From Bradyrhizobium sp. NDS-1 (lineage in GTDB: Bacteria > Pseudomonadota > Alphaproteobacteria > Rhizobiales > Xanthobacteraceae): 64,000 nt of DNA. Under the pieces are notes generated by a model. That model made no database searches, was not told the origin of the DNA, and was given only the letters and a program-made list of their open reading frames with translations. Of this stretch, positions 1 to 64,000 are shown piece after piece (the first letter of the stretch is position 1; each line of letters begins with the position of its first letter). A program made the translations under genes and the position numbers. The DNA lies in assembly GCF_032918005.1 (NCBI RefSeq), contig NZ_CP136628.1, positions 4,263,501-4,327,500 on the forward strand. Direction: 5' to 3'.

Positions 1-1
1 G

Positions 2-1102
2 CAGCGCGATCCCCGTGCCCGCGTGGTCTACCTCTTCATGACGCCGGAGGAGGGCCACTCGCTGTGGTTCTTCGTCATGCCGCGGATCGATCCGGCTACC
101 GGCAAGCGCTATGCGCTCGACTACAATCAGATCTTTCTCGATCCCAATACCGGCGTGGAGCTGGGCCGGCGCTATTGGGGCGCCGTGTGGCCTGTCACAA
201 GAGAGAACCTCGTCTCGTTCCTCTACAAGCTGCACTACACGATGCACATCCCGGAGTTCTGGGGCAGCGACCGCTGGGGCATGCGCGTGCTCGGCATCAT
301 CGCCATCATCTGGACCATCGATTGCTTCGTCGGCTTCTATCTGACGCTGCCCTCGCGCCGGCGCACCAAGGCGGCGCGGGCACCTGCCGTCACGCGCCAG
401 CTCGAGCGCGGCTTCTGGGCGCGATGGGCGCCGGCCTGGACCATCAAGACCTCGGGCAGCGCCTACCGGATCAATTTCGACATCCACCGCGCGTTCAGCC
501 TGTGGACCTGGAGCCTGCTGTTCGTGATCGCCTTCACCGCGTTCTCGCTGAATCTCTATTTCGAGGTGTTCTCGCCGCTGATGAAGATGGTGTCGAATTA
601 CACGCCGACGCCCTATGAGCAGCGGCCCTACCGCGATCTCGACGACCCCATCGAACCCAAGATGACCTTCGCCGAAATCGCTGCCCGCGCGGCCGCCGAT
701 GGCAAAGCACGTGGCTGGACCATCCCGGTCGGCGCAATCAGCTACGGACCCGCCCATGGCGTCTATGCCGCCGCCTTCTTCCACCCCGGCGACGATCACG
801 GCGCCGGCGGCGTCGGCCCGGCGCAGCTCTATTACGACAGCGAGGATGGCAGCCCCATCGGCGAACGGCTGCCCTGGGTCGGCACCGCCGCCGACATCTT
901 CGTGCAAGCGCAGTTTCCGCTGCACTCGGGACGCATCGTCGGCCTGTTCGGGCGCATCCTGATCTCGATCATGGGGCTCGTGGTGGCCGCACTCTCGGTC
1001 ACGGGTGTCGTCATCTGGTGGCGCAAGCGACGCGCCCGGGTCCGCGTTCGCGAGACCGCGACAATGCGCTTGAGTGAGCGGCAACTGACGCCGGCGGAGT
1101 AG
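2..1102 (+). CDS. PepSY-associated TM helix protein (5'-truncated by window)
   Basis: The reading frame is already open at base 2, so the true start lies upstream of the window. The visible part contains hydrophobic helices (for example VLGIIAIIWTIDCFVGFYL, a second near WSLLFVIAFTAFSLNLYF, and a last one near ILISIMGLVVAALSVTGVVIWW) separated by a periplasmic-type domain, and ends in a basic tail. This arrangement fits the PepSY-associated TM family, inner-membrane proteins often linked to siderophore or iron uptake. The family call rests on recognisable sequence style and topology; the iron role is family knowledge and nothing else here shows it. Confidence 0.75.
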   Translation, partial: QRDPRARVVYLFMTPEEGHSLWFFVMPRIDPATGKRYALDYNQIFLDPNTGVELGRRYWGAVWPVTRENLVSFLYKLHYTMHIPEFWGSDRWGMRVLGIIAIIWTIDCFVGFYLTLPSRRRTKAARAPAVTRQLERGFWARWAPAWTIKTSGSAYRINFDIHRAFSLWTWSLLFVIAFTAFSLNLYFEVFSPLMKMVSNYTPTPYEQRPYRDLDDPIEPKMTFAEIAARAAADGKARGWTIPVGAISYGPAHGVYAAAFFHPGDDHGAGGVGPAQLYYDSEDGSPIGERLPWVGTAADIFVQAQFPLHSGRIVGLFGRILISIMGLVVAALSVTGVVIWWRKRRARVRVRETATMRLSERQLTPAE

Positions 1103-1104
1103 GG

Positions 1105-1995
1105 CTAGACCAAACGATGTTCCGGCAGGCCCTGCGCGACGCCGTGAATGGCAAGAACATGACCGGCCTGCGGCTCGATGCTCAACTGGCGCGGATCCAG
1201 GAACTTTCTCGCCGTCGTGACGTACAGCGTTTCTAGATCGCGCCCTCCGAAGCACAGGCAGGTCGGATTGGTCACAGGCATCGGGATAATGGTATCGATC
1301 TGCCCGTCCGGCCGGTACCGCACGACCCGGCCGCCCGAGAAGAACGCCGTCCATAGCCCGCCGGCAGCATCGACGCATGCACCGTCAGGTCTTTCCTGAG
1401 AAGCGCTATAGTCTGCGAACAAGCGCCTGTTTCGGATCACGCCGTCATCGACGTCAAAGTCGAACATCCAGGTGCGGTATCGCCGCGTGTCCGTGAAATA
1501 GAACGTTCGATTGTCGGGCGAGAACGCAATTCCGTTTGTGACGATGACGTCCTCGAAGATGCGCGCCACCTCACCGTCCCCGGTCACGCGATACAGCGCG
1601 CCGTTCGGACGATGCAGCTGGTTGTCCATGGTGCCGATCCACAGGCGGCCGCGGGCGTCCACGCGGCCGTCATTGAAGCGGTTGTCCAGGCCGCACTCGA
1701 CCTCGCAGAAGTCGGCGGGAGGAGCTTCGTCGGAAACGCGACGACAGAGGCGCAGATCCCTCGCAAGGAGATGCGGGCCGTCGGTCGTCAGGGCCTGGCT
1801 GCCCAGGAATTGGCAATCGCAGGAGGAAACGTGATGGGCGCCCGTCGCCGGATCGAAGGATTGATGACGCCTGCCGTCGATGTCGATCCACCACAGCTTG
1901 CGGGACCGGTCGCACCACAATGGCGTTTCGCCGAGAATATCCGCGCTGGCGACCGCGGTCTCAACCCGATGCGCGGGGATCGTAGCCGTGGTCAT
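1105..1995 (-). CDS. SMP-30/gluconolactonase/LRE family protein
   Basis: A 296-residue beta-propeller hydrolase of the SMP-30/gluconolactonase family, which open sugar lactones using a divalent metal. The metal-site signatures are visible: the early ILGETPLW glutamate, the RFNDGRVDARGRLWIGTM block, FSPDNRTFYFTDT, and RPDGACVDAAGGLW carrying the late Asp. No signal peptide is evident, so it is probably cytoplasmic. It lies 51 bp downstream of the GntR gene on the same strand and probably shares its transcript. Its context with a TRAP importer suggests catabolism of a sugar acid or cyclic polyol-derived acid, but the substrate cannot be read from sequence. Confidence 0.85.
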   Translation of the reverse strand: MTTATIPAHRVETAVASADILGETPLWCDRSRKLWWIDIDGRRHQSFDPATGAHHVSSCDCQFLGSQALTTDGPHLLARDLRLCRRVSDEAPPADFCEVECGLDNRFNDGRVDARGRLWIGTMDNQLHRPNGALYRVTGDGEVARIFEDVIVTNGIAFSPDNRTFYFTDTRRYRTWMFDFDVDDGVIRNRRLFADYSASQERPDGACVDAAGGLWTAFFSGGRVVRYRPDGQIDTIIPMPVTNPTCLCFGGRDLETLYVTTARKFLDPRQLSIEPQAGHVLAIHGVAQGLPEHRLV

Positions 1996-2046
1996 CCAGG
2001 ATTCCCGCTCCAGCCGTCGATAACTTGATTTCCAGGGGAGAGGCGG

Positions 2047-2706
2047 TCAGCCGCTCTTCCAGGAGGACAGCGCGTGCGCGACGCAGCCATTGATGTGGTC
2101 GGTGAGGACGGCCTTGGCCGTCTTGATGTCCCGCTTCAGGGCGCAGTCCAACAGGGCCTTGTGCTGGTTGATCGTCTCGGTGCCGCGATAGCGCAGCGCA
2201 TAGCGGAAGTATTTGTCGAACACGACCGAATGGGTGTGCATCAACTCGCGAGAGCCGCAAGCAGAGATCAGCGCCTGGTGAAATTCGCCGTCGTAGCGCT
2301 TGCGGAGCTCGGGATCGTCGCCCTCGGTGCGGACGGTGCGCTCGGTGGCGGCCAGCTTGTGGTGCGCTGAAACTACACGGCCCTCCCACTCGACGTCGCC
2401 GGCGCGGAACGACTCGGCCATCGCATGATGCTCCAGCAGGATGCGCAGATCGGCGAGCTCCCGCAGATTCTGGATCGAGACAGGCGCCACCTCGAATCCA
2501 CGTTGACCTTCGGCAACCACAAAACCTTCGGAGGTCAGACGATTGAGGATCTCACGCAGCGTACTGATGCTGACGCCGTAATCTTCCTTCATGGCATCGA
2601 GCCTGAGACGCCCGGATGGCGTAAGCACGCCGAAAATGATGTCGGACCGAATGCGCTGATAGCCGCTGTCGCCTGCGGATAGGGGCCGCTCATCAACTGC
2701 CGTCAT
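2047..2706 (-). CDS. GntR family transcriptional regulator (FCD domain)
   Basis: A 219-residue regulator with an N-terminal winged helix (about residues 15-80, including SISTLREILNRLTSEGFV) and a C-terminal all-helical FCD ligand-binding domain (FHQALISACGS, then MHTHSVVFDKYFRYALRYR and INQHKALLDCALKRD). FadR-subfamily proteins of this kind usually repress the adjacent catabolic and transport genes and are released by a pathway acid. It is divergent from the TRAP operon; an inverted repeat at 2840-2855 in the intergenic region is the obvious candidate operator. The effector is unknown. Confidence 0.9.
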   Translation of the reverse strand: MTAVDERPLSAGDSGYQRIRSDIIFGVLTPSGRLRLDAMKEDYGVSISTLREILNRLTSEGFVVAEGQRGFEVAPVSIQNLRELADLRILLEHHAMAESFRAGDVEWEGRVVSAHHKLAATERTVRTEGDDPELRKRYDGEFHQALISACGSRELMHTHSVVFDKYFRYALRYRGTETINQHKALLDCALKRDIKTAKAVLTDHINGCVAHALSSWKSG

Positions 2707-2827
2707 GCTTTCCCGATCCCGCTTGTCCCGATTGCCGCCCCTCCGGGAGGAGGCCGAACATCAATGTTGACAACAATATAGCAGATCGACGATCCATGAC
2801 GTATAGCAAAATATCATAGGAAACCGC

Positions 2828-2861
2828 GATCATCATTTGACATGAAAATTCATGTATGATC
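2828..2861. promoter_or_regulatory. Candidate GntR operator in divergent promoter region
   Basis: Between the GntR gene and the TRAP operon lies ACATGAA-AA-TTCATGT (2840-2855), a perfect inverted repeat with 7-bp arms and a 2-bp centre. It is nested inside a second pair, GATCAT (2828-2833) and ATGATC (2856-2861). A TTGACA hexamer (2837-2842) overlaps it, as expected for a -35 box covered by a repressor. I saw no well-spaced -10 box, so the promoter itself is less certain than the dyad. Confidence 0.5.
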
Positions 2862-2936
2862 TCTAAATAGACGGAGGGCACGAAAGATAATGGCTTAAGC
2901 CGCGGTTCGTGCTCGCTTGCAATAGGGGAGGAAGCG

Positions 2937-3956
2937 ATGAGCTTGTTGGTACGGGCGCTGTCTGCGACGGCGATCTGCGTGGCGCTGACGGTCGGCGCAT
3001 CTGCTGCCGACGATATTCAGGAGCGCACGATCAGGTGGGGCCACCTGAACAATACCGATCACCCCGTCAGCCAGGGCGTGCAGAAATTTGCCGAGATCCT
3101 GCTCGCCAAGAGCGGAGGCAAGATGAAGGTCCGAGAGTTCGCGGCCTCGCAGCTCGGCAATGAGCTTCAGCAGCAATCCGCGCTGCGTGGCGGCACTCAG
3201 GAGATGTTGTCGGCCTCGACGACGTCGCTCGCGACCGTCATTCCCGAGTTCGGCCTCATAGATTTCCCGTTCCTGTTCAACTCGACCGAGCAGGCCGATG
3301 CGCTCGGCACTGGCAAGTTCGGCAAGGCGATGCTCGACACGCTGCCGGCGAAGGGGCTGACCGGGCTGGGTTATTGGGGCCTGGGCTTCCGCAATGTCAC
3401 CAACAGCACCCGCCCGATCACCAAGCTCGAGGATTTCGCCGGGCTCAAGCTTCGCGTCATTCCGAATCCGGTTTACCTCGAAAGCTTCAGCGCCTTTAAG
3501 GCCAACCCGGTCCCGATGGCCTTCGGTGAGCTGTATTCGGCCCTGGAGACGCGCACCGTCGACGGCCAGGAGAATCCCTATACAGTCATTCTCTCGAACA
3601 AATTCTACGAAGTGCAGAAATACGTCTCCGCCACAAATCACACCTTCACCCTGAACATCATCCTGGTGAGTAAGGCATTCTGGGACAAGCTCTCGCCGAC
3701 CGAACAGCGCCTGATGCGCGAGGCCTATGACGAAAGCCGCGGTTACCAGAAGGAGCAGACGCGCCTTCAGACCGAGAAGGCGTTGGCGGAGCTGCAGGCC
3801 AAGGGCATGCAGTACAATGCGATCGCACCCGAAGAGAGCGACCGCATGCGCAAGGCGGTTCACCCCGTCGTCGAAAAGATCTCGGCCAACCTTCGTACCG
3901 AGACGGTGAAGCTCTTCAACGAAGAGGTCGAGCGCATCCGCAAGGACGTGAAGTAG
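2937..3956 (+). CDS. dctP: TRAP transporter substrate-binding protein (DctP type)
   Basis: A 339-residue periplasmic binding protein with an N-terminal Sec signal peptide ending near ASA-AD. The DctP/TAXI-type fold is recognisable from RWGHLNNTDHPVSQGVQKFAE, the LKLRVIPNPVYLE segment carrying the conserved carboxylate-binding Arg, and the PMAFGELYSALETRTVDGQENP motif. The start is supported by a GGGGAGGAAG ribosome site just upstream of the ATG at 2937. It is the first gene of a dctPQM operon and is followed by a strong hairpin, which may raise DctP over the membrane subunits. The ligand is probably an organic or sugar acid. Confidence 0.92.
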   Translation: MSLLVRALSATAICVALTVGASAADDIQERTIRWGHLNNTDHPVSQGVQKFAEILLAKSGGKMKVREFAASQLGNELQQQSALRGGTQEMLSASTTSLATVIPEFGLIDFPFLFNSTEQADALGTGKFGKAMLDTLPAKGLTGLGYWGLGFRNVTNSTRPITKLEDFAGLKLRVIPNPVYLESFSAFKANPVPMAFGELYSALETRTVDGQENPYTVILSNKFYEVQKYVSATNHTFTLNIILVSKAFWDKLSPTEQRLMREAYDESRGYQKEQTRLQTEKALAELQAKGMQYNAIAPEESDRMRKAVHPVVEKISANLRTETVKLFNEEVERIRKDVK

Positions 3957-3979
3957 CGGCCTTCTTCGTCACGCAGGCA

Positions 3980-4006
3980 CTGGAGCCGGCGATTGGCCGG
4001 CTCCAG
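3980..4006 (+). terminator. Hairpin between dctP and dctQ (attenuator-like)
   Basis: A perfect 11-bp stem (CTGGAGCCGGC at 3980-3990 pairing with GCCGGCTCCAG at 3996-4006) with a 5-nt loop, followed by a CCCTTGATTT tract. It sits 24 bp after the dctP stop and 25 bp before dctQ. It may act as a partial terminator or an mRNA-stabilising 3' structure, giving more binding protein than permease. Confidence 0.6.
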
Positions 4007-4031
4007 CCCTTGATTTGCCCGGACGTTACGC

Positions 4032-4541
4032 ATGGCGCGAGCTCTCGACCTCTATTGCACGTTCCTGAAGGCCGTCATCGCCGCCTGTCTTGCGGTCATG
4101 GTGGTGCTGGTGTTCGGCAACGTCGTGCTGCGCTACGGCTTCAACTCCGGCATTGCTATTTCCGAGGAACTGTCGCGGTGGCTGCTGGTCTGGTTGACCT
4201 TCCTCGGCGCCATCGTTGCGCTGCGTGAACACGCCCATCTCGGCGTCGATAGTCTGGTCCGGATGCTGCCGGCTTACGCCAAGCGCATCTGCTTCGTCAT
4301 CAATTATTGCCTGATGCTGTTTGCGGACTGGCTTCTGCTCTCGGGCAGCTGGCGCCAGACCATCATCAACATCGACGATCGGGCGCCGGCGACCGGCCTG
4401 TCGCTCGGGATCTTCTACGCCGTTGGCGTCGTCTTCGGCGTGTCCGCCGGCGTGATCCTTCTCTACGACCTCTTCCGCGTGCTCAGCGGGCAGGCCAGTG
4501 AAGCCGACATGGTGGCCGTCAAGGAATCGGAAGAGCGCTGA
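4032..4541 (+). CDS. dctQ: TRAP transporter small permease (DctQ)
   Basis: A 169-residue four-helix membrane protein. The DctQ signature EELSRWLLVWLTFLGAIVALREHAHLGVD is present at about residues 48-77. The protein pairs with DctM to form the membrane part of a Na+- or H+-driven TRAP importer. It is the middle gene of the dctPQM operon; the gap to the dctM start is 61 bp. Confidence 0.9.
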   Translation: MARALDLYCTFLKAVIAACLAVMVVLVFGNVVLRYGFNSGIAISEELSRWLLVWLTFLGAIVALREHAHLGVDSLVRMLPAYAKRICFVINYCLMLFADWLLLSGSWRQTIINIDDRAPATGLSLGIFYAVGVVFGVSAGVILLYDLFRVLSGQASEADMVAVKESEER

Positions 4542-4602
4542 TGTTGTCGAACGGAGCTTTGCCGGCCAGCGCTCGCATCCTGCAAACCGGCGGGACCACG
4601 CC

Positions 4603-5883
4603 ATGACGATCGCCGTCTTCGCCCTTTCGCTGCTCGGCGCCATGGCGCTCGGCATGCCAATCGCCTTCGCGTTGATCGTCTGCGGTGTAGCCTTGATGAG
4701 CACGATCGACATGTTCGACGCCCAGATCGTGGCGCAGAACATCATCAACGGCGCGGACAGCTTTCCACTGATGGCGATTCCGTTCTTCATGCTCGCGGGC
4801 GAGATCATGAACAAGGGCGGTCTGGCCAAGCGCATCGTCAATGTCGCGCTGGTCGCCGTCGGGCATTTCCGCGGCGGCCTCGGCTATGTCACCATCCTCG
4901 CGTCGTGCATGCTTGCCTCGGTGTCGGGCTCGGCCGTGGCCGATGCCGCCGCGCTGGCGGCGCTGCTGGTGCCGATGATGGTGGCGGCGGGGCACAACAA
5001 ATCCTATGCAGCGGGTCTGGTGGCGGCCGGCGGCATCATCGCCCCCGTGATCCCGCCCAGCATCGGCTTCGTTATCTTCGGCGTCACCGCCGGCGTGTCG
5101 ATTTCCAAGCTGTTTCTGGCCGGGATCGTGCCCGGCCTGCTGCTCGGAGCGGGACTTTGCCTCGCTTGGGCGTGGGTGGTGCGGCAGGAGAACCTGACGC
5201 CGCCGCCCCGGGCCTCGTTGTCCGAAATCGTGAAGGCCGTCGTCGATGGCTTCTGGGCGCTGATGCTGCCCGTCATCATCATCGCCGGCCTGCGTTTCGG
5301 GATCTTCACGCCTACGGAAGCTGCGGTGGTGGTCGCCGTCTATTCGCTCTTCGTGGCAACCTGCATCTATCGCGAGCTGAAGCTGTCCCAGCTCTACCAG
5401 GTGTTCGTCTCCTCCGCGGTGACGACGAGCATCGTGATGTTTCTGATCGCAGCGGCGCTCGTGTCGTCCTGGCTCATCACGGTATCGGAGATCTCGACAC
5501 AGATCGTTCATCTCCTGAAGCCATTCATGGGCAACACCACGCTTCTGATGCTGGCGATCATGGTCGTGGTGGTGATCGTGGGAACGGCCCTCGACATGAC
5601 GCCAACGATCCTCATCCTCACGCCAATCTTGATGCCTATCATCAAGGCGGCCGGCATCGACCCCGTCTATTTTGGCGTCCTCTTCATCATCAACAACGCC
5701 ATTGGCCTCATCACCCCGCCGGTCGGCGTCGTGCTGAATGTCGTCTGTGGTGTCTCCAGGATCAGCATGGAGGAGATCGTCAGGGGCGTATGGCCCTTCA
5801 TGATCGCGCAGCTGGTCGTGCTGTTCGCGATGGTGCTATTCCCTGGACTGGTGACGATCCCGGCCAAGTGGTTTGGAGGCTAG
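4603..5883 (+). CDS. dctM: TRAP transporter large permease (DctM)
   Basis: A 426-residue, roughly 12-helix permease that forms the transport channel of the TRAP system. Hallmarks include PLMAIPFFMLAGEIMNKGGLAKRIV, SVSGSAVADAAALAALLVPMM and the GLITPPVGVVLNVVCGVS motif near the end. I chose the ATG at 4603 rather than upstream in-frame starts: it gives normal DctM length and begins directly with a hydrophobic helix, whereas the upstream extension is Arg-rich and overlaps dctQ. Confidence 0.92.
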   Translation: MTIAVFALSLLGAMALGMPIAFALIVCGVALMSTIDMFDAQIVAQNIINGADSFPLMAIPFFMLAGEIMNKGGLAKRIVNVALVAVGHFRGGLGYVTILASCMLASVSGSAVADAAALAALLVPMMVAAGHNKSYAAGLVAAGGIIAPVIPPSIGFVIFGVTAGVSISKLFLAGIVPGLLLGAGLCLAWAWVVRQENLTPPPRASLSEIVKAVVDGFWALMLPVIIIAGLRFGIFTPTEAAVVVAVYSLFVATCIYRELKLSQLYQVFVSSAVTTSIVMFLIAAALVSSWLITVSEISTQIVHLLKPFMGNTTLLMLAIMVVVVIVGTALDMTPTILILTPILMPIIKAAGIDPVYFGVLFIINNAIGLITPPVGVVLNVVCGVSRISMEEIVRGVWPFMIAQLVVLFAMVLFPGLVTIPAKWFGG

Positions 5884-5884
5884 G

Positions 5885-5928
5885 GCATGATCCGGAAAGC
5901 GTGCAGCGGCTTTCCGCAAAGATCATGC
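5885..5928. repeat. Intergenic palindromic repeat, copy 1
   Basis: GCATGATC at 5885-5892 is repeated in inverted form as GATCATGC at 5921-5928, with an inner CGGAAAGC/GCTTTCCG pair. The same design occurs at 27210-27258. I recognise it as the dispersed GCATGATC...GGAAA palindrome common between genes of Bradyrhizobium and related Rhizobiales. It falls between dctM and aroQ and may form a strong RNA hairpin. Confidence 0.7.
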
Positions 5929-6002
5929 GCAAACAATGACTTGAAGAGCGATGATCTCATCGCGCTTCAGGCGCGTGGCGTTGGCAAGGAGAAACGGGAA
6001 AA

Positions 6003-6497
6003 ATGACTGCACGGATCATGATCCTCAATGGACCCAATCTCAACTACCTCGGCATCCGGGAGCCTCACATCTACGGCTCGACGACGCTGAAGGAGATCGA
6101 AGCCAGCTGTCAGGCCTTGGCCGATCAGCTTGGGGTCTCGATCTCGTTCCACCAGTCCAACATGGAAGGCGAGCTCGTCAACCTCATCCAGTCCGCCCAT
6201 GGCGAGGCGGATGCGATCATCATGAACCCCGCGGCCTATTCCTTCACGTCGATCGCGCTGATCGATGCGCTGAAGATCTTCGAAGGGCCGAAGATCGAGG
6301 TGCACATCTCGAACATCCATGCACGCGACGAGCTTCACCGCCACTCGATCACCTCGAGTGCCTGCACGGCGGTCATTTGCGGGCTGGGCCCATCCGGCTA
6401 TCTCGCCGCACTGCTCGCGGCTGTCCAGCGGATCGGACAATTGCCCGAGACGATCCCGGCTGCTCTTCACGGGCTCGCGGCGGCCGGCAAGGCCTAG
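6003..6497 (+). CDS. aroQ: Type II 3-dehydroquinate dehydratase
   Basis: A 164-residue type II dehydroquinase, which interconverts 3-dehydroquinate and 3-dehydroshikimate. The diagnostic motifs are all present: ILNGPNLNYLGIREPHIYG (with catalytic Arg and Tyr), FHQSNMEGELVNLI, MNPAAYSFTSIAL and VHISNIHARDELHRHS. It is the fourth gene downstream of a TRAP importer, not in a shikimate cluster. A catabolic role in quinate or shikimate use is therefore plausible (the QuiB/QutE-like use of this enzyme), with the TRAP system bringing in the substrate. That link is inference. Confidence 0.93.
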   Translation: MTARIMILNGPNLNYLGIREPHIYGSTTLKEIEASCQALADQLGVSISFHQSNMEGELVNLIQSAHGEADAIIMNPAAYSFTSIALIDALKIFEGPKIEVHISNIHARDELHRHSITSSACTAVICGLGPSGYLAALLAAVQRIGQLPETIPAALHGLAAAGKA

Positions 6498-6510
6498 GCA
6501 GGAGGGCGGA

Positions 6511-7167
6511 ATGCGCGGAGCAGGGTTTCTCGCCATCTGGAGCGACATCGAGGCGCACGATCTGACTGATTACCGGCACTGGCTGACGCGCGAGCACACC
6601 ACCGAGCGCGTGACGACCAGGGGCTTCCTGGCCGCGCGCGTCTTTCGCGCTGTAAGGGCCGACATCAACCGCTTCTTCATCCTGTACGAGCTGGACGCGC
6701 CCGAGGTTCTCGACGGCGAGGCCTATCTGGCGCGCCTGAACGCGCCGACGCCGTGGTCGCAGCGCATCATGCCAAAGCTCGGCAACTTCATGAGGGGCGG
6801 GGGCGTGATGGTCACCCGTGCGGGGAGGGGCGAGGGGGCAACGATCATGGCCTTGCGGATCGAAAAGCTGCCTGGAGATCCGCAAGCATTGGCCAGGGCG
6901 ATCGTTGCTTGCGACGGGGTCGCCGCTGTGCAGATCGGCGCGACCGACCAGGCGCGGACCTCAGTGCCAACGGCGGAGAAGGGCATGCGGAAGAACGAAG
7001 GTTTCTTCGCAGGGCTCTTGCTGATCGAAGCGCTGGACGTGACGTCTTTGCAGGACGCTCTTCACAAGGCGAGTGAGATTGCGCCTGACGTCATGAACCA
7101 CGCCAGTGAGCCGGAGATTTATCAGACCATGTTCGCGCTCGACGCCCGCATCGCCGACTTCAGCTGA
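6511..7167 (+). CDS. Conserved hypothetical protein, duplicated alpha+beta barrel-like
   Basis: A 218-residue protein starting at the ATG after GGAGGGCGGA, 13 bp past aroQ. The first half (LAIWSDIEAHDLTDYRHWLTREHTTERV, then GFLAARVFRAV and NRFFILYELD) resembles dimeric alpha/beta-barrel proteins that bind small ligands. The second half (ALRIEKLPGDPQALARAIVA...) looks like a weaker repeat. I do not recognise a specific family. Tight spacing suggests it works in the same pathway as the dehydroquinase and TRAP genes. Confidence 0.7.
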   Translation: MRGAGFLAIWSDIEAHDLTDYRHWLTREHTTERVTTRGFLAARVFRAVRADINRFFILYELDAPEVLDGEAYLARLNAPTPWSQRIMPKLGNFMRGGGVMVTRAGRGEGATIMALRIEKLPGDPQALARAIVACDGVAAVQIGATDQARTSVPTAEKGMRKNEGFFAGLLLIEALDVTSLQDALHKASEIAPDVMNHASEPEIYQTMFALDARIADFS

Positions 7168-7351
7168 TAGCAAACTGTTGCGCCGACGTGCTCGAGCCTG
7201 CGCTGGCGACAAGGTCGGTTTGGGGCGGCGCTGCGGGGAGGATAAGCGCGCTCAGGACGAGCGGCGGGGGAGTGCGTGCGTATGCCAGATGAACCTTCGC
7301 CGCCGGCACCGGCACAAAGACTGAGATCGCTCCCAGTCTTCCGGACGTTGA

Positions 7352-8167
7352 ATGAAACTCCTTGCCTTGATCTGCCTGCTCGCCTCCGTACCGTCCGCAT
7401 CTGCGGCCACGCCCGAGCAGGGCTATCTCGACCTGCGGGATCGCTACATCGCAAAGTTCTCCAAGGCCAAGGAGAGCGAGGCGATCTACAAGCAGCACGA
7501 GGCCGCGCTGAAGGAGCTCGCAGGTGTGCTGCGGGGCCTGCTGGGTCCGGTCACGGTCAAAGGATTGCCAACAAGCGGCAAGTCGAACGCCGACACGCTG
7601 TTCAAGGGTGACATCGGATTTGGTCACCTCGACGGGCTCAGTTTCGTTTCGGAAGACCACAAGACGCAAGCCGTGGTGACCACGACGACGCTGCTCAAGC
7701 ACTGGCTGCGCGAGCATCGCGAGGACCGCATGCCGCAGGACATCGGCGCTGCCCTCGAGTCGGACCGCTTCTACTACTATGCGATCCAGGACGCGGCCTT
7801 TGCCATCTATGCGAAGCTGCCGATCACCAAGCCCGCGGGGGCAAGCGCCGCGATCGCCGTGCTTGGCGTGCGCGGCAATGGCGGCCTGAAGGGGCTGCCG
7901 GATGAAATCGGCGTGGTCGCGATCCAGGGCGACAAGGTTTACTTCGTCGCCACTTCAGACGCAGTGAAAACGGCAGAGATCCCGGCGTGCGAAAAGGTCT
8001 GGAAGCAAATGATGGCCAGGAAGGTTCCCCGGGACGACATGGCCCGCGAAGACCAGGCCATGGACGCCTATACCAAATGCTTCGCAAAGGAGGCGCCGAG
8101 CCAGAGCTGGTTCGGCGCGGCGGTGAAGAAGGCGCAGGGCCAGCTCGAGTTACTGCCGCTGCGCTAG
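7352..8167 (+). CDS. Secreted hypothetical protein
   Basis: A 271-residue protein with a clear Sec signal peptide (MKLLALICLLASVPSASA-AT). The mature part begins with a charged helical stretch (DLRDRYIAKFSKAKESEAIYKQHEAALKEL) and has a central domain including DIGFGHLDGLSF and a paired-cysteine C-terminal part (IPACEKVW...AYTKCFA). No enzyme motif is visible. It stands alone, ending 12 bp before the convergent aldehyde dehydrogenase gene. Function unknown; an extracytoplasmic location is well supported. Confidence 0.75.
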   Translation: MKLLALICLLASVPSASAATPEQGYLDLRDRYIAKFSKAKESEAIYKQHEAALKELAGVLRGLLGPVTVKGLPTSGKSNADTLFKGDIGFGHLDGLSFVSEDHKTQAVVTTTTLLKHWLREHREDRMPQDIGAALESDRFYYYAIQDAAFAIYAKLPITKPAGASAAIAVLGVRGNGGLKGLPDEIGVVAIQGDKVYFVATSDAVKTAEIPACEKVWKQMMARKVPRDDMAREDQAMDAYTKCFAKEAPSQSWFGAAVKKAQGQLELLPLR

Positions 8168-8179
8168 GCAGCTTGCGGC

Positions 8180-9631
8180 TCAGAACGGATAGTGCCGCGG
8201 TCCGGTCTGCACGGTGATCCAGCGCAGCTCGGTGAACTCGTCGATGGCCGCCTTGCCGCCGAAGCGCCCATAGCCTGACGCCTTGGTGCCGCCAAACGGC
8301 ATCTGGGGCTCGTCGTGCACGGTCGGCGCGTTGACGTGGCAGATGCCTGCCTCGATCCGCTTGGCGACGCCGAGGGCACGCGCGATGTCGCGGCCGAACA
8401 CGGCGGAGGAGAGGCCGTATTCCGTGTCGTTGGCGACGCGTACCGCCTCGTCCACGCCGCTGACCCTCACAACGGTCACGACCGGACCGAAGCTTTCCTC
8501 GCCATAGATGCGCATCGCCGGCGTGACATGATCGACGATGGTGGCAGGCATGATCGTGCCGCTGCCGTGTCCACCTGCCATAACCACCGCGCCCTTGGCG
8601 ACGGCGTCGTCGATCAGACCCCTGACCCGATCGCAAGCCGCGTTGCCGATGAGCGAGCCGAGCACGACATTGCCCTTGCGGGGATCGCCGTGGGGCAGGC
8701 TGCTCGCCTTGGCGGAAAACTTGGCGATGAAGGCATCCGCCACCTTGTCGTCGACGACGATCCGTTCCGTCGACATGCAGATCTGCCCCTGATTCATGAA
8801 GGCGCCGAACGCCGCGGCGTTCACGGCGGCATCGAGGTCGGCATCGTCGAGGATGACGAGCGGGGCCTTGCCGCCGAGCTCCAGCAGTGCTCGCTTGAGA
8901 TGCTTGGCGCAAGCGAGTGCGATCAGACGACCGACGCGGGTCGAGCCGGTGAAATTGACGCGGCGGATCGCGGGATGGGCGATCAGCGCCTCGACGACCG
9001 CCTGCGCATCCTCCGGCGCATTGGTCACGACGTTGACGACGCCGTCACCGAGCCCGGCCTCGGCGAGGCAGCTTCCGATCAAGCGGTGGACGCCGGGGCT
9101 CATCTCGGAGGCCTTCAGCACCACCGTGTTGCCGCAGGCAAGCGGCATCGCGACGGAGCGCACGCCGAGGATCACCGGCGCGTTCCACGGTGCAATGCCA
9201 AGCACGACGCCGACCGGCTGGCGGAAGGCCATGGCAAGATTGTCGGGCTTGTCCGTCGGAATGACCTCGCCAGATATCTGCGTCGTCATGGCCGCAGCTT
9301 CGCGCAGCATGCCTTCGGCGAGATGCACGTTGAAGCCGGCCCAGCCCGGGGTTGCGCCGGTCTCGGCCACCATCAGCGCGGTGAATTCCGGTGCCCGGCG
9401 CGCCAGGATGTCGGCGGCCGCGCTCAGCCGTTTGCGGCGCTCGGTGGGTCCAAGCTGCGACCAGGCCGGAAAGGCGGCGGCCGCCGCATCGGCGGCGCGC
9501 ATCGCATCCTCGATCGAAGCCGCCGCCACAATGGTCGCGACCTCGCCGGAAATCGGGTTATGGCGCTGGAAGGTGCGCTGGTGGCTGGCCGACTGGTCCT
9601 TTCCGCCGATGAGAAGGTCGATTGCGTTCAT
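8180..9631 (-). CDS. NAD(P)-dependent aldehyde dehydrogenase, salicylaldehyde/vanillin type
   Basis: A 483-residue aldehyde dehydrogenase. Present are the general-base LELGGKAP glutamate, the nucleophile in NQGQICMSTERIVV, GIAPWNAP for cofactor binding and EESFGPVV. The C-terminal end (PQMPFGGTKASGYGRFGG, then FTELRWITVQ) resembles salicylaldehyde and vanillin dehydrogenases, so an aromatic aldehyde substrate is likely. I chose the ATG at 9631, which has GGAG 7 nt upstream; an ATG four codons earlier (9643) lacks one. It is the last gene of the Liv-type importer operon, 27 bp after livF, suggesting the imported compound is processed to an aldehyde. Confidence 0.88.
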   Translation of the reverse strand: MNAIDLLIGGKDQSASHQRTFQRHNPISGEVATIVAAASIEDAMRAADAAAAAFPAWSQLGPTERRKRLSAAADILARRAPEFTALMVAETGATPGWAGFNVHLAEGMLREAAAMTTQISGEVIPTDKPDNLAMAFRQPVGVVLGIAPWNAPVILGVRSVAMPLACGNTVVLKASEMSPGVHRLIGSCLAEAGLGDGVVNVVTNAPEDAQAVVEALIAHPAIRRVNFTGSTRVGRLIALACAKHLKRALLELGGKAPLVILDDADLDAAVNAAAFGAFMNQGQICMSTERIVVDDKVADAFIAKFSAKASSLPHGDPRKGNVVLGSLIGNAACDRVRGLIDDAVAKGAVVMAGGHGSGTIMPATIVDHVTPAMRIYGEESFGPVVTVVRVSGVDEAVRVANDTEYGLSSAVFGRDIARALGVAKRIEAGICHVNAPTVHDEPQMPFGGTKASGYGRFGGKAAIDEFTELRWITVQTGPRHYPF

Positions 9632-9658
9632 GGGATTCTCCATGGGGTGCTGGGAGGA

Positions 9659-10390
9659 TTACGTTGGTGTCGGGGCGAGGCGCGCCTTGCCGAGATAGGC
9701 GCGCTGGATCTCGGGGTCGTTCTTCATGGCGCTCGCAGGTCCACTGCCGGCGTTGCGACCGGACTCGATCAGGTAGACCCGGTCGGCGATGTCGAGGCTC
9801 GCGCGTGCGTTCTGCTCGACCAGCAGAACACCGACGCCGCTGGCGCGGATCTGCGTTAGTGCGCGAAACATCTCGCGGCTGAGCAGAGGCGACAGGCCGA
9901 GCGAGGGTTCATCGAGCAGGAGGAGCCGCGGGTTCGACATCAGCGCGCGGCCGATCGCCACCATCTGCTGCTCGCCGCCGCTCATGGTGCGGACGGCCTG
10001 GGCCATGCGCTCGGCCAGGCGAGGGAATAGCTGCAGGATGTTTGCAAGCCGGGCGGCCTCGCCGGCCCGGGCGCGGGCTGGGTAGGCGCCGAGCTGCAAA
10101 TTCTCGGCGACCGTCAGATCGCCGAAGACGCCGCGGCCTTCCGGCACCAAAGCGATGCCGCGCTCCACGATCAAATGGGCGGGCAGTTCGACGATGCTCT
10201 GTCCTTCGAATGTGATCCTCGCGCCCGGTGCGGGCCTGACCAGCCCGGCGATGCTCTTGAGCAAGGTGGACTTGCCAGCGCCGTTGGCGCCGAGGATCGC
10301 GACGATCTCGCCCTGTTCGATGCGCAGGGCGATGTCGGCCAAAGCCCGGTGCTTGCCGTAGAAGTGGGAGAGGGCGGTGACCTCAAGCAT
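9659..10390 (-). CDS. livF: ABC transporter ATP-binding protein (LivF type)
   Basis: A 243-residue ATPase with Walker A GANGAGKSTLLKS, signature MSGGEQQMVAIGRAL, Walker B LLLLDEPSLGLSP and H-loop LLVEQNA. The QQMVAIGRALMSNPRLLLLDEPS style is typical of LivF of the branched-chain or hydrophobic amino acid family, members of which also import aromatic acids. Its start overlaps the end of the livM-livG fusion by 8 bp, indicating translational coupling. Confidence 0.92.
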   Translation of the reverse strand: MLEVTALSHFYGKHRALADIALRIEQGEIVAILGANGAGKSTLLKSIAGLVRPAPGARITFEGQSIVELPAHLIVERGIALVPEGRGVFGDLTVAENLQLGAYPARARAGEAARLANILQLFPRLAERMAQAVRTMSGGEQQMVAIGRALMSNPRLLLLDEPSLGLSPLLSREMFRALTQIRASGVGVLLVEQNARASLDIADRVYLIESGRNAGSGPASAMKNDPEIQRAYLGKARLAPTPT

Positions 10391-12053
10391 CGTCGACTCC
10401 GAGATAGGCGGCGACGACTTTTGGATCGGCCAAAACCTCGTCCGGAGTCCCGCGCGCGATCACGCTGCCGGCACTCATGACGATGCAATGGCCGCACAAG
10501 GCGCGGATCGCATCCATGACATGCTCGACCATGATGATGGTGAGACCGCGCTCGCGCAGCTTCGCGATCAGTGCGATGCCGGTTTCGAGCTCGCTCGGGT
10601 TGAGCCCCGCCAGCCATTCGTCGAGCAGCACGAGGCGAGGCTGCAGCGCCAGTGCGCGGGCAAGCTCCAGCCGCTTCTGGTCGATATAGGTCAGATCACC
10701 TGCGGGCGCTTCGTGCATGGTGCCGAGCCCGACCAGATCCAGCAGCTCGCCTGCGGTTGCGTCCGAGCCGTTCGACGTGGAGAACAGCCGCGCCGCGGCG
10801 ACGTTCTCGGCGACGGTCAGGTCTGGCATCACGCGTACCAGCTGGAAGGTACGGGCAAGGCCCAGGCGCGCGATCCGGTGCGCGCGCAGACCATTGAGCA
10901 CGGTGCCACAGAAGCGGATCGTGCCCGATGAGGGATTCAAGGCGCCGGACAGCGTATTGAGAAGCGTGGTCTTGCCGGAGCCGTTCGGGCCGATGATGCC
11001 GACGATCTCGCCGGCGGCGACCTTGAAGCTGACGTCGTCGACCGCGCGCAGCCCGCTGAACGACTTGCTGACGCCGTCGACCGCGAGAAGCGGTGTAGCC
11101 GTTGTGCGGGTGGAAGCGACCGCGGGGCCTCCTGCCGGGACGCGCCAGCGCCCGACCCCGAACAGTCCGATCACCCCGTTCGGCAGCACCACGACAATGA
11201 GCACGAAGATGAGGCCGAGCACGATGCTGAAATGATTGGGCAGCGTCGCGGTCAGAACCTCGAACAGCAGGACCAGCGGAATGACGCCCAGCACAGGCCC
11301 GAACAGCGAGCCGGCGCCGCCCAGCAAGGCCATGATCACGACTTGGAACGAGATGGTCGGATTGAACGCGATGGCCGGATCGATATAGGTCCAGCGCGGC
11401 GCCATCACCGCGCCGGTCACGGCCATGAAGGTCGCGCTCAAGATGAAGACGCCGAGCTTGACCCGAGTCGCATCGATGCCGGAATGGCTGGCCGCAGTCT
11501 CGTCGGCACCGATGGCGCGCAGGGCCAGCCCGTATCGCGACCGCCCGAGCAGCCAGCCCACCGGGAAGACGATCGCGGTCAAGCCCAGGAGCTGCCAATA
11601 GAGGATGTCCTGCGTCACGGCGCTGAAGAGATAGCGGCCGACCGATTTGTGGATGTTGACCTCGTACCAGATCACCAGCTGCCGGATCAGCTCCGCAAGC
11701 CCGAAGGAGAAGATCACGAAATAGATGCCTGATAGTCGCAGCGTCGAGAGTCCGGTGATTGCGGCGGTGAGTGCGCCGACGCCGGCCGCGGCAAACAGCA
11801 CGACCGGCCAGGGCATTGCTTCGCCCAGTACCGCGGCGGTGTAGGCGCCGAGGCCGAAGAAGGCGACGGTCGCGAGCGAGATGTAGCGGGTGGGGCCTGA
11901 GAACATCGCCCAAGCGGTTGCCAGAATCGTGAAGTAAAGGACGCTGATGCCGAGCGCGAGATAATAGCCGTTGGCATAGACAGGGTAGGTGACGACAGCC
12001 GCAGCCACGGCGAGGCCAGCGCTCCACAGCAATGCGCGCATGAGCCCGGTCAT
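10383..12053 (-). CDS. livM-livG: Fused ABC permease / ATP-binding protein (LivM-LivG)
   Basis: A 556-residue fusion. Residues 1 to about 300 are a LivM-type permease (YYLALGISVLYFTILATAWAMFSG, IRQLVIWYEVNI, the LGGAGSLFGPVLGVIPLVLLFE loop). After a short linker, residues about 310-556 are a LivG-type ATPase (GIIGPNGSGKTTLLNTLSG, LELARALALQPRLVLLDEWLAGLNPSE, IIMVEHVMDAI). The start is the ATG at 12053, whose ATGA overlaps the livH stop. An open frame continues upstream to 12968, but that is out-of-frame translation of livH. Such fusions occur in Bradyrhizobium-type importers. Confidence 0.9.
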   Translation of the reverse strand: MTGLMRALLWSAGLAVAAAVVTYPVYANGYYLALGISVLYFTILATAWAMFSGPTRYISLATVAFFGLGAYTAAVLGEAMPWPVVLFAAAGVGALTAAITGLSTLRLSGIYFVIFSFGLAELIRQLVIWYEVNIHKSVGRYLFSAVTQDILYWQLLGLTAIVFPVGWLLGRSRYGLALRAIGADETAASHSGIDATRVKLGVFILSATFMAVTGAVMAPRWTYIDPAIAFNPTISFQVVIMALLGGAGSLFGPVLGVIPLVLLFEVLTATLPNHFSIVLGLIFVLIVVVLPNGVIGLFGVGRWRVPAGGPAVASTRTTATPLLAVDGVSKSFSGLRAVDDVSFKVAAGEIVGIIGPNGSGKTTLLNTLSGALNPSSGTIRFCGTVLNGLRAHRIARLGLARTFQLVRVMPDLTVAENVAAARLFSTSNGSDATAGELLDLVGLGTMHEAPAGDLTYIDQKRLELARALALQPRLVLLDEWLAGLNPSELETGIALIAKLRERGLTIIMVEHVMDAIRALCGHCIVMSAGSVIARGTPDEVLADPKVVAAYLGVDDA

Positions 12054-12925
12054 GACGCAACTCTCCCGAACAGGCCGGTGGGTCTGATCAGCAGCACGGC
12101 GAGAAACAGCGCATAGGTCGCCGCCAGCGTCAGGCCCGGATCGACCAGCCGCGCCACCGCGGTTTCGACCACGCCGAGCAGCAGTCCCGCAACCAACGCG
12201 CCCATCACGTTGCCGACGCCGCCCATTATGACGACGACCAGCGCCTTCATGGTGAAGACCACGCCCATGGCGGCGTTGAAGGTGAGGAACATGCTGACCA
12301 ACACGCCGCCGACGGCCACAAGGCCGCCACCGAACGCAAAGGCCAGCCCCGACAGCGCCGCCACGTCGATCCCGACGAGCCGCGCGGCATTCGGATCCAC
12401 CGCGATGGCGCGGACGGCAGTCCCGATCCGGGTGCGGGTGAGGGCGAGATACACAGCGCCGCCGACCAGGGCCGCGAACAGCAGCGCGACCAGGCGGTTG
12501 ACCGCAAGCGTCGAGCCCATGATCGTCAGCGGAATTGAGAGGTAGCTGTAGCTGTAATACTGGCCGCCGAAGGCGACCAGCATGGCGCCCTGGACCACGA
12601 ACAGGACGCCGAAGGTGACGAGGATGCTGTCGATCTCCTGCGCGCCTCTGTCCTTGCCCCGCCGCGCCAGGCGCTCCAGCAGGAAGCGATAGAGCAGCCA
12701 GTTCAGCAGCATCGCAACCGGGACGGCCAACAGCAGCGCCGCCAGCGGGCTGAGGCCGAGGCCGCTGTAGAGCGAGAACGCGCCGAAGGCGGCGGCGACG
12801 AGCGACTCCCCGTAGGAGAGATTCATGATCCTGGCTACGCCATATTGCAGCGTCAGCCCGAGCGCGATCAGCGCGTACATGCCGCCGAGCACGAGGCCCG
12901 GCAGGACGATGTCGACAAGCAGCAT
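12050..12925 (-). CDS. livH: ABC transporter permease (LivH type)
   Basis: A 291-residue permease starting MLLVDIVLPGLVLGGMYALIALGL, the classic LivH opening; the EAA-like loop MGGVGNVMGALVAGLLLGVVE is near the C-terminus. I placed the start at 12925 because the preceding in-frame residues are Arg/Pro-rich and overlap the binding-protein gene. It overlaps the fused LivM-LivG gene by 4 bp (ATGA). Together with that fusion it forms the membrane channel. Confidence 0.92.
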   Translation of the reverse strand: MLLVDIVLPGLVLGGMYALIALGLTLQYGVARIMNLSYGESLVAAAFGAFSLYSGLGLSPLAALLLAVPVAMLLNWLLYRFLLERLARRGKDRGAQEIDSILVTFGVLFVVQGAMLVAFGGQYYSYSYLSIPLTIMGSTLAVNRLVALLFAALVGGAVYLALTRTRIGTAVRAIAVDPNAARLVGIDVAALSGLAFAFGGGLVAVGGVLVSMFLTFNAAMGVVFTMKALVVVIMGGVGNVMGALVAGLLLGVVETAVARLVDPGLTLAATYALFLAVLLIRPTGLFGRVAS

Positions 12926-12989
12926 GAAAGGGTGTCCCTGGTGGACGGCGCCAGGCCTCGCAGCGCAAGGCCTGGCCGCCAAGCTTGTC

Positions 12990-14204
12990 CTATTGCCACT
13001 GCGCCTTCGGCACGACCGGCGCACGCGCGCCGGAAAGCGAGGCAGGCGCGAGGGCGTAGAATTCGCCGTTCTGCCACTGGCCGACGCTCCAGATCTCCTG
13101 AAGCAGCCCATCCTTCAGCTTGACCTTGCCGATGATGGTGTCGAACGTGCCCGAACGGATCTCCGCTGCGACCGCAGCGCGATCGATCTTGCCGACCTTC
13201 TCGATCGCCTGCTGGAGCACTTGCAGGCTCGCATAGGTGATCGAGCTCGCCCAGCGATCAGGCTCCTTGCCGGTCGCAGCCTTGTGGCGCGCGAGATAGT
13301 CCTTCAGCTGCGGCGAGTCTGCGTTCCAGCCGCCGATCCCCATCACGCCGTCGCTGTTGGCTGCGAACTTGCCCTTGTACAGCGGGAAGGCGGTACCGAC
13401 GCCGACGTAAAAGACTTTGGGGTTGAACTTCAGGAGCTGCGCCTGCTCCGTCAGCGCGATCGTATCCGGCGGATAGCTGAAGGCGACGAACGCGTCCGGG
13501 TTGGCCGCGATGGCGTCTTTCAGCAGCGGCTGGAGATCCTGCGTTCCCATCGGATAAGTCTTGTCATAGGCGAGCGTGAAGCCTTGCTTCTTGAAAGCTT
13601 CGCGGCCCGCAGCGGAGAGCTCGATGCCGAACTGATCGGCGATGCTGACCATCGCGATGTTGGGCCCGATCTTGCCTTCGCTCTTCAGCTTGCCGAGCAG
13701 GTCGGCAAGCGCCGCGGAAATCTGCGCCGACGTCCCCAGCCAGAATGTCGCGTTCGACCAGCGCTTGGCAAGCTCCGGCGCCTTGTCGGTGACCGACGTG
13801 ACCGCGAGGTGAGGGTAGCCGAGACGGTTCAGCGTCGGTCCGACCGCAAGGTTGAGGCCCGTGCCCCAGGGCGAAAGAATGAAATCGACCTTGTCCTGGT
13901 TGGCGAGGCGCTCGATCGCCTTGACGGCTTCCTCAGAGCTGCTGCGGTCGTCGTATTCGACCACTTCGATCGGCAGCTTCTTGTCGCCCAGCTTGATGCC
14001 GCCGGCGGCATTCACGTCCTTCACCCACAGCTCGTAATTGGGCAGGGTGGTGATACCGGCGCCGCCGGCATAAGGACCCGTCTTGGAAATGGCATAGCCC
14101 ATCCGGATCTTCTCCTGCGCCTCGGCCGTCAAGACTCCCAGCGCCGTCACGACCGCCACCAAACCAGTGACGCGCAGCAACGTTCGACGGTTCGCGGAAA
14201 ACAT
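12990..14204 (-). CDS. ABC transporter substrate-binding protein (type 1 periplasmic, LivK-like)
   Basis: A 404-residue periplasmic binding protein. The start at 14204 is supported by GGAGG 6 nt upstream and gives a Tat-like/Sec leader (MFSANRRTLLRVTGLVAVVTALGVLTAEAQ). The mature domain begins KIRMGYAISKTGPYAGGAG, the standard opening of the family, with VEYDDRSSSEEAVKAIERLANQDKVDFILSPWGTG. It is the first gene of the liv-aldehyde dehydrogenase operon. With an aromatic-type aldehyde dehydrogenase downstream, an aromatic or hydrophobic acid is a reasonable but unproven ligand. Confidence 0.9.
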   Translation of the reverse strand: MFSANRRTLLRVTGLVAVVTALGVLTAEAQEKIRMGYAISKTGPYAGGAGITTLPNYELWVKDVNAAGGIKLGDKKLPIEVVEYDDRSSSEEAVKAIERLANQDKVDFILSPWGTGLNLAVGPTLNRLGYPHLAVTSVTDKAPELAKRWSNATFWLGTSAQISAALADLLGKLKSEGKIGPNIAMVSIADQFGIELSAAGREAFKKQGFTLAYDKTYPMGTQDLQPLLKDAIAANPDAFVAFSYPPDTIALTEQAQLLKFNPKVFYVGVGTAFPLYKGKFAANSDGVMGIGGWNADSPQLKDYLARHKAATGKEPDRWASSITYASLQVLQQAIEKVGKIDRAAVAAEIRSGTFDTIIGKVKLKDGLLQEIWSVGQWQNGEFYALAPASLSGARAPVVPKAQWQ

Positions 14205-14352
14205 GTCGATCCTCCCTCGTGTTTCACTCAAGCGATTGTTCGCTAGCGATGCGAATGGTCGTTCCTCTTGGCCTGATTTCTTCGGCGCAGCTTCGTTGAG
14301 CCGGCCGCGACCAGGACTTGACCTAGCAAGCACCGCGCGGTTTGTTCGCACA

Positions 14353-15324
14353 ATGGACAATCCCGGTGAAAGATTGGACGTTTCTGGTCTGAGCGGGCAG
14401 CTGCGTCGAGACGTCGCGGGGACCCCAACGACGGCCGCAAGCGGCGCCGCGCCCATCAGGGCGGAGCTGATCCGCTCGCATTATGTTGCGCGCCGCTGGA
14501 TGTTGGCTTCGAAAACCGCCCGGCCGTTCATCCACCTGCTCTGTCTGCACGGCGCCGCAATTGTCGAGGTCGGGAGCCCCGGCAGGCCGATGTCCCTGAG
14601 CGGACCCGCCATCGTCTGGCTCCCGGCAGGATCAGCCGAATGGCTGGAAGTGCCGGCTGGGGCGGCCGCCGAACTACTGCAATTACGGGCGGGCGTGTGG
14701 CATCGCTATCTGCCGCCCTCGGCCGAACCTGCTTATCTCGCGCTCGAAGCAGCCCGAGGCATCATGGCGCTGCCGGTCGAGCCTGAGCTCGTGACTACGA
14801 TGTCTCGGTCCATCGCGTCGATTGCGGCCGAGATAGCCGCGCCGGCGCGTAGCGCTGCGGCATCGATCATGTCGGCCGAGCTGACGCTATGCGTGCTGCG
14901 CTTCTGGCGGCTGTTCGCGGGCGACAACGAGCGGGAGGAGGAGGGCACCAGCACTGAGATATTGAGCCGCTTCCGCCGGCTGCTCGAAGAGCGATACCAG
15001 CAGCATCTGCGCGTCAGCGATTACGCCAATCTTCTCGGCGTGACGCCGGATCGCCTGCACGCGCTGTGCAGCCGCGAGCTGAAGCGTTCGCCGAGCGAGC
15101 TGATCCAGCAACGCGTCCTCAAGGAAGCCGCCACGCGGCTCGAGGCCGGAACCACGGCGGTCAAGCAGATCGCGTTCGCGCTCGGCTTCAAGGACACCGC
15201 ATACTTCAGCCGGTTCTTCCGCAAGCACACCGGCGAGGCACCGGGCGTCTGGCGCCGGCGCGTCGCGGCGCGCGAGAGAGCCGGACGATCGAGGCCGACG
15301 CTGAATTTTGCCGACTGGCCGTGA
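14353..15324 (+). CDS. AraC family transcriptional regulator
   Basis: A 323-residue regulator with an N-terminal cupin-like sensing domain (SGPAIVWLPAGSAEWLEVPAGAAAELLQL) and a C-terminal AraC double helix-turn-helix (LRVSDYANLLGVTPDRLHALCSRELKRSP, then AVKQIAFALGFKDTAYFSRFFRKHTGEAPG). It is divergent from the liv operon, so it probably activates that operon in response to the imported compound. The ATG at 14353 gives the usual length; an open frame continues upstream but runs into the binding-protein gene. Confidence 0.85.
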   Translation: MDNPGERLDVSGLSGQLRRDVAGTPTTAASGAAPIRAELIRSHYVARRWMLASKTARPFIHLLCLHGAAIVEVGSPGRPMSLSGPAIVWLPAGSAEWLEVPAGAAAELLQLRAGVWHRYLPPSAEPAYLALEAARGIMALPVEPELVTTMSRSIASIAAEIAAPARSAAASIMSAELTLCVLRFWRLFAGDNEREEEGTSTEILSRFRRLLEERYQQHLRVSDYANLLGVTPDRLHALCSRELKRSPSELIQQRVLKEAATRLEAGTTAVKQIAFALGFKDTAYFSRFFRKHTGEAPGVWRRRVAARERAGRSRPTLNFADWP

Positions 15325-15827
15325 GCACCGCACGTGACGGAGCGATCGCCTCGGAGCCCAACCTCAATGCGGGATTTCGAATCCTGGCCGCCTGCAAAGC
15401 ACTGGCTGAATCCACGCCGTTGGCCCGCCGGACGCTGCCTTCGGAGGAGGTCGGACGCCGCCCTGAGCGGCCTGGGTTCGACTTGCAGGAACAACCATGC
15501 CCATATCCGTAATTCGCATAAGGTATATTATGGAATATATTTATATACAATCAGATCAGTCATTTAGGCGGAGTTCTTTCCATCACACCTTCGCCCAGCC
15601 CGATTTTGGGTCTGCGCTCCCACCGTCACTCAGCTCTTGACGGCTCCTGTGCATGGGGTTGTTTTTCAGATTTTGAATCGGATCGATCTCTTCGAAAGCC
15701 GATATTGCGGTGACCTTGTCCGGCTGCAATAAGCGAGGCCTCGCGAGATCGCTGATGACCTTCTGACCTCCCGTCCGTATAGGTTTGCATCTCAGAACAA
15801 CAACAAACCTTCCGAGGAAGCAGACCC
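15325..15827. other. 503-bp intergenic region, no gene seen
   Basis: No convincing coding frame. It contains an AT-rich patch unusual for this GC-rich DNA (about 15510-15560, with TATATTATGGAATATATT), which could hold the promoter of the following TRAP operon or the end of the araC transcript. The last 30 bases carry a CCGAGGAAG ribosome-site region for the gene at 15828. Confidence 0.5.
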
Positions 15828-16859
15828 ATGGTCTTTTCAACGCGCTTTTCCCGACGCACGCTTCTCAAGGCCTCCGCCGCGACCGCGGTCCTGGGCGGCA
15901 TCGGTGCGCCCCATGTGGCCCGCGCGCAGAGCGCCGAGTTCACCTACAAATATGCCAACAACCTGCCCGACACCCATCCGCTGAACGTCCGCGCCAAGGA
16001 GATGGCGGCGGCGATCAAGTCCGAGACCAACGGCAAGTTCGACCTCCAGATCTTCCCGAACAACCAGCTCGGGTCGGACACCGACATGCTGAGCCAGATC
16101 CGCTCCGGCGGCGTCGAGTTCTTCACGCTGTCCGGCCTGATCCTGTCGACCCTGGTGCCGGCCGCATCCATCAACGGCATCGGCTTCGCGTTCCCGGACT
16201 ACGACACGGTCTGGAAGGCCATGGACGGCGACCTCGGCGCCCATGTCCGCGGCGAGATCAAGAAGGCCGGCCTCGAGGTCATGGACAAGATCTGGGACAA
16301 CGGCTTCCGCCAGACCACCTCGTCGAGCAAGCCGATCACCGGTCCCGACGACCTCAAGGGCTTCAAGATCCGCGTGCCGGTGTCGCCGCTGTGGACCTCG
16401 ATGTTCAAGGCGTTCGACGCGGCGCCCGCCTCGATCAATTTCAGCGAGGTCTATTCGGCGCTCCAGACCAAGATCGTCGAAGGCCAGGAAAACCCGCTGG
16501 CGATTATCTCGACCGCCAAGCTCTACGAGGTGCAGAAGTACTGCTCGCTGACCAACCACATGTGGGATGGCTTCTGGTTCCTCGCCAACCGCAGAGCCTG
16601 GGAAAAGCTGCCGCAGGACGTGCGCACCATCGTCGCCAAGAACATCAACGGCGCCGCCATCAAGGAGCGCGAGGATACCGCCAAGCTCAACGCCAACCTG
16701 CAGCAGGAGCTCGCGTCCAAGGGCCTGACTTTCAATCAGCCGGCCGTGGCGCCGTTCCGCGACAAGCTGCGCACCGCCGGCTTCTATGCCGAGTGGAAGG
16801 GCAAATATGGCGACCAGGCCTGGGACCTGCTGGAAAAGGCCGTGGGCAAGCTGTCGTAA
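15828..16859 (+). CDS. dctP: TRAP transporter substrate-binding protein (DctP type, Tat signal)
   Basis: A 343-residue binding protein with a twin-arginine leader (FSRRTLLKASAATAVLGGIGAPHVARAQS), so it is likely exported folded. Family motifs are clear: YANNLPDTHPLNVRAKEMAA, GFKIRVPVSPLWTSMF and PASINFSEVYSALQTKIVEGQENP. It is about as long as the DctP at 2937 but differs throughout and must bind a different acid. It heads an operon with a fused permease 15 bp downstream and then an acyl-CoA synthetase. Confidence 0.92.
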   Translation: MVFSTRFSRRTLLKASAATAVLGGIGAPHVARAQSAEFTYKYANNLPDTHPLNVRAKEMAAAIKSETNGKFDLQIFPNNQLGSDTDMLSQIRSGGVEFFTLSGLILSTLVPAASINGIGFAFPDYDTVWKAMDGDLGAHVRGEIKKAGLEVMDKIWDNGFRQTTSSSKPITGPDDLKGFKIRVPVSPLWTSMFKAFDAAPASINFSEVYSALQTKIVEGQENPLAIISTAKLYEVQKYCSLTNHMWDGFWFLANRRAWEKLPQDVRTIVAKNINGAAIKEREDTAKLNANLQQELASKGLTFNQPAVAPFRDKLRTAGFYAEWKGKYGDQAWDLLEKAVGKLS

Positions 16860-16874
16860 CGCATCGGGGCCGTT

Positions 16875-18764
16875 ATGGCTCATCTCGAGGCCGAGGTGAT
16901 CGAAGTGGCGGGCGAGGCGACTGTTCAGTCCCCTCGCCGACCTTCGTTGCTAGCATCGCTCGAGCGCGTTCTCGGTCTGATCGTCGAAATTCCGACGGCC
17001 GCCCTCGTCGTCGCCGAGATCGTGATCCTGTTTGCCGGCGTGGTGGCGCGCTACGGTCTGCACCGGCCGCTGATATGGTCGGACGAGCTGGCCTCGATCC
17101 TGTTCCTGTGGCTTGCCATGCTGGGCGCGGCGGTTGCGTTCCGCCGCTCCGAGCACATGCGCATGACGGCCATCGTGGCCAGCGCAAGGCCGGCGATGCG
17201 GGCCTATCTCGATCTGGTCGCGACCGCAGCGGCGCTGGCATTCCTGGCGCTGATCGTCTGGCCGTCCGGCGATTATGCCTATGAGGAAAGCTACATCACC
17301 ACGCCCGCGCTGCAGATCTCCAATATGTGGCGCGCTGCCGCGCTGCCGGCCGGCATCGGCCTGATGGCGGCCTTTGCCTTGCTGCGGCTGCTGCGCGCGG
17401 CCGATTACCGGATGGTCGCGGCTGCCGTGCTGTCGGTCACCGTCCTCATCGGCCTGTTCTGGCTGGCGGAGCCGTTGCTGCGGCCGCTCGGCAATCTCAA
17501 CCTCGTCATCTTCTTCGTCGGCGTCGCCGGCTTCTGCGTCTTCGCCGGCGTTCCCATTGCGTTCGGCTTTGGTCTTGCCATCTTCGGCTATCTGGCGCTG
17601 ACCACGCACACACCTGTGATGGTGCTGGTCGGGCGGATGGACGAGGGCATGAGCCATCTCATCCTGCTCTCCGTGCCGCTGTTCGTGTTCCTGGGGCTCC
17701 TGATCGAGATGACCGGCATGGCACGCGCCATGGTGGCGTTCCTGGCGAGCCTGCTCGGACATGTCCGCGGCGGGCTGCATTATGTGCTGGTCGGCGCCAT
17801 GTACCTGGTCTCCGGCATCTCCGGCGCAAAGGCTGCCGACATGGCGGCTGTCGCGCCCGTGCTGTTCCCGGAGATGAAACAGCGTGGCGCCAAGCCCGGC
17901 GATCTCGTCGCGCTTCTGGCAGCGACGGGAGCCCAGACCGAGACCATTCCGCCGAGCCTGGTGCTGATCACGATCGGCTCGGTGACAGGCGTTTCGATCG
18001 CGGCGCTGTTCACCGGCGGCCTGCTCCCTGGCGTCGTGCTCGCGATCACGCTCTGCATGCTGGTGTGGTGGCGCTATCGCCATGAGGACATGAGCCACGT
18101 GCGCCGCGCCACGGGGGGTGAGATCGGCAAGACCTTCATCGTCGCCCTGCCCGCGCTCGCACTGCCCTTCGTGATCCGCTACGCCGTGGTCGAGGGCATC
18201 GCGACCGCGACCGAGGTCTCCACCATCGGCATCGTCTATGGCGCTCTCGTCGGCCTCCTCGTCTACCGCCGGTTCGACTGGTCGCGGCTGTTTCCGATGC
18301 TGGTCGAAACTGCGGCGCTGTCGGGTGCGATCCTCCTCATCATCGGCACGGCGACCGGCATGGCCTGGGGCCTGACGCAATCCGGCTTCTCGCGCTCGCT
18401 GGCCGCGGCCATGACCGGATTGCCCGGGGGAGCGGCGACCTTCATCGCCGTCTCGATCCTGGCCTTCGTCATCCTCGGCAGCGTGCTGGAGGGCATCCCG
18501 GCGATCGTGCTGTTCGGGCCGCTGCTGTTCCCGATCGCCCGCGCTGTCGGCGTGCACGAGGTGCACTATGCCATGGTGATCATTCTGGCGATGGGTATCG
18601 GGCTATTCGCCCCGCCGTTCGGTGTCGGCTATTATGCCGCCTGCGCCATCGGACGCGTCGATCCGGCCGAAGGCATCAGGCCGATTTGGGGCTATCTGTT
18701 GGCGTTGCTGGTGGGATTGATCATCGTTGCGATCTTCCCCTGGATCTCGATCGGATTCCTTTGA
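16875..18764 (+). CDS. dctQM: TRAP transporter fused permease (DctQ-DctM)
   Basis: A 629-residue single-chain TRAP permease. Residues about 30-200 form the DctQ half (SDELASILFLWLAMLGAAVAFRRSEHMRM), and residues about 205-629 the DctM half (LLSVPLFVFLGLLIEMTGMARAMVAF, SGISGAKAADMAAVAPVLFPEM, GLFAPPFGVGYYAACAIGRV). Fusion of the two subunits is known in the family. It lies 15 bp after its binding protein and 23 bp before the acyl-CoA synthetase. Confidence 0.92.
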   Translation: MAHLEAEVIEVAGEATVQSPRRPSLLASLERVLGLIVEIPTAALVVAEIVILFAGVVARYGLHRPLIWSDELASILFLWLAMLGAAVAFRRSEHMRMTAIVASARPAMRAYLDLVATAAALAFLALIVWPSGDYAYEESYITTPALQISNMWRAAALPAGIGLMAAFALLRLLRAADYRMVAAAVLSVTVLIGLFWLAEPLLRPLGNLNLVIFFVGVAGFCVFAGVPIAFGFGLAIFGYLALTTHTPVMVLVGRMDEGMSHLILLSVPLFVFLGLLIEMTGMARAMVAFLASLLGHVRGGLHYVLVGAMYLVSGISGAKAADMAAVAPVLFPEMKQRGAKPGDLVALLAATGAQTETIPPSLVLITIGSVTGVSIAALFTGGLLPGVVLAITLCMLVWWRYRHEDMSHVRRATGGEIGKTFIVALPALALPFVIRYAVVEGIATATEVSTIGIVYGALVGLLVYRRFDWSRLFPMLVETAALSGAILLIIGTATGMAWGLTQSGFSRSLAAAMTGLPGGAATFIAVSILAFVILGSVLEGIPAIVLFGPLLFPIARAVGVHEVHYAMVIILAMGIGLFAPPFGVGYYAACAIGRVDPAEGIRPIWGYLLALLVGLIIVAIFPWISIGFL

Positions 18765-18787
18765 GGCGCGGTTTAAGGAGGGTGTCG

Positions 18788-20437
18788 ATGAGTGAGCGGC
18801 AGAACCAGTACAATATCGGCCTCGACAAGACCCCCGCCAACTACGTGCCGTTGAGCCCGCTGAGCTTCCTGGCGCGTAGCGCCGCGGTCTATCCCGATCA
18901 CGTCAGCACGGTCTATGAAGGCTGCAGCTTCACATGGGCGCAGACCCATGAGCGCTGCAAGCGCTTTGCGTCCTGGCTCGCCAGCAAAGGCATCGGCGTC
19001 GGCGACACCGTGGCGGCGATGCTGCCGAACATCCCGGCGATGAACGAGGCGCATTTCGCCGTGCCCATGACGGGCGCCGTGCTCAACGCCCTCAACATCC
19101 GTCTCGATGCACCTTCGATCGGATTTCAGCTCGAGCATGGCGGCGCCAGGATCATCCTGGTCGATCCGGAATTCTCGGGCGTCATCACCGACGCGCTGGC
19201 GCAGATGAAGGGGCCCAAGCCGCTCGTCGTCGACGTCGACGACGCATCGTTCAAGGGCGGCAAGCGCATCGGCGAGATCGAGTACGAGGCAGCCGTCGCC
19301 CAGGGCGATCCAGGCTTCGCGGCGATCACGCCGGGCGACGAATGGGACGCGATCGCGCTGAGCTACACCTCGGGCACGACAGGCAATCCCAAGGGCGTCG
19401 TGACCCATCATCGCGGCGCCTATCTCAACGCCGTCAGCAATATCCTCGCCGGCAATCTCGGCCAGCATCCGGTCTATCTCTGGACGCTGCCCATGTTTCA
19501 CTGCAACGGCTGGTGCTTCCCCTGGACCATCGCAGCCTCAGCCGGCATCAACGTCTGCCTGCGCAAGGTCGAGCCAACCAGGATCTTCGAGCTGATCAGG
19601 CAGCACGGCGTCACCCACATGTGCGGCGCGCCGATCGTCTACAACACGCTGATCAATGCTCCGGATGCGCCCAAAGGCAGTACGGCGCGCCGCGTTGTCG
19701 GCCTGATCGCGGGCGCAGCGCCGCCGGTCGCGGTGCTCGAAGGCGCCGAAAGCATCGGCATCAAGCTCACCCACGTCTACGGCCTGACCGAGGTCTACGG
19801 CCCCGCCTCCGTCTGTGCCGAGCAGCCCGGCTGGGACGAGCTTCCCGCGCCCGAGCGCGCGCGCATGAAGCGCCGGCAGGGCGTGCCCTACCCGCTCCAG
19901 GAAGCCGTCACCGTCATCAATCCGCAGACCATGCAAGAGGTGCCGCGTGACGGCGAGACCATCGGCGAGGTCATGTTCCGCGGCAACATCGTGATGAAGG
20001 GGTATCTCAAGAACGAGAAGGCGACCAAGGAAGCCTTCGAAGGCGGCTGGTTTCACACCGGCGATCTCGGCGTGCTCGACGAGCACGGCTACGTCATCAT
20101 CAAGGACCGATCCAAGGACATCATCATTTCCGGCGGCGAGAACATCTCCTCGGTCGAGGTCGAGGACATCCTCTACAAGCACCCGGCGGTGCTGTTCGCC
20201 GCCGTGGTCGCAAAGCCCGATCCGAAATGGGGCGAAGTGCCCTGCGCCTTCGTCGAGCTGAAGGACGGCGCCAGCGCCAGCGAAGCCGATATCATCGCGT
20301 TCTGCCGCAGCCACATGTCGGGCTTCAAAACGCCGAAGGCGATCGTGTTCGGGCCCATCCCGAAGACGTCCACGGGCAAGATCCAGAAATTCCTGCTGCG
20401 CAACGAGGTGGGATCAGTGAACGCGATCTCGACCTGA
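18788..20437 (+). CDS. Acyl-CoA synthetase (AMP-forming)
   Basis: A 549-residue adenylate-forming ligase that activates a carboxylic acid to its CoA thioester through an acyl-AMP. The P-loop motif LSYTSGTTGNPKGVV, the A5 motif HVYGLTEVYGPA, the A7/A8 region WFHTGDLGVLDEHGYVIIKDRSKDIII and the A10 lysine in PKTSTGKIQKF are intact. The start at 18788 follows AAGGAGG by 7 nt. Sitting between two TRAP importers, it probably activates the acid they bring in. The sequence resembles medium-chain or generic acyl-CoA ligases; chain length cannot be deduced. Confidence 0.92.
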   Translation: MSERQNQYNIGLDKTPANYVPLSPLSFLARSAAVYPDHVSTVYEGCSFTWAQTHERCKRFASWLASKGIGVGDTVAAMLPNIPAMNEAHFAVPMTGAVLNALNIRLDAPSIGFQLEHGGARIILVDPEFSGVITDALAQMKGPKPLVVDVDDASFKGGKRIGEIEYEAAVAQGDPGFAAITPGDEWDAIALSYTSGTTGNPKGVVTHHRGAYLNAVSNILAGNLGQHPVYLWTLPMFHCNGWCFPWTIAASAGINVCLRKVEPTRIFELIRQHGVTHMCGAPIVYNTLINAPDAPKGSTARRVVGLIAGAAPPVAVLEGAESIGIKLTHVYGLTEVYGPASVCAEQPGWDELPAPERARMKRRQGVPYPLQEAVTVINPQTMQEVPRDGETIGEVMFRGNIVMKGYLKNEKATKEAFEGGWFHTGDLGVLDEHGYVIIKDRSKDIIISGGENISSVEVEDILYKHPAVLFAAVVAKPDPKWGEVPCAFVELKDGASASEADIIAFCRSHMSGFKTPKAIVFGPIPKTSTGKIQKFLLRNEVGSVNAIST

Positions 20438-20454
20438 GCGCGCTGCAAAGGATG

Positions 20455-20487
20455 GTCCGCCCGCACACCAGAAGGCGGCGGGCGGAC
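20455..20487. terminator. Hairpin between convergent acyl-CoA synthetase and dctP genes
   Basis: GTCCGCCCGC (20455-20464) pairs perfectly with GCGGGCGGAC (20478-20487) over 10 bp. It lies in the 60-bp gap between two converging genes, so it can stop transcription from both sides. There is no long T run on either strand. Confidence 0.55.
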
Positions 20488-20497
20488 GGCATCGTCC

Positions 20498-21475
20498 TCA
20501 CATCTTCTTGTAGGCGTCGACTATGGCCTGACCGTCGGCCCCTGCCTTCTTGAGCCAGTCGGCCGTGAGCTGTTCGCCGATCTTCTGGAAGCCGGCCTTG
20601 AGTGCGGCGCTCGGCGGCTCGACATTCATGCCCTTGGCCTTGAGTTGATCGAGGTACCAGGTGCTCTTGTCCTGCCATGCCTTCCAGCCGCGGGTCTCCG
20701 CCGTTGCCGCCGCCTTGAGGATGGCCTCCTGGGTCGGCTTGTCGAGCGCGTCGAACGCGGCCTTGTTGACGAAGGTGTAGTTCTTCGGAATCCACGCCTG
20801 CACGTCGTAGAAGTACTTCAACGACTCCCAGGCCTTGGAGTCGTAGCCCGTGCCGCCAGACGACATGAAGGAATTCACCACGCCGGTCGCGAGCGCCTGC
20901 GGTAGCTCCGCAGCCTGGATCGTGACCGACTGCGCGCCGACCAGCTCGCCGATACGCGCGGTTCCGACATTGTAGGCGCGCCACTTCAGGCCCTTCATGT
21001 CTTCGATCGAGGCGAGCGGCTTGTTGACGTAGACGCCTTGCGGCGCCCACGGCACGACGAACAGCAGCTTGAGACCCTGTGCATCGAGCTTCTTGGCAAT
21101 CGCGGGCTTGGAGGCCTGGTACAGCTTCGTCGCGTCCGGGAAGCTGGTCGCGAGGAACGGCACGACGTCGATGCCGAACAGCGGATCCTCGTTCTCGTGG
21201 ATCGAGAGCAGCACCTCGCCCATCTGCGCCTGCCCGGTCACCACCGCGCGTTTGATGTCCGGAGCCTTGAACAGCGAGGCTCCGGGATGAACCGTGATCA
21301 ATAGCTTGCCGGACGTGGCGGCATCGACGTCCTTGGCGAAGGCAACCAGGTTTTCGGAGTGCGGATTATCTGCTGGATAGGCTGCCGGCAGATTCCACTT
21401 GGTCTGGGCCAAAGCGGGTGTCGCAGCTGCCATGGCGCCAGCGATCAATGCTGCGCGATATAAACGAGACATCAT
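20498..21475 (-). CDS. dctP: TRAP transporter substrate-binding protein (DctP type)
   Basis: A 325-residue binding protein with a Sec signal (MMSRLYRAALIAGAMAAATPALAQ). Mature motifs include WNLPAAYPADNPHSENLVAFAKDV, MKGLKWRAYNVGTARIGELV and the TIQAAELPQALATGVVNSFMSSGGTG block, which is a DctP variant. The first of two tandem ATGs (21475) has GGAG 7 nt upstream. It is the last gene of a minus-strand dctQ-dctM-dctP operon, with the binding protein distal. Confidence 0.9.
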   Translation of the reverse strand: MMSRLYRAALIAGAMAAATPALAQTKWNLPAAYPADNPHSENLVAFAKDVDAATSGKLLITVHPGASLFKAPDIKRAVVTGQAQMGEVLLSIHENEDPLFGIDVVPFLATSFPDATKLYQASKPAIAKKLDAQGLKLLFVVPWAPQGVYVNKPLASIEDMKGLKWRAYNVGTARIGELVGAQSVTIQAAELPQALATGVVNSFMSSGGTGYDSKAWESLKYFYDVQAWIPKNYTFVNKAAFDALDKPTQEAILKAAATAETRGWKAWQDKSTWYLDQLKAKGMNVEPPSAALKAGFQKIGEQLTADWLKKAGADGQAIVDAYKKM

Positions 21476-21513
21476 CGGACTTCTCCTCACTGTATTCTGA
21501 AAACCGGGTACGA

Positions 21514-22827
21514 TCAGTCTGGGAAAGCGAGCTTCGGCAGGAACATCACGATTTGCGGGTACTCCGTGATGATGAACACGGAGACGAGCAGCAGGACGAA
21601 GAACGGAAACGCTGCCCGCGCGACGGTGAAGGTGTCGCGCCCGCTCATGTTCTGTAGCACAAACAGATTGAATCCGACCGGCGGCGTGATCTGGGCCATC
21701 TCGACGTGAATGATGAGGTAGACGCCGAACCAGACCAGATCGAGACCGGCCTGCCTGACCATCGGCAGTACGATGACCGCAGTCAGAACGATCATTGAGA
21801 TGCCGTCGATCAAGCAGCCGAGGATAATGTACATGACGCTCAGATACAGCGCGAGCATGCCCGGCGTGAGCTGCTGCCCCTCGACCCAGGTGGCGAGCGC
21901 GGCCGGAATGCCCGTATAGGCCATCGCGGCCGTGGTGTAGGCCGCGCCCGCCAGGATCAGCATGATCATGCAGGTCAGGCGCGTCGCGCTCATGATGCTC
22001 TCGAGGAAGTTCTTGCGCGTCAGCGTGCCGCTCCACCACGCCAGCAGCAGCGCGCCTGAGACGCCCCATGCGGCGCATTCGGTGGCGGTCGCGAAGCCCA
22101 GCACGAGCGAGAGGAAGACCGCCAGGATCAGCAGCAGGCAGGGCGCAAGCTTCGACGACTCGCGCAGCTTCTGCCGGAACGGCATCGGCGGATCGCGCGG
22201 CGGAACCTTCTTCGGGTTGAGCAGCGACCAGATGATGATGTAGCCCGAATAGAGCGCGATGACGAGCAATCCCGGCAGGAAACCGGCGAGAAACACTTGA
22301 AGCACGGAGACGTTCGCCGTGACCGCATACACCACCATCGGGATCGAGGGCGGAATCAACAGGCCGAGCGTGCCGGAGCCCGCGAGCGATCCGAGGCTCA
22401 GCTCCTTGTCATAGCCTCGCTTGTCGAGTTCCGGCAGCGCGATCTTGCCGATCGTCGCGCAGGTCGCGGCCGACGAGCCCGACACCGCTGCAAAGATGCC
22501 GCAGCCGATCACGTTCACATGCGTGAGCCGCCCCGGCAACCACTGCACCCAGGGCGACAGGCCGCGGAACATCTCCTCCGACAATTTGGTGCGGAACAGA
22601 ATCTCGCCCATCCAGATGAACAGCGGCAGCGCGGCCAGCGTCCACGACGAGCTGGCGCTCCAGGTGGTTGTGGCGAGCACCGAGCCGAGCGGCAGGCTCG
22701 TCGTCAGCGCCATCGCCACGAAGCCGACCAGCCCGAGCGAGACCGCAATCCAGACGCCGCTTCCGAGCAGCAGGATCATGACGCCGAGCAGGATGAACGA
22801 CAGCTCGATCATGCCGAGATTGGCCAT
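21514..22827 (-). CDS. dctM: TRAP transporter large permease (DctM)
   Basis: A 437-residue multi-helix permease. Signatures include AALPLFIWMGEILFRTKLSEEMF, GCGIFAAVSGSSAATCATIGKIALPEL and MAQITPPVGFNLFVLQNMSG. The ATG at 22827 has GGAGG 6 nt upstream; a TTG two codons earlier overlaps the dctQ stop but has no spacer to that ribosome site. It is translationally close-coupled to dctQ. Confidence 0.92.
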   Translation of the reverse strand: MANLGMIELSFILLGVMILLLGSGVWIAVSLGLVGFVAMALTTSLPLGSVLATTTWSASSSWTLAALPLFIWMGEILFRTKLSEEMFRGLSPWVQWLPGRLTHVNVIGCGIFAAVSGSSAATCATIGKIALPELDKRGYDKELSLGSLAGSGTLGLLIPPSIPMVVYAVTANVSVLQVFLAGFLPGLLVIALYSGYIIIWSLLNPKKVPPRDPPMPFRQKLRESSKLAPCLLLILAVFLSLVLGFATATECAAWGVSGALLLAWWSGTLTRKNFLESIMSATRLTCMIMLILAGAAYTTAAMAYTGIPAALATWVEGQQLTPGMLALYLSVMYIILGCLIDGISMIVLTAVIVLPMVRQAGLDLVWFGVYLIIHVEMAQITPPVGFNLFVLQNMSGRDTFTVARAAFPFFVLLLVSVFIITEYPQIVMFLPKLAFPD

Positions 22828-22829
22828 GG

Positions 22830-23411
22830 TCAACCTCCGCCGCCCTGCGAGATGCGCTCGATGAATTCGTCAGGCGTCTCGTCCGGCGAGCCCTTCTCGT
22901 AGCTCGGCCGGTCGCCGCCGACGACCCTCACCATTTCATCGATCATCGCAATCGAAAGGATCGCAAGCCCGCCGGCGAAGCCGAGCTGCGGAATCCAGAG
23001 CGGAAGTGCGACGACTCCCTGCGCAACGTCGTTGAACCGCCAGGAATCGTACGTCATCTGCACCGCATGACGCGTGAAATAGAGGATGAAGGCGGTGGCA
23101 ATGCCGAGCGCAACGATCTCGGCGATCTGCTTGGTCCGCCCATGCAGATGCTCCAGCAGCAGGCCGACGCGGATCATCTCTCCGCGCTTGAAGGTGTGAG
23201 CGAGGCCGAGGAACGCCATCGCGGCCATGCACCATGACGCGAAATCGTCGCCGGCGGGAATGTTGATCGCAAATTGGCGCCCGACCGACATGGCCATCAT
23301 GATTGCAAAGATGGCAACCAGGAAGACGCCCGCGGCGTAGCCGGCGCCGAGATAAAGGAGATCAAGCGCGCGTCGCACGAATCCCCCGGTCGTTACGTCG
23401 TCCCCTGTCAC
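22830..23411 (-). CDS. dctQ: TRAP transporter small permease (DctQ)
   Basis: A four-helix DctQ protein of about 193 residues, recognisable from DDFASWCMAAMAFLGLAHTFKRGEMIRVGLL and the hydrophobic segments around it. The start is uncertain: GTG at 23411 gives normal length and has GGGG 5 nt upstream, whereas an ATG at 23486 would add 25 residues that do not look like protein. First gene of its operon. Confidence 0.85.
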   Translation of the reverse strand: MTGDDVTTGGFVRRALDLLYLGAGYAAGVFLVAIFAIMMAMSVGRQFAINIPAGDDFASWCMAAMAFLGLAHTFKRGEMIRVGLLLEHLHGRTKQIAEIVALGIATAFILYFTRHAVQMTYDSWRFNDVAQGVVALPLWIPQLGFAGGLAILSIAMIDEMVRVVGGDRPSYEKGSPDETPDEFIERISQGGGG

Positions 23412-23586
23412 ACCAACCCCATCATCGCACGAGGCTATCCCGGCCGGCCCGGCAATCAAGTATCGCCCGCCGCCGATCTGCCTCATCGTCCCTGGCTAAC
23501 GCCTGCCTTTCAGACGTTAGATCAACATGATGGAGCCGATGCAAGCAAGGACTATGCCTGGGAGCGGCGGAATTTCTACCGCAAGT

Positions 23587-24384
23587 TCAGCGCGTCTCCA
23601 GCCGCAGCCCGTCGAAAGCGGGCACGACGCCGGCGGGCAGCGATTGCCGGATCACCTCGTAATCCACGTCGGCGGTCATATTGGTGATGACCGCCCGCTT
23701 CGGCTTGAACCGTTCGATCCAGGACAACGCGTCGTTGATGCTGAAATGGCTGACATGACTGGTGTAGCGCAAGCCGTCGACGATCCAGAGGTCCAGATTT
23801 TCCAGTGCACCCCAGCTCTCGCGCGGGATGTCGTTGAGGTCGGGCGTGTAGGCCGCATCCCCGATGCGATAGCCGAGCGCGGGAATGTTGCCATGCTGGA
23901 CCAGAAAGGCGGTCATCGTTACGGCGCCCCCCTTTCCCAGGATGGTCTGGCTTTCGCCCGCTTCGATCGAATGCCGCGTCAGGATCGGCGGATAGTCGCT
24001 GCCCTCCGGCGAGATGAAGCAATAGGAGAACCGCGACAGGATGTCCTTAGCGGTCGACTGGTTGAAGTAGGTCGGAATACGACGGCGCATGTGCATCACG
24101 ACCGAGCGCAGATCGTCCATGCCGTGGGTCTGGTCGGCGTGCTCGTGCGTCAGGAACACCGCGTCGATGTGATCGACATTGGTCGAGAGCAATTGCTCGC
24201 GCAGGTCCGGCGAGGTGTCGATCACGATGCGCGTGGTGCCGTGCTCAGAGGTCCGTTCGACCAGCAGCGAGCAGCGGCGACGGCGGTTCTTGGGATTGTT
24301 GGGATCGCAGGCGCCCCAGCCGAGCGCCGGGCGCGGCACACCGGCGGAGGAGCCGCAGCCCAGGATCGTCAGCGTTAGCGTCAT
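23587..24384 (-). CDS. MBL-fold metallo-hydrolase (PhnP-like)
   Basis: A 265-residue metallo-beta-lactamase-fold hydrolase. The metal-binding HxHxDH motif is LTHEHADQTHGMDDLR; later ligands appear in FLVQHGNIPALGYRIGDAAYTPD and TSHVSHFSINDAL. The N-terminus LTILGCGSSAGVPRPALGWGACDP matches the group next to PhnP phosphodiesterases. It follows tatD by 13 bp, a conserved alphaproteobacterial arrangement after metG. The natural substrate is probably a phosphodiester, not established. Confidence 0.88.
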   Translation of the reverse strand: MTLTLTILGCGSSAGVPRPALGWGACDPNNPKNRRRRCSLLVERTSEHGTTRIVIDTSPDLREQLLSTNVDHIDAVFLTHEHADQTHGMDDLRSVVMHMRRRIPTYFNQSTAKDILSRFSYCFISPEGSDYPPILTRHSIEAGESQTILGKGGAVTMTAFLVQHGNIPALGYRIGDAAYTPDLNDIPRESWGALENLDLWIVDGLRYTSHVSHFSINDALSWIERFKPKRAVITNMTADVDYEVIRQSLPAGVVPAFDGLRLETR

Positions 24385-24397
24385 GCGGCGTCCGATT

Positions 24398-25174
24398 TCA
24401 AGCTTTCACCTTCGAGAACAGGCGGAAGAAGTTTTCGCTGGTCTGGCGCGAGATCTCGTCAAGCGAAACGCCGCGCGTCTCGGCCAGCACTTTGGCGACC
24501 TCGACGACATAAGCCGGTTCGTTCCGTTTGCCCCGGAACTTGCCCGGCGCAAGATAGGGCGAGTCGGTTTCGACCAGGATACGATCGGACGGCAGTTCGG
24601 CCGCGAGCGCACGCAAGGTCTCCGATTTCTTGAAGGTCAGGATTCCCGTGAAACCGATATAGAGCCCGAGCGACACCGCCTTCAGCGCCAGCTCGCGTCC
24701 GCCCGTGTAACAATGCAGCACGGCGCGAAACGGTCCCTTTGCCGCCTCGTCTTCCAGGATGCGCGCGCAGTCTTCGTCGGCTTCGCGGGTGTGGATCACC
24801 AGCGGCAGGCCGGTCGCGCGGGCGGCGGCGATGTGAGCGCGAAAGCCCCTCGCCTGCGCGTCGGGTGAGCCGTTGTCGTAGAAATAGTCTAGCCCGGCCT
24901 CGCCGAGCGCGACGACCTTGGGATGCTCCGTCAACGCAACCAGCTCGTCCGGAGCGATGCCGTCTTCCTCGTCCGCGTTGTGGGGATGGGTGCCGACCGA
25001 GCAATAGACGTCGTCGTAGCGTTCGGCGATCGCGAGCAAGCCCTTCAGTCGCCGCACCCGCGTCGAGATCGTGACCATGCGCCCGATGCCGGCCGCTCGC
25101 GCCCGCGACACGATCCCGTCGAGATCTTCCGCAAAGTCCGGAAAGTCCAGATGGCAGTGGCTGTCGACCAGCAT
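24398..25174 (-). CDS. tatD: TatD family metal-dependent hydrolase
   Basis: A 258-residue TIM-barrel deoxyribonuclease-type hydrolase. Metal ligands are all visible: DSHCHLDF (HxH), ALGEAGLDYFY (Glu), VIHTREADED and LHCYTGG (His), and ILVETDSPYLAP (Asp). TatD proteins are Mg2+-dependent 3'-5' DNases linked to DNA repair. It lies 13 bp downstream of metG and 13 bp upstream of the MBL hydrolase in one operon. Confidence 0.93.
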   Translation of the reverse strand: MLVDSHCHLDFPDFAEDLDGIVSRARAAGIGRMVTISTRVRRLKGLLAIAERYDDVYCSVGTHPHNADEEDGIAPDELVALTEHPKVVALGEAGLDYFYDNGSPDAQARGFRAHIAAARATGLPLVIHTREADEDCARILEDEAAKGPFRAVLHCYTGGRELALKAVSLGLYIGFTGILTFKKSETLRALAAELPSDRILVETDSPYLAPGKFRGKRNEPAYVVEVAKVLAETRGVSLDEISRQTSENFFRLFSKVKA

Positions 25175-25187
25175 CGCGCGAGCGCCT

Positions 25188-27152
25188 TCAGGCCGCCGGC
25201 TCGATATAGCGCGGGAACGCCGGCGTCGGCGCCGGCAGCGTCGAACCGGGCGCGATCCGCGATGTGCCGCCCAGCGCGGCGAAGCTGCGCTCGTCCGCGG
25301 GAATGCCGAGGCTGTCGAGCAGCAGGCTAGATGCGGTCGGCATCGCCGGCTGAGCCAGGATCGCGATCTGGCGCACGACTTCGGCGGTGACGTAGAGCAC
25401 CGTCTTCTGCCTGGCCGGATCGGTCTTGGCGAGCGCCCACGGCGCCTCGCCCGCGAAATAGCGGTTGGCTTCGGCGACCACGGCCCACACGGCGTTCAGC
25501 CAGTGATGGATCTGCTGCGTCGCCATGGCCTCGCGTGACGTCGCGATCATGCCGTCGGCCATCGCCAGGATCGCCTTGTCGCTGTCGCTGAACTCGCCGG
25601 GCTCGGGCAATACGCCGCCGAGCTGCTTGGCGATCATCGACAGTGAGCGCTGCGCCAGATTGCCGAGATCGTTGGCGAGGTCGGCGTTGATGCGCGCCAC
25701 GATGGCCTCGTGGTTGTAATTGCCGTCCTGTCCGAACGGCACTTCGCGCAGGAAGAAATAGCGCACCTGGTCGACGCCGTACTGGTCGGCCAGATTGAAG
25801 GGATCGACGACGTTGCCGACCGACTTCGACATCTTCTCGCCCCTGCTGAACAGGAAGCCATGGGCATAGACCCGCTTCGGCAACGGAATCCCGGCCGACA
25901 GCAGGAATGCCGGCCAATATACCGCGTGGAAACGGATGATGTCCTTGCCGATGATGTGCACGTCGGCCGGCCAATAGCGCCAGTTCTTGTCGGTCTCGTC
26001 GGGGAAGCCGACGCCGGTGATGTAGTTGGTCAGCGCATCGACCCAGACATACATCACGTGCTCTTCGTCGCCGGGCACCTTCACGCCCCAGTCGAACGTC
26101 GTACGCGAGATCGAGAGGTCGCGCAGGCCGCCCTTGACGAAGCTCACCACCTCGTTGCGGCGCGAGTCCGGGCCGATGAAATCGGGGTGATCCGCGTAGA
26201 GCTTCAGCAGCTTGTCCTGGTACGCCGACAGGCGGAAGAAATAGCTCTTCTCCTCTACCCATTCGACCGGCGTGCCCTGCGGTCCGAGCCGGACGCCATC
26301 ATCGTTCACGCGCGTCTCGTCCTCGGCGTAATAGGCTTCATCGCGCACCGAGTACCAGCCGGCATAGGTGTCGGCATAGATGTCCCCGTTCGCCTCCATG
26401 CGCCGCCAGATCTCCTGGCTGGAGCGATGATGCTGCTCCTCGGTCGTGCGGATGAAGCGGTCGAACGACACGTTCAGACGCTCGTCCATCTCCTTGAAGC
26501 GACCGGCATTGCGGGCGGCGAGCGCGGACACGGACATGTTCTCGCCGGCCGCCGTCTGCACCATTTTCTGGCCGTGCTCGTCGGTGCCGGTCAGGAAGAA
26601 CACGTCCTTGCCGTCGAGCCGCGCAAAACGCGCGAGCACATCGGTCGCGATCGCCTCATAGGCGTGACCGATATGCGGGCTGCCGTTGGGATAGGCGATC
26701 GCGGTCGTGATGTAGAAGACGTTGTCGCGCGCGGGGGCGGCGACGGGTGCTGCGGCTCGCGGAGCTGCGACGGGCTTCGGCGCAGGTGGCGCCTTGGGTT
26801 TCGACACCCTGGGCTTCACAGCCTTCGGCGGCGTGACGACGGGAGCCGGCGCAGCGGTCACCCCGGCCTTCTTCGCCGGAGCCACCTTCTTCGCCGGCGC
26901 CTTGGCCGGCTTTCCGGCGGCCTTTTTCTTCGCGGCTTTCTTGACGGCGATCTGCTTCTTCGCAGCTTTCTTGCCGGGCTTCTTTGCCGTCTTGGCGGCG
27001 GTCTTCTTCACACCCTTCCTGGCGGCAGCCTTCTTGTTCGTCTTGGCAGTTTTGCGCGCAGGCGCCTTCTTCGCGGCTTTTTTTACGGCCTTCTTTGCAG
27101 CCTTCTTGCCGCTCTTGCGCTTGAGGGTCTTCTTAGCTCGCGTTGCCACCAC
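25188..27152 (-). CDS. metG: Methionyl-tRNA synthetase with Lys/Ala-rich N-terminal extension
   Basis: A 654-residue protein. Residues from about 143 form a normal class I methionyl-tRNA synthetase of about 512 residues ([25 protein letters not shown] with the HIGH box, TGTDEHGQK, and KMSKSVGN), which charges tRNA-Met. Residues 1-142 are a low-complexity tail: about 37 of the first 100 residues are Lys in AAKK/KKAAK units, then a Pro/Ala-rich linker, resembling histone H1 tails. The start is GTG at 27152 with AAAGGA upstream. No ATG, and no GTG with a good ribosome site, lies just before the catalytic core, so the tail is probably translated. Confidence 0.93.
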
Positions 27153-27209
27153 GAATTCCTTTACCGGCTTCTCGAAATCTGGAAACGAACCTGCGTTCGG
27201 TTAATGTTT

Positions 27210-27258
27210 GAGCATGATCCTTTCGGAAAACCGCTGCACACTTGCCCGGATCATGCTC
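27210..27258. repeat. Intergenic palindromic repeat, copy 2
   Basis: GAGCATGATCC (27210-27220) and its exact inverse GGATCATGCTC (27248-27258) flank TTTCGGAAAACCGC..., the same design as the repeat at 5885-5928. It lies between metG and holB and touches the holB stop codon. This is the dispersed palindrome I associate with Bradyrhizobium-type genomes; it may also act as a transcript 3' hairpin for holB. Confidence 0.75.
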
Positions 27259-28304
27259 TAGCGCGTTGCATCCGCAAGCCAGCCGAACACCGAGAAAACC
27301 AAGGGCTTTCGCTCCAGATTGTAGGTTTCGGTGTCACGCGCGGCGCGGACGATCTTTTCCCATACCTCGGCTAGGCGCGCAAGGCGCGGCAGATTCTGGT
27401 TGGCATTGGCCTCGTCCGCATGCAGGCGTTCCGCGATCCAGCGATCGATGCCGTCGATGAAGGCGGCGAGCGCGACGCGGTCGCTGGTGCCAAGCGAATC
27501 GCCGAGCGTGTGCAATTCGCGCGGATCGACCTGAGGCAGGCGCGCGAGCAGCGCGGCCGTGCGCTGCTGAAGCTTCAGCGCGTCGCCGCCCAGCAACGTC
27601 AGGGCCCGTGCAACGCTGCCCTCGGAGGCCTCCGCCGCCTCGCGCAGCGCAGGATCGTTCGGATCGAGCTCGGCCGCCGAAGCTGCGGCCGCGATCACAT
27701 CATCCGTGGCAAGCGGGCGCAGGCGAAGCTTGCGGCAGCGCGACTGGATCGTGGCCAGCACGCGCGCCGGCGCGTGGCTCACCAGAAGGAACAGCGACCG
27801 CTGCGGCGGTTCCTCGAGAATCTTCAGAAGCGCGTTGGCCGCGTTCGGATTGAGTTCGTCGACGGTGTCGACGATGCAGACACGCCAGCCTTCGGCGGCG
27901 GCCGTCGAGCCGAAGAAGCCGATGGTCTCACGCGTCTCGTCGACGGTGATCACGGTGCGCATCACGCCGCGGTCGTTGGCGGTACGCTCCAGCGTCAGCA
28001 GCCCGCCATGCGAGCCGGCCGCCACCTGCCGCGCGACGGCGTCATCGGGACCGATTGCAAGGCTCTCGGCGCGCTGCACGGACGCTAGCAGCGGCTGGGC
28101 ATGGGCGAGCACGAAGCGCGCCATGCGATAAGCCAGGGTTGCCTTGCCGATGCCTTGCGGACCGCCAATCAACCAGGCATGCGGAATCCGCCCGCTGCGA
28201 TAGGCCGTCAGCAGCGCCGTCTCGGCCTCGCGATGTCCGAACAGACGGCTGGTCTCGCGCGGATGCGGAATGGTGCTTTCCCGCTCGGTCTGACGCGGGC
28301 TCAT
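27258..28304 (-). CDS. holB: DNA polymerase III subunit delta'
   Basis: A 348-residue AAA+ clamp-loader subunit. It has a P-loop-like GGPQGIGKATLAYRMA, VDTVDELNPNAANALLKILEEPP and LLVSHAPARVLATIQSRCRKLRL (sensor/SRC motif). It helps load the beta clamp during replication. The start at 28304 overlaps the tmk stop by 4 bp (ATGA), a common tmk-holB pairing. An open frame continues upstream but is a shadow of tmk. Confidence 0.92.
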   Translation of the reverse strand: MSPRQTERESTIPHPRETSRLFGHREAETALLTAYRSGRIPHAWLIGGPQGIGKATLAYRMARFVLAHAQPLLASVQRAESLAIGPDDAVARQVAAGSHGGLLTLERTANDRGVMRTVITVDETRETIGFFGSTAAAEGWRVCIVDTVDELNPNAANALLKILEEPPQRSLFLLVSHAPARVLATIQSRCRKLRLRPLATDDVIAAAASAAELDPNDPALREAAEASEGSVARALTLLGGDALKLQQRTAALLARLPQVDPRELHTLGDSLGTSDRVALAAFIDGIDRWIAERLHADEANANQNLPRLARLAEVWEKIVRAARDTETYNLERKPLVFSVFGWLADATR

Positions 28305-28987
28305 GCGGAAACCACCGAGGCCGGTGTGGGCAGCAGACGATCGCGCAGCGCCGTCCAGACTCGGGCCGCAACAGTATCCGGGTCTGAATTGGCGTCGATC
28401 AGCACGCAGCGCGCGGGCTCGTCCGCGGCGATTCTGCGATAGGCCTCGCGCAGGCCCTGATGAAAACTGAGCTGCTCGCTCTCGAACCGGTCGGCCGTGC
28501 CGCTGCCGCGGCGCGTGGCGGCGCGCTGGAGACCGATCTCGACCGGAAGGTCGAGGATGATGGTGAGATCCGGCTTGAGGTCGCCGATGGTGACCCGCTG
28601 CATCGCGTTGATGAGGCCGGCGGGCACACGGCCGAGGCTGCCCTGATAGGCCCGCGTGGAATCGGCGAAGCGGTCGCACAGCACCCAGGTGCCCTGGTTG
28701 AGCGCAGGCAGGATCACGGTGCGGACATGGTCATCACGTGCCGCGGCAAACAACAGCGTTTCGGCTTCGGGCCCGAGCAGCTTGCCCATGCCGGACAGCA
28801 CCAGATGACGCATGATCTCGGCGCCCGGCGAGCCGCCCGGCTCGCGCGTGACCCGGATGCGCAACTTCGCCGCCTTGAGGCGGTCGGCGAGCCTCTTGAT
28901 CTGGGTCGACTTGCCGGTGCCCTCGCCGCCTTCAAAGGTGATGAAGCGTCCGCGTCCGGACGGCCGCTGTGCCGCGCTCTCACTCAT
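28301..28987 (-). CDS. tmk: Thymidylate kinase
   Basis: A 228-residue kinase that phosphorylates dTMP to dTDP. P-loop FEGGEGTGKSTQIKRLADRL, the RVTREPGGSPGAEIMRHLVLSG motif (DR/E-P-G type), and WVLCDRFADSTRAYQG are all intact. It overlaps holB by 4 bp and lies only 2 bp after dacA on the same strand, so dacA-tmk-holB is one transcription unit. Confidence 0.94.
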   Translation of the reverse strand: MSESAAQRPSGRGRFITFEGGEGTGKSTQIKRLADRLKAAKLRIRVTREPGGSPGAEIMRHLVLSGMGKLLGPEAETLLFAAARDDHVRTVILPALNQGTWVLCDRFADSTRAYQGSLGRVPAGLINAMQRVTIGDLKPDLTIILDLPVEIGLQRAATRRGSGTADRFESEQLSFHQGLREAYRRIAADEPARCVLIDANSDPDTVAARVWTALRDRLLPTPASVVSA

Positions 28988-28989
28988 GA

Positions 28990-30252
28990 TCAGAGCTTCT
29001 CGGCGCCTGCGCGGAACATGCCGATCACGAGCTCGCTGGCGCCGTCGATCGCGCGCCGCACGGTCGAGCCGGTCCCGATCGCTTCGGCGGCATAGACCGG
29101 CGTCTCCACCGCGATGTTGCCACTGCGCCAGACCCTGACCACACCGACCCGCTGGCCCGCCTCGACCGGCGCCCGCACCGGGCCGCTATAGACGATGCGC
29201 GCAATCAGCTTGTCGTTGCCGTTCTTGTGCACCATCACCTTCACCGGAGTCTTGGCGACGAGCTTGACCGAGCGGCTCTCGCCGCCGAACACCTTGGCGT
29301 AGCCGACGGTCTGCTCGGCCGCGATCAGCGTACGGGTCTCGAAATTGCGAAAACCCCATTCCAGCATCTTCTTGGCTTCGGTGGCACGATCATCGGGATC
29401 GTCGAGCCCGTTGACGACGACGATCAGTCGCGTGCCGTTCTGCACCGCTGAGCCGACCATGCCGTAGCCGCCTTCCTTGGTGTAGCCGGTCTTGAGGCCG
29501 TCGGCGCCCTCCATCGAATTGAGCAGCGGGTTGCGGTTGGGCTGGCGGATCTTGTTCCAGGTGAACTCCTTCTCGCCGAACAGTTTGTAGAATTCCGGGA
29601 AGTCGAGAATGATATGCCGGGCCAGGATGCCGAGTTCGCGCACCGTCATCTTGTTGGCGGGGTCTGGCAACCCGCTGGCATTGCCGAAGGTCGACCGCGT
29701 CATGCCGAGCTCGCGGGCGCGCTTGGTCATGAAATCCGCCGCGAAGATCTTCTCGTTACCAGCCATGGCCTCCGCAAGCGCGATGCAGGCGTCGTTGCCG
29801 CTCTGGATGATCGCCCCGCGCAGCAGATCGTCGACCGAGACCTTGCTGTTGATCGCAGCGAACATGGTCGAGCCGCCCGAGGGCGCGCCGCCCCGGCGCC
29901 AGGCGTTCTCGCTGATCCGGTACTCGTCGGTCAGCTTGATGTCGCCCTTCTTGATGGCATTGAAGACCACCTCCGCGGTCATCAGCTTCATCATGCTGGA
30001 GGGCGCGCGCAGCTCGTCGGCGTTCTTCTCGAACAGCACGCTGCCGCTGGAGGCTTCGATCAGGATGGCGGTCGGAGCATCGCCGTCGAATCCGGCATCG
30101 TCCGTCTTCTTGGCGCCCTGGACGCTCTGATTGGCGGCCAGAACCGCCCCACCCCAGCTTATGCCCACAGCCAGGACCGTCGCGATCAGCCCGCGCACCA
30201 GCGCTCCAGCGGTGAAGCGGGTGCGACGAAGCGAAGAGGGACGTAATGCCAT
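28990..30252 (-). CDS. dacA: D-alanyl-D-alanine carboxypeptidase (penicillin-binding protein, S11)
   Basis: A 420-residue low-molecular-weight PBP. After an N-terminal signal/anchor (about residues 15-37) come the three active-site motifs: APSSMMKLMTA (SxxK), IIQSGNDACIAL (SxN) and GADGLKTGYTKEGGYG (KTG). It trims peptidoglycan pentapeptides in the periplasm. The start at 30252 gives the signal peptide at the N-terminus; the longer frame upstream is non-coding in style. It leads the dacA-tmk-holB unit and neighbours rlpA, another wall gene. Confidence 0.92.
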   Translation of the reverse strand: MALRPSSLRRTRFTAGALVRGLIATVLAVGISWGGAVLAANQSVQGAKKTDDAGFDGDAPTAILIEASSGSVLFEKNADELRAPSSMMKLMTAEVVFNAIKKGDIKLTDEYRISENAWRRGGAPSGGSTMFAAINSKVSVDDLLRGAIIQSGNDACIALAEAMAGNEKIFAADFMTKRARELGMTRSTFGNASGLPDPANKMTVRELGILARHIILDFPEFYKLFGEKEFTWNKIRQPNRNPLLNSMEGADGLKTGYTKEGGYGMVGSAVQNGTRLIVVVNGLDDPDDRATEAKKMLEWGFRNFETRTLIAAEQTVGYAKVFGGESRSVKLVAKTPVKVMVHKNGNDKLIARIVYSGPVRAPVEAGQRVGVVRVWRSGNIAVETPVYAAEAIGTGSTVRRAIDGASELVIGMFRAGAEKL

Positions 30253-30404
30253 GGCCAAGCCCTGAGAGCGGCGTTCTAACAGTTGGAACCGGTGCGAACA
30301 ACACGAGGTTGGACGCTTGCCGCGAGATTGCACGATTCTCGCCGCGCCCCTATCGTGGCGCCTCATGTTTCTCGACCAAACCCCTGAAACAAGGCGGAAA
30401 AGCG

Positions 30405-31358
30405 ATGTCTTCCACCCGCGTGATCAAGACCAACGGCATCGATCTCTTTGTCCGCGAGGCCGGCCAGGGTCAGCTGGTGGTACTGTGCCATGGATGGCCT
30501 GAGCTGTCTTACTCCTGGCGGCACCAGATCCCTGCGCTGGTGGAAGCAGGCTTTCACGTCGTCGCCCCCGACATGCGCGGCTTTGGCCAAAGCGCCGCGC
30601 CGCCTGACGTTGCCGCCTATTCGATCTTCGACACGGTCGGCGATGTCGTCGGCCTCGTTCAGGCACTCGGCGAGACCAAGGCGATGGTGGTCGGCCACGA
30701 TTGGGGCGCACCGGTCGCCTGGCACGCGGCGTTGTTCCGGCCCGACATCTTCACGGCGGTCGCCGGCCTGAGCGTGCCGCCGCCGTTCCGCGGCCGCGGC
30801 AAGCCGCTCGATTTGTTGCGCCAGGGCGGCGTGACCAATTTCTACTGGCAGTACTTCCAGACGCCCGGCGTCGCCGAGGCCGAGCTGGAACGCGACGTCG
30901 CCCGCACCATGCGCATCGTGCTCGGCGGCCGGGGTCTGGCCGACCCCTCCGCCGCCATGTTCGTGCAGGAGGGCAAGGGCTTTCTCAGCCATGCCACCGC
31001 CGAGGAGCCGCTGCCCGGCTGGCTCAGCGAGGCCGACCTCGCCTACTTCACCGAGAGCTTCCGCAAATCCGGCTTTCGCGGCGGGCTGAACTGGTACCGC
31101 AACATCGACCGCAATTGGGAGCTGACGGCGCCCTGGCAGGATGCGCAGATCCGACAGCCGTCACTGTTCATCGCTGGCTCGAAGGACGCCGTCATCACCG
31201 GCCTGATCGGCGCCAAGCGCGTCAATGAGCTCGAGCGCGTGCTGCCCAATCTGAAGCAAAAGCTGATCATCGAGGGCGCCGGCCATTGGGTGCAGCAGGA
31301 ACGGCCCGACGAAGTGAACGCGGCGCTGGTGAGGTTCTTGAGGGAGAGCGCGGCCTAA
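30405..31358 (+). CDS. Alpha/beta hydrolase, epoxide hydrolase-like
   Basis: A 317-residue alpha/beta hydrolase. The oxyanion motif LCHGWPELSYSWRHQIPAL, the nucleophile Asp in MVVGHDWGAPVAW (Asp rather than Ser indicates epoxide hydrolase or haloalkane dehalogenase), an acid in SLFIAGSKDAVI and the late His in GAGHWVQQERPDEVN are present. The Tyr-containing cap (NFYWQYFQTPG, AYFTESFRKSGF) favours epoxide hydrolase. It converges on rlpA with a 4-bp stop-codon overlap. Confidence 0.87.
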   Translation: MSSTRVIKTNGIDLFVREAGQGQLVVLCHGWPELSYSWRHQIPALVEAGFHVVAPDMRGFGQSAAPPDVAAYSIFDTVGDVVGLVQALGETKAMVVGHDWGAPVAWHAALFRPDIFTAVAGLSVPPPFRGRGKPLDLLRQGGVTNFYWQYFQTPGVAEAELERDVARTMRIVLGGRGLADPSAAMFVQEGKGFLSHATAEEPLPGWLSEADLAYFTESFRKSGFRGGLNWYRNIDRNWELTAPWQDAQIRQPSLFIAGSKDAVITGLIGAKRVNELERVLPNLKQKLIIEGAGHWVQQERPDEVNAALVRFLRESAA

Positions 31359-31368
31359 TAGAGGCCGC
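31350..31368. terminator. Bidirectional hairpin over overlapping stop codons
   Basis: GCGGCCT (31350-31356) and AGGCCGC (31362-31368) form a perfect 7-bp stem around TAATAG. The stops of the converging hydrolase (TAA) and rlpA (TAG on the other strand) both lie inside it. It may end both transcripts. Confidence 0.45.
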
Positions 31369-32281
31369 GGCCGCTCAGGATGTTGCGGGCCTCGGCGGCG
31401 CCGTCGGCTGATGAGGACACGTTCTCGGCGGCGTAGCGCCCCTCCCCGTCGTAGGACACCGCACGGGTGTTCTGGACCGCCCGGCCGCGGCCGCGGCTCG
31501 AGGCGGACATTTCCGAGGTGGCGTTGAGCGAAGCCATATCGGCGGAGGTGTTGCCGAGATTATAGGGCCGCCCCTCCGGCATCGGCACGTCGCCGCGAAT
31601 GGCACCACGGCTCGATCCCGGCAATTCCGGCACGAAGGGCTTTGCCGAGGCAACGCGGACCATCGAGGGCGATGGCGCCGGAACGCCGGTACGCAGGGTT
31701 GCCAGAAGCTGGCGGTCGTCGGAGCCTTCAAGCGGTGCCCGGCCGACATATTCGACGCGGACCTTGGCGACGCCATGGCCTTTGAATTCAAGCAGTTCGG
31801 CGGCCTTGTTCGAGACGTCGATGAGGCGGTTGCCGTGATAGGGCCCGCGGTCATTGACGCGGACGATCAGCGACTTGCCGTTCGAGACATTGGTCACCCG
31901 CGCATAGGACGGCATCGGCAGGGTCGGATGCGCCGCCGTCAGCGACGTCATGTCGAACACTTCGCCATTTGCGGTCAGGCGGCCGTGGAAGTCGTCGCCA
32001 TACCAGGAGGCCATGCCCTCGGCGCGATAGTTGACGTCCTCCTCCGGCACATAGGTCTTGCCCGCCACGACATAGGGCTTGCCGACGCGGTAGGCGCCGC
32101 CGCCCTTCGGGACCGGGTCCCCGAAAGCCACAACCCGGGGGCTCGAGGACACGCCGTATTTCGGATCGACGCGGCTGGCGAATTTGTTCGAGGAAGCGCA
32201 ATTGGCAAGCGCAAGGCAGGTCGCGGCCGCCGCAACGCCGCGCGCCGCCCGCAAAACCGAATCTGACCGTCGGATCCCCAT
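31355..32281 (-). CDS. rlpA: Septal ring lytic transglycosylase RlpA family lipoprotein
   Basis: A 308-residue protein with a lipoprotein signal (MGIRRSDSVLRAARG..., lipobox LANC). The RlpA double-psi barrel follows: EGMASWYGDDFHGRLTANGEVFDM, LTAAHPTLPMPSYARVTNVSNGKS and VRVNDRGPYHGNRLIDVSNKAAE. RlpA cleaves denuded glycan strands at the septum. The C-terminal 100 residues are low-complexity and contain no recognisable SPOR domain. I start it at 32281 because that places the lipobox correctly. Confidence 0.9.
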   Translation of the reverse strand: MGIRRSDSVLRAARGVAAAATCLALANCASSNKFASRVDPKYGVSSSPRVVAFGDPVPKGGGAYRVGKPYVVAGKTYVPEEDVNYRAEGMASWYGDDFHGRLTANGEVFDMTSLTAAHPTLPMPSYARVTNVSNGKSLIVRVNDRGPYHGNRLIDVSNKAAELLEFKGHGVAKVRVEYVGRAPLEGSDDRQLLATLRTGVPAPSPSMVRVASAKPFVPELPGSSRGAIRGDVPMPEGRPYNLGNTSADMASLNATSEMSASSRGRGRAVQNTRAVSYDGEGRYAAENVSSSADGAAEARNILSGRGLY

Positions 32282-32637
32282 GCGCCCCAAATACCACTTT
32301 GCCGGAGGTCTACCCAACCCGTGATGGCTACGGGGAGTGCAGTCCGGTCCTTCAATCCGAAGCGGCCCACCACCGCATCGGAAGCAGTAACGATAACGCA
32401 ACCCGAACACGGCGGAAATGGGGAGCCCGCAGCGATCCCGCCGGCATGGTAAACGGGACGTTCGCATTTTTCCGTTGTTCTACGGGGCAACGGCGCCTGC
32501 GCTGTGCCACGGCTGGACATTCTGTTGCGCCAAATCCTCACTCCATCCCCATTGTCGCGCCGCTCTCCGAAATTCTTTTGACTGTGCAAGGCCGCACGCG
32601 TTTTCTCGCATGCAAGGGCGGGATTTGGAATTTAACG
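32282..32637. other. 356-bp region upstream of rlpA, no gene seen
   Basis: Open frames here have no recognisable protein character. The stretch probably contains the rlpA promoter (minus strand) and the upstream region of the small plus-strand gene at 32638; I could not assign -35/-10 boxes with confidence. Confidence 0.4.
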
Positions 32638-32727
32638 ATGATCGAGACGGTTTCGGCACTGATGGGTCTGGTAAGCGCGGGGATCTTCCTGGCCCATGCG
32701 TTTGAAGGCTATCGCACGAGGGCCTGA
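32638..32727 (+). CDS. Candidate 29-residue membrane peptide
   Basis: ATG at 32638 opens a 29-residue frame reading MIETVSALMGLVSAGIFLAH followed by AFEGYRTRA: one hydrophobic helix with a charged C-terminal tail. It looks like a single-pass inner-membrane micro-protein. The ribosome site is weak (GGA 9-10 nt upstream). The helix and tail are the only evidence, so this stays a candidate. Confidence 0.4.
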   Translation: MIETVSALMGLVSAGIFLAHAFEGYRTRA

Positions 32728-32831
32728 GGCACTCACGCGAACGGCAAGCATCACCTCTTTCAAGACGGCGCGTTCGGCGAATTTTTTGATCGATCCGGTC
32801 GAGCATCGAAGACAAGAGCGACAGGTGTCCC

Positions 32832-32930
32832 ATGCGCAACCATGACCTGGTATCCGACGGCTTCCTGGCATTGACCGCCAGCGGCCTGGTCCTGCTCTGC
32901 TCGAGCCTCGTGGCACTGGCTTTCGCCTGA
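32832..32930 (+). CDS. Candidate 32-residue membrane peptide
   Basis: ATG at 32832 opens a 32-residue frame with a short polar start (MRNHDLVSDG) and one hydrophobic helix (FLALTASGLVLLCSSLVALAFA). AGG lies 6 nt upstream of the ATG. It resembles the micro-protein 100 bp upstream in size and design, suggesting a pair of small membrane peptides. No family recognised. Confidence 0.35.
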   Translation: MRNHDLVSDGFLALTASGLVLLCSSLVALAFA

Positions 32931-33240
32931 ACACAGCCACGCTTTCCCGTTTTTCAACGGCAACTACACCGCGATGCAGCATCGCGATCACCTCGGGATT
33001 GCCCTGCTCCCGTTCAGTTGATTGAATTTCCGCTTTCGACGCCTCGACTCATTTCAAAAGGCCATCACCACCCAAGGTGACGCAAATGCTTGCTGAGAAA
33101 TTTTTCCTGGTTCTGGAATCCCTGATCCGCGGCGACCGCACCTACCCTCGACGGAAGTCCCCGGGTCATCAGCACTTCGCCGCACATACCGGTGAAGCTG
33201 GCCGGTCAGAAATAGCCGCACCGCCGGGCGCACGTGCCGT
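32931..33240. other. 310-bp gap, no gene seen
   Basis: No convincing frame, RNA gene or repeat was seen. The stretch separates the small plus-strand peptides from the minus-strand secreted protein at 33241. Confidence 0.4.
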
Positions 33241-33531
33241 TCAGCGCACGCCCAGCAGGGAGCGGCGATAGAAGTTTTCGCGGGCCTCGTTCTGGCAGAC
33301 GAAGCTGCCGTCGAACCCCCGGCCGTACCGCTTCTGACCCTTGCGGTAGTAAAGCGCTTTCCTGAAATCGAGCCAGACCACCTTGTCGTGCGGACAATGA
33401 CGCTGCGCCTGCTCCTCGTAACGGAACGGCGTCAGCGGTGTCGCCGAAGCCTCCACGGTGCCGGAGCCAACCATGATGGCGCCGCCGAGCGCGATCCCTC
33501 TGGCCCATCGACCGAAGCCGCCCCTGCTCAC
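33241..33531 (-). CDS. Small secreted hypothetical protein
   Basis: A 96-residue protein starting at GTG 33531, with GGAGG 6 nt upstream. It has a signal peptide (RWARGIALGGAIMVGSGTVEASA) and a mature part with two cysteines (QRHCPHDKVVWLDFRKALYYRKGQ and GSFVCQNEARENFYRRSL) that could form one disulphide. The compact basic/aromatic mature domain looks like a real conserved secreted protein. Function unknown. Confidence 0.65.
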   Translation of the reverse strand: MSRGGFGRWARGIALGGAIMVGSGTVEASATPLTPFRYEEQAQRHCPHDKVVWLDFRKALYYRKGQKRYGRGFDGSFVCQNEARENFYRRSLLGVR

Positions 33532-33725
33532 TCCCCGCCTCCCGTTCCCGGCCGTCGCATGATGGCCGCGAAGCACGCTAGCACGAAAGGCCGCGAGCTG
33601 CCGAAGGCCCGCGCGCGTGCAGCCGCACAAGCTCGGCGCCAGCCAAGCCGGCTAGGTGGAGACCGTTAACCACTCGTTAAGCAGACTCAGCGCCGCATGA
33701 CTGCGGACACACCGAGAGCTGACGC

Positions 33726-33950
33726 ATGAACAAAGAGCTGCGGGAGTTTCGACGGCTTGAACGGGTCTGCCTAGAGCAGGCCGCCCTCTCCACCATGGAC
33801 CTGACCCGAAGCGGGCTGCTCAAGGTCGCCGAGGACTGCCGCATCGCAGCCGAAGCGATCGAGGCGCGATCGCCCCGCGGACCCTTCGTGGGGGCGGTCC
33901 AGGCGCTCGTCCTGGCCCTGAGCGCAACGCGGATGTCGAACCGGCACTAG
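33726..33950 (+). CDS. Small hypothetical protein
   Basis: A 74-residue, mostly helical protein (MNKELREFRRLERVCLEQAA...LKVAEDCRIAAEAIEAR) with no signal peptide. The amphipathic pattern is that of a short helical bundle. I recognise the style from rhizobial genomes but no function. Confidence 0.55.
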   Translation: MNKELREFRRLERVCLEQAALSTMDLTRSGLLKVAEDCRIAAEAIEARSPRGPFVGAVQALVLALSATRMSNRH

Positions 33951-33996
33951 CCGGTCAGATCGCCTCAGGAGACTGGCTGGCGCAAGGCCTGGGAAG

Positions 33997-34188
33997 TCAC
34001 CCTTTTGCCGCCGCGGCTTCGCGTGCGAGGCGCTCGGCTCGCAGCCGCTCTTTGTTGTCGTAAAACGCCTTCTGCGCAACTTCATGGTCGCGCATGGCCT
34101 TTTCGGCCTCGATCCGGCGTGCGACATCGCGCGCCTGGCGCTGCTCGGGGGTCAAGGGTTTGCGTCGGAAGGAAAGGTCTTCAGTCAT
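33997..34188 (-). CDS. Small charged helical protein
   Basis: A 63-residue protein (MTEDLSFRRKPLTPEQRQAR then DVARRIEAEKAMRDHEVAQK and so on), very rich in Arg, Glu and Ala, forming one long helix by appearance. It is cytoplasmic and possibly nucleic-acid associated. No family is known to me beyond its resemblance to small rhizobial orphans. Confidence 0.6.
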   Translation of the reverse strand: MTEDLSFRRKPLTPEQRQARDVARRIEAEKAMRDHEVAQKAFYDNKERLRAERLAREAAAAKG

Positions 34189-34780
34189 GCCAGGAGAACG
34201 CGGTGGCGAGGAAAAAGTTCCGCGTGCCCGCTAAGCGGCATGGCGCCCCGCCCTCAAATTTTGCCAAAACAACCCCATGCACAGTAGCCAAGCCCTTCTG
34301 CAACAAGGGTTTTTCCATCGCCTCCGCGCTCGCTGGCCCGTCAGGGCAAAGCGGCGGCGTTCCACTCAATTCGGACATTCGGTCGGCGTCGTCAGCGCGC
34401 GACGTTGCTGGTCAGTCGCAGAAGCGAACAGCAGGAAAGGTCTTCATCGAGGAGCCGTTGATCCCGCGGACCGGCGCTCGAGCTCGTCTGCGGTGAACCA
34501 GAGCCAGCAAGTGAATACCCGAGTTCGCATCGGCGCCTTCCTTCCCGCCCTGAGACGACCTGACGGTCGTCGGATCTCCAAGACCAAACTCGGAGTTCCA
34601 GCCAACGGTCAGCATAGCAACAAAGTCATCGCAGGCGCTCTGCCGTTGCTTAAGCAGAAACTGAAGCTTCAGCTGTACACGGCTTCATGCGCTCACTAAG
34701 CTGGCAAAGGCTTAGCGCGATAAAGGATGCTCCGAACGTTGGCGTAGCACAGAAGAGCGCAATGAAGTCAGAGGGCCGGC
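34189..34780. other. 592-bp gap, no gene seen
   Basis: Several frames are open but none shows protein-like composition, a ribosome site or a recognisable motif. The stretch lies upstream of the TTG-started histidine kinase and may hold its promoter; base composition drops slightly towards 34700. Confidence 0.4.
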
Positions 34781-35944
34781 TTGAGTAAACCCAACGACAT
34801 CGCCAAAGAGCGCGATCACGCCCGTCTGGCAGATTTCATTCGGCAGAACCAGGCCGCGATCATCGACGAGTGGATCCAGTTTGCGGGTACGCGCTCGCCT
34901 GCCAGCGACGGCATGTCGAAGCTCGCTTTGAAAGACCACATTGTTGATATTCTCAACTTCGTCGCTGCGGACTTGGCGTCCGCGCAAACGCCACACGAAC
35001 AGGTCGATAAATCTCACGGCCTGAGCGACGGTGCCGGGCCTTTTCGTCATACCGCAGCGGAGGTGCACGCCGCTCTGCGTCTCGCGGACGGCTTTGACAT
35101 CGATCAAATGGTTTCGGAATACCGAGCATTACGAGCAAGTGTCGTCAAGCAATGGGTGGCTGGCCACAAAACTCTTGCCACCACCGATATCGATGATCTC
35201 ACCCGCTTCAACGAGTCTATAGATCAGGCGGTAACGGAATCGGTCGCTCACTATACGAAAACGATCGATAATTCGCGAAACCTGTTCCTAGGCATCTTAG
35301 GTCACGATTTGCGCAATCCGATAGGGGCTGCTTCCATGGCCGCTCAACGGATGGAACGATGGGGAACGAGCGATCCCAAGCAGGCGAAAGTGGTGTCTGA
35401 GCTGGTCCGGACCACCGAGCGTGCGACGCGCATTCTGAATGATCTGCTTGATCTCACCCGATCGTCTTTCGGAACTGATATCCCGATTACGAAAGCAAAG
35501 AGCGATATCGCGAAGCTCTGCCAGACGATTGCAGATGAGCTGCGGAGCATCAATGAAGCCCAGGTCGTAAAGGTCGAACTCGAAGGCGATCCAGTTGGTT
35601 TTTGGGACGCGGCTCGGATGGGACAGGTGCTATCCAACCTGATGGGCAACGCGATCCAGTACAGCGATTCATGCAGTCCTGTCACAGTGGCGATCGCGGG
35701 CAACGATCCCGACGCGGTCACCTTGAATGTTCACAATTTTGGCCCGACCATTCCTGTTGAAAACCAGAGGGCTATTTTCGAGTCGGGGGTACGTGGGCAG
35801 GTCAATGACCCCGGCGGGCATACCCATCTCGGGCTGGGCCTTTATATCGCGAGGCTGATTATCGAAGCTCATGGTGGCAAGATCTCTGTCACCTCGGATG
35901 AGAAGAAGGGCACAACCTTCACTGTTCAGCTGCCGCGCGCGTAG
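34781..35944 (+). CDS. Sensor histidine kinase with RsbRD-type N-terminal domain
   Basis: A 387-residue soluble histidine kinase. Residues about 10-150 resemble the RsbRD N-terminal domain (FIRQNQAAIIDEWIQFAG, then EVHAALRLADGFDIDQMVSEYRALR). A HisKA dimerisation box follows (FLGILGHDLRNPIGAASMAA, phospho-acceptor His), then HATPase motifs (QVLSNLMGNAIQYSD N-box, HLGLGLYIARLIIEAHGG G-box). The start is TTG with GAGGG 5 nt upstream. No transmembrane helix is present, so it senses a cytoplasmic cue. No response regulator is adjacent. The sequence looks less GC-rich than its neighbours, a hint of transfer. Confidence 0.85.
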   Translation: MSKPNDIAKERDHARLADFIRQNQAAIIDEWIQFAGTRSPASDGMSKLALKDHIVDILNFVAADLASAQTPHEQVDKSHGLSDGAGPFRHTAAEVHAALRLADGFDIDQMVSEYRALRASVVKQWVAGHKTLATTDIDDLTRFNESIDQAVTESVAHYTKTIDNSRNLFLGILGHDLRNPIGAASMAAQRMERWGTSDPKQAKVVSELVRTTERATRILNDLLDLTRSSFGTDIPITKAKSDIAKLCQTIADELRSINEAQVVKVELEGDPVGFWDAARMGQVLSNLMGNAIQYSDSCSPVTVAIAGNDPDAVTLNVHNFGPTIPVENQRAIFESGVRGQVNDPGGHTHLGLGLYIARLIIEAHGGKISVTSDEKKGTTFTVQLPRA

Positions 35945-35985
35945 CTTTGAGCCAGCGAAATTACGCTGCGCAGATCGCTGCCTGG

Positions 35986-36207
35986 TTAATTCATGTCGCA
36001 TTCTCCCATCGTGATCTCTCCGAGAGAGACGATCGGGACGAACTCTATTCCAATGTCTTGAAGGCGCCGGCGCGAGATGCACCCGAGTGGCCTGTAAACA
36101 AGAGCCGAACTCTGCCCTCCATCGGCGTCCAAGTAGACCCCACGGATGACGACCCGGTGATAGTTCAAAAGGGCCGCAGAGCTGCGCTTACTCTCGGCGG
36201 TCGACAT
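35986..36207 (-). CDS. Candidate small hypothetical protein
   Basis: From ATG 36207 a 73-residue frame includes NYHRVVIRGVYLDADGGQSS and a C-terminal GIEFVPIVSLGEITMGECDMN, which reads like folded protein. No strong ribosome site was found. The opposite strand also has an open frame of similar size, so coding is uncertain. Confidence 0.3.
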   Translation of the reverse strand: MSTAESKRSSAALLNYHRVVIRGVYLDADGGQSSALVYRPLGCISRRRLQDIGIEFVPIVSLGEITMGECDMN

Positions 36208-36223
36208 GGATGATGTACGCAAC

Positions 36224-36898
36224 CTAGATCTCGATGTCTGCAATGACAGGCAGATGGTCTGAATAGGCCCTCGCCTCTGCGTCGGTCCAGACTTTCCCGA
36301 TCCGGCTGTCGGACGTTGCGTAGATGCGGTCGAGCCGCATCAGCGGCAAGCGCGACGGGAAAGTTCGAAGCCGCGTACGGTTTGGACAGACCTGCGCCAG
36401 CACCCGCCGCACCGATCTGACCCAGAACCAGTCGTTGAAGTCGCCGAGGACGACGGTCCTTGCCGGCCTCACTAGGCTCACCAGAGCCCCGGCTTGCGCA
36501 TAGCGTTCGTGGATGCTCAGGCCGAGATGCGTGGCCACCACGCGCACGTCGCCGGCAGGCGTCAGCAAATCCGTGGCAATCGCTCTGCGCGGCTCCCGCT
36601 CGCGATACGACACGTCGACGATCTCGGGCACGCCGGAGAATGGAAAGCGGCTCAGCAGCATCTGACCGTAATCGCCGTCCTCGGTGACGATCGACTTGGC
36701 GTGCACCCGGTGATCGCCGACGACGCTCGCCAGCTTCGCAAACGGATCGTCTGTCCGCGATCGCGAATCCACCTCCTGGAGCGCGACGACATCGGGGGTC
36801 CATTTGCGCAGGATGGAGCAGACACCTTCCAGATCGAACTTCGGATTGAGATTGAACGTGCCATGCACGTTCCACGTCATGAAGCGCACCGACGCCAT
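36224..36898 (-). CDS. Endonuclease/exonuclease/phosphatase family protein
   Basis: A 224-residue DNase I-like fold protein. Motifs: RFMTWNVHGTFNLN, VVALQEVDSRSR (catalytic Glu), VVATHLGLSIHERYAQ, VLGDFNDWFW (GDFN) and the late YSDHLPVIADIEI (SDH). The enzyme hydrolyses phosphodiester or phosphomonoester bonds. Its ATG shares one base with the stop of the PLD-VTT gene (TGATG), so the two are co-translated; a joint role in phospholipid head-group or membrane metabolism is likely. Confidence 0.9.
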   Translation of the reverse strand: MASVRFMTWNVHGTFNLNPKFDLEGVCSILRKWTPDVVALQEVDSRSRTDDPFAKLASVVGDHRVHAKSIVTEDGDYGQMLLSRFPFSGVPEIVDVSYREREPRRAIATDLLTPAGDVRVVATHLGLSIHERYAQAGALVSLVRPARTVVLGDFNDWFWVRSVRRVLAQVCPNRTRLRTFPSRLPLMRLDRIYATSDSRIGKVWTDAEARAYSDHLPVIADIEI

Positions 36899-39054
36899 CA
36901 GCGTCTCCCGGCAAGCCAGGTCGCCACGAACTGTGCGCCCGCGCAGATCCCGAGCCAGCCCAGGAACGCCAGGACGAGCAGCACCATGTTGGTCCAGGAC
37001 GCATTCCTGGCGAGATCCGCGATCTGGGCGCCTAGAACGGCCATGGCGAGAATCCCTGGCGTCATGCCCAGCAACGTGCCAACCATGAAGTCACGCAGGG
37101 GCAACGTGCTCGCGCCGGCCACGACGTTCACCACCGAGAACGGTGCTATCGGAATCATCCGGATGACGACGACGGCCAGAATGCCCTTGCCGACCACACG
37201 TTCCTGGATGCGCGCGGCACGTCGCCCCAGCAAGCGCTGAAGGCGCTCTCGGCCGAGCACCCGTCCGATCGCAAAAAGGACGAGAGCGCTGAGGAATACG
37301 CCCACCATGGCGCTGACGAAGCCCAGCCACGGCCCGAGTGCGGCAGCCGTTGCGGCAATGAGCACGAGGACCGGAAACACGACCAGCCCGCCGACGACAA
37401 ACGCCGCGATGGCAAAGAGTGGCCCCCAGACCGACTGCGCGTAGGCAGACAGGAACGCCGAAATATGGCCCGTGTCGGCGTAGTCGCTCAAGGACGTGTA
37501 GGACCAGGCCATCCCCAATCCCAAAAGACCCACGGCGATCGCGACGATCCCGATGATCGTCTTCGTAGTCCACATGCGCGACGCAGCGCGCTCCAGATGA
37601 AGCGGCAGTTCGGGGTCCGCCACCGGCTGAACCATGTTGGCCAGTGTGCTGGTTAGCACGGACGACTCTACTTTCCGCAACGTCTTTGCCCCATCGGCCT
37701 TGGAAACGTCGTCGAGCAGAGCGAACAGCCGCGGCTCGTTATGCGCGATAGTCTCCTCGTCGAGACCGCAGAAGTGGGCGATCAGGCGACGGCGCACCGA
37801 AATGATGAAATCCCGGTGCTCATCGGTGGCGGCTTCAAAGATGAGGTCGCATTCGCTGTCGGCTCCCATCGACCGATTGTTCAGATTGGCCGAACCGATC
37901 CTCAATATCCGGTCGTCGACGACCAGAAGCTTGCTGTGCACCATCACGGCGGCTTCCTTGTTGCCGCTGCGCGAGACCGGGTAGACAAAGCGGATGCGAT
38001 CGGCCACGCCAACCTCGCTGAAGCAGTCGATGAAGGCGCCCCGGCCGTTTTGCATGGCTTGGGATTCCAGCCACGAGGAATGCAGTTTCGGCGCGACGAT
38101 CAGGACCCGAAGCGAGGGCACGCGACGCATCTGCTCCGCCAATACGCGCGCCATCGTGGTGGCGCTGGTGAACTGATTTTCGACGTAGACGAAGCTCGTC
38201 GCCGACCGGATCGCCGCGATGAACGAGCGTTCGACCTCCCTGATGGTCGAGCCGGCGGGACAGACCACCTCGGTTCTGGCGATCCCCACCGGCATGTGCT
38301 CGGCCTCGACCGGCACATTCGCCGGCCAGCGATTGCTCTTCAGCGCGCGCCGATCATCGACCTGTTGGCCGGCCGCACGCCAGCGTTGCTCCGCGAGCTC
38401 GAACAGCTGCTCTGCGGCGTCCCCGTCAACCATGCATTGAACATCATGAAACGGCGGGTACGGCTTGCCCTGTGGGTCGCAGCGCAATGCGTGATCTGCG
38501 CGATGGTCACTCGTGTCCCAGCGCCTGATGGTCAGATCAAGCCCGCCGACGAACGCCAGTGAACCGTCGACACAGACGATTTTCTGGTGTTGGGCGGAGC
38601 CAAACGGAAGTGTGGAATCCAGATGAAAACGGACGCGGCCATCCGTGTCGGCCGTGAATTTTGCCGCGGAATTCCATTCCCTTTCGGAGGCATAAAACGA
38701 GACGAAGTCCCAGGCGAGGATGTTGATCTGCAAGGCGGGATGCCTTTGAACCAGCGCGCGCAGGAACGGGCCAAGCTGTTCCGGCAAGCCGTCGTCCGCA
38801 TGTCCGGCAGCTCCGACCAGCCTGGTCTCGCTATGGATATCCCATCCGATGATGTAGACGAGATCCTGCGCGTGTAGCAGCGCCTCCCGCAGGGCCGAGA
38901 AATAAGCGGCGGCATCGTTCAGAACCGCGACACGCCGCGCCTTGCACCGCCGCCAGACGGTGTCGCCGGGGATCAGGGTCGATGAACTCTGAAGCAGATG
39001 GACCTCGCAATTTGCATTCACGTCTAAACGCGGTGGATGCTCAAGGGGTTCCAC
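36898..39054 (-). CDS. Phospholipase D-like / VTT-domain fusion protein
   Basis: A 718-residue protein starting at GTG 39054. The N-terminal 500 residues are a two-HKD phospholipase D/cardiolipin-synthase-type enzyme: AQHQKIVCVDGSLAFVGGLDLT (about residue 155) and VHSKLLVVDDRILRIGSANLNNRS (about residue 372). The C-terminal 200 residues are a TVP38/TMEM64 (VTT, SNARE-associated) membrane domain (GPWLGFVSAMVGVFLSALVL, VVIRMIPIAPFSVVNVVAGAS). It probably makes or remodels phospholipids at the membrane. The downstream EEP gene overlaps by one base. Confidence 0.9.
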   Translation of the reverse strand: MEPLEHPPRLDVNANCEVHLLQSSSTLIPGDTVWRRCKARRVAVLNDAAAYFSALREALLHAQDLVYIIGWDIHSETRLVGAAGHADDGLPEQLGPFLRALVQRHPALQINILAWDFVSFYASEREWNSAAKFTADTDGRVRFHLDSTLPFGSAQHQKIVCVDGSLAFVGGLDLTIRRWDTSDHRADHALRCDPQGKPYPPFHDVQCMVDGDAAEQLFELAEQRWRAAGQQVDDRRALKSNRWPANVPVEAEHMPVGIARTEVVCPAGSTIREVERSFIAAIRSATSFVYVENQFTSATTMARVLAEQMRRVPSLRVLIVAPKLHSSWLESQAMQNGRGAFIDCFSEVGVADRIRFVYPVSRSGNKEAAVMVHSKLLVVDDRILRIGSANLNNRSMGADSECDLIFEAATDEHRDFIISVRRRLIAHFCGLDEETIAHNEPRLFALLDDVSKADGAKTLRKVESSVLTSTLANMVQPVADPELPLHLERAASRMWTTKTIIGIVAIAVGLLGLGMAWSYTSLSDYADTGHISAFLSAYAQSVWGPLFAIAAFVVGGLVVFPVLVLIAATAAALGPWLGFVSAMVGVFLSALVLFAIGRVLGRERLQRLLGRRAARIQERVVGKGILAVVVIRMIPIAPFSVVNVVAGASTLPLRDFMVGTLLGMTPGILAMAVLGAQIADLARNASWTNMVLLVLAFLGWLGICAGAQFVATWLAGRR

Positions 39055-39122
39055 GGCTTCAGGAACGGAGGCGGCTGTTCGGCGGACGCATGGCGCTCGC
39101 TCGGCGCAGTCGCCGAGTGCCG

Positions 39123-39419
39123 CTATTTTGTTCGGATATTCTGTGCACCGGCGTCCCTCAGGACGTCTGCGATCTTCTCAGGGGCCTCGCCGTGAAAGTC
39201 CACGGAGACCTCGATCAGACCCTCCAGCTTCTGCCGGCCCTCCGGCGCCGGCGCGGATTTGGCGTCGCTACCTGCCGGACGCGTCCCCACGGTGTTGGCG
39301 CCGCCGGCGGGCTGAACGAAGACATCGCTCCGCGGCACGCCGCATTCCTGCACAACATGCTCAACCGCAAGCTCGGCGCCGCGGCGCGTGTCGAATTCTC
39401 CGATGATCGTGCTTTCCAA
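39123..39419 (-). CDS. Conserved hypothetical protein
   Basis: A 98-residue protein starting MESTIIGEFDTRRGAELAVE, with a flexible middle (GANTVGTRPAGSDAKSAPAP) and an ending that reads like a small alpha/beta domain (GLIEVSVDFHGEAPEKIADV). The first strand-helix resembles heat-induced or general-stress ferredoxin-like folds that monitor gliding residues. Function unknown; the fold-like ends make a real protein likely. Confidence 0.6.
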   Translation of the reverse strand: MESTIIGEFDTRRGAELAVEHVVQECGVPRSDVFVQPAGGANTVGTRPAGSDAKSAPAPEGRQKLEGLIEVSVDFHGEAPEKIADVLRDAGAQNIRTK

Positions 39420-39684
39420 GGGCGCGCTCCGTGGGTGGACGAGATTGCGAACAACGGGCGAGCCAAGGGCCAGGTTCCTGTAGGCCTGGGACCTCCAGCC
39501 CGCAGTGCATAGGCTCGCCCTCGGCGCTGGAAGTCAGAACGGAAGCTTGGCCCGCGATCAGTTTCGAACGCGCCGTGCGGCACGGCAATCGCAATTTCGT
39601 GAGACCACCAACATCATTGAGACAGGTCAATACGAGCCAGCCGAAGCTCTGGGAACCTTGCGCCGGCAGCAGATGGAGACGGCC

Positions 39685-40293
39685 ATGTCACAGCAGAGCA
39701 GCATGCATTTCTACCTCAATTGGGCCAAGGAGCGGATCGACGAAATGGATGCAGCCTTGGCTTCGTTCGAGGTCAAGGCCGGTCAGGCCAAAGCCGAATC
39801 CAAGGTCAAGACCGATCAGCTCCTGTCCGATCTGACGAAGCGCCGCGACGAGTTTCAGGCGGCGCTCAAGACCCAGGCGGCAGCAGGCGAAGCCGCCTGG
39901 ACGGACGCCAAGGCCGACCTAGAAAAGCAATGGGCTGGATTTGAAGCCCAGGTGAAGACCTACTTCGAAGGCGCAGGCAAGCAGCTCGAGCAGCAGCAGG
40001 CCACGTTCAAGGACGTTGCCGCCGCACAAGCCAAGGCCTGGCGCGAAGCCGCGGACAAATTCCGCGAGGCCGCAGGCAAAGTCGCCGCAGCCCGCACCGT
40101 CGATGTCGACGCGGCGCTCAAGCAGATGAAATCCGATGCGTCCGAAGCAGAAGCGCGTCTACAGAAGCTGAAGCAGGCCGGCAGCGAATCCTGGTCGGTC
40201 CTGAGCGCCGCGCTCGCCGAATCCCGCAAGGCGTTCGATGAGGCGAACAAGGCGGCGTGGGAGGCGCTGAAGGGCGGCAATGTGAAGAGTTGA
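39685..40293 (+). CDS. Phasin-like coiled-coil protein
   Basis: A 202-residue protein, nearly all helix, rich in Ala, Lys, Glu and Gln (for example RIDEMDAALASFEVKAGQAK and QLEQQQATFKDVAAAQAKAW). I chose the second ATG (39685), which has GGAG 6 nt upstream. Composition and heptad pattern fit phasins or apolipoprotein-like proteins coating polyhydroxyalkanoate granules or lipid surfaces, but no phasin motif is diagnostic here. Confidence 0.6.
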   Translation: MSQQSSMHFYLNWAKERIDEMDAALASFEVKAGQAKAESKVKTDQLLSDLTKRRDEFQAALKTQAAAGEAAWTDAKADLEKQWAGFEAQVKTYFEGAGKQLEQQQATFKDVAAAQAKAWREAADKFREAAGKVAAARTVDVDAALKQMKSDASEAEARLQKLKQAGSESWSVLSAALAESRKAFDEANKAAWEALKGGNVKS

Positions 40294-40391
40294 GGTTGTG
40301 TGGTGAACCTGCCCGGATGATGCAGGAGTGCGCTTGGCGCGGCTGTGGCTCATACGCCCTTTCCTGCCGCCACACGCGGGCGGCGGCACGA

Positions 40392-41129
40392 TCAGGGCTG
40401 ACGCCAACCTGACCCCGTCCCGCCAACTCCGGGATTGATGGCCAGCGACGCTCCAGCAGCGCCGCCGGCTTCATAGGCCGTCATCGACACCATCCGGCCC
40501 GTGCTGCGCTGGCTCCGGAGCTTGAGGTCGAGCTTGTCGAATTCTGTGTCGACCACCGAGGTCTTGAGGACGACCAGCCCGCGGCCAGTGCTTTCGTTGA
40601 CCTGATCGCGACCGGCCTTGATCGCCACTAGCCTGTCCGCGATGGACGCCACCATCCCGAGCGTGAAGGAGGCATTGGCCAGATGCCGCTCCTGGTGCCG
40701 AAACCTGCTGTAATCGACCGAGGTCTTGAAGCGTCCGAGTTCGGCGCGCACGGCGCCGTCGATCAATTCGGCCAGATAATGCGCGACCTCGACATCCGCG
40801 CCGAGACCGAAGAATACGTAGATGTTCTCACCGGCGGCGTTCTTCTCGCGCCAGACCCGGCAATCGCAGAAATGAGCGATCGCGCCGATGCAGTCGTCCA
40901 GGGGAATTCGCTTCTTGCGACGGGTCTCGAAGACCCTCCGTTCGCACGGCGAGGCGCGCAGCTCGACGTCGGAGAGTGACAGATCGTGCCGATCCAGCAG
41001 CTCGGCGACCTTGGCGGCGGCCGACAGCGCCTCGTCCTCGGTGCAGCCATTGGCAATCGTCTTGGCGCGCAACGCCTGGATGCGGAGCTTGAGCTTGTCG
41101 AGCGCGGCCGGAGTGGACGTCTGATTCAC
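40392..41129 (-). CDS. DUF2786-domain protein
   Basis: A 245-residue protein. The first 50 residues (LDKLKLRIQALRAKTIANGC, then TEDEALSAAAKVAELLDRHDL) match the short DUF2786 helical domain found in phage and bacterial proteins. The rest contains IPLDDCIGAIAHFCDCRVWR and VFFGLGADVEVAHYLAELID, like the DUF7168-type partner domain. Function unknown; such proteins are often found near mobile DNA, and this one lies about 0.6 kb from the island border. Confidence 0.75.
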   Translation of the reverse strand: MNQTSTPAALDKLKLRIQALRAKTIANGCTEDEALSAAAKVAELLDRHDLSLSDVELRASPCERRVFETRRKKRIPLDDCIGAIAHFCDCRVWREKNAAGENIYVFFGLGADVEVAHYLAELIDGAVRAELGRFKTSVDYSRFRHQERHLANASFTLGMVASIADRLVAIKAGRDQVNESTGRGLVVLKTSVVDTEFDKLDLKLRSQRSTGRMVSMTAYEAGGAAGASLAINPGVGGTGSGWRQP

Positions 41130-41269
41130 TGGTCACCTGTCTGGGAAAGCCTGACCAACGGATCGCGGTTGGATTGAGTGGCCGAAGGGCACCACATCTT
41201 CTCCTTGCCTTCACGATCGGGATATCGGACAGCGGTTGGCAGAAGGCTGTCATCACAGAAGGTCATGGA

Positions 41270-41434
41270 ATGTCGAATAGGCGGTGGATGATCATCGTGC
41301 TGGTTACCGTGCTGGCCGTTTGCGCGATCGTGGCGGGCGCTCGGTACTATCTAAGCAGGTGCCATGGCATGGACGCGTGCGCAGCCGCGGAAGCCGAAAG
41401 CCATGAGCGCGATAAGCCAGCCGAGCCACAATAG
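41270..41434 (+). CDS. Small single-pass membrane protein
   Basis: A 54-residue protein with AGAAGG 7 nt before its ATG. One transmembrane helix (MIIVLVTVLAVCAIVAGARYYL) is followed by a short tail with two cysteines (SRCHGMDACAAAEAESHERD). It looks like a small membrane-anchored protein with a periplasmic or cytoplasmic Cys pair. No family recognised. Confidence 0.55.
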   Translation: MSNRRWMIIVLVTVLAVCAIVAGARYYLSRCHGMDACAAAEAESHERDKPAEPQ

Positions 41435-41544
41435 TTTTTGGATGCTTCGCGTCTCCGACGTTGCGAATGTTGTCATGCCCAGCGCACTTTACATTCAAAC
41501 CTTGGAACACCACTGACAAACTAGGCTCTTATCGGCACCACGTT

Positions 41545-41691
41545 GCCGCCCTGCCCCACCGGCGCGCCGGTAGTGGGCCGCCTCGACCTTGTCGGACCCG
41601 GTATGCGCCGGCGCCATCTCCGACATCTCGTTCGGGTAACTGATCTGCTCGATGCGCCAGTCCTTGAAGGTCGACTGGAGCCATGGACGGT
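41545..41691 (-). pseudogene. Integrase C-terminal relic (P4-type tyrosine recombinase)
   Basis: On the minus strand this stretch reads STFKDWRIEQISYPNEMSEM, then APAHTGSDKVEAA and a YRR-type motif. The intact integrase at 44572 reads SSFKDWCSEQTSYPNEMSEM, then ALAHTVSDKVEAA and AYRRGD. In the relic, the HGFR motif before it (GGCTTCCGG expected) is GGCTCCAG: one base is missing and the catalytic Arg codon has become CAG. No start or N-terminal part is present. This is a clear dead fragment. Confidence 0.8.
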
Positions 41692-41736
41692 CAGGTTCTT
41701 CCTCTAAGGCTCACAGAGTGGAGGCGGCTATAGTGC

Positions 41737-41750
41737 TGGCGGAAGGGGTG
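41737..41750. repeat. Partial att repeat (third copy of tRNA-Ser 3' end)
   Basis: TGGCGGAAGGGGTG is identical to the first 14 of the shared 3'-end bases of tRNA-Ser(TGA) at 56720 onward and of the copy at 44406 onward. It lies 46 bp from the integrase relic, where an attachment site would be expected. Confidence 0.6.
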
Positions 41751-41851
41751 TCCTCGCGCATCAAATCTAATTACTTGAATTATCTAAGTTTTTAGATCTG
41801 AGGTCTTTCCTACCTACAATCCTGACCACAACATGAATCCGGAGCGAGACC

Positions 41852-42043
41852 ATGAGTGAAAAAGCTTGTGCGCTTTGTCGCGCAGATCGCCCCGGCCCTC
41901 AAGAGCCCTGGACGCGCGGAATCTTTCAGGAAGAGCAGATGGAGAAAATTTGCCGGGATTTGGCTGCTGCGACAACCGATCCCGTCGAGCGCGCCGCGCT
42001 GCTCGAGCTGGCGGAGAACTACGGGCAGAGCTCGCGAAGCTGA
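41852..42043 (+). CDS. Small hypothetical protein, paralogue of 56507-56656
   Basis: A 63-residue protein with GGAG 7 nt before its ATG. The second half reads MEKICRDLAAATTDPVERAA followed by LLELAENYGQ, and closely matches the minus-strand protein at 56507-56656 (ESICRTLALQTEDPVERAAL). The N-terminal part has a CALCRAD motif with two cysteines absent from the other copy. It is a helical protein of unknown role that seems tied to the island borders. Confidence 0.6.
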   Translation: MSEKACALCRADRPGPQEPWTRGIFQEEQMEKICRDLAAATTDPVERAALLELAENYGQSSRS

Positions 42044-42139
42044 GTCTTCCACATCCACGACCCGCAGTAGCTCGCACTCGTCCCGGACCGCTAGGAATCG
42101 ATAATTTGACTCTCGCGAGCGGCGCGTTTCGATGGCGCT

Positions 42140-42427
42140 ATGCCTCGCCGAAAACGCCACACGCCTACGCACCCTGATGGCCGTCCGCTCAAGATCACCT
42201 TCGGCACGATGCGCGGGATGGGCGTGCGCGGTGTGCTGGTTTATTGCCATTGTGGTCACCACATCGCTCTAGATGCCGATCGCTGGCCAGATGAGGTGCG
42301 GCTATCAGATGTCGAGCCAAAGTTTGTCTGTCAGGGATGCAGTAGCCGCGGCGCAGACGTGCGACCCGATTTCGAGCGCGGCAATCCGCGACTTGCGATC
42401 ATAGGTGTGAAAGAGGACGGCAACTGA
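42140..42427 (+). CDS. Small CxC...CxxC zinc-finger-like protein
   Basis: A 95-residue protein. It contains GVLVYCHCGHHIALDADRWP and then KFVCQGCSSRGADVRPDF: a CHCGHH and a CQGC pair that could hold one zinc ion. This LDADRWPDEVRLSD...GADVRPDF pattern is one I recognise from many small rhizobial proteins of unknown function. Its 3' end overlaps the antisense gene at 42331. Confidence 0.65.
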   Translation: MPRRKRHTPTHPDGRPLKITFGTMRGMGVRGVLVYCHCGHHIALDADRWPDEVRLSDVEPKFVCQGCSSRGADVRPDFERGNPRLAIIGVKEDGN

Positions 42428-42603
42428 ACCTGTCTCAAGTCCGCGACGGCTATCACCTTGCGCCGCAGCTTGACTGCAAGCGAGCGAAACTTGTCAGCAA
42501 CTAGTCGGTTGCGCGCTCGCGTGTCTGGATCTGACGCGAGCAGCAGTTCTGCGTCATTGCCTTGCTGTTCCAGCAGCTCAATTTGCTCTTGCAGGTTGGT
42601 CAT
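42331..42603 (-). CDS. Small coiled-coil hypothetical protein
   Basis: A 90-residue frame. The N-terminal 50 residues (MTNLQEQIELLEQQGNDAEL, then ASDPDTRARNRLVADKFRSL) are a convincing amphipathic coiled coil. The last 35 residues overlap the opposite-strand gene at 42140 and look like read-through, so the protein may be extended by a lost stop. Confidence 0.45.
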   Translation of the reverse strand: MTNLQEQIELLEQQGNDAELLLASDPDTRARNRLVADKFRSLAVKLRRKVIAVADLRQVQLPSSFTPMIASRGLPRSKSGRTSAPRLLHP

Positions 42604-42983
42604 GAGACTTTCCCCTGTTGATGGGGGAACAGTGTTCCACGCCCTACCGTAACGTCCTGATCAATACAGACCACGTCTCGGAGAAACTAACGGACACGAG
42701 AACCGACCCACCGCCAAACGCGCGTTCGGACGATGGGCCGTCCCGGGTGGATGTCGCAACACCTGGAGTGTCGCGCCACAGACCGAAATCTCAATTCTCT
42801 CGGCTGGAGAGTCGTTCCTGTCGCCACGAGGCGGCCTTAGCTCATGTGTTCCCCGTATAAATACACACAGAAAGAACAAAGCGGGTGCGCTATTTCAAAA
42901 TCTGTTCTGGGTCGGAGAACTACGGGCTTCCTCTTGCCCGACAAAAGGCCCGCCAGCGCGAACCGGCGGACCATTGATGCGGC
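42604..42983. other. 380-bp gap with a terminator at its right end
   Basis: No gene is convincing here. The only clear element is the hairpin at 42943-42972, downstream of the H-NS-like gene on the minus strand. The rest probably carries the promoter of the minus-strand gene at 42331. Confidence 0.4.
42943..42972 (-). terminator. Rho-independent terminator of H-NS-like gene
   Basis: Read on the minus strand: GGTCCGCCGG, loop TTCGCG, then CTGGCGGGCC and TTTTG. The stem is 10 bp with two wobble pairs, followed by a T run, about 12 bp after the stop at 42984. Confidence 0.65.
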
Positions 42984-43139
42984 TTAATGGCGAGCCTTGT
43001 CTTCTCGGTTGAGCAGCTCCAGTCGCCTTTCTAGCTCTTCTTTCTTTGCCAGGAGCCTCTCGGTGAGAATGTCATTGACGACGGCGTGGAGCTGCCAAAG
43101 CTCTTCGAGAGACATGCTCTCAAACGGCTTCCATACCAT
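42984..43139 (-). CDS. H-NS-family N-terminal fragment protein
   Basis: From ATG 43139 a 51-residue protein (MVWKPFESMSLEELWQLHAV followed by a Glu/Leu-rich helix ending ELLNREDKARH). This matches the N-terminal oligomerisation helix of rhizobial H-NS-like proteins but stops before any DNA-binding AT-hook-like motif. It may act as a dominant-negative H-NS partner, a known design in mobile DNA, or be a truncated gene. A well-formed terminator follows. Confidence 0.5.
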   Translation of the reverse strand: MVWKPFESMSLEELWQLHAVVNDILTERLLAKKEELERRLELLNREDKARH

Positions 43140-43223
43140 GGATCCCCCCGACTCACGAATTGCCCATAGCTTGAGGTCACGAGGGGCAGATGGCAACATC
43201 GGGATTGGTTGCGCGGAAAGTTA

Positions 43224-43406
43224 CTACCTACGGCGCCGACCTAGTTTGTTGGAGGCTGAACGCCGCGACCTTGGCCGCGAGCGGCGCAACTGAGCTTGCG
43301 CTAATCGGCTTCGCAAGACGCTCAATTCAGCAATTTGAGATTCGAGAAATACTGTACGTTGGTGCAGAGCAACAGCGATTTCCAAGGTTCGATCGTAAAT
43401 ACTCAT
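43224..43406 (-). CDS. Small basic hypothetical protein
   Basis: A 60-residue frame from ATG 43406 with GAGG 5 nt upstream. An N-terminal helix (SIYDRTLEIAVALHQRTVFL) is followed by an Arg/Ser-rich basic tail, as in small nucleic-acid-binding proteins. No family recognised. Confidence 0.4.
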   Translation of the reverse strand: MSIYDRTLEIAVALHQRTVFLESQIAELSVLRSRLAQAQLRRSRPRSRRSASNKLGRRRR

Positions 43407-43516
43407 CACGACCTCAATACAATAGGACTGAAAAAAATCTCTACAATCTCAGCATTACGACAGTACACGGGCTCAGTTGCAAGGCGAATTCTTGAGCAGC
43501 GCAGTGTAGATAATGG

Positions 43517-43560
43517 ACGGCCCCGGCCATGGGCTTCTAGGGGTGGGCGGCCGGGGCCGT
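43517..43560. terminator. Strong 12-bp hairpin
   Basis: ACGGCCCCGGCC (43517-43528) and GGCCGGGGCCGT (43549-43560) are exact inverse copies with a 20-nt loop. It lies about 100 bp downstream of the minus-strand gene ending at 43657 and probably ends that transcript, though no T run follows. Confidence 0.45.
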
Positions 43561-43656
43561 TGGGATGCTTGGACCTGGGGAAGTTCAAGCGACTACGAGC
43601 TTACTCACAGCTTGAAGCGCCGTTCTGTTCGCTTCCGAACGCTGTCAGTACTCGCA

Positions 43657-44166
43657 TCAGACATACCCATCCAGTTGCCAGCTTTGCGAGCCCACCTGCT
43701 CAAGCAGGCCTTCCATGTCGCCTATGCCGCTCTCGTCCGGTTCGGCGCCGTCGTGCTCGTCCTCCAGATCCTTCGTCCCGCTGGCGTCCCACGCGGTCTG
43801 ATCGCCGGTCCAGTTGCGTCCATCAGGCCCGTAGAGGCTGGGATGCCGCTCCAGGCTGCCGAGGGAGGGCTCGTAGTCGCTTCGATCCGCCCCCTCGTCC
43901 TCGCAGCCCTCCTCGCCGCCCCCGCCCTCGCATTGGGCGCCTTCGTCATCGCACTCCTCCTCGAGCTCGTTCATGACGAAGGGATCTGATGCGTCGAGGA
44001 AGGCTATCAGCCGATCGATCTCCGCGGCCGCCCTCCTCCTGAGTCTGGCAAGCCGCCTGAGGGCCTTTTCTCTCGCCCGCTCTTGTGCAGCCAGGCGCTT
44101 GCAAAGCTCTCCGGTGGACGGCCAAAGCTCGGCTATGGCGTTTGGGTGTCGTATGACGATGGTCAT
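43657..44166 (-). CDS. Conserved hypothetical acidic protein
   Basis: A 169-residue protein from ATG 44166. The N-terminus is a basic helix (QERAREKALRRLARLRRRAA), the middle is strongly acidic (FVMNELEEECDDEGAQCEGG), and the end has DYEPSLGSLERHPSL and ESGIGDMEGLLEQ. The EPSLGS...SGIGDxxGLLEQ pattern is one I associate with rhizobial island proteins of unknown function. It lies 237 bp from the att copy at 44403. Confidence 0.6.
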   Translation of the reverse strand: MTIVIRHPNAIAELWPSTGELCKRLAAQERAREKALRRLARLRRRAAAEIDRLIAFLDASDPFVMNELEEECDDEGAQCEGGGGEEGCEDEGADRSDYEPSLGSLERHPSLYGPDGRNWTGDQTAWDASGTKDLEDEHDGAEPDESGIGDMEGLLEQVGSQSWQLDGYV

Positions 44167-44402
44167 GGTGGTTCTCTGGATTGACGGCTTCTCAGGGCCG
44201 GTTGCCAGTGGACAGCACTGGCGCCGGGAGTCTGAGAACATGGCCAGAGACCATGCGCGACGGCCTTCCCCTTTCGGGTCTTGTATAGCCGCCGCTCTCC
44301 CGGCATATCGGACTATTCCGAATTGGCAAGGATTGATTGACCGCAGGAAACACCTATTTTGAAAGGGTATTTCCGGGTTTTATCGGGTGATCTCGGAGGG
44401 AT

Positions 44403-44423
44403 TTTTGGCGGAAGGGGTGGGAT
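44403..44423. repeat. att site: 21-bp copy of tRNA-Ser(TGA) 3' end (left end of Block B)
   Basis: TTTT plus GGCGGAAGGGGTGGGAT is identical to 56717-56737, which spans the last bases of the tRNA-Ser gene (discriminator, acceptor arm, part of the T arm). The P4-type integrase begins 149 bp to the right. This is the expected signature of an element integrated at a tRNA 3' end. Confidence 0.85.
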
Positions 44424-44539
44424 CATTTGACTGGTCCTGCATGGTCTTCTGCGGTCCAGAAATCATGCTTTTTTGTAGGGTTTTTTGCAAGTTATGCCTC
44501 TAGACAGGTCTCCTTAAGTCCAGTACGGTCCGGCTCTGA

Positions 44540-44558
44540 TTTGTACGTAGGTTTGTAC
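44540..44558 (+). promoter_or_regulatory. TTGTAC direct-repeat operator upstream of integrase
   Basis: TTTGTACGTAGGTTTGTAC lies 14 bp before the integrase ATG. It contains TTGTAC twice, 12 bp apart, i.e. on one helix face. A 19-bp match with one difference occurs in inverse orientation at 49513-49531, before the terminase operon. It likely binds one element-encoded regulator, AlpA-like or RHH-like. Confidence 0.6.
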
Positions 44559-44571
44559 AAAAGGAGCTGAC

Positions 44572-45864
44572 ATGGCGCGCGGGACCAACAAGCTGTCCGT
44601 CAAGTTCGTCGAAAAGAACGACCTTACACCCGGTCTCTACGGCGATGGCAACGGCCTTTATCTCCAAGTCAGCCCGTCAACAACCGACGACAAGCGGCCC
44701 ACGAAGTCATGGGTATTTCGTTTCATGATGGCCGGCCGAGCTCGCAAGATGGGCCTGGGCGACGCCGATCAGATCAAGCTCGGTGATGCGCGTAAGAAGG
44801 CCAGCGCTGCCCGCCTCCTGGTGGTAGATGGTGTTGACCCGATCGAGGAACGGAGCGCCAGAAAGGCCGCTCTTGCCGTTGAGGAGGCCAAGGCGCTGAG
44901 CTTTAAGGAATGTGCCGAACGATACATCGAGGCTCATCAGTCGGGCTGGAAGAGCGCGAAGCACGGCAGCCAGTGGGCTGCGACGCTCGAGACGTACGCC
45001 TATCCCAAGATCGGCCGCCTCCCGGTCGCTGCGATCGATACTGCCCTGGTGTTGGAGGTGCTCGAGCAGAAGATCGACGGCGAGCGGTTCTGGAACAGCA
45101 AGACCGAAACCGCCTCCCGCGTGCGTGGCAGGATCGAGACCATCCTCTCGTGGGCGAAGGCCCGCGGCTACCGGCAAGGTGAGAATCCCGCGCAATGGCG
45201 AGGCCATCTGGATCAATTGCTGCCGGCGAAGTCTCAGGTTTCCCCGGTCGAGCACCACGCCGCCCTGCCCTATAGCCAGCTCCCGGCCTTTATGGCGAAG
45301 CTTCGGCAGCGGGACGGCGTGAGCGCCAAGGCGCTGGAGTTCACGATCCTAACCCTGGCCCGGACTGGGGACACCATCGGCGGCAAGTGGTCCGAGATCG
45401 ACGACGCCGATAAGCTCTGGATTGTCCCCAAGGATCGCGTGAAGGGCAAGAAGGGTGCGCGCAAGCGGGACCACGTTGTGCCGCTCACGAAGCCCGCGCT
45501 GGCCATCCTCAAGGATCTGCCGCGGGATGGCGAATACCTCTTCCCGGGCGACAAGCCGGGCAAGGGCCTGTCCAACATGGCTATGGCCGAACTGCTCAAA
45601 GAGATGGGCTATACCGGCGATGAGGCCACCGTTCACGGCTTCCGCTCCAGCTTCAAGGACTGGTGCAGCGAACAGACCTCCTACCCGAACGAAATGTCTG
45701 AAATGGCGCTGGCGCATACGGTCAGCGACAAGGTCGAGGCCGCCTATCGCCGCGGCGACATGCGAGAGAAGCGCCGCCGGCTCATGGCCGACTGGGCTGC
45801 GTTCTGTGCAGGCAAGGCTGTGGGTGGGGATAACGTTGTGAGCATTGCGGGGGCACGGGCATGA
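44572..45864 (+). CDS. int: P4-type tyrosine integrase (DUF4102 N-terminus)
   Basis: A 430-residue integrase. Residues 1-100 are the DUF4102-type arm domain (LTPGLYGDGNGLYLQVSPST, AGRARKMGLGDADQIKLGDA). The catalytic domain has LARTGDTIGGKWSEID (first Arg), VHGFRSSFKDWCSEQ (second Arg), ALAHTVSDKVEAAYRRGD (His and the nucleophile Tyr). The ATG follows AAAGGAG. All catalytic residues are present, so it is likely active. It integrates and excises Block B at the tRNA-Ser att site. Its stop overlaps the next gene (ATGA). Confidence 0.93.
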   Translation: MARGTNKLSVKFVEKNDLTPGLYGDGNGLYLQVSPSTTDDKRPTKSWVFRFMMAGRARKMGLGDADQIKLGDARKKASAARLLVVDGVDPIEERSARKAALAVEEAKALSFKECAERYIEAHQSGWKSAKHGSQWAATLETYAYPKIGRLPVAAIDTALVLEVLEQKIDGERFWNSKTETASRVRGRIETILSWAKARGYRQGENPAQWRGHLDQLLPAKSQVSPVEHHAALPYSQLPAFMAKLRQRDGVSAKALEFTILTLARTGDTIGGKWSEIDDADKLWIVPKDRVKGKKGARKRDHVVPLTKPALAILKDLPRDGEYLFPGDKPGKGLSNMAMAELLKEMGYTGDEATVHGFRSSFKDWCSEQTSYPNEMSEMALAHTVSDKVEAAYRRGDMREKRRRLMADWAAFCAGKAVGGDNVVSIAGARA

Positions 45865-46430
45865 AGCCGAATGAAGACCAAGCCCTTCTCACGGCGGTAG
45901 GCTACCTAGCGCGCCAGCCGCTCACCCCCGAGGCAAACAGGGCTGAAGCCGTTTCCCTCAACAGACGAGGCAACGAGGGGGTGTTGCGCATCTTCGATGA
46001 AATGCTGTCTCGTGAAGATGGCGCGGAACAGGTCACAGCGTGGATGGCAAATCTAGTCGCCGCTGCTGAAAGGGGCGAGATTGAAGCCTCCACTATGAAG
46101 GCCCTCACCGAAGAGATGTTCGCCCAAGACGAAGATCCTCCAAAGCCACTCTTGGACTACTGGAACAGGATACGTCACCAGCAACCTCCCAAATCGTCCG
46201 GACGGCCTGGCCCTAAGCCGGTGGATCGCGCCGCCCGCGATCGGGCGATTGTCAGAACAGTGGCCTGGATAGCGCGGGAATCCAATCTCGAAGAAACCAG
46301 AAACTATTCTGCTCGTGATGTGACAGGCGCCCCCCACTCTGCGTGCTCGATAGTGGCCATGGCACTGGGCATACTCGGAGTCAGCATGACCGAGGATCGA
46401 GTGAACCAGATATGGTCGGCGAGGCCGTAG
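45861..46430 (+). CDS. Hypothetical protein co-translated with integrase
   Basis: A 189-residue protein whose ATG overlaps the integrase stop by 4 bp. It is soluble and mostly helical (EGVLRIFDEMLSREDGAEQV, LTEEMFAQDEDPPKPLLDYW), with a Pro-rich linker (KSSGRPGPKPVDRAARDRAI) and a C-terminal part that may be a short helix-turn-helix (DVTGAPHSACSIVAMALGIL). Coupling to int suggests a role in excision or its control. No family recognised. Confidence 0.7.
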   Translation: MKPNEDQALLTAVGYLARQPLTPEANRAEAVSLNRRGNEGVLRIFDEMLSREDGAEQVTAWMANLVAAAERGEIEASTMKALTEEMFAQDEDPPKPLLDYWNRIRHQQPPKSSGRPGPKPVDRAARDRAIVRTVAWIARESNLEETRNYSARDVTGAPHSACSIVAMALGILGVSMTEDRVNQIWSARP

Positions 46431-46524
46431 TAATAATTCGCCCCGAACTACTCCTATGACCGTCAGATAGCTCCCGCCCTACACCGGCCTCTACAGGACC
46501 AATCAAGGTTCTATGGAGTGAATG

Positions 46525-46725
46525 ATGGTTAGGAAGGTTATGCGGTTGCCGGCGGTTCTCGACGCTACGGGTTGGGCGAAGCCGACGCTGTACGACAAGA
46601 TTGCCAAGGGTAAATTCCCCAAGGGCACGAAACTGGACCCGGATGCGCGCGCCGTCGTCTGGTTCGAGGACGAGGTCGAGGCCTTCCAGAAGGCGGCTGT
46701 GGCCGTTGCCGGGGTTGCCGCCTGA
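46525..46725 (+). CDS. AlpA/excisionase-like DNA-binding protein
   Basis: A 66-residue MerR-type winged-helix protein: VMRLPAVLDATGWAKPTLYD, then KIAKGKFPKGTKLDPDARAV and VWFEDEVEAFQKA. This is the AlpA pattern (choose, helix-turn-helix, then W-x-x-x-E/D-V). GGAG lies 6 nt before the second of two tandem ATGs, which I use. AlpA proteins switch on integrase or excision in satellites and P4-like islands. It overlaps the next gene by TGATG. Confidence 0.8.
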   Translation: MVRKVMRLPAVLDATGWAKPTLYDKIAKGKFPKGTKLDPDARAVVWFEDEVEAFQKAAVAVAGVAA

Positions 46726-46925
46726 TGCAGTTCCAAAAGCAAAGCCCCGCAACGCTGGCGGCGTGCGGGGCTCCGAATTCTGATCTGGCTGGCGCTTCGA
46801 TCAATTCGGAATCTACATCGCCGCTTCGAAGACTTCAAGCATCTCGTCTCGCGCGTCGCTACGCTGTCAACGCCGCGATGGCTGAGACGATCGCGCCTCT
46901 CGTATTCATGGAGGCGATGCGATGA
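46725..46925 (+). CDS. Small hypothetical protein, homologue of 58998-59186
   Basis: A 66-residue protein ending SPLRRLQASRLARRYAVNAA followed by MAETIAPLVFMEAMR. The protein at the same position in Block C ends SPPLAQLQAARLVRQCAMTR then SMAAVVAPMIYGEITA, a clear match in the C-terminal half. Both follow an AlpA-like gene. It is a basic helical protein, function unknown. Coupled to its neighbours at both ends (TGATG and ATGA). Confidence 0.65.
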   Translation: MQFQKQSPATLAACGAPNSDLAGASINSESTSPLRRLQASRLARRYAVNAAMAETIAPLVFMEAMR

Positions 46926-47134
46926 TGCTGAGCAGCAAATTCAGTGTGGGCCGATACGTCTGCGAGATGAGCTGGTCTCAATTCGGCTACATCAAATGCG
47001 AGTGGTCGCCGGAAGTCCCGACGGCTCTCGGCAAGCAAGAAATCCGCGAATATCGCGCCGGCCGAGATTCCTTCGTTCAAAACGTCGCAGAAAGCGTTGG
47101 CGGCAACGTGCTGGTCGTGGAGGCGCGCACATGA
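46922..47134 (+). CDS. Small hypothetical protein of the replication cassette
   Basis: A 70-residue protein (SVGRYVCEMSWSQFGYIKCE, then WSPEVPTALGKQEIREYRAG), overlapping its neighbours by ATGA at both ends. The pattern suggests a small beta-rich fold. I recognise no family; position immediately before PrimPol suggests a replication-linked role. Confidence 0.6.
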   Translation: MMLSSKFSVGRYVCEMSWSQFGYIKCEWSPEVPTALGKQEIREYRAGRDSFVQNVAESVGGNVLVVEART

Positions 47135-47988
47135 TGGGCGAATTTGCACTCAGCTACGCCGCCCGCGGCTGGCATGTCTTTCCTTGCAACGTTCTCAACA
47201 AGAGGCCCCTTGTCCGTCGCGACCTTGATGCTGAAGGCAAGGAGACCCCCGGTACTGGCGGCGTGAAGAAGGCCACTGCCGATGTTGATCAAATTCGGGA
47301 GTGGTGGCAACGGTGGCCCACTGCCATGATTGGCGTTGCCTGCGGTCCCGCCTCCGGCGTCTGGGCGATTGATCCCGACGCTCCGAAAAAGCCGGGCGAG
47401 CCCGACGGCAGAGCAAATTGGGCTGCGCTGTGCCTCAAGCACGGCTGTGCCGCTACTCATACCCATCTCACGCCTGGCGGCGGCAAGCACCTTCTGTTCA
47501 GGTGGAGGCCTGACAGGCCCATCACCAACAGCGAAGGCACCATTACCGGCACCGGGATCAACGTGCGAGGTGATGGCGGCTATGTCATCGCACCGCCGTC
47601 CAAGCGACACGACGGCAAGGCTTACGAGATTGCGGAGCCGCTCGACTTCTTCAGCTTCGCAGAGGCCCCGGACTGGCTGTACGCGATGCTTCGGCCCAAG
47701 GCACGCGAGCAGGCGCGGACGGACTATCGGCCGTCGTCGCGGTCGTCTGCGCATCCCATTGGGCGCATCCAGGGCATCCTAAACCGGGTTGCCTCGACTA
47801 CTGAGGGAGACCGCAACAAGGTTCTCTTCTGGGGCGCTATGCGCGTCGTCGAGATGGTCGTGGAGAAGGAAGTGCCGCCCTCCGAAGGAGATCGGGCCTT
47901 TGCCGCGCTCTGCGACGCGGGGCGGCACGCTGGCCTACCGGAGAACGAAATTATCAGGACGCTCCAGAGTGCGAGGGCTCGAGCATGA
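47131..47988 (+). CDS. Bifunctional DNA primase/polymerase (PrimPol)
   Basis: A 285-residue protein with an N-terminal Prim-Pol domain: FALSYAARGWHVFPCNVLNK, ADVDQIREWWQRWPTAMIGV, GVWAIDPDAP (catalytic Asp pair), HLTPGGGKHLLFRW (HxH-like/GGKH motif) and NVRGDGGYVIAPPSKR. The C-terminal 70 residues are a helical primase-associated domain (GDRNKVLFWGAMRVVEMVVE). It synthesises primers for replication of the element and acts with the RepA-like ATPase it overlaps by ATGA. Confidence 0.88.
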   Translation: MMGEFALSYAARGWHVFPCNVLNKRPLVRRDLDAEGKETPGTGGVKKATADVDQIREWWQRWPTAMIGVACGPASGVWAIDPDAPKKPGEPDGRANWAALCLKHGCAATHTHLTPGGGKHLLFRWRPDRPITNSEGTITGTGINVRGDGGYVIAPPSKRHDGKAYEIAEPLDFFSFAEAPDWLYAMLRPKAREQARTDYRPSSRSSAHPIGRIQGILNRVASTTEGDRNKVLFWGAMRVVEMVVEKEVPPSEGDRAFAALCDAGRHAGLPENEIIRTLQSARARA

Positions 47989-49070
47989 CCATAAGATGGG
48001 ACAAGTTCGAGCCCGCGGCGGAGGAGCCGCTGGAGCCGCTCGACTTCATCAATATGAGCTTCTGGGACGTTAAGCCTGTCCCGCCCCGGCAATGGGCTGT
48101 GCGCGACCGTGTGCCGGCGCATCAAGTCACGCTCTTCAGCGGTGAAGGCGGTAGCGGTAAGTCTATCGTCGAGCTCCAGCTTGCCTGTGCTCACGTCCTG
48201 GGGCGGGACTGGTTCGGCTCCCTACCCGAGCCCGGTCCGGTCATCTACCAAGGCTGCGAGGACACGCGAGACGAGTTGCATCGGCGCGTGGCTAGCATCT
48301 GCGAGCACTATGACGTGAAGTTCTCCGACTTGATCAGCGGCGGCCTAAACATGTTCTCCTGTGTCGAGGGCGACGGCCTGCTTGGCGTCCCTGACCGGGG
48401 TGGGCAGATCGAACCTACGCGCATGTACAAGCGCCTGCTGGAGGCCGCGAACGACATCAAGCCGAAGCACATTGGCATCGATACCTCGGCCGACGTGTTC
48501 GGCGGCAACGAGATCGACCGCAGTCAGGTTCGGCAGTTCGTCAGCCTTCTCCGCAAGCTCGCTATCGCGGCAAACGGCTCGGTGGTGCTGCTGAGCCATC
48601 CCAGCCTGACCGGCATCACTTCCGGCACCGGGCTCTCAGGGTCGACCGCCTGGCACAACTCGGTGCGCTCGCGCATCTACCTGACTTCAGACGGCGACAT
48701 GCGCACCATCGAGTTCAAGAAGAACCAGTATGGCCCGCTCGGTGAGAAGGTCGTGGTGCGATACGAGGATGGCGTGTTTGTGCCGGATGGCGGCAAGACT
48801 GATGTTGAGCTCACCTTGATACACAGGATCGCAGACGATTCCTTTCTTGAGCTGCTGGACATCACCGCCAAGCAACAGCGGTACTTTGGCTCTAAGCCGG
48901 GCACCAACTATGCGCCCAAGCAACTGGCGGGGCTGCCTCAAGCGAAGGGGCACAACGCAAGGATGCTCGGGCAAGCGATGGAAAGGCTGCTGGCTGCGGA
49001 CAGGATCAAGCTCGTGCTCGACCCCTCTAAGAAGCCGTCGAAGGCTACTCTGGTGCTTGTGCGTGCGTAA
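47985..49070 (+). CDS. RepA-like RecA-fold ATPase/helicase
   Basis: A 361-residue RecA-fold ATPase of the RSF1010 RepA/AAA_25 type. Walker A is FSGEGGSGKSIVELQLA, Walker B is HIGIDTSADVFGGNEIDRSQ, and the sensor region is VVLLSHPSLTGITSGTGLSG. It is followed by the NSVRSRIYLT block shared with the Block C homologue. It is the likely replicative helicase. The C-terminal 100 residues look like a winged helix for origin binding. Overlaps primpol by ATGA. Confidence 0.88.
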   Translation: MTIRWDKFEPAAEEPLEPLDFINMSFWDVKPVPPRQWAVRDRVPAHQVTLFSGEGGSGKSIVELQLACAHVLGRDWFGSLPEPGPVIYQGCEDTRDELHRRVASICEHYDVKFSDLISGGLNMFSCVEGDGLLGVPDRGGQIEPTRMYKRLLEAANDIKPKHIGIDTSADVFGGNEIDRSQVRQFVSLLRKLAIAANGSVVLLSHPSLTGITSGTGLSGSTAWHNSVRSRIYLTSDGDMRTIEFKKNQYGPLGEKVVVRYEDGVFVPDGGKTDVELTLIHRIADDSFLELLDITAKQQRYFGSKPGTNYAPKQLAGLPQAKGHNARMLGQAMERLLAADRIKLVLDPSKKPSKATLVLVRA

Positions 49071-49602
49071 AGCCGAGGGGGCCGACCTCCCGTCCGACCA
49101 TCGGTCAACCTCCGTCCGACCTACGTTCGAGCGGGGGTGCTCCTCTCTCCCCCATACCCCCTAGGCTGGTCGCCCCTAGGGCGGCCTCCCTTGAGGTCGG
49201 CCCCGGGGCTGGAAGTCGGGTGCTGCCAATCGATGCCAAGCAGTGCGGCGGTGTCCGTGCACAAAGCTAAACGTCGGTGAGCTTGAGGCGTGAAAGATTG
49301 CCAAGAGAGGGCCACAAAGCCGCCGGCTGCGAAATCGGGCAAAAACGGAGACGGCGAATCTCGTTTCAGGTTGAAACGATCCCTGCGTCAAGTTGACTCA
49401 GTGAGCCGTGCCTGGGTCGAGCGTCGATGAAGTCTGAGGCGGAAATAGTATCCGCCCTGCCATCACGATTTCGCGATAAAAACAGACTGTTAGTCTCTCT
49501 TCGTCTCGTAACGTACAATCCTACGTACAAAGTAAGTTGGCGATCTCGGCGAAGCAGATTACATTGATGTCAACCGTTGCAACGTGCAGCGAAGGGAACG
49601 AG
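49071..49602. other. 532-bp regulatory gap: short repeats, hairpin and operator
   Basis: No gene is convincing. Just after the RepA stop there are two copies of ACCTCC(C)GTCCGACC (49085-49099 and 49108-49121), then an inverted repeat CGCCC-CTA-GGGCG at 49170-49182. Towards the right end the TTGTAC operator lies at 49513-49531. It may contain the replication origin and the promoter of the terminase operon. Confidence 0.5.
49513..49531 (-). promoter_or_regulatory. TTGTAC direct-repeat operator upstream of terminase operon
   Basis: Read on the minus strand, TTTGTACGTAGGATTGTAC, matching 18 of 19 positions of the site before the integrase (44540-44558). On the plus strand the half-sites appear as GTACAA, 12 bp apart. 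It lies 71 bp before the ribosome-bound ATG at 49603 and so probably controls the packaging operon. Confidence 0.6.
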
Positions 49603-49779
49603 ATGAGCATTGAAGAGAACGAACGCGAGGAGCAGGCGGGCAAGCCGATCAGCTTCCGTGCGGCCCCTGCCCTTGCGGAGGCCATTGAGCGCGCTGCCGG
49701 CAAAGAGCTGCTGAGCACCGCCTCGTTCTGCCGGCGCGCTGTGTGGCGCGCTGTGCAGGCGGAGGCGGCCACTCAGTGA
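49603..49779 (+). CDS. Small RHH-like protein
   Basis: A 58-residue protein from ATG 49603 (AAGGG 6 nt upstream): KPISFRAAPALAEAIERAAG, then KELLSTASFCRRAVWRAVQA. A short beta strand followed by two helices fits a ribbon-helix-helix DNA-binding protein, which could be the regulator binding the TTGTAC sites. Its stop overlaps the terminase gene start (GTGA). Confidence 0.6.
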   Translation: MSIEENEREEQAGKPISFRAAPALAEAIERAAGKELLSTASFCRRAVWRAVQAEAATQ

Positions 49780-50324
49780 GCGACGAGCTAACCCCCAAGC
49801 GTCGGGCCTTCGCCCGCGAATACATCATCGACAGCAACGGCACGCAGGCTGCCATCCGTGCGGGCTACAGCGAACGGTCGGCCACCTCTCAGGCTTCCCA
49901 GCTGCTCGACCTACCCAGCGTGCAGGCTGAGATAGCCCTACTCCAGAAGGACGCGGCACAGGCCCAGGACGTGAGCCTTAGCCGGCTGTACACGCTGCTC
50001 AACGAGGCGTGCCAGATCGCACGGCGCAAAGAGAGCGCTACGGGCATGGTTGCTGCCGTGACCGCCATCGCCAAGCTCGCTGGCCTTTGGGTCGAGAAGC
50101 ACGAGGACCTGGCCGCCCGCGACAAGCTGGCAGCGGAGGCACAGAAGACCGAGCTTAAGACGGCAGCAAGGCTCCTGGGAGAGGCAGCGGAGAGCGTTGG
50201 CCTGCCGAGGGCCGCAACGCCTGCCCAGATCGTCGGGGCGCTCGCAGAGCGTCCTGTGGCGACGCCGGAGGCCTATCGGCTGCTAAGGCAGCACGCGACT
50301 GAGGAGCCGGCAAATGCAACGTGA
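49776..50324 (+). CDS. terS: Terminase small subunit (Terminase_2-like)
   Basis: A 182-residue protein starting at GTG 49776. The N-terminal domain LTPKRRAFAREYIIDSNGTQ, AAIRAGYSERSATSQASQLL and PSVQAEIALLQ is the classic small-terminase DNA-binding domain (phage TerS). TerS chooses the DNA to be packaged. A TerS without a large terminase subunit is typical of satellites that redirect a helper phage's packaging motor. The start overlaps the RHH-like gene. Confidence 0.85.
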   Translation: MSDELTPKRRAFAREYIIDSNGTQAAIRAGYSERSATSQASQLLDLPSVQAEIALLQKDAAQAQDVSLSRLYTLLNEACQIARRKESATGMVAAVTAIAKLAGLWVEKHEDLAARDKLAAEAQKTELKTAARLLGEAAESVGLPRAATPAQIVGALAERPVATPEAYRLLRQHATEEPANAT

Positions 50325-50613
50325 GGCCGGTCCGCTCTCTGAGGAAGCCATGGCCGCTCGCAGGATCGCCTTCACGCTTGCGAAGGCTGAAGACGCGCTC
50401 GGCATTCGATATGCGATCAGTCTCCCCCTCAAGGCTCGCACGGACATGATCCTGGCCGGCGCCATGGAAAACCCCAGCGCCATTGATGAGGCAACCTACA
50501 GCCTCGCCTACATGCTTTCGCAGCCTAGCCAAGCGAACGTCGGCCACGAAGCCGCAAAGCAGCAGCCCGGCGGCCCGCTGCACAAACCCAAGCAGGAGCC
50601 GACGAAGCAATGA
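50314..50613 (+). CDS. Hypothetical protein of the packaging operon
   Basis: A 99-residue helical protein (EEAMAARRIAFTLAKAEDAL, SLPLKARTDMILAGAMENPS) overlapping the terminase gene by 11 bp and the next gene by 4 bp. The C-terminal 30 residues are Gln/Pro-rich. No family recognised; tight coupling implies a packaging or satellite-specific role. Confidence 0.6.
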   Translation: MQREAGPLSEEAMAARRIAFTLAKAEDALGIRYAISLPLKARTDMILAGAMENPSAIDEATYSLAYMLSQPSQANVGHEAAKQQPGGPLHKPKQEPTKQ

Positions 50614-51251
50614 ACCTGCATCAGATCCTCAAGACCGTTCCGAAGGAATGGCACTCCGTGGCCACGCACTACGTCAAGGGGCTTCAGCGTGCCGGCGTGC
50701 CAGCGGACAAGCTCGATTCGCTCGTGCAGTGGGGTGTGGCGTACCAGGGCCCAGGCGATGAGGAGGCGTTGCTTTCTTCCTTTCGTGCGCAAGCCTCGCG
50801 CCTGGGCCTGGAAAGCCACGTGACATCCCTGGCGGCCGATTGGGGTCTTGAAGCTCGCGAGGAGATCAACTCCGGCAAGTGGCAGCCTGAGCCGGCGCCG
50901 CCATCCGACAACGCAAGTCTGCTCGCGGACATCCGCGCGTATCGCCAGCAGTGGCCTGACGAATACGGGCAGGACAAGGCGATGCAGGAAGCCGAGCTCG
51001 CGCTGATCGCTGCCGATCTCGGTGAGAAGCCGCCGAAGGTATCGGGACAACTTCCGACCACGCCTGGCGCTCAGCGCATGATGGAGATTCGGCAGATCAT
51101 GCGAGACGAACCGGATCGATACAACGCTGACAAGGCGCTCCAAGCCGAGCAGCTTGGTCTGATCGAAGCTGACCTTGCGAGCCGGTCGGCTCAGCAACCC
51201 ACCTCTCAACCCGCGCCAGCGGCTTCTGGCGATACAGGAGAACCCACTTGA
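50610..51251 (+). CDS. Hypothetical protein with internal helical repeats
   Basis: A 213-residue soluble protein. Two similar segments (LLADIRAYRQQWPDEYGQDK then AMQEAELALIAADLGE; and MMEIRQIMRDEPDRYNADKA then LQAEQLGLIEADL) look like an internal duplication. This kind of IRxxMxDxPxxYxxDKAxQ repeat is seen in phage head/scaffold-like proteins, but I cannot assign one. Coupled to both neighbours by 4-bp overlaps. Confidence 0.6.
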   Translation: MNLHQILKTVPKEWHSVATHYVKGLQRAGVPADKLDSLVQWGVAYQGPGDEEALLSSFRAQASRLGLESHVTSLAADWGLEAREEINSGKWQPEPAPPSDNASLLADIRAYRQQWPDEYGQDKAMQEAELALIAADLGEKPPKVSGQLPTTPGAQRMMEIRQIMRDEPDRYNADKALQAEQLGLIEADLASRSAQQPTSQPAPAASGDTGEPT

Positions 51252-51430
51252 GCACAGCATTTGACGCGGCCAGCGAATACGTCGCGGCTCTGGAGGCGGA
51301 GGCGAAGGCCTCGCCGAAAAACTTCTACGGCAACGCCAACCATCGCGCCGACGGCAAGGAGCGTGTGGCGTCTGCGCTGCGCGTTTCGCGCAACCTGACG
51401 CAGCGTCTTCAAGAACTGGTTCGGGGCTGA
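51248..51430 (+). CDS. Small hypothetical protein
   Basis: A 60-residue protein (FDAASEYVAALEAEAKASPK, then a basic helix VASALRVSRNLTQRLQEL). It starts by TTG within an overlap (4 bp) with the previous gene and ends 2 bp before the next. Role unknown; the position suggests a virion or packaging-associated small protein. Confidence 0.5.
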   Translation: MSTAFDAASEYVAALEAEAKASPKNFYGNANHRADGKERVASALRVSRNLTQRLQELVRG

Positions 51431-51432
51431 GC

Positions 51433-51984
51433 ATGACCGCAGCTGAAGTGAAGTTTCGCGACGAGCAGAACGCGGCGGCAAAGGGCAGATTCCACGCCGA
51501 GATGGTGGCCTTATCGGCCGGCGGCCCTCCGTCGCCTGTCAAGAAGCCGCTGGCTGATCCCAAGCGCTTCATTGGTGCGTCATACGCTCGATGCGAATGG
51601 TCCTATACGATGCGTTCCGAGGAGACGATCGCGGACGTAAAGAGCGATGGCTTCTTCAAGGGCGTCGCCAACAAGTTCACGATGGGCGACCTGGTCGAGG
51701 TTCGGTCGGCAAACCTCACGTTCTGGAGCCTCCTCATGGCCGTGGCCTCGGATCATGTCGCCGGCCGCGTCGAGCTCAGGACCCTGATCGAGACCGAAGT
51801 GGAAGCCGCGGAGACGAAGGACTTCGAGGCCGACGGCTACACGATCGAGAACACGGGGGATGTGCTGCGGCGCCTGGCTGTGGTTCGCAAGGCCGACGGC
51901 AAGCTGATGAAGGACGGCTTCAAGACCAAGCCGGACGCGGCGCACTACATCAGCACCGAGCTGCACGCGCGGGCGGCTTCCTGA
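51433..51984 (+). CDS. Hypothetical phage-type protein
   Basis: A 183-residue soluble protein (FIGASYARCEWSYTMRSEET, GDLVEVRSANLTFWSLLMAV, FEADGYTIENTGDVLRRLAV). The centre reads as an alpha/beta fold. Its stop overlaps the tail-fibre gene start (TGATG). It may be a structural or adaptor protein, but no family is recognised. Confidence 0.6.
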   Translation: MTAAEVKFRDEQNAAAKGRFHAEMVALSAGGPPSPVKKPLADPKRFIGASYARCEWSYTMRSEETIADVKSDGFFKGVANKFTMGDLVEVRSANLTFWSLLMAVASDHVAGRVELRTLIETEVEAAETKDFEADGYTIENTGDVLRRLAVVRKADGKLMKDGFKTKPDAAHYISTELHARAAS

Positions 51985-53072
51985 TGGCGATCATCGACCG
52001 ACGATACTCCGTGGCCGAAGGGACCGCGGTCAAGGCGCCATGCCGCGTTGCGACCACGGCCAACGTCACGCTATCCGGCTTGCAGACGATCGACGGCGTG
52101 ACGCTGGTCGAGCATGACCGCGTTCTGGTGAGGGCTCAATCGACCGGGTCTGAAAACGGTATCTATGAGGCTTCGTCGGGCAACTGGCTGCGCACCAAGG
52201 ATTTCGATGGCGCCTACGACATCGTTTCCGGGTCTCGGGTCTATGTCGTTTCCGGCGCCGTCAATGCGCAATACGAGTACGCGGTCTCGACGGCGGGCGA
52301 GATCGTCATCGACAGCACGGCGATCACTTTCGTAGCGCTGGGCGCGCAGTCCGCCACTGCCGCTGCCGCTGAAGCCGTCGACGCAGCCGCTACCGCGGTT
52401 GCTGCCGCAGCCACGGCAACCAGCGCCACTTTCACCACGGGCGATATCAAGCTAACCCTGAAAGCGACGCCAGACATCGGCTGGCGCATGTTCGATGACG
52501 GCACGATCGGCGATGGGAGCTCGGGCGCGACCTATGCCAACGTCGCCGCTCAGGCGCTGTTCACGTTGATGTACGACAATTTCGTGGATGCCAACGCGGC
52601 GATCACGACCAGCGCAGGTGCTGGGACGACCCGCGCGGCGCAGGTGAACGCCGCAACAGCATGGGCGAACCATTGCCGGATCGCGCTGCCGAAGGTGCTT
52701 GGGCGTGCGCTGGCTATCGCAGGCGCTGGTTCTGGGCTGACGTCACGAGATCTGGGTGTGACGGCGGGCGCGGAGACGCATCAGCTGCAAACGACGGAAA
52801 TCCCATCGCACCAGCATAGCGTCTATCTCAAAGATCCGGGCCACACTCACACTTATTCGGTTGCAAACAACACCGAGCAAAAGCCGATGTCGGGTGGCGT
52901 CCCGGCTTACGTCAGCACGACGCCGTCGACCACTTCATCCAATGCCACCGGAATCACGATCGGCTCCGTCAGCGGCACTGCCAACGACAATAAGACCGCA
53001 ACGGCCGGCGGCGGCGGCTCGCACAACAACATGCAGCCGTCGTCGTTCTTGAACGCGATGGTCAAGTTGTGA
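51984..53072 (+). CDS. Phage tail fibre / tail collar-like protein
   Basis: A 362-residue protein. The N-terminal part (VTLSGLQTIDGVTLVEHDRV, LVRAQSTGSENGIYEASSGN) is a repeat found in phage appendage proteins; the Ala-rich middle forms a fibre-like linker. The C-terminal half resembles a tail-collar domain, with TEIPSHQHSVYLKDPGHTHT and a His-rich GGGGSHNNMQPSSFLNAMVK ending typical of phage T4 collar-type tips. Such tips bind host receptors. In a capsid-less element, it may alter helper-phage host range. Confidence 0.8.
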   Translation: MAIIDRRYSVAEGTAVKAPCRVATTANVTLSGLQTIDGVTLVEHDRVLVRAQSTGSENGIYEASSGNWLRTKDFDGAYDIVSGSRVYVVSGAVNAQYEYAVSTAGEIVIDSTAITFVALGAQSATAAAAEAVDAAATAVAAAATATSATFTTGDIKLTLKATPDIGWRMFDDGTIGDGSSGATYANVAAQALFTLMYDNFVDANAAITTSAGAGTTRAAQVNAATAWANHCRIALPKVLGRALAIAGAGSGLTSRDLGVTAGAETHQLQTTEIPSHQHSVYLKDPGHTHTYSVANNTEQKPMSGGVPAYVSTTPSTTSSNATGITIGSVSGTANDNKTATAGGGGSHNNMQPSSFLNAMVKL

Positions 53073-53248
53073 GTTCGGCGTCAGCTGCGGAGCCTGCGGC
53101 CGGCCTCGATCGGGGCTGCACGCTCCTGGACGACTACTCGATCCGCCTCCAGCTCGAGCACCTGTGGAATGCCGACAGGTGCCCGGCGCTGAGCCGTGAG
53201 CAGCGGGTGGGGAGGATCAGGGAGTTGAGTCCGGAGCTCGCACGATGA
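53069..53248 (+). CDS. Small hypothetical protein
   Basis: A 59-residue protein starting at GTG 53069, overlapping the tail-fibre stop (GTGA), and ending in an ATGA overlap with the next gene. The sequence (LDDYSIRLQLEHLWNADRCP, then ALSREQRVGRIRELSPELAR) is soluble and helical. Perfect coupling on both sides argues that it is real. Family unknown. Confidence 0.55.
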   Translation: MSSASAAEPAAGLDRGCTLLDDYSIRLQLEHLWNADRCPALSREQRVGRIRELSPELAR

Positions 53249-53712
53249 CGGCAGCCTGGGAGCCGTTGGAGCGCATCGAGACCCCGCCTCCTTCCGAGGA
53301 GGATATCGCTCTGCTGATGACGCGTGGCTCGCGTGAGGACGCCCTCAAATTGCTCGCGGTGGAATCCACGGCCGAGTACTGGCAAAACGCGGTCTTCCTG
53401 GTCCTGAAAATCCAGCTTGGTTCTGGCTGGTTTAAGCTCCGCATCGAGAGGCGCGACGGTGAGCCGATCAGCCGGGAATGGCGGCTATTTCAGAACATCA
53501 AAAACCAGCTGCTCGGGCCTGAGTGCGAGGCGTTGGAGTTGTACCCGGCGGAGTCGCGCAAGATCGACAGCGCCAACATGTATCACCTCTATGGCGTTGC
53601 AGATCCTGAAGTAAAATTCAGCTTCGGGATGACGCCGGTGGATGAGCTTGGCGGAAAGACTTACGACGTGGCGCGCGGCCGATCGAAGCCGGCGAGCTAT
53701 TCTCATGACTAA
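53245..53712 (+). CDS. DUF7694-like hypothetical protein
   Basis: A 155-residue protein. After a 70-residue N-terminal segment comes WFKLRIERRDGEPISREWRL followed by FQNIKNQLLGPECEALELYP and AESRKIDSANMYHLYGVAD. This R-R-D-x-x-P-I-x-x-W-R-x-x-Q-x-I-K-N-x-L-x-G-P-E-C-E-x-x-E-L-Y-P pattern is the DUF7694 family, common in Rhizobiales mobile DNA. Function unknown. Confidence 0.7.
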   Translation: MTAAWEPLERIETPPPSEEDIALLMTRGSREDALKLLAVESTAEYWQNAVFLVLKIQLGSGWFKLRIERRDGEPISREWRLFQNIKNQLLGPECEALELYPAESRKIDSANMYHLYGVADPEVKFSFGMTPVDELGGKTYDVARGRSKPASYSHD

Positions 53713-53764
53713 CGTCGAAGGCCGCCGCCCTTTCATCGGTTGTAGGGTCGTGTAGTATCGCCTC

Positions 53765-54634
53765 ATGATCGCACCCGCCCCAGCCACCGTTGAAGATACA
53801 GCAGACCGGATGATAATCCAGCTTGATCCTGGCGGTCCTATTGATCTTGAGGGCCTCGGCGCAAGCTTCGCAGCCCTTGCGCGTCTTTACGCGCGGCATC
53901 ACGGGGAGACCAAAGATGCTGACACGACTCCGCGCCTCTTCATCTCCAAGCTGGAAAATGGAAGCGTCATCGCGGAAATCGTTCCGTATGTCGTGATGCT
54001 CGGCCAAGCCGTGCCATTCATGCAGCAAGCCGTAGTGATTGCGAACTTCACTGATCGCGTAGCCAAAACTATTCGAGCTTTTTCAGGCGCAGAAATCCCA
54101 GCAAAAGCGGATCTTCCGTCGACTGACGACGCACGAGATATCAAAGAATTCATCAAGCCGCTTGTCGGCCGCCGCGGATCTGACTTGAAAATCTCGCACG
54201 CCCGATTTGAGCGCCGCGATGGAGAAAAATCGACAATCCTCGAATATCGCTTTGATGAAACAGAACTCAACCGCGCGGCGCTCACCATAGATGCGGAGCT
54301 AGTCAACCCGGCGCTGCCTCCCCCGCAGCCCGACGAGCCCTCGTCTACGAAGTCAATTCGCGAGGCCATGCTTTTCTTCCAGCAGGCTAGCAGATCTGCC
54401 GGCAAGAGCGCCGGCCGCACGAGCGACAAAGCGATAATTCCGTCGGTCACGGAGAAGGCTCTGCCAGTGTACTTTGTGGAAGACGCCGGCCTCAAAGAGC
54501 AGATGGTGCAGGGCCAGACAAATCCGCTCAACGACACCACTTACATCATTGATGCCGACGTTCAGTTGGTTGATGGCGTACCCAAGGGGTACGTCGTTAC
54601 TCGTGTCCACCGCGTCATCGAGGGCGATGAGTGA
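53765..54634 (+). CDS. Hypothetical cargo protein
   Basis: A 289-residue soluble protein that I do not recognise. Two parts can be seen: an N-terminal domain (IQLDPGGPIDLEGLGASFAA, then LARLYARHHGE and GSVIAEIVPYVVMLGQAVPF) and a C-terminal domain (FERRDGEKSTILEYRFDETE, then PVYFVEDAGLKEQMVQGQTN) separated by a Pro-rich linker. It lies after the structural-type genes, apart from them by 52 bp, in the position where satellites carry phage-defence or other accessory genes. Confidence 0.6.
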   Translation: MIAPAPATVEDTADRMIIQLDPGGPIDLEGLGASFAALARLYARHHGETKDADTTPRLFISKLENGSVIAEIVPYVVMLGQAVPFMQQAVVIANFTDRVAKTIRAFSGAEIPAKADLPSTDDARDIKEFIKPLVGRRGSDLKISHARFERRDGEKSTILEYRFDETELNRAALTIDAELVNPALPPPQPDEPSSTKSIREAMLFFQQASRSAGKSAGRTSDKAIIPSVTEKALPVYFVEDAGLKEQMVQGQTNPLNDTTYIIDADVQLVDGVPKGYVVTRVHRVIEGDE

Positions 54635-54764
54635 GTGCCTGGCGTCGGTCCCACTCTCTCAGAGTCCCGTTAGCGCGGCACCTACTAAGAAGTGAGCCAG
54701 CGATAGGTAGCCCAACCAGCCAAGAGACCTGCGGCAGGCAAAAGCTCGATGGGTCTTGGGCGAG

Positions 54765-54968
54765 CTAGCAAGAGAGCATACTACCGTTCAGGCTGCAGCC
54801 CTCCACAATGGACTGTACAGCTCGCCGGAAATCGCGATCTCGCTTCAGCTCCATATAATCCATCCCGGCCACATCGGCGCGAGCTTTACTCGCAAAATTG
54901 ACAAGCGCAGCCCCTACATTCACGGCTGTCAGTGCAACCAACAAGACCACGACAACTGCTGATTTCAT
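54765..54968 (-). CDS. Small exported or membrane-anchored protein
   Basis: A 67-residue protein with GAGGGGG about 6 nt before its ATG. The N-terminal 25 residues form a signal or anchor helix (MKSAVVVVLLVALTAVNVGA), followed by a charged helix (MELKRDRDFRRAVQSIVEGC) and a final Cys. It is one of the few minus-strand genes of Block B. Function unknown. Confidence 0.55.
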   Translation of the reverse strand: MKSAVVVVLLVALTAVNVGAALVNFASKARADVAGMDYMELKRDRDFRRAVQSIVEGCSLNGSMLSC

Positions 54969-55056
54969 GAATTCCCCCTCTGGTTGCGTCGGACACTACA
55001 CGCGCCGAAGCGCCCCCGAAAGGGGTGGATTTTTAACCAAATCAGGAGCAGGCTGT

Positions 55057-55320
55057 CCGTGGGCTTGATAACCCGGACGAAGCTATAGACCGCATTCCCT
55101 GGCAGGAATTGCCCTGACGCCTGGCAGCGTCGGGCGGCGGTTCGAATTCTGGTGGCGCATTGGCGTGCGCCCCAACCTGGCCATTATGGCCGGGAGGGCC
55201 GCGCCATGTCCAGAGGGGAAACCCTTAAAAGCGCCGCCGCCTGTCGCTTCGCAGGTTATCAACTCCCGGCTGCCGGTCTGACACCGGCTACGGCCTTGAT
55301 AAGCCGAAGGAAGCACAGCC
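55057..55320 (+). ncRNA. Candidate structured leader RNA upstream of 55321
   Basis: This 260-bp stretch is rich in hairpins: GGG-CTTGATAA-CCC (55061-55074), GCCGGT-CTGAC-ACCGGC (55271-55287) and CGGC-CTTGATAA-GCCG (about 55291-55306). The first and third share the same 8-nt loop, and a longer 20-bp block (55064-55083 and 55295-55314) matches at about 17 positions. It ends just before the ATG at 55321. Conserved-loop hairpins ahead of a gene suggest a 5' leader or a small RNA. I recognise no known riboswitch. Confidence 0.35.
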
Positions 55321-56211
55321 ATGACCAGCCTACACACCAGCGCCCCAGGCGCCGGTCAATTTTCGTCACCTCCATTGATTCTGACAAATTCCGCCAGCGC
55401 GGATCAGGGAGTCAAAAACGAACGCGAACCTTCCAGCGTCAGAGAGATTCCTTTGCCCGGGGCTGCAATCAACAGGAGGACACTGATGAATATGCTCGTT
55501 GGAGCCACCGCACTTACCGCAACTGCAACCCCCGTCCACGCTGCACCAGACACTACGCTGATCACGGCGCTGGAGAAGCTTCGCGAGCTCAAGCCCGTCT
55601 ATGACGCCGCGCAGGCCCGTTGGGATGAGACCTTTCCCGTGTACCATAAGAGCCGCCCCGCCTGGCCCGAAGCGTTGCGCTGGTGTCCTATGGACGGTCT
55701 GAACATCCGCCCATGGAAAACCAAAGATGGCACCATCTTGGACCCGACTGACTTGGCGAAAATGCGGGGCGTGCCGCAGCTCGCTTGGGAATACATCGGA
55801 CCCGATGTTGCCGGCCCGAGCAGCATGGAGTGGGATATCGAGCTTGCTCAGCCGAAAGAGCAGTTCGTACATCTGTTCAAGAGTGTACCAGATGAATGGA
55901 AGCAACGCCGGCTGGATGAGGCCCTGAAGGCTGCAGACGAGCACAAGGCCATCTGCGATGAACTGAAGATAAAAACCGGCTTCCGCGCCGCGGAGGACCA
56001 CTTGAACGACGTCTATTTCAATCAAGTGGTGCCGACACAGAAAATCATCATCGATGCCGATCCCGCGACACCCGGGGCTATCCAGGCGAAGGCGGCGCTA
56101 ATGGTGGAATGGTTCTTCGAGGATGTCCCAGAGGGGGGCGCGGAAATGACCGACTACGACCGCATGGTGGTCGACGTGGTGTGCGGCGTTGCTACTGCTT
56201 CCTCGGTCTGA
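55321..56211 (+). CDS. Hypothetical protein with internal hydrophobic segment
   Basis: A 296-residue protein. Residues 52-75 (RRTLMNMLVGATALTATATP, then VHAA) look like a Tat-like signal, which would place the true start at about residue 56 (ATG 55486 with AGGAGG upstream). The following domain is helical with LITALEKLRELKPVYDAAQA, RWCPMDGLNIRPW and KSVPDEWKQRRLDEALKAAD. I recognise the type from rhizobial prophages but no function. The N-terminal part may be an untranslated leader. Confidence 0.55.
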   Translation: MTSLHTSAPGAGQFSSPPLILTNSASADQGVKNEREPSSVREIPLPGAAINRRTLMNMLVGATALTATATPVHAAPDTTLITALEKLRELKPVYDAAQARWDETFPVYHKSRPAWPEALRWCPMDGLNIRPWKTKDGTILDPTDLAKMRGVPQLAWEYIGPDVAGPSSMEWDIELAQPKEQFVHLFKSVPDEWKQRRLDEALKAADEHKAICDELKIKTGFRAAEDHLNDVYFNQVVPTQKIIIDADPATPGAIQAKAALMVEWFFEDVPEGGAEMTDYDRMVVDVVCGVATASSV

Positions 56212-56220
56212 AGGTGCACA

Positions 56221-56246
56221 GGCCCGCCGGTTCACGCTGGCGGGCC
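56221..56246. terminator. Hairpin between converging genes
   Basis: GGCCCGCCGG, loop TTCACG, then CTGGCGGGCC: a 10-bp stem with one wobble pair between the gene ending at 56211 and the minus-strand gene ending at 56232 (whose stop lies inside it). Similar in sequence to the terminator at 42943. No T run. Confidence 0.5.
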
Positions 56247-56510
56247 AATGCCTGCGGCGATTGCCTGGAGAAGCACAACAATACCCGTTGCAATGGCCGC
56301 GTAAGCGCTCCAACGAGACTGGTTCGCGGTTGTGCCTACGAGATCGATCTTGCGACCATTCCTGGTGAAGATCATTCGATCCGAACGTGTCTCTTTCTGG
56401 TCATCGGCGTACTCGTTCATCCATTTTGAGGCTGAGATGAACCACAGGATTGCCGATGCTCCGGCCACGATGACCGATGCCCAAGTGAGGCAAGTGAGAA
56501 ATGCTTTCAT
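56232..56510 (-). CDS. Small two-helix membrane protein
   Basis: A 92-residue protein with two transmembrane helices: FLTCLTWASVIVAGASAILW at the N-terminus and AAIATGIVVLLQAIAAGI at the C-terminus, joined by a charged loop (MNEYADDQKETRSDRMIFTR). Its start overlaps the upstream small gene by ATGA. Membrane role unknown; phage superinfection-type proteins have similar size and topology. Confidence 0.65.
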   Translation of the reverse strand: MKAFLTCLTWASVIVAGASAILWFISASKWMNEYADDQKETRSDRMIFTRNGRKIDLVGTTANQSRWSAYAAIATGIVVLLQAIAAGIGPPA

Positions 56511-56656
56511 GGGTTAGGTCTCGCCTTGGCGAGTTGCCTTTTCCTGTAGTTGTCGGCGATCTCCAGAAGCGCGGCGCGCTCGACGGGGTCTTCAGTCTGG
56601 AGCGCCAACGTGCGACATATTGACTCGATGTCGAGCCGGCGAGGATTGCAACCCAT
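56507..56656 (-). CDS. Small hypothetical protein, paralogue of 41852-42043
   Basis: A 49-residue protein from ATG 56656: RRLDIESICRTLALQTEDPV, then ERAALLEIADNYRKRQL. It matches the Block A protein (ICRDLAAATTDPVERAALLE) over about 30 residues. The in-frame sequence upstream of the ATG is only translated tRNA. Coupled to the membrane protein downstream. Function unknown; found at the end of Block B beside the tRNA. Confidence 0.6.
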   Translation of the reverse strand: MGCNPRRLDIESICRTLALQTEDPVERAALLEIADNYRKRQLAKARPNP

Positions 56657-56716
56657 TGTACGTTTGATTGTGCGCTGAAACCAGGATATGCACTTAAGTA
56701 TTTGATTTTTCTGATC

Positions 56717-56737
56717 TTTTGGCGGAAGGGGTGGGAT
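56717..56737. repeat. att site: right copy, within tRNA-Ser 3' end
   Basis: The same 21 bp as at 44403-44423. Here it is the end of the intact tRNA-Ser gene, so this copy is the one that keeps the tRNA functional. Confidence 0.85.
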
Positions 56738-56809
56738 TCGAACCCACGGTACCCTTGCGGGCACGCCGGTTTTCAAGACCGGTGCCTTAAACCACTCGGC
56801 CACCCTTCC
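56720..56809 (-). tRNA. tRNA-Ser (anticodon TGA), CCA encoded
   Basis: On the minus strand the gene starts GGAAGGGTGGCCGAGTGG and has a long variable arm (GTGCCCGCAAGGGTACC region) typical of class II tRNAs. The anticodon loop is CTTGAAAAC, giving TGA for serine. The T arm GTGGG-TTCGAAT-CCCAC and acceptor CCCTTCC followed by GCCA pair correctly with the 5' end. It is intact and functional in form. It is flanked on both sides by integrase-bearing elements. Confidence 0.96.
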
Positions 56810-56882
56810 GAAGCAATTATTTCAAGGGCTTAGCACCCCTCGCGGATAGAACAGACAGCGAAACTGCCACCCGATTGCCACC

Positions 56883-58013
56883 CTATCCGCTCAAGGCCGC
56901 GTTGATCGCCGCCGCTGCCTTGCTGTCGTCGTTCCTAAACAAGTGCGAGTAGACGCGCAAGGTGATGTCCGGCTTTGCGTGGCCGAGCCGCTTCGAGATG
57001 GTGACGATGTCCACGCCAGCGTCGATGAGCTGGGACGCGTGCGTGTGGCGCAGGTTGTGAAAGCCCATCTCCGGCTGAAAGTCGCTCCACGCCTTGCTAT
57101 GGCGCTTCTGGGACGGCAAGGCTCCGTCGAGGCCGGCGAACAGCAGTGCATCATCAGGAAGCCGTCCGGCGCCGAGTTTGAGCCGCAGCTCCAGTTGTTC
57201 CTTGCGGAAGTCGCGAAGCGTCTCGACGAGCAAATCGGGCAACGTGATGTCGCGCCGTCCGGCTTTGGTTTTCGGCGCCTTCAGCCGGATGCCGTGTGCC
57301 TTGGTCTCTTCGATCGCCTCCCGCACCTGGATGATCTTCTTGTCGAGATCCAGGCGGCCCCAACGGATGCCAAGCACTTCGCCAAGGCGCATGCCGGTGA
57401 ACAGCGAAATCATCGCAGGGACAAAGAGCCGATGGCCGCGCAGCGTCTCGATGAACGCCGGGACATCCTTGACGATGACCATTTCCTCGTCGTCGACCTT
57501 CGGCGCGGATTCGTCGGCGACCACATTTTTGATCACCAACTCGTTCTTTGTGGCATCGCGGAGCGCCTTGCCAAGTACGCGGTGAGCGTGACCGATGGTT
57601 CGTGGTGCGAGACCACCCTTCCCGTCAGCCCTGCCCCCGTTGCGCAACGTCGTATGCCAACTTTCGATGTCGAGAGTTCGCAGTTTTTGAAGAGGCCTTG
57701 CGCCGAGGTGCGGGACGATCTGATTTTCCACGAGCTCGCGATACCGTTCGGCGGTCCTAGCGCTGATAACTCCGGCAGCTTCCCAGTGGTCGACGCGGCC
57801 GCGCACCCACTCGGCCACCGTCACCTTGTTCGGCTCGACGTACTTGGCTTGGCTGACCGACGCGATCAACTCGGCGAGCTTAACCTGGGCCTCGCGCTTG
57901 GTGCCGCGGAAGGAATGGTATTGGACTTTTCGCTTGCCCGTGGCGGGATCGCGGCCGGCATCAAACTTCAGCTCGAACGATCGTTTGCCACGTTGGCGAA
58001 TGTGCCCCTTCAT
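56883..58013 (-). CDS. int: Phage-type tyrosine integrase
   Basis: A 376-residue integrase. An N-terminal arm-binding/SAM-like part (RGKRSFELKFDAGRDPATGK, then VTVAEWVRGRVDHWEAAGVI) is followed by the catalytic domain: SLFTGMRLGEVLGIRWGRLD (first Arg), FHNLRHTHASQLIDAGVDIV (HxxR), LGHAKPDITLRVYSHLF (His and nucleophile Tyr). All catalytic residues are present. It is unrelated in N-terminal type to the Block B integrase. Its 3' end lies 73 bp upstream of the tRNA on the same strand. Its start overlaps the Arc-type gene by ATGA. Confidence 0.93.
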   Translation of the reverse strand: MKGHIRQRGKRSFELKFDAGRDPATGKRKVQYHSFRGTKREAQVKLAELIASVSQAKYVEPNKVTVAEWVRGRVDHWEAAGVISARTAERYRELVENQIVPHLGARPLQKLRTLDIESWHTTLRNGGRADGKGGLAPRTIGHAHRVLGKALRDATKNELVIKNVVADESAPKVDDEEMVIVKDVPAFIETLRGHRLFVPAMISLFTGMRLGEVLGIRWGRLDLDKKIIQVREAIEETKAHGIRLKAPKTKAGRRDITLPDLLVETLRDFRKEQLELRLKLGAGRLPDDALLFAGLDGALPSQKRHSKAWSDFQPEMGFHNLRHTHASQLIDAGVDIVTISKRLGHAKPDITLRVYSHLFRNDDSKAAAAINAALSG

Positions 58014-58588
58014 TGTTTATCTCCCGGCAACGGACGACTCGTCGCGATCTTGCGCTTAAATTCGTTCAAGCTGCTCGCGCGGTCGGCTGCCTGATATTCT
58101 GGGTCCTTGTCGGGTCTCGGATATGGCGAGGCAATGCCGCTTAGCTCCGCAAATACTTGTGCGAGCTGCTCATCAGTTTTCGCTTCAGCAAACCAATTTC
58201 CGTGACGCCTCTCCTCCTGGGAGTAGTTGCGAAGCACTAAGTCGCGGTAGTTTTTCGCCAGTTGGAGCAGCGTCATGCTGAACAAGTTGAATGTGCGCTC
58301 ATCTTCTACCCACCGCTTGTTGGTAAAACGCTCGATGCTCGCCAGCGCCTTCGCCGTGCTCAAGGCAATATTAAAAACGTCCGTTCCCCATTCCGACGAG
58401 AGGTAGTCGCGGAGATCCGCCAGACGTTCCTCACGAAGCTTTTCGATTTCAATTGATCTTTCCAGCCGGCTCACGATTTCGGCATTGAGGGAAAGATTAC
58501 TCTTCGAGGCGCGCTTCTCGAGCATCGCTCTCAATCCCTCGTCGAACCGCAGGTTCAACTTCACCAATTCAGTCGGTTTCTTGGCCAT
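58010..58588 (-). CDS. Arc-type repressor with helical C-terminal domain
   Basis: A 192-residue protein. Residues 5-50 (VKLNLRFDEGLRAMLEKRAS, then KSNLSLNAEIVSRLERSI) form an Arc-type ribbon-helix-helix DNA-binding domain. The remainder is helical with ESIERFTNKRW-like and FSMTLLQLAKNYRDLVLRNY segments. Start ATG 58588 with AGGG upstream; overlaps int by ATGA. It is divergent from the AlpA-like gene and probably acts as the element's main repressor at the shared region 58589-58799. Confidence 0.8.
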   Translation of the reverse strand: MAKKPTELVKLNLRFDEGLRAMLEKRASKSNLSLNAEIVSRLERSIEIEKLREERLADLRDYLSSEWGTDVFNIALSTAKALASIERFTNKRWVEDERTFNLFSMTLLQLAKNYRDLVLRNYSQEERRHGNWFAEAKTDEQLAQVFAELSGIASPYPRPDKDPEYQAADRASSLNEFKRKIATSRPLPGDKQ

Positions 58589-58640
58589 CGCCTGCCCTTC
58601 ATTGTGAGACTTAATGGGACAATCTGGCACGGACAAGATG

Positions 58641-58740
58641 GGGCCGCAAGTGGCCCTACAAATTTTGTTGGGGCCAACCATGGCTCAAGGTTGACTATTT
58701 GGGACGAAGCACCTCTCCTACGCCGAGGCCAACTATGGCC
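58641..58740. promoter_or_regulatory. Candidate operator cluster in divergent promoter region of Block C
   Basis: Between the Arc-type gene and the AlpA-like gene are GGGCC-GCAAGT-GGCCC (58641-58656, inverted repeat), GGCCAACCATGGC (58672-58684) and GGCCAACTATGGC (58727-58739). The last two differ at one base and are 55 bp apart, i.e. about five helical turns. These are candidate sites for the Arc-type repressor; no assigned -10/-35. Confidence 0.5.
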
Positions 58741-58799
58741 CCACTTTCCAGCGCCCCGTCGAGAAGGCGCCGGAGCAGCTTCAGGGAAAGGAGAAGCCA

Positions 58800-58997
58800 A
58801 TGCTAAAGAACGAAGAGCTTGAGGCGCTGCTATCGAAGCCTACGGCTGAGGTGCCCGACGTGGGCCGCATCTGCTACGGGCTCAGCCGCAACTCGAGCTA
58901 CGAAGCCGCAAAGCGCGGCGAGATAGAAACCATCCGGGTAGGCCGGCTCCTGAAGGTACCCACCGCACCGCTTCGCAAGAAACTCGGGATGGCATAA
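58800..58997 (+). CDS. AlpA/excisionase-like small protein
   Basis: A 65-residue protein (VPDVGRICYGLSRNSSYEAA, then KRGEIETIRVGRLLKVPTAP). The helix-turn-helix followed by IxxxRVGRxxKVP is the excisionase/AlpA pattern. AAAGGAG lies upstream of the ATG. It is the first gene of the Block C plus-strand cassette, as the AlpA-like gene is in Block B. Confidence 0.75.
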   Translation: MLKNEELEALLSKPTAEVPDVGRICYGLSRNSSYEAAKRGEIETIRVGRLLKVPTAPLRKKLGMA

Positions 58998-59186
58998 ATG
59001 ACAAGCCCCGCCGCAAAGGACGGGGCTTCTCCGAAGATGGATCCGATGCTCCCCAGCTCGGTCGGCTCGGAATGTAGCCCTCCCCTCGCCCAACTACAAG
59101 CAGCGCGCCTGGTTCGGCAGTGCGCAATGACCCGCTCAATGGCCGCAGTGGTGGCCCCGATGATTTACGGGGAGATCACCGCATGA
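58998..59186 (+). CDS. Small hypothetical protein, homologue of 46725-46925
   Basis: A 62-residue protein whose ATG follows the AlpA-like stop directly. The last 36 residues match the Block B protein in the same gene position (QLQAARLVRQCAM... versus RLQASRLARRYAV...). It overlaps the next gene by ATGA. Function unknown; conservation with its neighbours suggests it belongs to the replication/control cassette. Confidence 0.6.
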   Translation: MTSPAAKDGASPKMDPMLPSSVGSECSPPLAQLQAARLVRQCAMTRSMAAVVAPMIYGEITA

Positions 59187-59461
59187 AGCGCGAAATGCTC
59201 CCCAACAAGCGTCCTTCCATCGCATTCAATTTCGAGCACGAGGGACACCGTTACCGCGCCACCGCCAGTCGCTATGCCGACGGCCGATTAGCCGAAATCT
59301 TTCTCGATACCGACAAGCTCAACACACCATTGCAGGCCAGCGCTGAGACCGCCGCGGTTCTCGTCTCGCTGTTGCTGCAGCATGGCGTCGACGTCGAGAG
59401 GATCAAGCACAGTGTCCGCGGACCTATCGCGATTGCGCTTGAGCTGGCGGAGGCGCCGTGA
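59183..59461 (+). CDS. Small protein resembling the TSCPD domain
   Basis: A 92-residue protein: IAFNFEHEGHRYRATASRYA, then DGRLAEIFLDTDKLNTPLQA and SAETAAVLVSLLLQHGVDVE. The GRLAEIFL...LVSLLLQHGV pattern resembles the TSCPD domain found at the C-terminus of B12-dependent ribonucleotide reductases and in free-standing phage proteins. The Cys of TSCPD is not visible, so any link to nucleotide supply is speculative. Coupled to both neighbours (ATGA, GTGA). Confidence 0.55.
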   Translation: MKREMLPNKRPSIAFNFEHEGHRYRATASRYADGRLAEIFLDTDKLNTPLQASAETAAVLVSLLLQHGVDVERIKHSVRGPIAIALELAEAP

Positions 59462-60822
59462 ACGCGATCTCCTTCCCGCCTCTGGCGGAGATGACACCGA
59501 TCAGGGCGCGCACCGAGTTCGCCAAGCGCCAGCACTACCTTCGCAGCCTCGAGGGCGACCGCGCGCTGATCGGGCTTGTCGATCTGGCAAAGCGCTACAC
59601 GCGCCTGCAACATCACGGCCTTCTTGACGACGAGGACATTCCCGGGGGCCTCTGGGAGGCCGCGGAAAACGCCGACTTAGTGAAGGCGCACGGGCCGGAC
59701 ACCATCGAAAACGTGATGGCCGCGGCGATTGAAACGGCGCACGCGTCGCCGAACGACGACACTGGCAAATCATCATCCGGCTTGCTCATCCTCACCCCAG
59801 CAGCATGGAAAGGCACTGAGCCGACGAAACAGCGGTGGCTTGCTCATGCCCGAATCCCATCGGGCGACCTGACCATTGGCGCCGGCAACGGCGGAAGCGG
59901 CAAAACCGAGATCTACACGCAGTTGCTGATCGCCGTGACAGCGGGCCTGGCCGATTGGCTAGGGTGCACGATCGAAAACGGCGTGGCGCTGTTTCTGAGC
60001 TGCGAGGAGCCGCAGGAGAACATCCGCGACCGCATTGAACGCATCGCAAAACACCGCAGCATCGATCCTTACGATTTGCCCAATCTGCATCTTGTTTTTC
60101 CTGACCTTGAGAACACATGGCTCGTTCACGCCCTTAAGGATGGCAGGCTCACCAAAGCCCCTTTGCTGGACTGGCTCGAAGCGTGGATCCGGGAGCACCG
60201 CCCTCGCCTTGTTGTAATCGACAGCATTGCTGCGGTCTTCGACGGCGACGCGATCGCGCGCCGTCAGGTTCGGGCGTTCCTCGCAATGCTGCGCAAGATC
60301 GCGCGAGAGCACGACACCGCAATCGTCTTGCTAGATCACCCGAGCGTGCGCGGTATGGCCGACGGCAGTGGCACCGCGAACTCGGTCGATTGGCGCAACT
60401 CGGTCAGGTCAATGTTGAGCCTGACCGAGGACAAAGACGACCAGGATGCCCGCGTGCTCGAGGTGACGAAGAGCAACCGCGGCCCGAAGGGTGAGAAGGT
60501 TACCCTGCGCTGGGATGGCCTCACGTTCGTTCCGGAAGGCATTGGCGGCGCGCCGTCGCACCATCTGGCCGCTGCAGAGCGGGACGTCGAGGAGCTCTTC
60601 CTGCGGATCCTCGACAGGCGAAACGCGCAAGGCCGGCCGGTGCGCCCCCACCCAGGCCGCGGCTACGCGCCGGCGGAGTTCGTCAACGATCCCGAGGCGG
60701 TGGGCGTGACCGACAAGGCCTTCGTAGCCGCGATGGAGCGCCTGTACACCAGCGGCAAGATCACCACCGTCATCACCGGGCCCCAGAGCCGCACCGTGAG
60801 CCACATCGAGAGGGTGCGGTGA
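59458..60822 (+). CDS. RepA-like RecA-fold ATPase
   Basis: A 454-residue protein starting at GTG 59458. The first 110 residues are an extra domain unlike the Block B protein. Then comes the RecA-fold ATPase: Walker A TIGAGNGGSGKTEIYTQLL, Walker B LVVIDSIAAVFDGDAIARRQ, sensor IVLLDHPSVRGMADGSGTAN, and the NSVRSMLSLTEDK block shared with Block B. It lacks a separate PrimPol partner, so priming may rely on host or helper. Start and stop overlap neighbours (GTGA at both ends). Confidence 0.87.
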   Translation: MNAISFPPLAEMTPIRARTEFAKRQHYLRSLEGDRALIGLVDLAKRYTRLQHHGLLDDEDIPGGLWEAAENADLVKAHGPDTIENVMAAAIETAHASPNDDTGKSSSGLLILTPAAWKGTEPTKQRWLAHARIPSGDLTIGAGNGGSGKTEIYTQLLIAVTAGLADWLGCTIENGVALFLSCEEPQENIRDRIERIAKHRSIDPYDLPNLHLVFPDLENTWLVHALKDGRLTKAPLLDWLEAWIREHRPRLVVIDSIAAVFDGDAIARRQVRAFLAMLRKIAREHDTAIVLLDHPSVRGMADGSGTANSVDWRNSVRSMLSLTEDKDDQDARVLEVTKSNRGPKGEKVTLRWDGLTFVPEGIGGAPSHHLAAAERDVEELFLRILDRRNAQGRPVRPHPGRGYAPAEFVNDPEAVGVTDKAFVAAMERLYTSGKITTVITGPQSRTVSHIERVR

Positions 60823-61457
60823 TGGTATCCCGCTGCACTTCGATCCCCCCTTCGATCGCCCTTCAGCCGGTTCGATCCCCCCTTCGATCGGGTATTGCAT
60901 CCCCCGTTCAATCGCCTTCGATCCCCCCTTCGATCGGCTGTGTTCAATCCCCCCACACCCCTAGGGGCGATCGAAGCGCCCCCCGCGGCCCTTCGGGGGC
61001 CGCTGGCGCTCCTCCGCCCGAGCAGGCGACAACCGACCTTCGCCACCTCGCCGCAGCACTCGAGGCTGGCGCCGAGCTGACAGACCACGAGCGCCAAGCG
61101 GCCGCCTCAGCGTTGCGTATCGCCACGTTGCTGCTTAGTCCGACGCTGCCCGGTCAGCGCAGTCCGGCCGCCCGGGCGGCACAGGAGCGCCGCGATCGGC
61201 TGATCTGCGTCACCATCGCGGAATTCTTTCCCGCGCTGCTGGCCGCCACTGCCGCCGAGCAGCTCGCCGAGCGCCTGGCCAGGTACCGTTCCGGGCCCGA
61301 CTGGAAGCGCGACCGCACAGCCACCAGCATCAACTACCGGCAATCGCTGCGCGGGCGCTGCTGGGAAATCCTGAAGGCAGTCGACCGGCCGCTTTCAGGC
61401 CGACGCATTCGAGAGATTTTGGCGACCAGCTCGGTGAGCTCGTCGCCACGGGATTGA
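60819..61457 (+). CDS. Hypothetical protein overlapping an iteron-like array
   Basis: A 212-residue frame starting at GTG 60819. The first 60 residues are low-complexity Ser/Pro/Arg, encoded by repeats, and may not be translated. The C-terminal part (HLAAALEAGAELTDHERQAA, CWEILKAVDRPLSGRRIREI) looks like a real helical protein, probably starting further downstream. The ending resembles a winged helix. Function unknown. Confidence 0.5.
   Translation: MMVSRCTSIPPSIALQPVRSPLRSGIASPVQSPSIPPSIGCVQSPHTPRGDRSAPRGPSGAAGAPPPEQATTDLRHLAAALEAGAELTDHERQAAASALRIATLLLSPTLPGQRSPAARAAQERRDRLICVTIAEFFPALLAATAAEQLAERLARYRSGPDWKRDRTATSINYRQSLRGRCWEILKAVDRPLSGRRIREILATSSVSSSPRD
60839..60954 (+). repeat. Iteron-like tandem repeats (candidate replication origin of Block C)
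   Basis: TTCGATCCCCCCTTCGATCG occurs exactly at 60839-60858, 60871-60890 and 60917-60936. A degenerate copy lies at 60895-60914 and a partial one at 60943-60954. Spacing is 22-32 bp. The array starts 17 bp after the RepA-like stop. Iteron arrays next to a replication gene are typical origins; a GC-rich hairpin region follows. Confidence 0.6.
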
Positions 61458-61504
61458 GGCATGTTCGGTACGAATCAAGGTCCTCACCTCAAGGAGCTTT
61501 CTGA

Positions 61505-62815
61505 ATGACCATCGAATTTCCCCCGCGGCGCCAACCCAGCATGGCGGGTTCGCTCGACATGGCGCGCCTGGCCGATGAAGCCGCCGCCTCGGCGGCAACC
61601 GCAGATGCCAGGGCGACTTTCACCCGCATCGCTTTCGCGGCCCGCCGCGCTGATGCGGTCGCCATGTCGCCACAGGCTGATGCCGCATTCCAACGCGCGG
61701 TGCAGGCCTTCGAGCACCACGACGCCACAACGGCTGCTCGAACCACCGAGCTTCAGGGCGCACTGAATCGCAGCCTTGAATCCGTTCAACCCTCATCGGC
61801 CATGGGCCCGATCAACGCGAGCTTTAGCCTCATTCGCGGGCGGTTGCCGGAAGCCGTGCAGGCGACAATCGACCGCATCGAGGAGGATCTCGACGAGGTT
61901 CGCGCGGCGCGGCGAAACTTGGTCGACGACCAGCAAGACCTGATCCAGCAGCGCGGCGCCATTGTCAGCCAGATTCGGATGAACACCGAACCGGCGGTGG
62001 CCGAACGCTACAGCGTCACCAACCTCATGTCGGAGGATCATCCGACGCTGAAGAAACTTCGTGCGGATCAGGCGCGCATCGACAAGCAGCTCGCCAAGAT
62101 CAGCGACAAGTTGGCTGCATCGCAGCCGCGCTTTGAAGCGCTGGATCGGCTCTTTGATCGCTGCCGGGAGTACGCTCGCTTTGCGCTCAACAACGGCGCC
62201 GGGTTCGCCTTCCACGATGGCAAAGCCGCCGGCAAGAAGCCCGGCGACCTCAAGCAGGCGATTGCGGATGCCCGACAAAGCGTCGCTGAAATCCTTGCTG
62301 ATCTGCGAGAGCATCGCGCCCGCCCGCGCCGCTCTGCCGACGTGAAGCTCGCGGCCAGGCAGCTCGTCGAGGCCACGGCCAAAGCCCCGCAGGTTGCCCA
62401 GGCTATCGACCACGGTGACGCGATCCTGTGGCCTCAGGCCGGCATCACCGCTGAGGTCGTGGGCGGCGTAACCGTGGATGGCAAAAAGGTCCCGATCCCG
62501 AACGCGGGCGCCGCGGCATTTGGCGGCATCAATGACGCCCTCGGCATCATGATGTGGGCCTTCAAGGACAGCATCGTCGCCGCCATCGATCGCGAAATCG
62601 ACTTGTACGCGGACGACGCAAACGCATTGTCGGCGGAGGACCGCGCGAGCGGAGAAGCCGAGCTGCTCACAAAGCTGCTCGCGGCAGAGCGCGTTGAGGA
62701 AGCCCTGATCCGGCAGGCCGAACAGGCTGACATGCCCGTCTATCGGCGCGGTGATGCCGACGTGCGCGTCGTGCTCGGCTTGGATGCCACCATGCCGCCC
62801 TTGGCGGAGATTTGA
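61505..62815 (+). CDS. Coiled-coil hypothetical protein
   Basis: A 436-residue protein with long helices: QATIDRIEEDLDEVRAARRN then LVDDQQDLIQQRGAIVSQIR (coiled coil), KKLRADQARIDKQLAKISDK, followed by a more globular C-terminal part (FGGINDALGIMMWAFKDSIV, ADMPVYRRGDADVRVVLGLD). GAAGGAG-like ribosome site upstream (AAGGAGC). I do not recognise a family; size and position suggest a phage head or DNA-processing protein. Confidence 0.7.
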   Translation: MTIEFPPRRQPSMAGSLDMARLADEAAASAATADARATFTRIAFAARRADAVAMSPQADAAFQRAVQAFEHHDATTAARTTELQGALNRSLESVQPSSAMGPINASFSLIRGRLPEAVQATIDRIEEDLDEVRAARRNLVDDQQDLIQQRGAIVSQIRMNTEPAVAERYSVTNLMSEDHPTLKKLRADQARIDKQLAKISDKLAASQPRFEALDRLFDRCREYARFALNNGAGFAFHDGKAAGKKPGDLKQAIADARQSVAEILADLREHRARPRRSADVKLAARQLVEATAKAPQVAQAIDHGDAILWPQAGITAEVVGGVTVDGKKVPIPNAGAAAFGGINDALGIMMWAFKDSIVAAIDREIDLYADDANALSAEDRASGEAELLTKLLAAERVEEALIRQAEQADMPVYRRGDADVRVVLGLDATMPPLAEI

Positions 62816-63072
62816 ACCGTGTTGCGCGGCAGGCAGGGACAGCGGCCGCAGGAAAAAGGGGCATTCTCCCCCGTGACCGCCTGCGGAACATCGCCGAGTT
62901 CGTCGCGCATCACTCGGGAGGGGGCGTCGTGCTCAAGCATGCGGCGCTCCCTCCCTCCGGCCTTTCCCGGGGGCGCACCCAAATCAAAAGCTACCTTCCA
63001 GCGATTAGGACAATGCGGGGAAACGAAGCGCCCGACTTCGCTAGCGCCAGAAGCCCGAATTGATCGAACACC
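62816..63072 (+). other. 257-bp stretch with two competing open frames
   Basis: Two frames run through this stretch. One starts at TTG 62812 (83 residues, overlapping the previous stop); the other at GTG 62819 (85 residues, overlapping the next ATG). Neither shows a recognisable motif or a good ribosome site, so I do not choose. One of them may be a small phage protein. Confidence 0.3.
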
Positions 63073-63483
63073 ATGAGCAACAGCACGGCTTCGTCGGTCT
63101 CTCTAAACGCCTTGGCGAAGATCCTTGGGCGATCGAAGTCGGGGCTCCACTATCTGGAGAAGGCGGGCCATATCCGTCGGAATTCGCTTGGAAAATTTGA
63201 CATTGCGGACGTTCAGCGCGCGATTGCCGAGACGGTCGATCAATCGATGGCCCACCGGCGGAAACCGCCGTCGCCCATCGTTCGAACGGCAGTCGTTCGA
63301 ACGGCGCACGATGATTGTTCGAACGGGGATCGCGAACGGGTGTTCGTCGATGGGAAGTGGATTCCGGTCGAGCAGGCTGAGGCCATGCGCGATCGATACC
63401 TGCGCCTGTTGGCTGAGCTGAACCAACTGAAGGGCGCCGCTCGAAAGGCGGGCAAGCCTTTCCTGCCGGAACAAGGAGGTTAG
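63073..63483 (+). CDS. Nu1-like terminase small subunit
   Basis: A 136-residue protein. The N-terminal helix-turn-helix (SVSLNALAKILGRSKSGLHY, then LEKAGHIRRNSLGKFDIADV) resembles the Nu1 winged-helix of lambda-type small terminases; the C-terminal helix (VFVDGKWIPVEQAEAMRDRY, then LRLLAELNQLKGAARKAG) would be the oligomerisation part. It would recognise the cos or pac site. A different family from the Block B TerS. No large subunit is seen before the window end. Confidence 0.65.
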   Translation: MSNSTASSVSLNALAKILGRSKSGLHYLEKAGHIRRNSLGKFDIADVQRAIAETVDQSMAHRRKPPSPIVRTAVVRTAHDDCSNGDRERVFVDGKWIPVEQAEAMRDRYLRLLAELNQLKGAARKAGKPFLPEQGG

Positions 63484-63488
63484 CCCCC

Positions 63489-64000
63489 ATGGCTAAGAAG
63501 AACGAGATCCTGCTCTCGATCGCGCTGGAAGGCGATCAGGAGATCAAGGGCAAGCTGGCCGCCGTCGGCGAGGCCGGGAAGAAGTCGCTGGCGGACATCG
63601 AGAAGCAGGTCGGCGCCGCCGGCTCACGGCTGGAGAAGCTCGCCAAACCGCTGGAGGGCGTGCGAGGGGGCCTCGCGCCGCTGCTCGAGCAGGCCGGGCT
63701 GGCGCGGCTCAGCGGGCTGTTTGGAGGGAGCGGAGGCCTACTCTCCGGTCTCTCCGGTGCTGCAGGGCCGGCCGCCCTTGGCACGGTACTTTCGGGTATC
63801 GCCCTGCACCTCGCCAAGGTGCGCGAGGAAAGCGAGAAAACAGAGGCGCGGCTAAAGTCGCTCGGCGGTGGCAGCAAGGCGGTGGCCGCTCTGAATGAAA
63901 GCGCAAAAAAGCTCGGCACCAGTCCATCTCAATTGCAGGAAGGATTCGAGAATTTTCTCGGTGCCAATCGAAAACAACGCGCAGAAGAGGATGTTCAGGC
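63489..64000 (+). CDS. Tail tape-measure-like protein (3' end outside window)
   Basis: The frame opens at ATG 63489, with AAGGAGG 9 nt upstream, and stays open to the window end (170 codons so far). The N-terminus MAKKNEILLSIALEGDQEIK, then KSLADIEKQVGAAGSRLEKL, followed by a Gly/Leu-rich segment (GLFGGSGGLLSGLSGAAGPA), is typical of the beginning of phage tape-measure proteins. The KKLGTSPSQLQEG segment matches that family's style. The full length cannot be seen. Confidence 0.7.
   Translation, partial: MAKKNEILLSIALEGDQEIKGKLAAVGEAGKKSLADIEKQVGAAGSRLEKLAKPLEGVRGGLAPLLEQAGLARLSGLFGGSGGLLSGLSGAAGPAALGTVLSGIALHLAKVREESEKTEARLKSLGGGSKAVAALNESAKKLGTSPSQLQEGFENFLGANRKQRAEEDVQ

Follow-up and report, generated by a model that had tools for sequence, protein, structure and literature searches.

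Capsid-forming members of the phage-inducible chromosomal islands (PICIs) possess capsid and packaging genes of their own. Gram-negative PICIs are described in the available text of PMC6092414 as elements of about 12-15 kb, in which an integrase, a master regulator (AlpA) and a replication module follow a conserved order, without capsid or TerL genes. Their att sites are ones that prophages never use, and helper phages induce and mobilise them. Some of them encode TerS, and EcCICFT073 uses lambda and phi80 as helpers (PMC6092414, available text). In the PICMIs of Vibrionaceae, according to the accessible part of PMC10803314, int is usually overlapped, over 4 nt, by iolg and followed by alpA, often a small gene, and a primase. 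The search model for PICMIs relies on DUF3987/DUF5906 primases (PF13148, PF19263), and PICMIs are without capsid-remodelling genes.

Organization of the element

An earlier note on the 64-kb stretch of DNA analyzed here (the window) had described a 12.3-kb element between two perfect 21-bp tRNA-Ser repeats. This was confirmed: the element (44403-56737) is bounded at both ends by exact repeats of the tRNA-Ser(TGA) 3' end (Table 1), and no further copy was found on either strand of the whole window with up to 4 mismatches. When 21 genomes were searched for an empty site with the left flank, matches appeared in G000 and, as short ones, in 7 more (8 genomes in all), and no clean empty site was read. 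A second, satellite-like element of 13.7 kb adjoins the opposite side of the tRNA gene and uses its other half, with 42-bp repeats at 56768 and at 70514 (the latter outside the window).

The order integrase, AlpA, PrimPol, RepA-like ATPase and TerS, given in the same note, holds, with a Pfam family for each gene. The integrase is 64% identical to that of the G425 element, PrimPol was matched at 72-79% in three relatives (L061, L176 and L177), the RepA-like ATPase at 84% in BR 10289 and the Arc-like regulator at 85% in L198. Judging from their families, Int and AlpA would excise the element from the tRNA-Ser gene, and PrimPol and the RepA-like ATPase would replicate it. The replacement of a fused primase-helicase by PrimPol and a separate RepA-type ATPase is real here but not universal, as the G382 relative has a fused primase-helicase. 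Gene packing is as tight as had been claimed: the ORF coordinates give six junctions with a 4-bp overlap (int/g2, PrimPol/RepA, g8/g9, g9/g10, fibre/g13 and g13/DUF7694), and overlaps of 11 bp (TerS/g8) and 7 bp (g11/fibre). PADLOC gave no match for five of the element's genes.

Table 1. Coordinates and family assignments of the features of the element (positions in the window; values are those of the profile searches).
Feature	Positions	Strand	Family or remark
attL, 21-bp direct repeat of tRNA-Ser 3' end	44403..44423	.	TTTTGGCGGAAGGGGTGGGAT
Tyrosine integrase	44572..45864	+	PF22022 1.4e-30, PF13356, PF00589
g2, 4-nt overlap with int, positioned like iolg of PICMIs	45861..46430	+	no Pfam/PHROG family
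AlpA-like regulator/excisionase	46522..46725	+	PF05930 1.2e-8
Small ORF, 66 aa	46725..46925	+	resembles ORFs in L176 and L177 (by eye)
Small ORF, 70 aa	46922..47134	+	resembles ORFs in L176 and L177 (by eye)
PrimPol primase/polymerase	47131..47988	+	PF09250 1.7e-38; best start 47131
RepA-like AAA_25 ATPase/helicase	47985..49070	+	PF13481 5.5e-30
Arc-like small regulator	49537..49779	+	weak phrog_3431 (0.0081)
TerS, small terminase (Terminase_2)	49743..50324	+	PF03592 2.8e-19
g8, with the peptide AARRIAFTLAKA at its N-terminus, identical to the C-tail in two TerS of the helper group	50314..50613	+	motif and profile search
g9, two copies of scaffolding-protein C-terminal motif	50610..51251	+	all-helical model; profile searches
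g10, kept in three core elements	51248..51430	+	
g11	51433..51984	+	phrog_26742; homologue of the gene that directly follows the capsid gene of the putative helper group
Tail fibre, conserved ~118-aa adaptor and collar-type C-terminal tip	51978..53072	+	phrog_11518 6.1e-26
g13, kept in L198	53069..53248	+	
DUF7694 protein	53245..53712	+	phrog_7839
g15, accessory	53765..54634	+	phrog_9226; no PADLOC match
g16r, small ORF	54765..54968	-	weak phrog_22883 (0.031)
g17, accessory	55321..56211	+	N-terminal part common to L176, L177 and L198
g18r, small ORF	56232..56510	-	weak phrog_14357 (0.0052)
attR, identical to attL, overlaps intact tRNA-Ser 3' end	56717..56737	.	TTTTGGCGGAAGGGGTGGGAT
tRNA-Ser(TGA), intact, integration target	56720..56809	-	

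Integrase, master regulator and replication module thus occur in the order conserved in PICIs, and the length (12.3 kb; 12.3 and 12.6 kb in relatives) lies within the PICI range. Pfam and PHROG searches of the 18 genes other than the 66-aa and 70-aa ORFs detected neither a lysis gene nor any TerL, portal or capsid gene; the unknown genes at 50314-51984 are among those searched. The element has neither the gene content of a capsid-forming PICI nor that of a complete prophage (TerL, portal, capsid, tail, lysis). Yet it carries a tail-fibre gene, as had been noted, which is of helper type, together with phrog_26742, PrimPol plus a separate ATPase, and a protein with a TerS-tail peptide (g8), all of which set it apart from the PICIs described in the available text of PMC6092414. 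The earlier term "PICI-like" is therefore right, but the element is not strictly a PICI, because virion-type genes, such as the fibre gene, are retained. It shares with PICMIs the grouping of int, alpA and primase and the 4-nt overlap of g2. However, Pfam identified PF09250 only in the primase and neither DUF3987 nor DUF5906, and the element also differs by its TerS, g8, g9, g11 and fibre; among these, g9 resembles a scaffold mimic.

The Arc-TerS-g8-g9-g10-fibre module is common to two further complete Bradyrhizobium elements (12.3 and 12.6 kb), which have other att sites and other integrases. Comparison of the window with G382 gave dN/dS of about 0.17-0.38 in nine module gene comparisons. This indicates purifying selection, which makes a decaying prophage hardly likely. 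Against the satellite reading given below, packaging genes differ in the related elements L176 and L177, and L177 has a TerL-like gene. Their 402-aa and 393-aa proteins were considered as scaffold-like and dropped, since they had no PHROG family and their profile found nothing below E=0.75 in viral ORFs. In the phage collection, tblastn gave no match for the 393-aa L177 protein or for a 436-aa protein of the second element, and a near-DNA search gave none either. No intact TerL was found in the 7.65-Mb host genome with phrog_2, which detected one 112-aa fragment with 2 stops.

Matches to a podovirus-like phage group

g9 ends in a motif with which a podovirus-like scaffolding protein also ends. 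Eighty phage loci, many of them short contigs, were searched with the profile of this region, and 24 of them yielded one matching ORF each (E≤0.01, best 6.9e-15); in every case, the match lay near the C-terminal end of an ORF that precedes the capsid gene on its 5' side by at most 0.4 kb. The 14,297 ORFs of the remaining viral loci gave one good match, the scaffold of G460, a metagenomic phage of 45 kb (5.7e-11; next 0.87), and a reversed-sequence control gave no match better than E=2. The second, middle copy of the motif matched 17 of the 24 ORFs at the identical place. The N-terminal profile of g9 weakly matched 3 scaffold ORFs (1.5e-4 to 5.1e-4). The g9 model was all-helical (pLDDT 80, pTM 0.44), and a fold search with it in BFVD and PDB returned nothing at E≤0.001. 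We propose g9 as a putative capsid redirector.

The family of g11 was detected in 19 of the 80 phage loci, and all 14 of the matches listed start at most 0.6 kb after the capsid gene; tblastn with g11 found no match in the phage collection. No phage counterpart was found for g10 or g13.

For the satellite TerS, the protein database contains 28 close relatives; the protein lacks the helper-type C-tail motif. G460 gave no match to it at E≤1, which places it outside the TerS family of the helper, and a related TerS occurs in only 1 of 12 fibre-sharing phage records. The motif is found instead in g8, where it was originally spotted by eye. ARRIA[FY] is present in 6 of 19,728 viral ORFs (a set including some overlapping fragments), each time within 40 aa of the C-terminus of an ORF upstream of TerL; in all three core satellites it lies close to the N-terminus of g8. 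The g8 N-terminal profile matched the TerS of two fibre-sharing phages at 7.5e-7 and 2e-6, the full-length profile being weaker (E=0.003-0.005 only). A loose form of the tail was found in the upstream ORF at only 11 of the 28 loci having a TerL relative and upstream sequence, and 4 of these 11 tails are identical. The C-tail of TerS is the TerL-binding part in lambda and P22 (PMC6739421 and PMC9611059, available text). We propose that g8 is a putative TerL-docking adaptor or decoy. The ARRIAF tail, common to TerS of at least two families, is also a candidate signal for docking to TerL and amenable to bench tests.

Over its full length, the fibre shares 64% identity with that of G460. Among satellites, its N-terminal adaptor is kept and its tip differs. 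In IMG/VR, the four contigs nearest in their fibre adaptor (65-77%) are all members of the same capsid group (86-100%). The adaptor domain alone was rejected as a helper identifier, as the adaptor or collar part occurs in 95 phage records from many hosts; evidence from capsid, scaffold, TerS tail and g11 was therefore brought in.

The element's genes thus match packaging and assembly parts of a single podovirus-like group: scaffold motif, TerS tail, g11 and fibre. Such small imitations of one virus group's DNA-packing, shell-building and host-binding proteins suggest which unseen virus is exploited, and how. The helper is probably a podovirus-like phage of an uncultured group, kin of IMGVR_UViG_3300047472_000054 and IMGVR_UViG_3300009545_000213. 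The helper capsid was found in none of 265 Bradyrhizobium genomes, in a search run without a positive control, so that only sequence connects helper and host. Links between satellites and helpers usually come from experiment. In this case, a specific uncultured helper group is predicted from one fibre together with three protein matches that are short or partial, and so are mechanisms testable at three steps.

Proposed mechanism and alternative readings

Helper dependence was already the view of the earlier note, and it is still the best reading given the absence of TerL, portal and capsid genes among the 18 scanned, the recurrence of the module, purifying selection and the helper-group matches. 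Probably, the element is an integrated PICI-like phage satellite that redirects the packaging (TerS and g8), the head assembly (g9) and possibly the adsorption (fibre) of an uncultured phage group. An infecting podovirus-like phage would package it. Satellite DNA would be marked by the satellite's own TerS, and g8, by displaying the helper TerS C-terminal tail, would link this TerS to helper TerL; alternatively or also, g8 may titrate TerL off helper DNA. Since the satellite TerS lies outside the helper TerS family, its pairing with helper TerL is put forward as a prediction. By presenting the helper scaffold's C-terminal motif twice, g9 could redirect head assembly in the manner of SaPI1 CpmB. 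g11 and the fibre would be helper-type virion or assembly proteins, the fibre being expected on helper tails, attached via its conserved adaptor.

A decaying podovirus-like prophage that had lost its TerL, portal, capsid and tail genes would explain why TerS, scaffold-like g9, g11 and fibre follow the order of a phage late operon, why the fibre shares 64% identity with that of a phage, and why the g9 N-terminal profile weakly matches scaffolds, as g9 may derive from a whole scaffold gene. This origin was rejected as very improbable, since the same gene set is found in three elements that differ in integrase and att site, dN/dS remains at 0.17-0.38 in nine gene comparisons, and the ORFs overlap tightly. 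Moreover, g8 and g9 appear rebuilt, with the tail now N-terminal on a separate protein and the coat-side motif doubled, rather than plainly degraded, and both g9 relatives with an organism name (2 of 17 others) are from Bradyrhizobium. An integrative plasmid, or a conjugative or mobilisable island with few phage genes, was also rejected and has hardly any probability left. RepA-like AAA_25 ATPases are indeed common, with repA relatives in 43 of 198 genomes of the host family, and 18 family loci around such relatives (L043-L060) gave no match to TerS, g8-g11 or fibre at 1e-4. However, the 18 genes scanned include no relaxase or conjugation gene (a NikA-like match in the Arc gene, 0.038, was sub-threshold), and the right half of the element is a packaging and assembly module.

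It is rather unlikely, if far less so than these two origins, that the satellite uses g8 as a mere decoy blocking helper TerL and g9 as a mere blocker of head assembly, its DNA entering full-size heads. As a decoy, g8 would play the part taken by Ppi in SaPIs or by Rpp in E. coli; mimic peptides might act by competition. The ratio of satellite to helper length, about 1:3.7-4.3 from helper contigs that are metagenomic and possibly incomplete, would fit several copies per full head. On the other hand, TerS and g8 are adjacent with overlapping frames, which suggests joint action, and the doubled motif of g9 would suit an assembling scaffold better than a blocker.

Within the reading as a packaging-redirecting satellite, we tentatively consider a family that carries copies of the docking peptides and of further parts of a single helper group. 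The detached TerS tail on g8 might let a foreign TerS drive helper TerL, the doubled scaffold tail on g9 might rebuild the head, and the satellite might supply its own helper-compatible fibre with differing tips. If so, the satellite, and not the helper, would decide which cells its particles bind. Satellites whose fibre enters the particles could direct their own dispersal among rhizobia in the soil.

Comparison with satellites acting on helper packaging and assembly

The open-licence literature yielded neither a TerS tail detached on a separate protein nor a receptor-binding fibre on an integrating satellite without its own capsid, both being weak absences. The predicted helper is podovirus-like, unlike those of EcCICFT073. 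As described in the available text of PMC5644958 and PMC12409344, SaPI1 CpmB and SaPIpT1028 Rcm are, like g9, satellite proteins with the C-terminal capsid-binding motif of a scaffold; g9 differs by its two motif copies and by a podovirus-like capsid as putative target. E. coli PICI Rpp and SaPI TerS and Ppi resemble g8 as small satellite proteins that redirect or block the helper terminase (PMC6739421, available text). However, Rpp binds TerS and is a mimic of its DNA-binding part, whereas g8 carries the TerS C-tail. Finally, MiniFlayer of Streptomyces is also a satellite with a tail-fibre gene but, according to the accessible part of PMC10690885, it has its own capsid and no lysogenic module, and its fibres grip the helper virion.

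Boundaries and gene content

The element lies in a 7.65-Mb Bradyrhizobium chromosome and, as the earlier note had seen, is flanked by perfect repeats, 21 bp long, of the tRNA-Ser(TGA) 3' end. Eighteen of its genes were scanned against families, leaving aside two small ORFs. Integrase, AlpA, PrimPol, an AAA_25 (RepA-like) ATPase, an Arc-like gene, TerS, phrog_26742, tail fibre, DUF7694 and phrog_9226 were found, thus recovering all the genes that had been named from the sequence; the remaining genes are unknowns. None of the 18 was recognised as encoding TerL, portal, capsid or a lysis function; they include the unknown genes among which, by the earlier note, a capsid, portal or TerL gene would refute the satellite reading. 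PADLOC returned no match for the five element genes submitted. At the left end, the order is int, g2 (overlapping int by 4 nt), AlpA, small genes and primase.

Coordinates of the element and of features in it, beside it and in related loci (window positions unless a locus is named).
Feature	Coordinates	Strand	Remark
Element under study	44403-56737		
Rfam match sRNA-Xcc1	44215-44304	minus	just outside attL; 56.3 bits (gathering 53)
Two small ORFs	46725-47134		between AlpA and PrimPol
Unknown genes	50314-51984		
DNA block	55000-55501		before and at g17 start; 84% identical to G382; parts 75-79% identical to L176 and L177, rest of these ends differs
26-27-bp stretch	56220-56246		perfect match towards right ends of L198 (G382 element), L176 and L177; G+C-rich hairpin possible by eye, may be a terminator
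Second element (L041)	56768-64000, on to 70555		13.7 kb, 42-bp repeats
522-aa protein of second element	L041:2671-4239		phrog_14159 (1e-120); PADLOC candidate PDC-M28C (1.1e-15)
L176 element	L176:768-18142		whole tRNA-Ser(TGA) gene within it
TerL-like gene	L177:12439-13998		phrog_2 (1.1e-33)
TIR-domain gene	L061:17904-18902		right end of BR 10289 element

A second element adjoins this tRNA-Ser gene at its 5' half, and one tRNA thus serves two elements. It encodes an integrase, an Arc-like gene, a RepA-like ATPase, a candidate small Nu1-like terminase (phrog_57, 3.9e-5) and a protein of 881 aa that resembles a tape measure across about 115 aa. No further tail gene was found in the proteins scanned (two small proteins left out).

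Relatives and module exchange

Scanning genome_contigs gave two loci, one being Bradyrhizobium sp. BR 10289 (RepA 84%). Its 12.6-kb element, between 48-bp tRNA-Lys repeats, carries PrimPol-RepA-Arc-TerS-g8-g9-g10-fibre, and here too a phrog_26742 gene precedes the fibre (8.7e-5). Phage satellites often carry defence genes, and the TIR-domain gene of this element is probably defence cargo. TerS had matches at E<=0.001 in 14 of 265 Bradyrhizobium genomes, and below 1e-40 in only three (window, G382 and G367). Genome G382 shares Arc-TerS-g8-g9-g10-g11-g13-DUF7694 with the window at 61-85% identity. Its 12.3-kb element, with 42-bp repeats, carries a fused primase-helicase and a different integrase, one that targets tRNA-Ser as well but at its 5' half. 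The earlier contrast between PrimPol plus RepA-type ATPase and a fused primase-helicase is therefore true of the window element but does not extend to this relative. Comparing the genes of these three elements indicates that integration and replication modules were exchanged while the packaging/assembly module was kept.

Within this module, dN/dS between the window and G382, obtained by a simple counting method, was about 0.17 for TerS and g11, 0.21 for Arc, 0.24 for g9, 0.27 for g8 and DUF7694, 0.29 for g10, 0.30 for the fibre adaptor and 0.38 for g13 (37 codons). Values of about 0.17-0.38 do not fit decaying genes.

Among the best 120 of 445 protein-database matches to TerS, 28 relatives form a distinct set (E 6e-88 to 1.8e-26), beyond which E drops to 4e-20, 8e-15 and other TerS. 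For g9, 18 matches were obtained, itself counted. Contigs paired by equal size only suggest that g9 relatives occur together with TerS-clade members (e.g. 12,569 and 14,943 bases) and with close fibres (177,264 and 22,897 bases).

The element of locus L176 (genome G424) measures 17.3 kb and is flanked by 66-bp repeats of tRNA-Lys. It has PrimPol and RepA in common with the window element, a TerS (phrog_1482) related to that of the predicted helper (40% to viral locus L295), a collar fibre and a 402-aa protein without assigned family. In L177 (G425), integrase and PrimPol are 64% and 72% identical to those of the window; fibres and a TerL-like gene are present, and no capsid was found among nine proteins scanned. 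This sharing indicates that elements of this genus are modular, the window element being one well-defined member.

Fibre, scaffold-like and terminase genes with similarity to phage genes

Fibre residues 1 to ~118 form an adaptor domain that is widespread in phages; the fibre has matches in 95 phage records, but in none does a single place cover 80% of its length. Adaptor relatives are encoded by 155 stretches in IMG/VR, and the four closest among the best 80 (65-77%) lie on contigs IMGVR_UViG_3300047472_000054, 3300023266_000001, 3300043603_000001 and 3300009545_000213. The first encodes a fibre 64% identical along its full length, together with head-tail adaptor, capsid (phrog_3437), tail protein and internal virion proteins, a gene content from which we read the helper group as podovirus-like. 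When its capsid protein was used as query, all four contigs recurred among the best 80 of 114 relatives (86-100% identity). Only two distant relatives (26-29%) were present in 50,697 deposited phage records, 265 Bradyrhizobium genomes gave no capsid match (a search without positive control), and a phrog_2 search found no intact TerL in the host genome. Therefore the helper is predicted to be an uncultured phage arriving from outside, and its assignment to this group is likely.

The whole fibre is common to the window and fibre proteins P0139 (76%) and P0140 (69%). In the BR 10289 (63%) and G382 (45%) fibres, the adaptor alone matches, and the C-terminal parts are other and longer; the flanking genes are kept in G382 (g11 78%, DUF7694 68%). 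Swapping receptor-binding tips on a retained adaptor is usual for fibres in use. We infer that the satellite fibre enters particles, where it could give satellite-controlled adsorption.

The g9 C-terminal profile found one matching ORF in each of 24 loci out of the 80 in the capsid group (E<=0.01, best 6.9e-15). These ORFs, of 317-364 aa, all matched at their C-terminal end and precede the capsid gene by at most 0.4 kb. In the other viral loci (14,297 ORFs), the scaffold of 3300047472_000054 matched (5.7e-11) and nothing else fell below 0.8. A second, middle copy of the motif matched 17 of the 24 at the same end. Reversed-sequence controls gave nothing better than E=2 (C-terminal profile) and 3.3 (middle profile). 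The N-terminal profile matched three scaffold-position ORFs weakly (1.5e-4 to 5.1e-4); thus g9 may be descended from a complete scaffold gene. The phage ORF is phrog_3742, unnamed in PHROG, and is called scaffold because it sits between the genes for head-tail adaptor and capsid. The predicted model of g9 is all-helical. At the sequence level, g9 likely mimics the scaffold.

The motif ARRIA[FY], first spotted by eye in g8 and tested afterwards, stands near the g8 N-terminus in all three core satellites (window, G382 and BR 10289). It occurs in six of 19,728 viral ORFs, each time at most 40 residues from the C-terminus of the ORF upstream of TerL. These ORFs span at least two families: those of L295, L343 and L304 fall in one phmmer set, and that of L088 aligns with the satellite TerS (47% across 70 aa); those of L368 and L308 (92 aa, perhaps cut) lie outside that set and do not align with the satellite TerS as L088 does. 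A looser tail motif was found within the last 45 residues of 21 of the 19,728 ORFs, and 11 of 28 loci have it upstream of TerL, four of these with identical tails; across six element stretches searched, a looser pattern found no ORF other than g8. A 30-residue g8 profile matched TerS of 3300009545_000213 (7.5e-7) and 3300047472_000054 (2e-6), against 0.003 and 0.005 for the uncut full-length profile. Since the C-terminal part of TerS is described as binding TerL in lambda and P22 (PMC6739421, PMC9611059), the motif is most naturally read as a peptide that docks to TerL, and g8 is plausibly a terminase adaptor or decoy, coupling or blocking.

The ARRIAF C-tail, which the six viral loci show in small terminases from two or more families, upstream of similar TerL genes, is a candidate general TerL-docking signal.

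The g11 family, phrog_26742, is present in 19 of the 80 capsid-group loci and starts at most 0.6 kb after the capsid gene in all 14 among the matches listed. The satellite order TerS, g8, g9, g11, fibre parallels the phage late order (TerS, TerL, head-tail adaptor, scaffold, capsid, g11 homologue, tail, internal proteins, fibre), with TerL, head-tail adaptor, capsid, tail and internal proteins missing. Satellites measure 12.3-12.6 kb versus 45.5, 49.2 and 53.2 kb for helper contigs, a ratio compatible with about four copies in a head of full size or with a reduced head.

Comparison with known satellites

The element is very likely a phage satellite. The earlier reading as PICI-like stands in that the element would work like a PICI, but strict membership does not, because PICIs are defined by the absence of structural genes and the element departs from this. 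Its left-end layout matches that described for PICMIs (PMC10803314). The relation of g9 to the scaffold is that of CpmB, which shares the C-terminal capsid-binding motif of the 80alpha scaffold, as reported in PMC5644958, and that proposed for Rcm in PMC12409344: a satellite protein with the scaffold's C-terminal motif.
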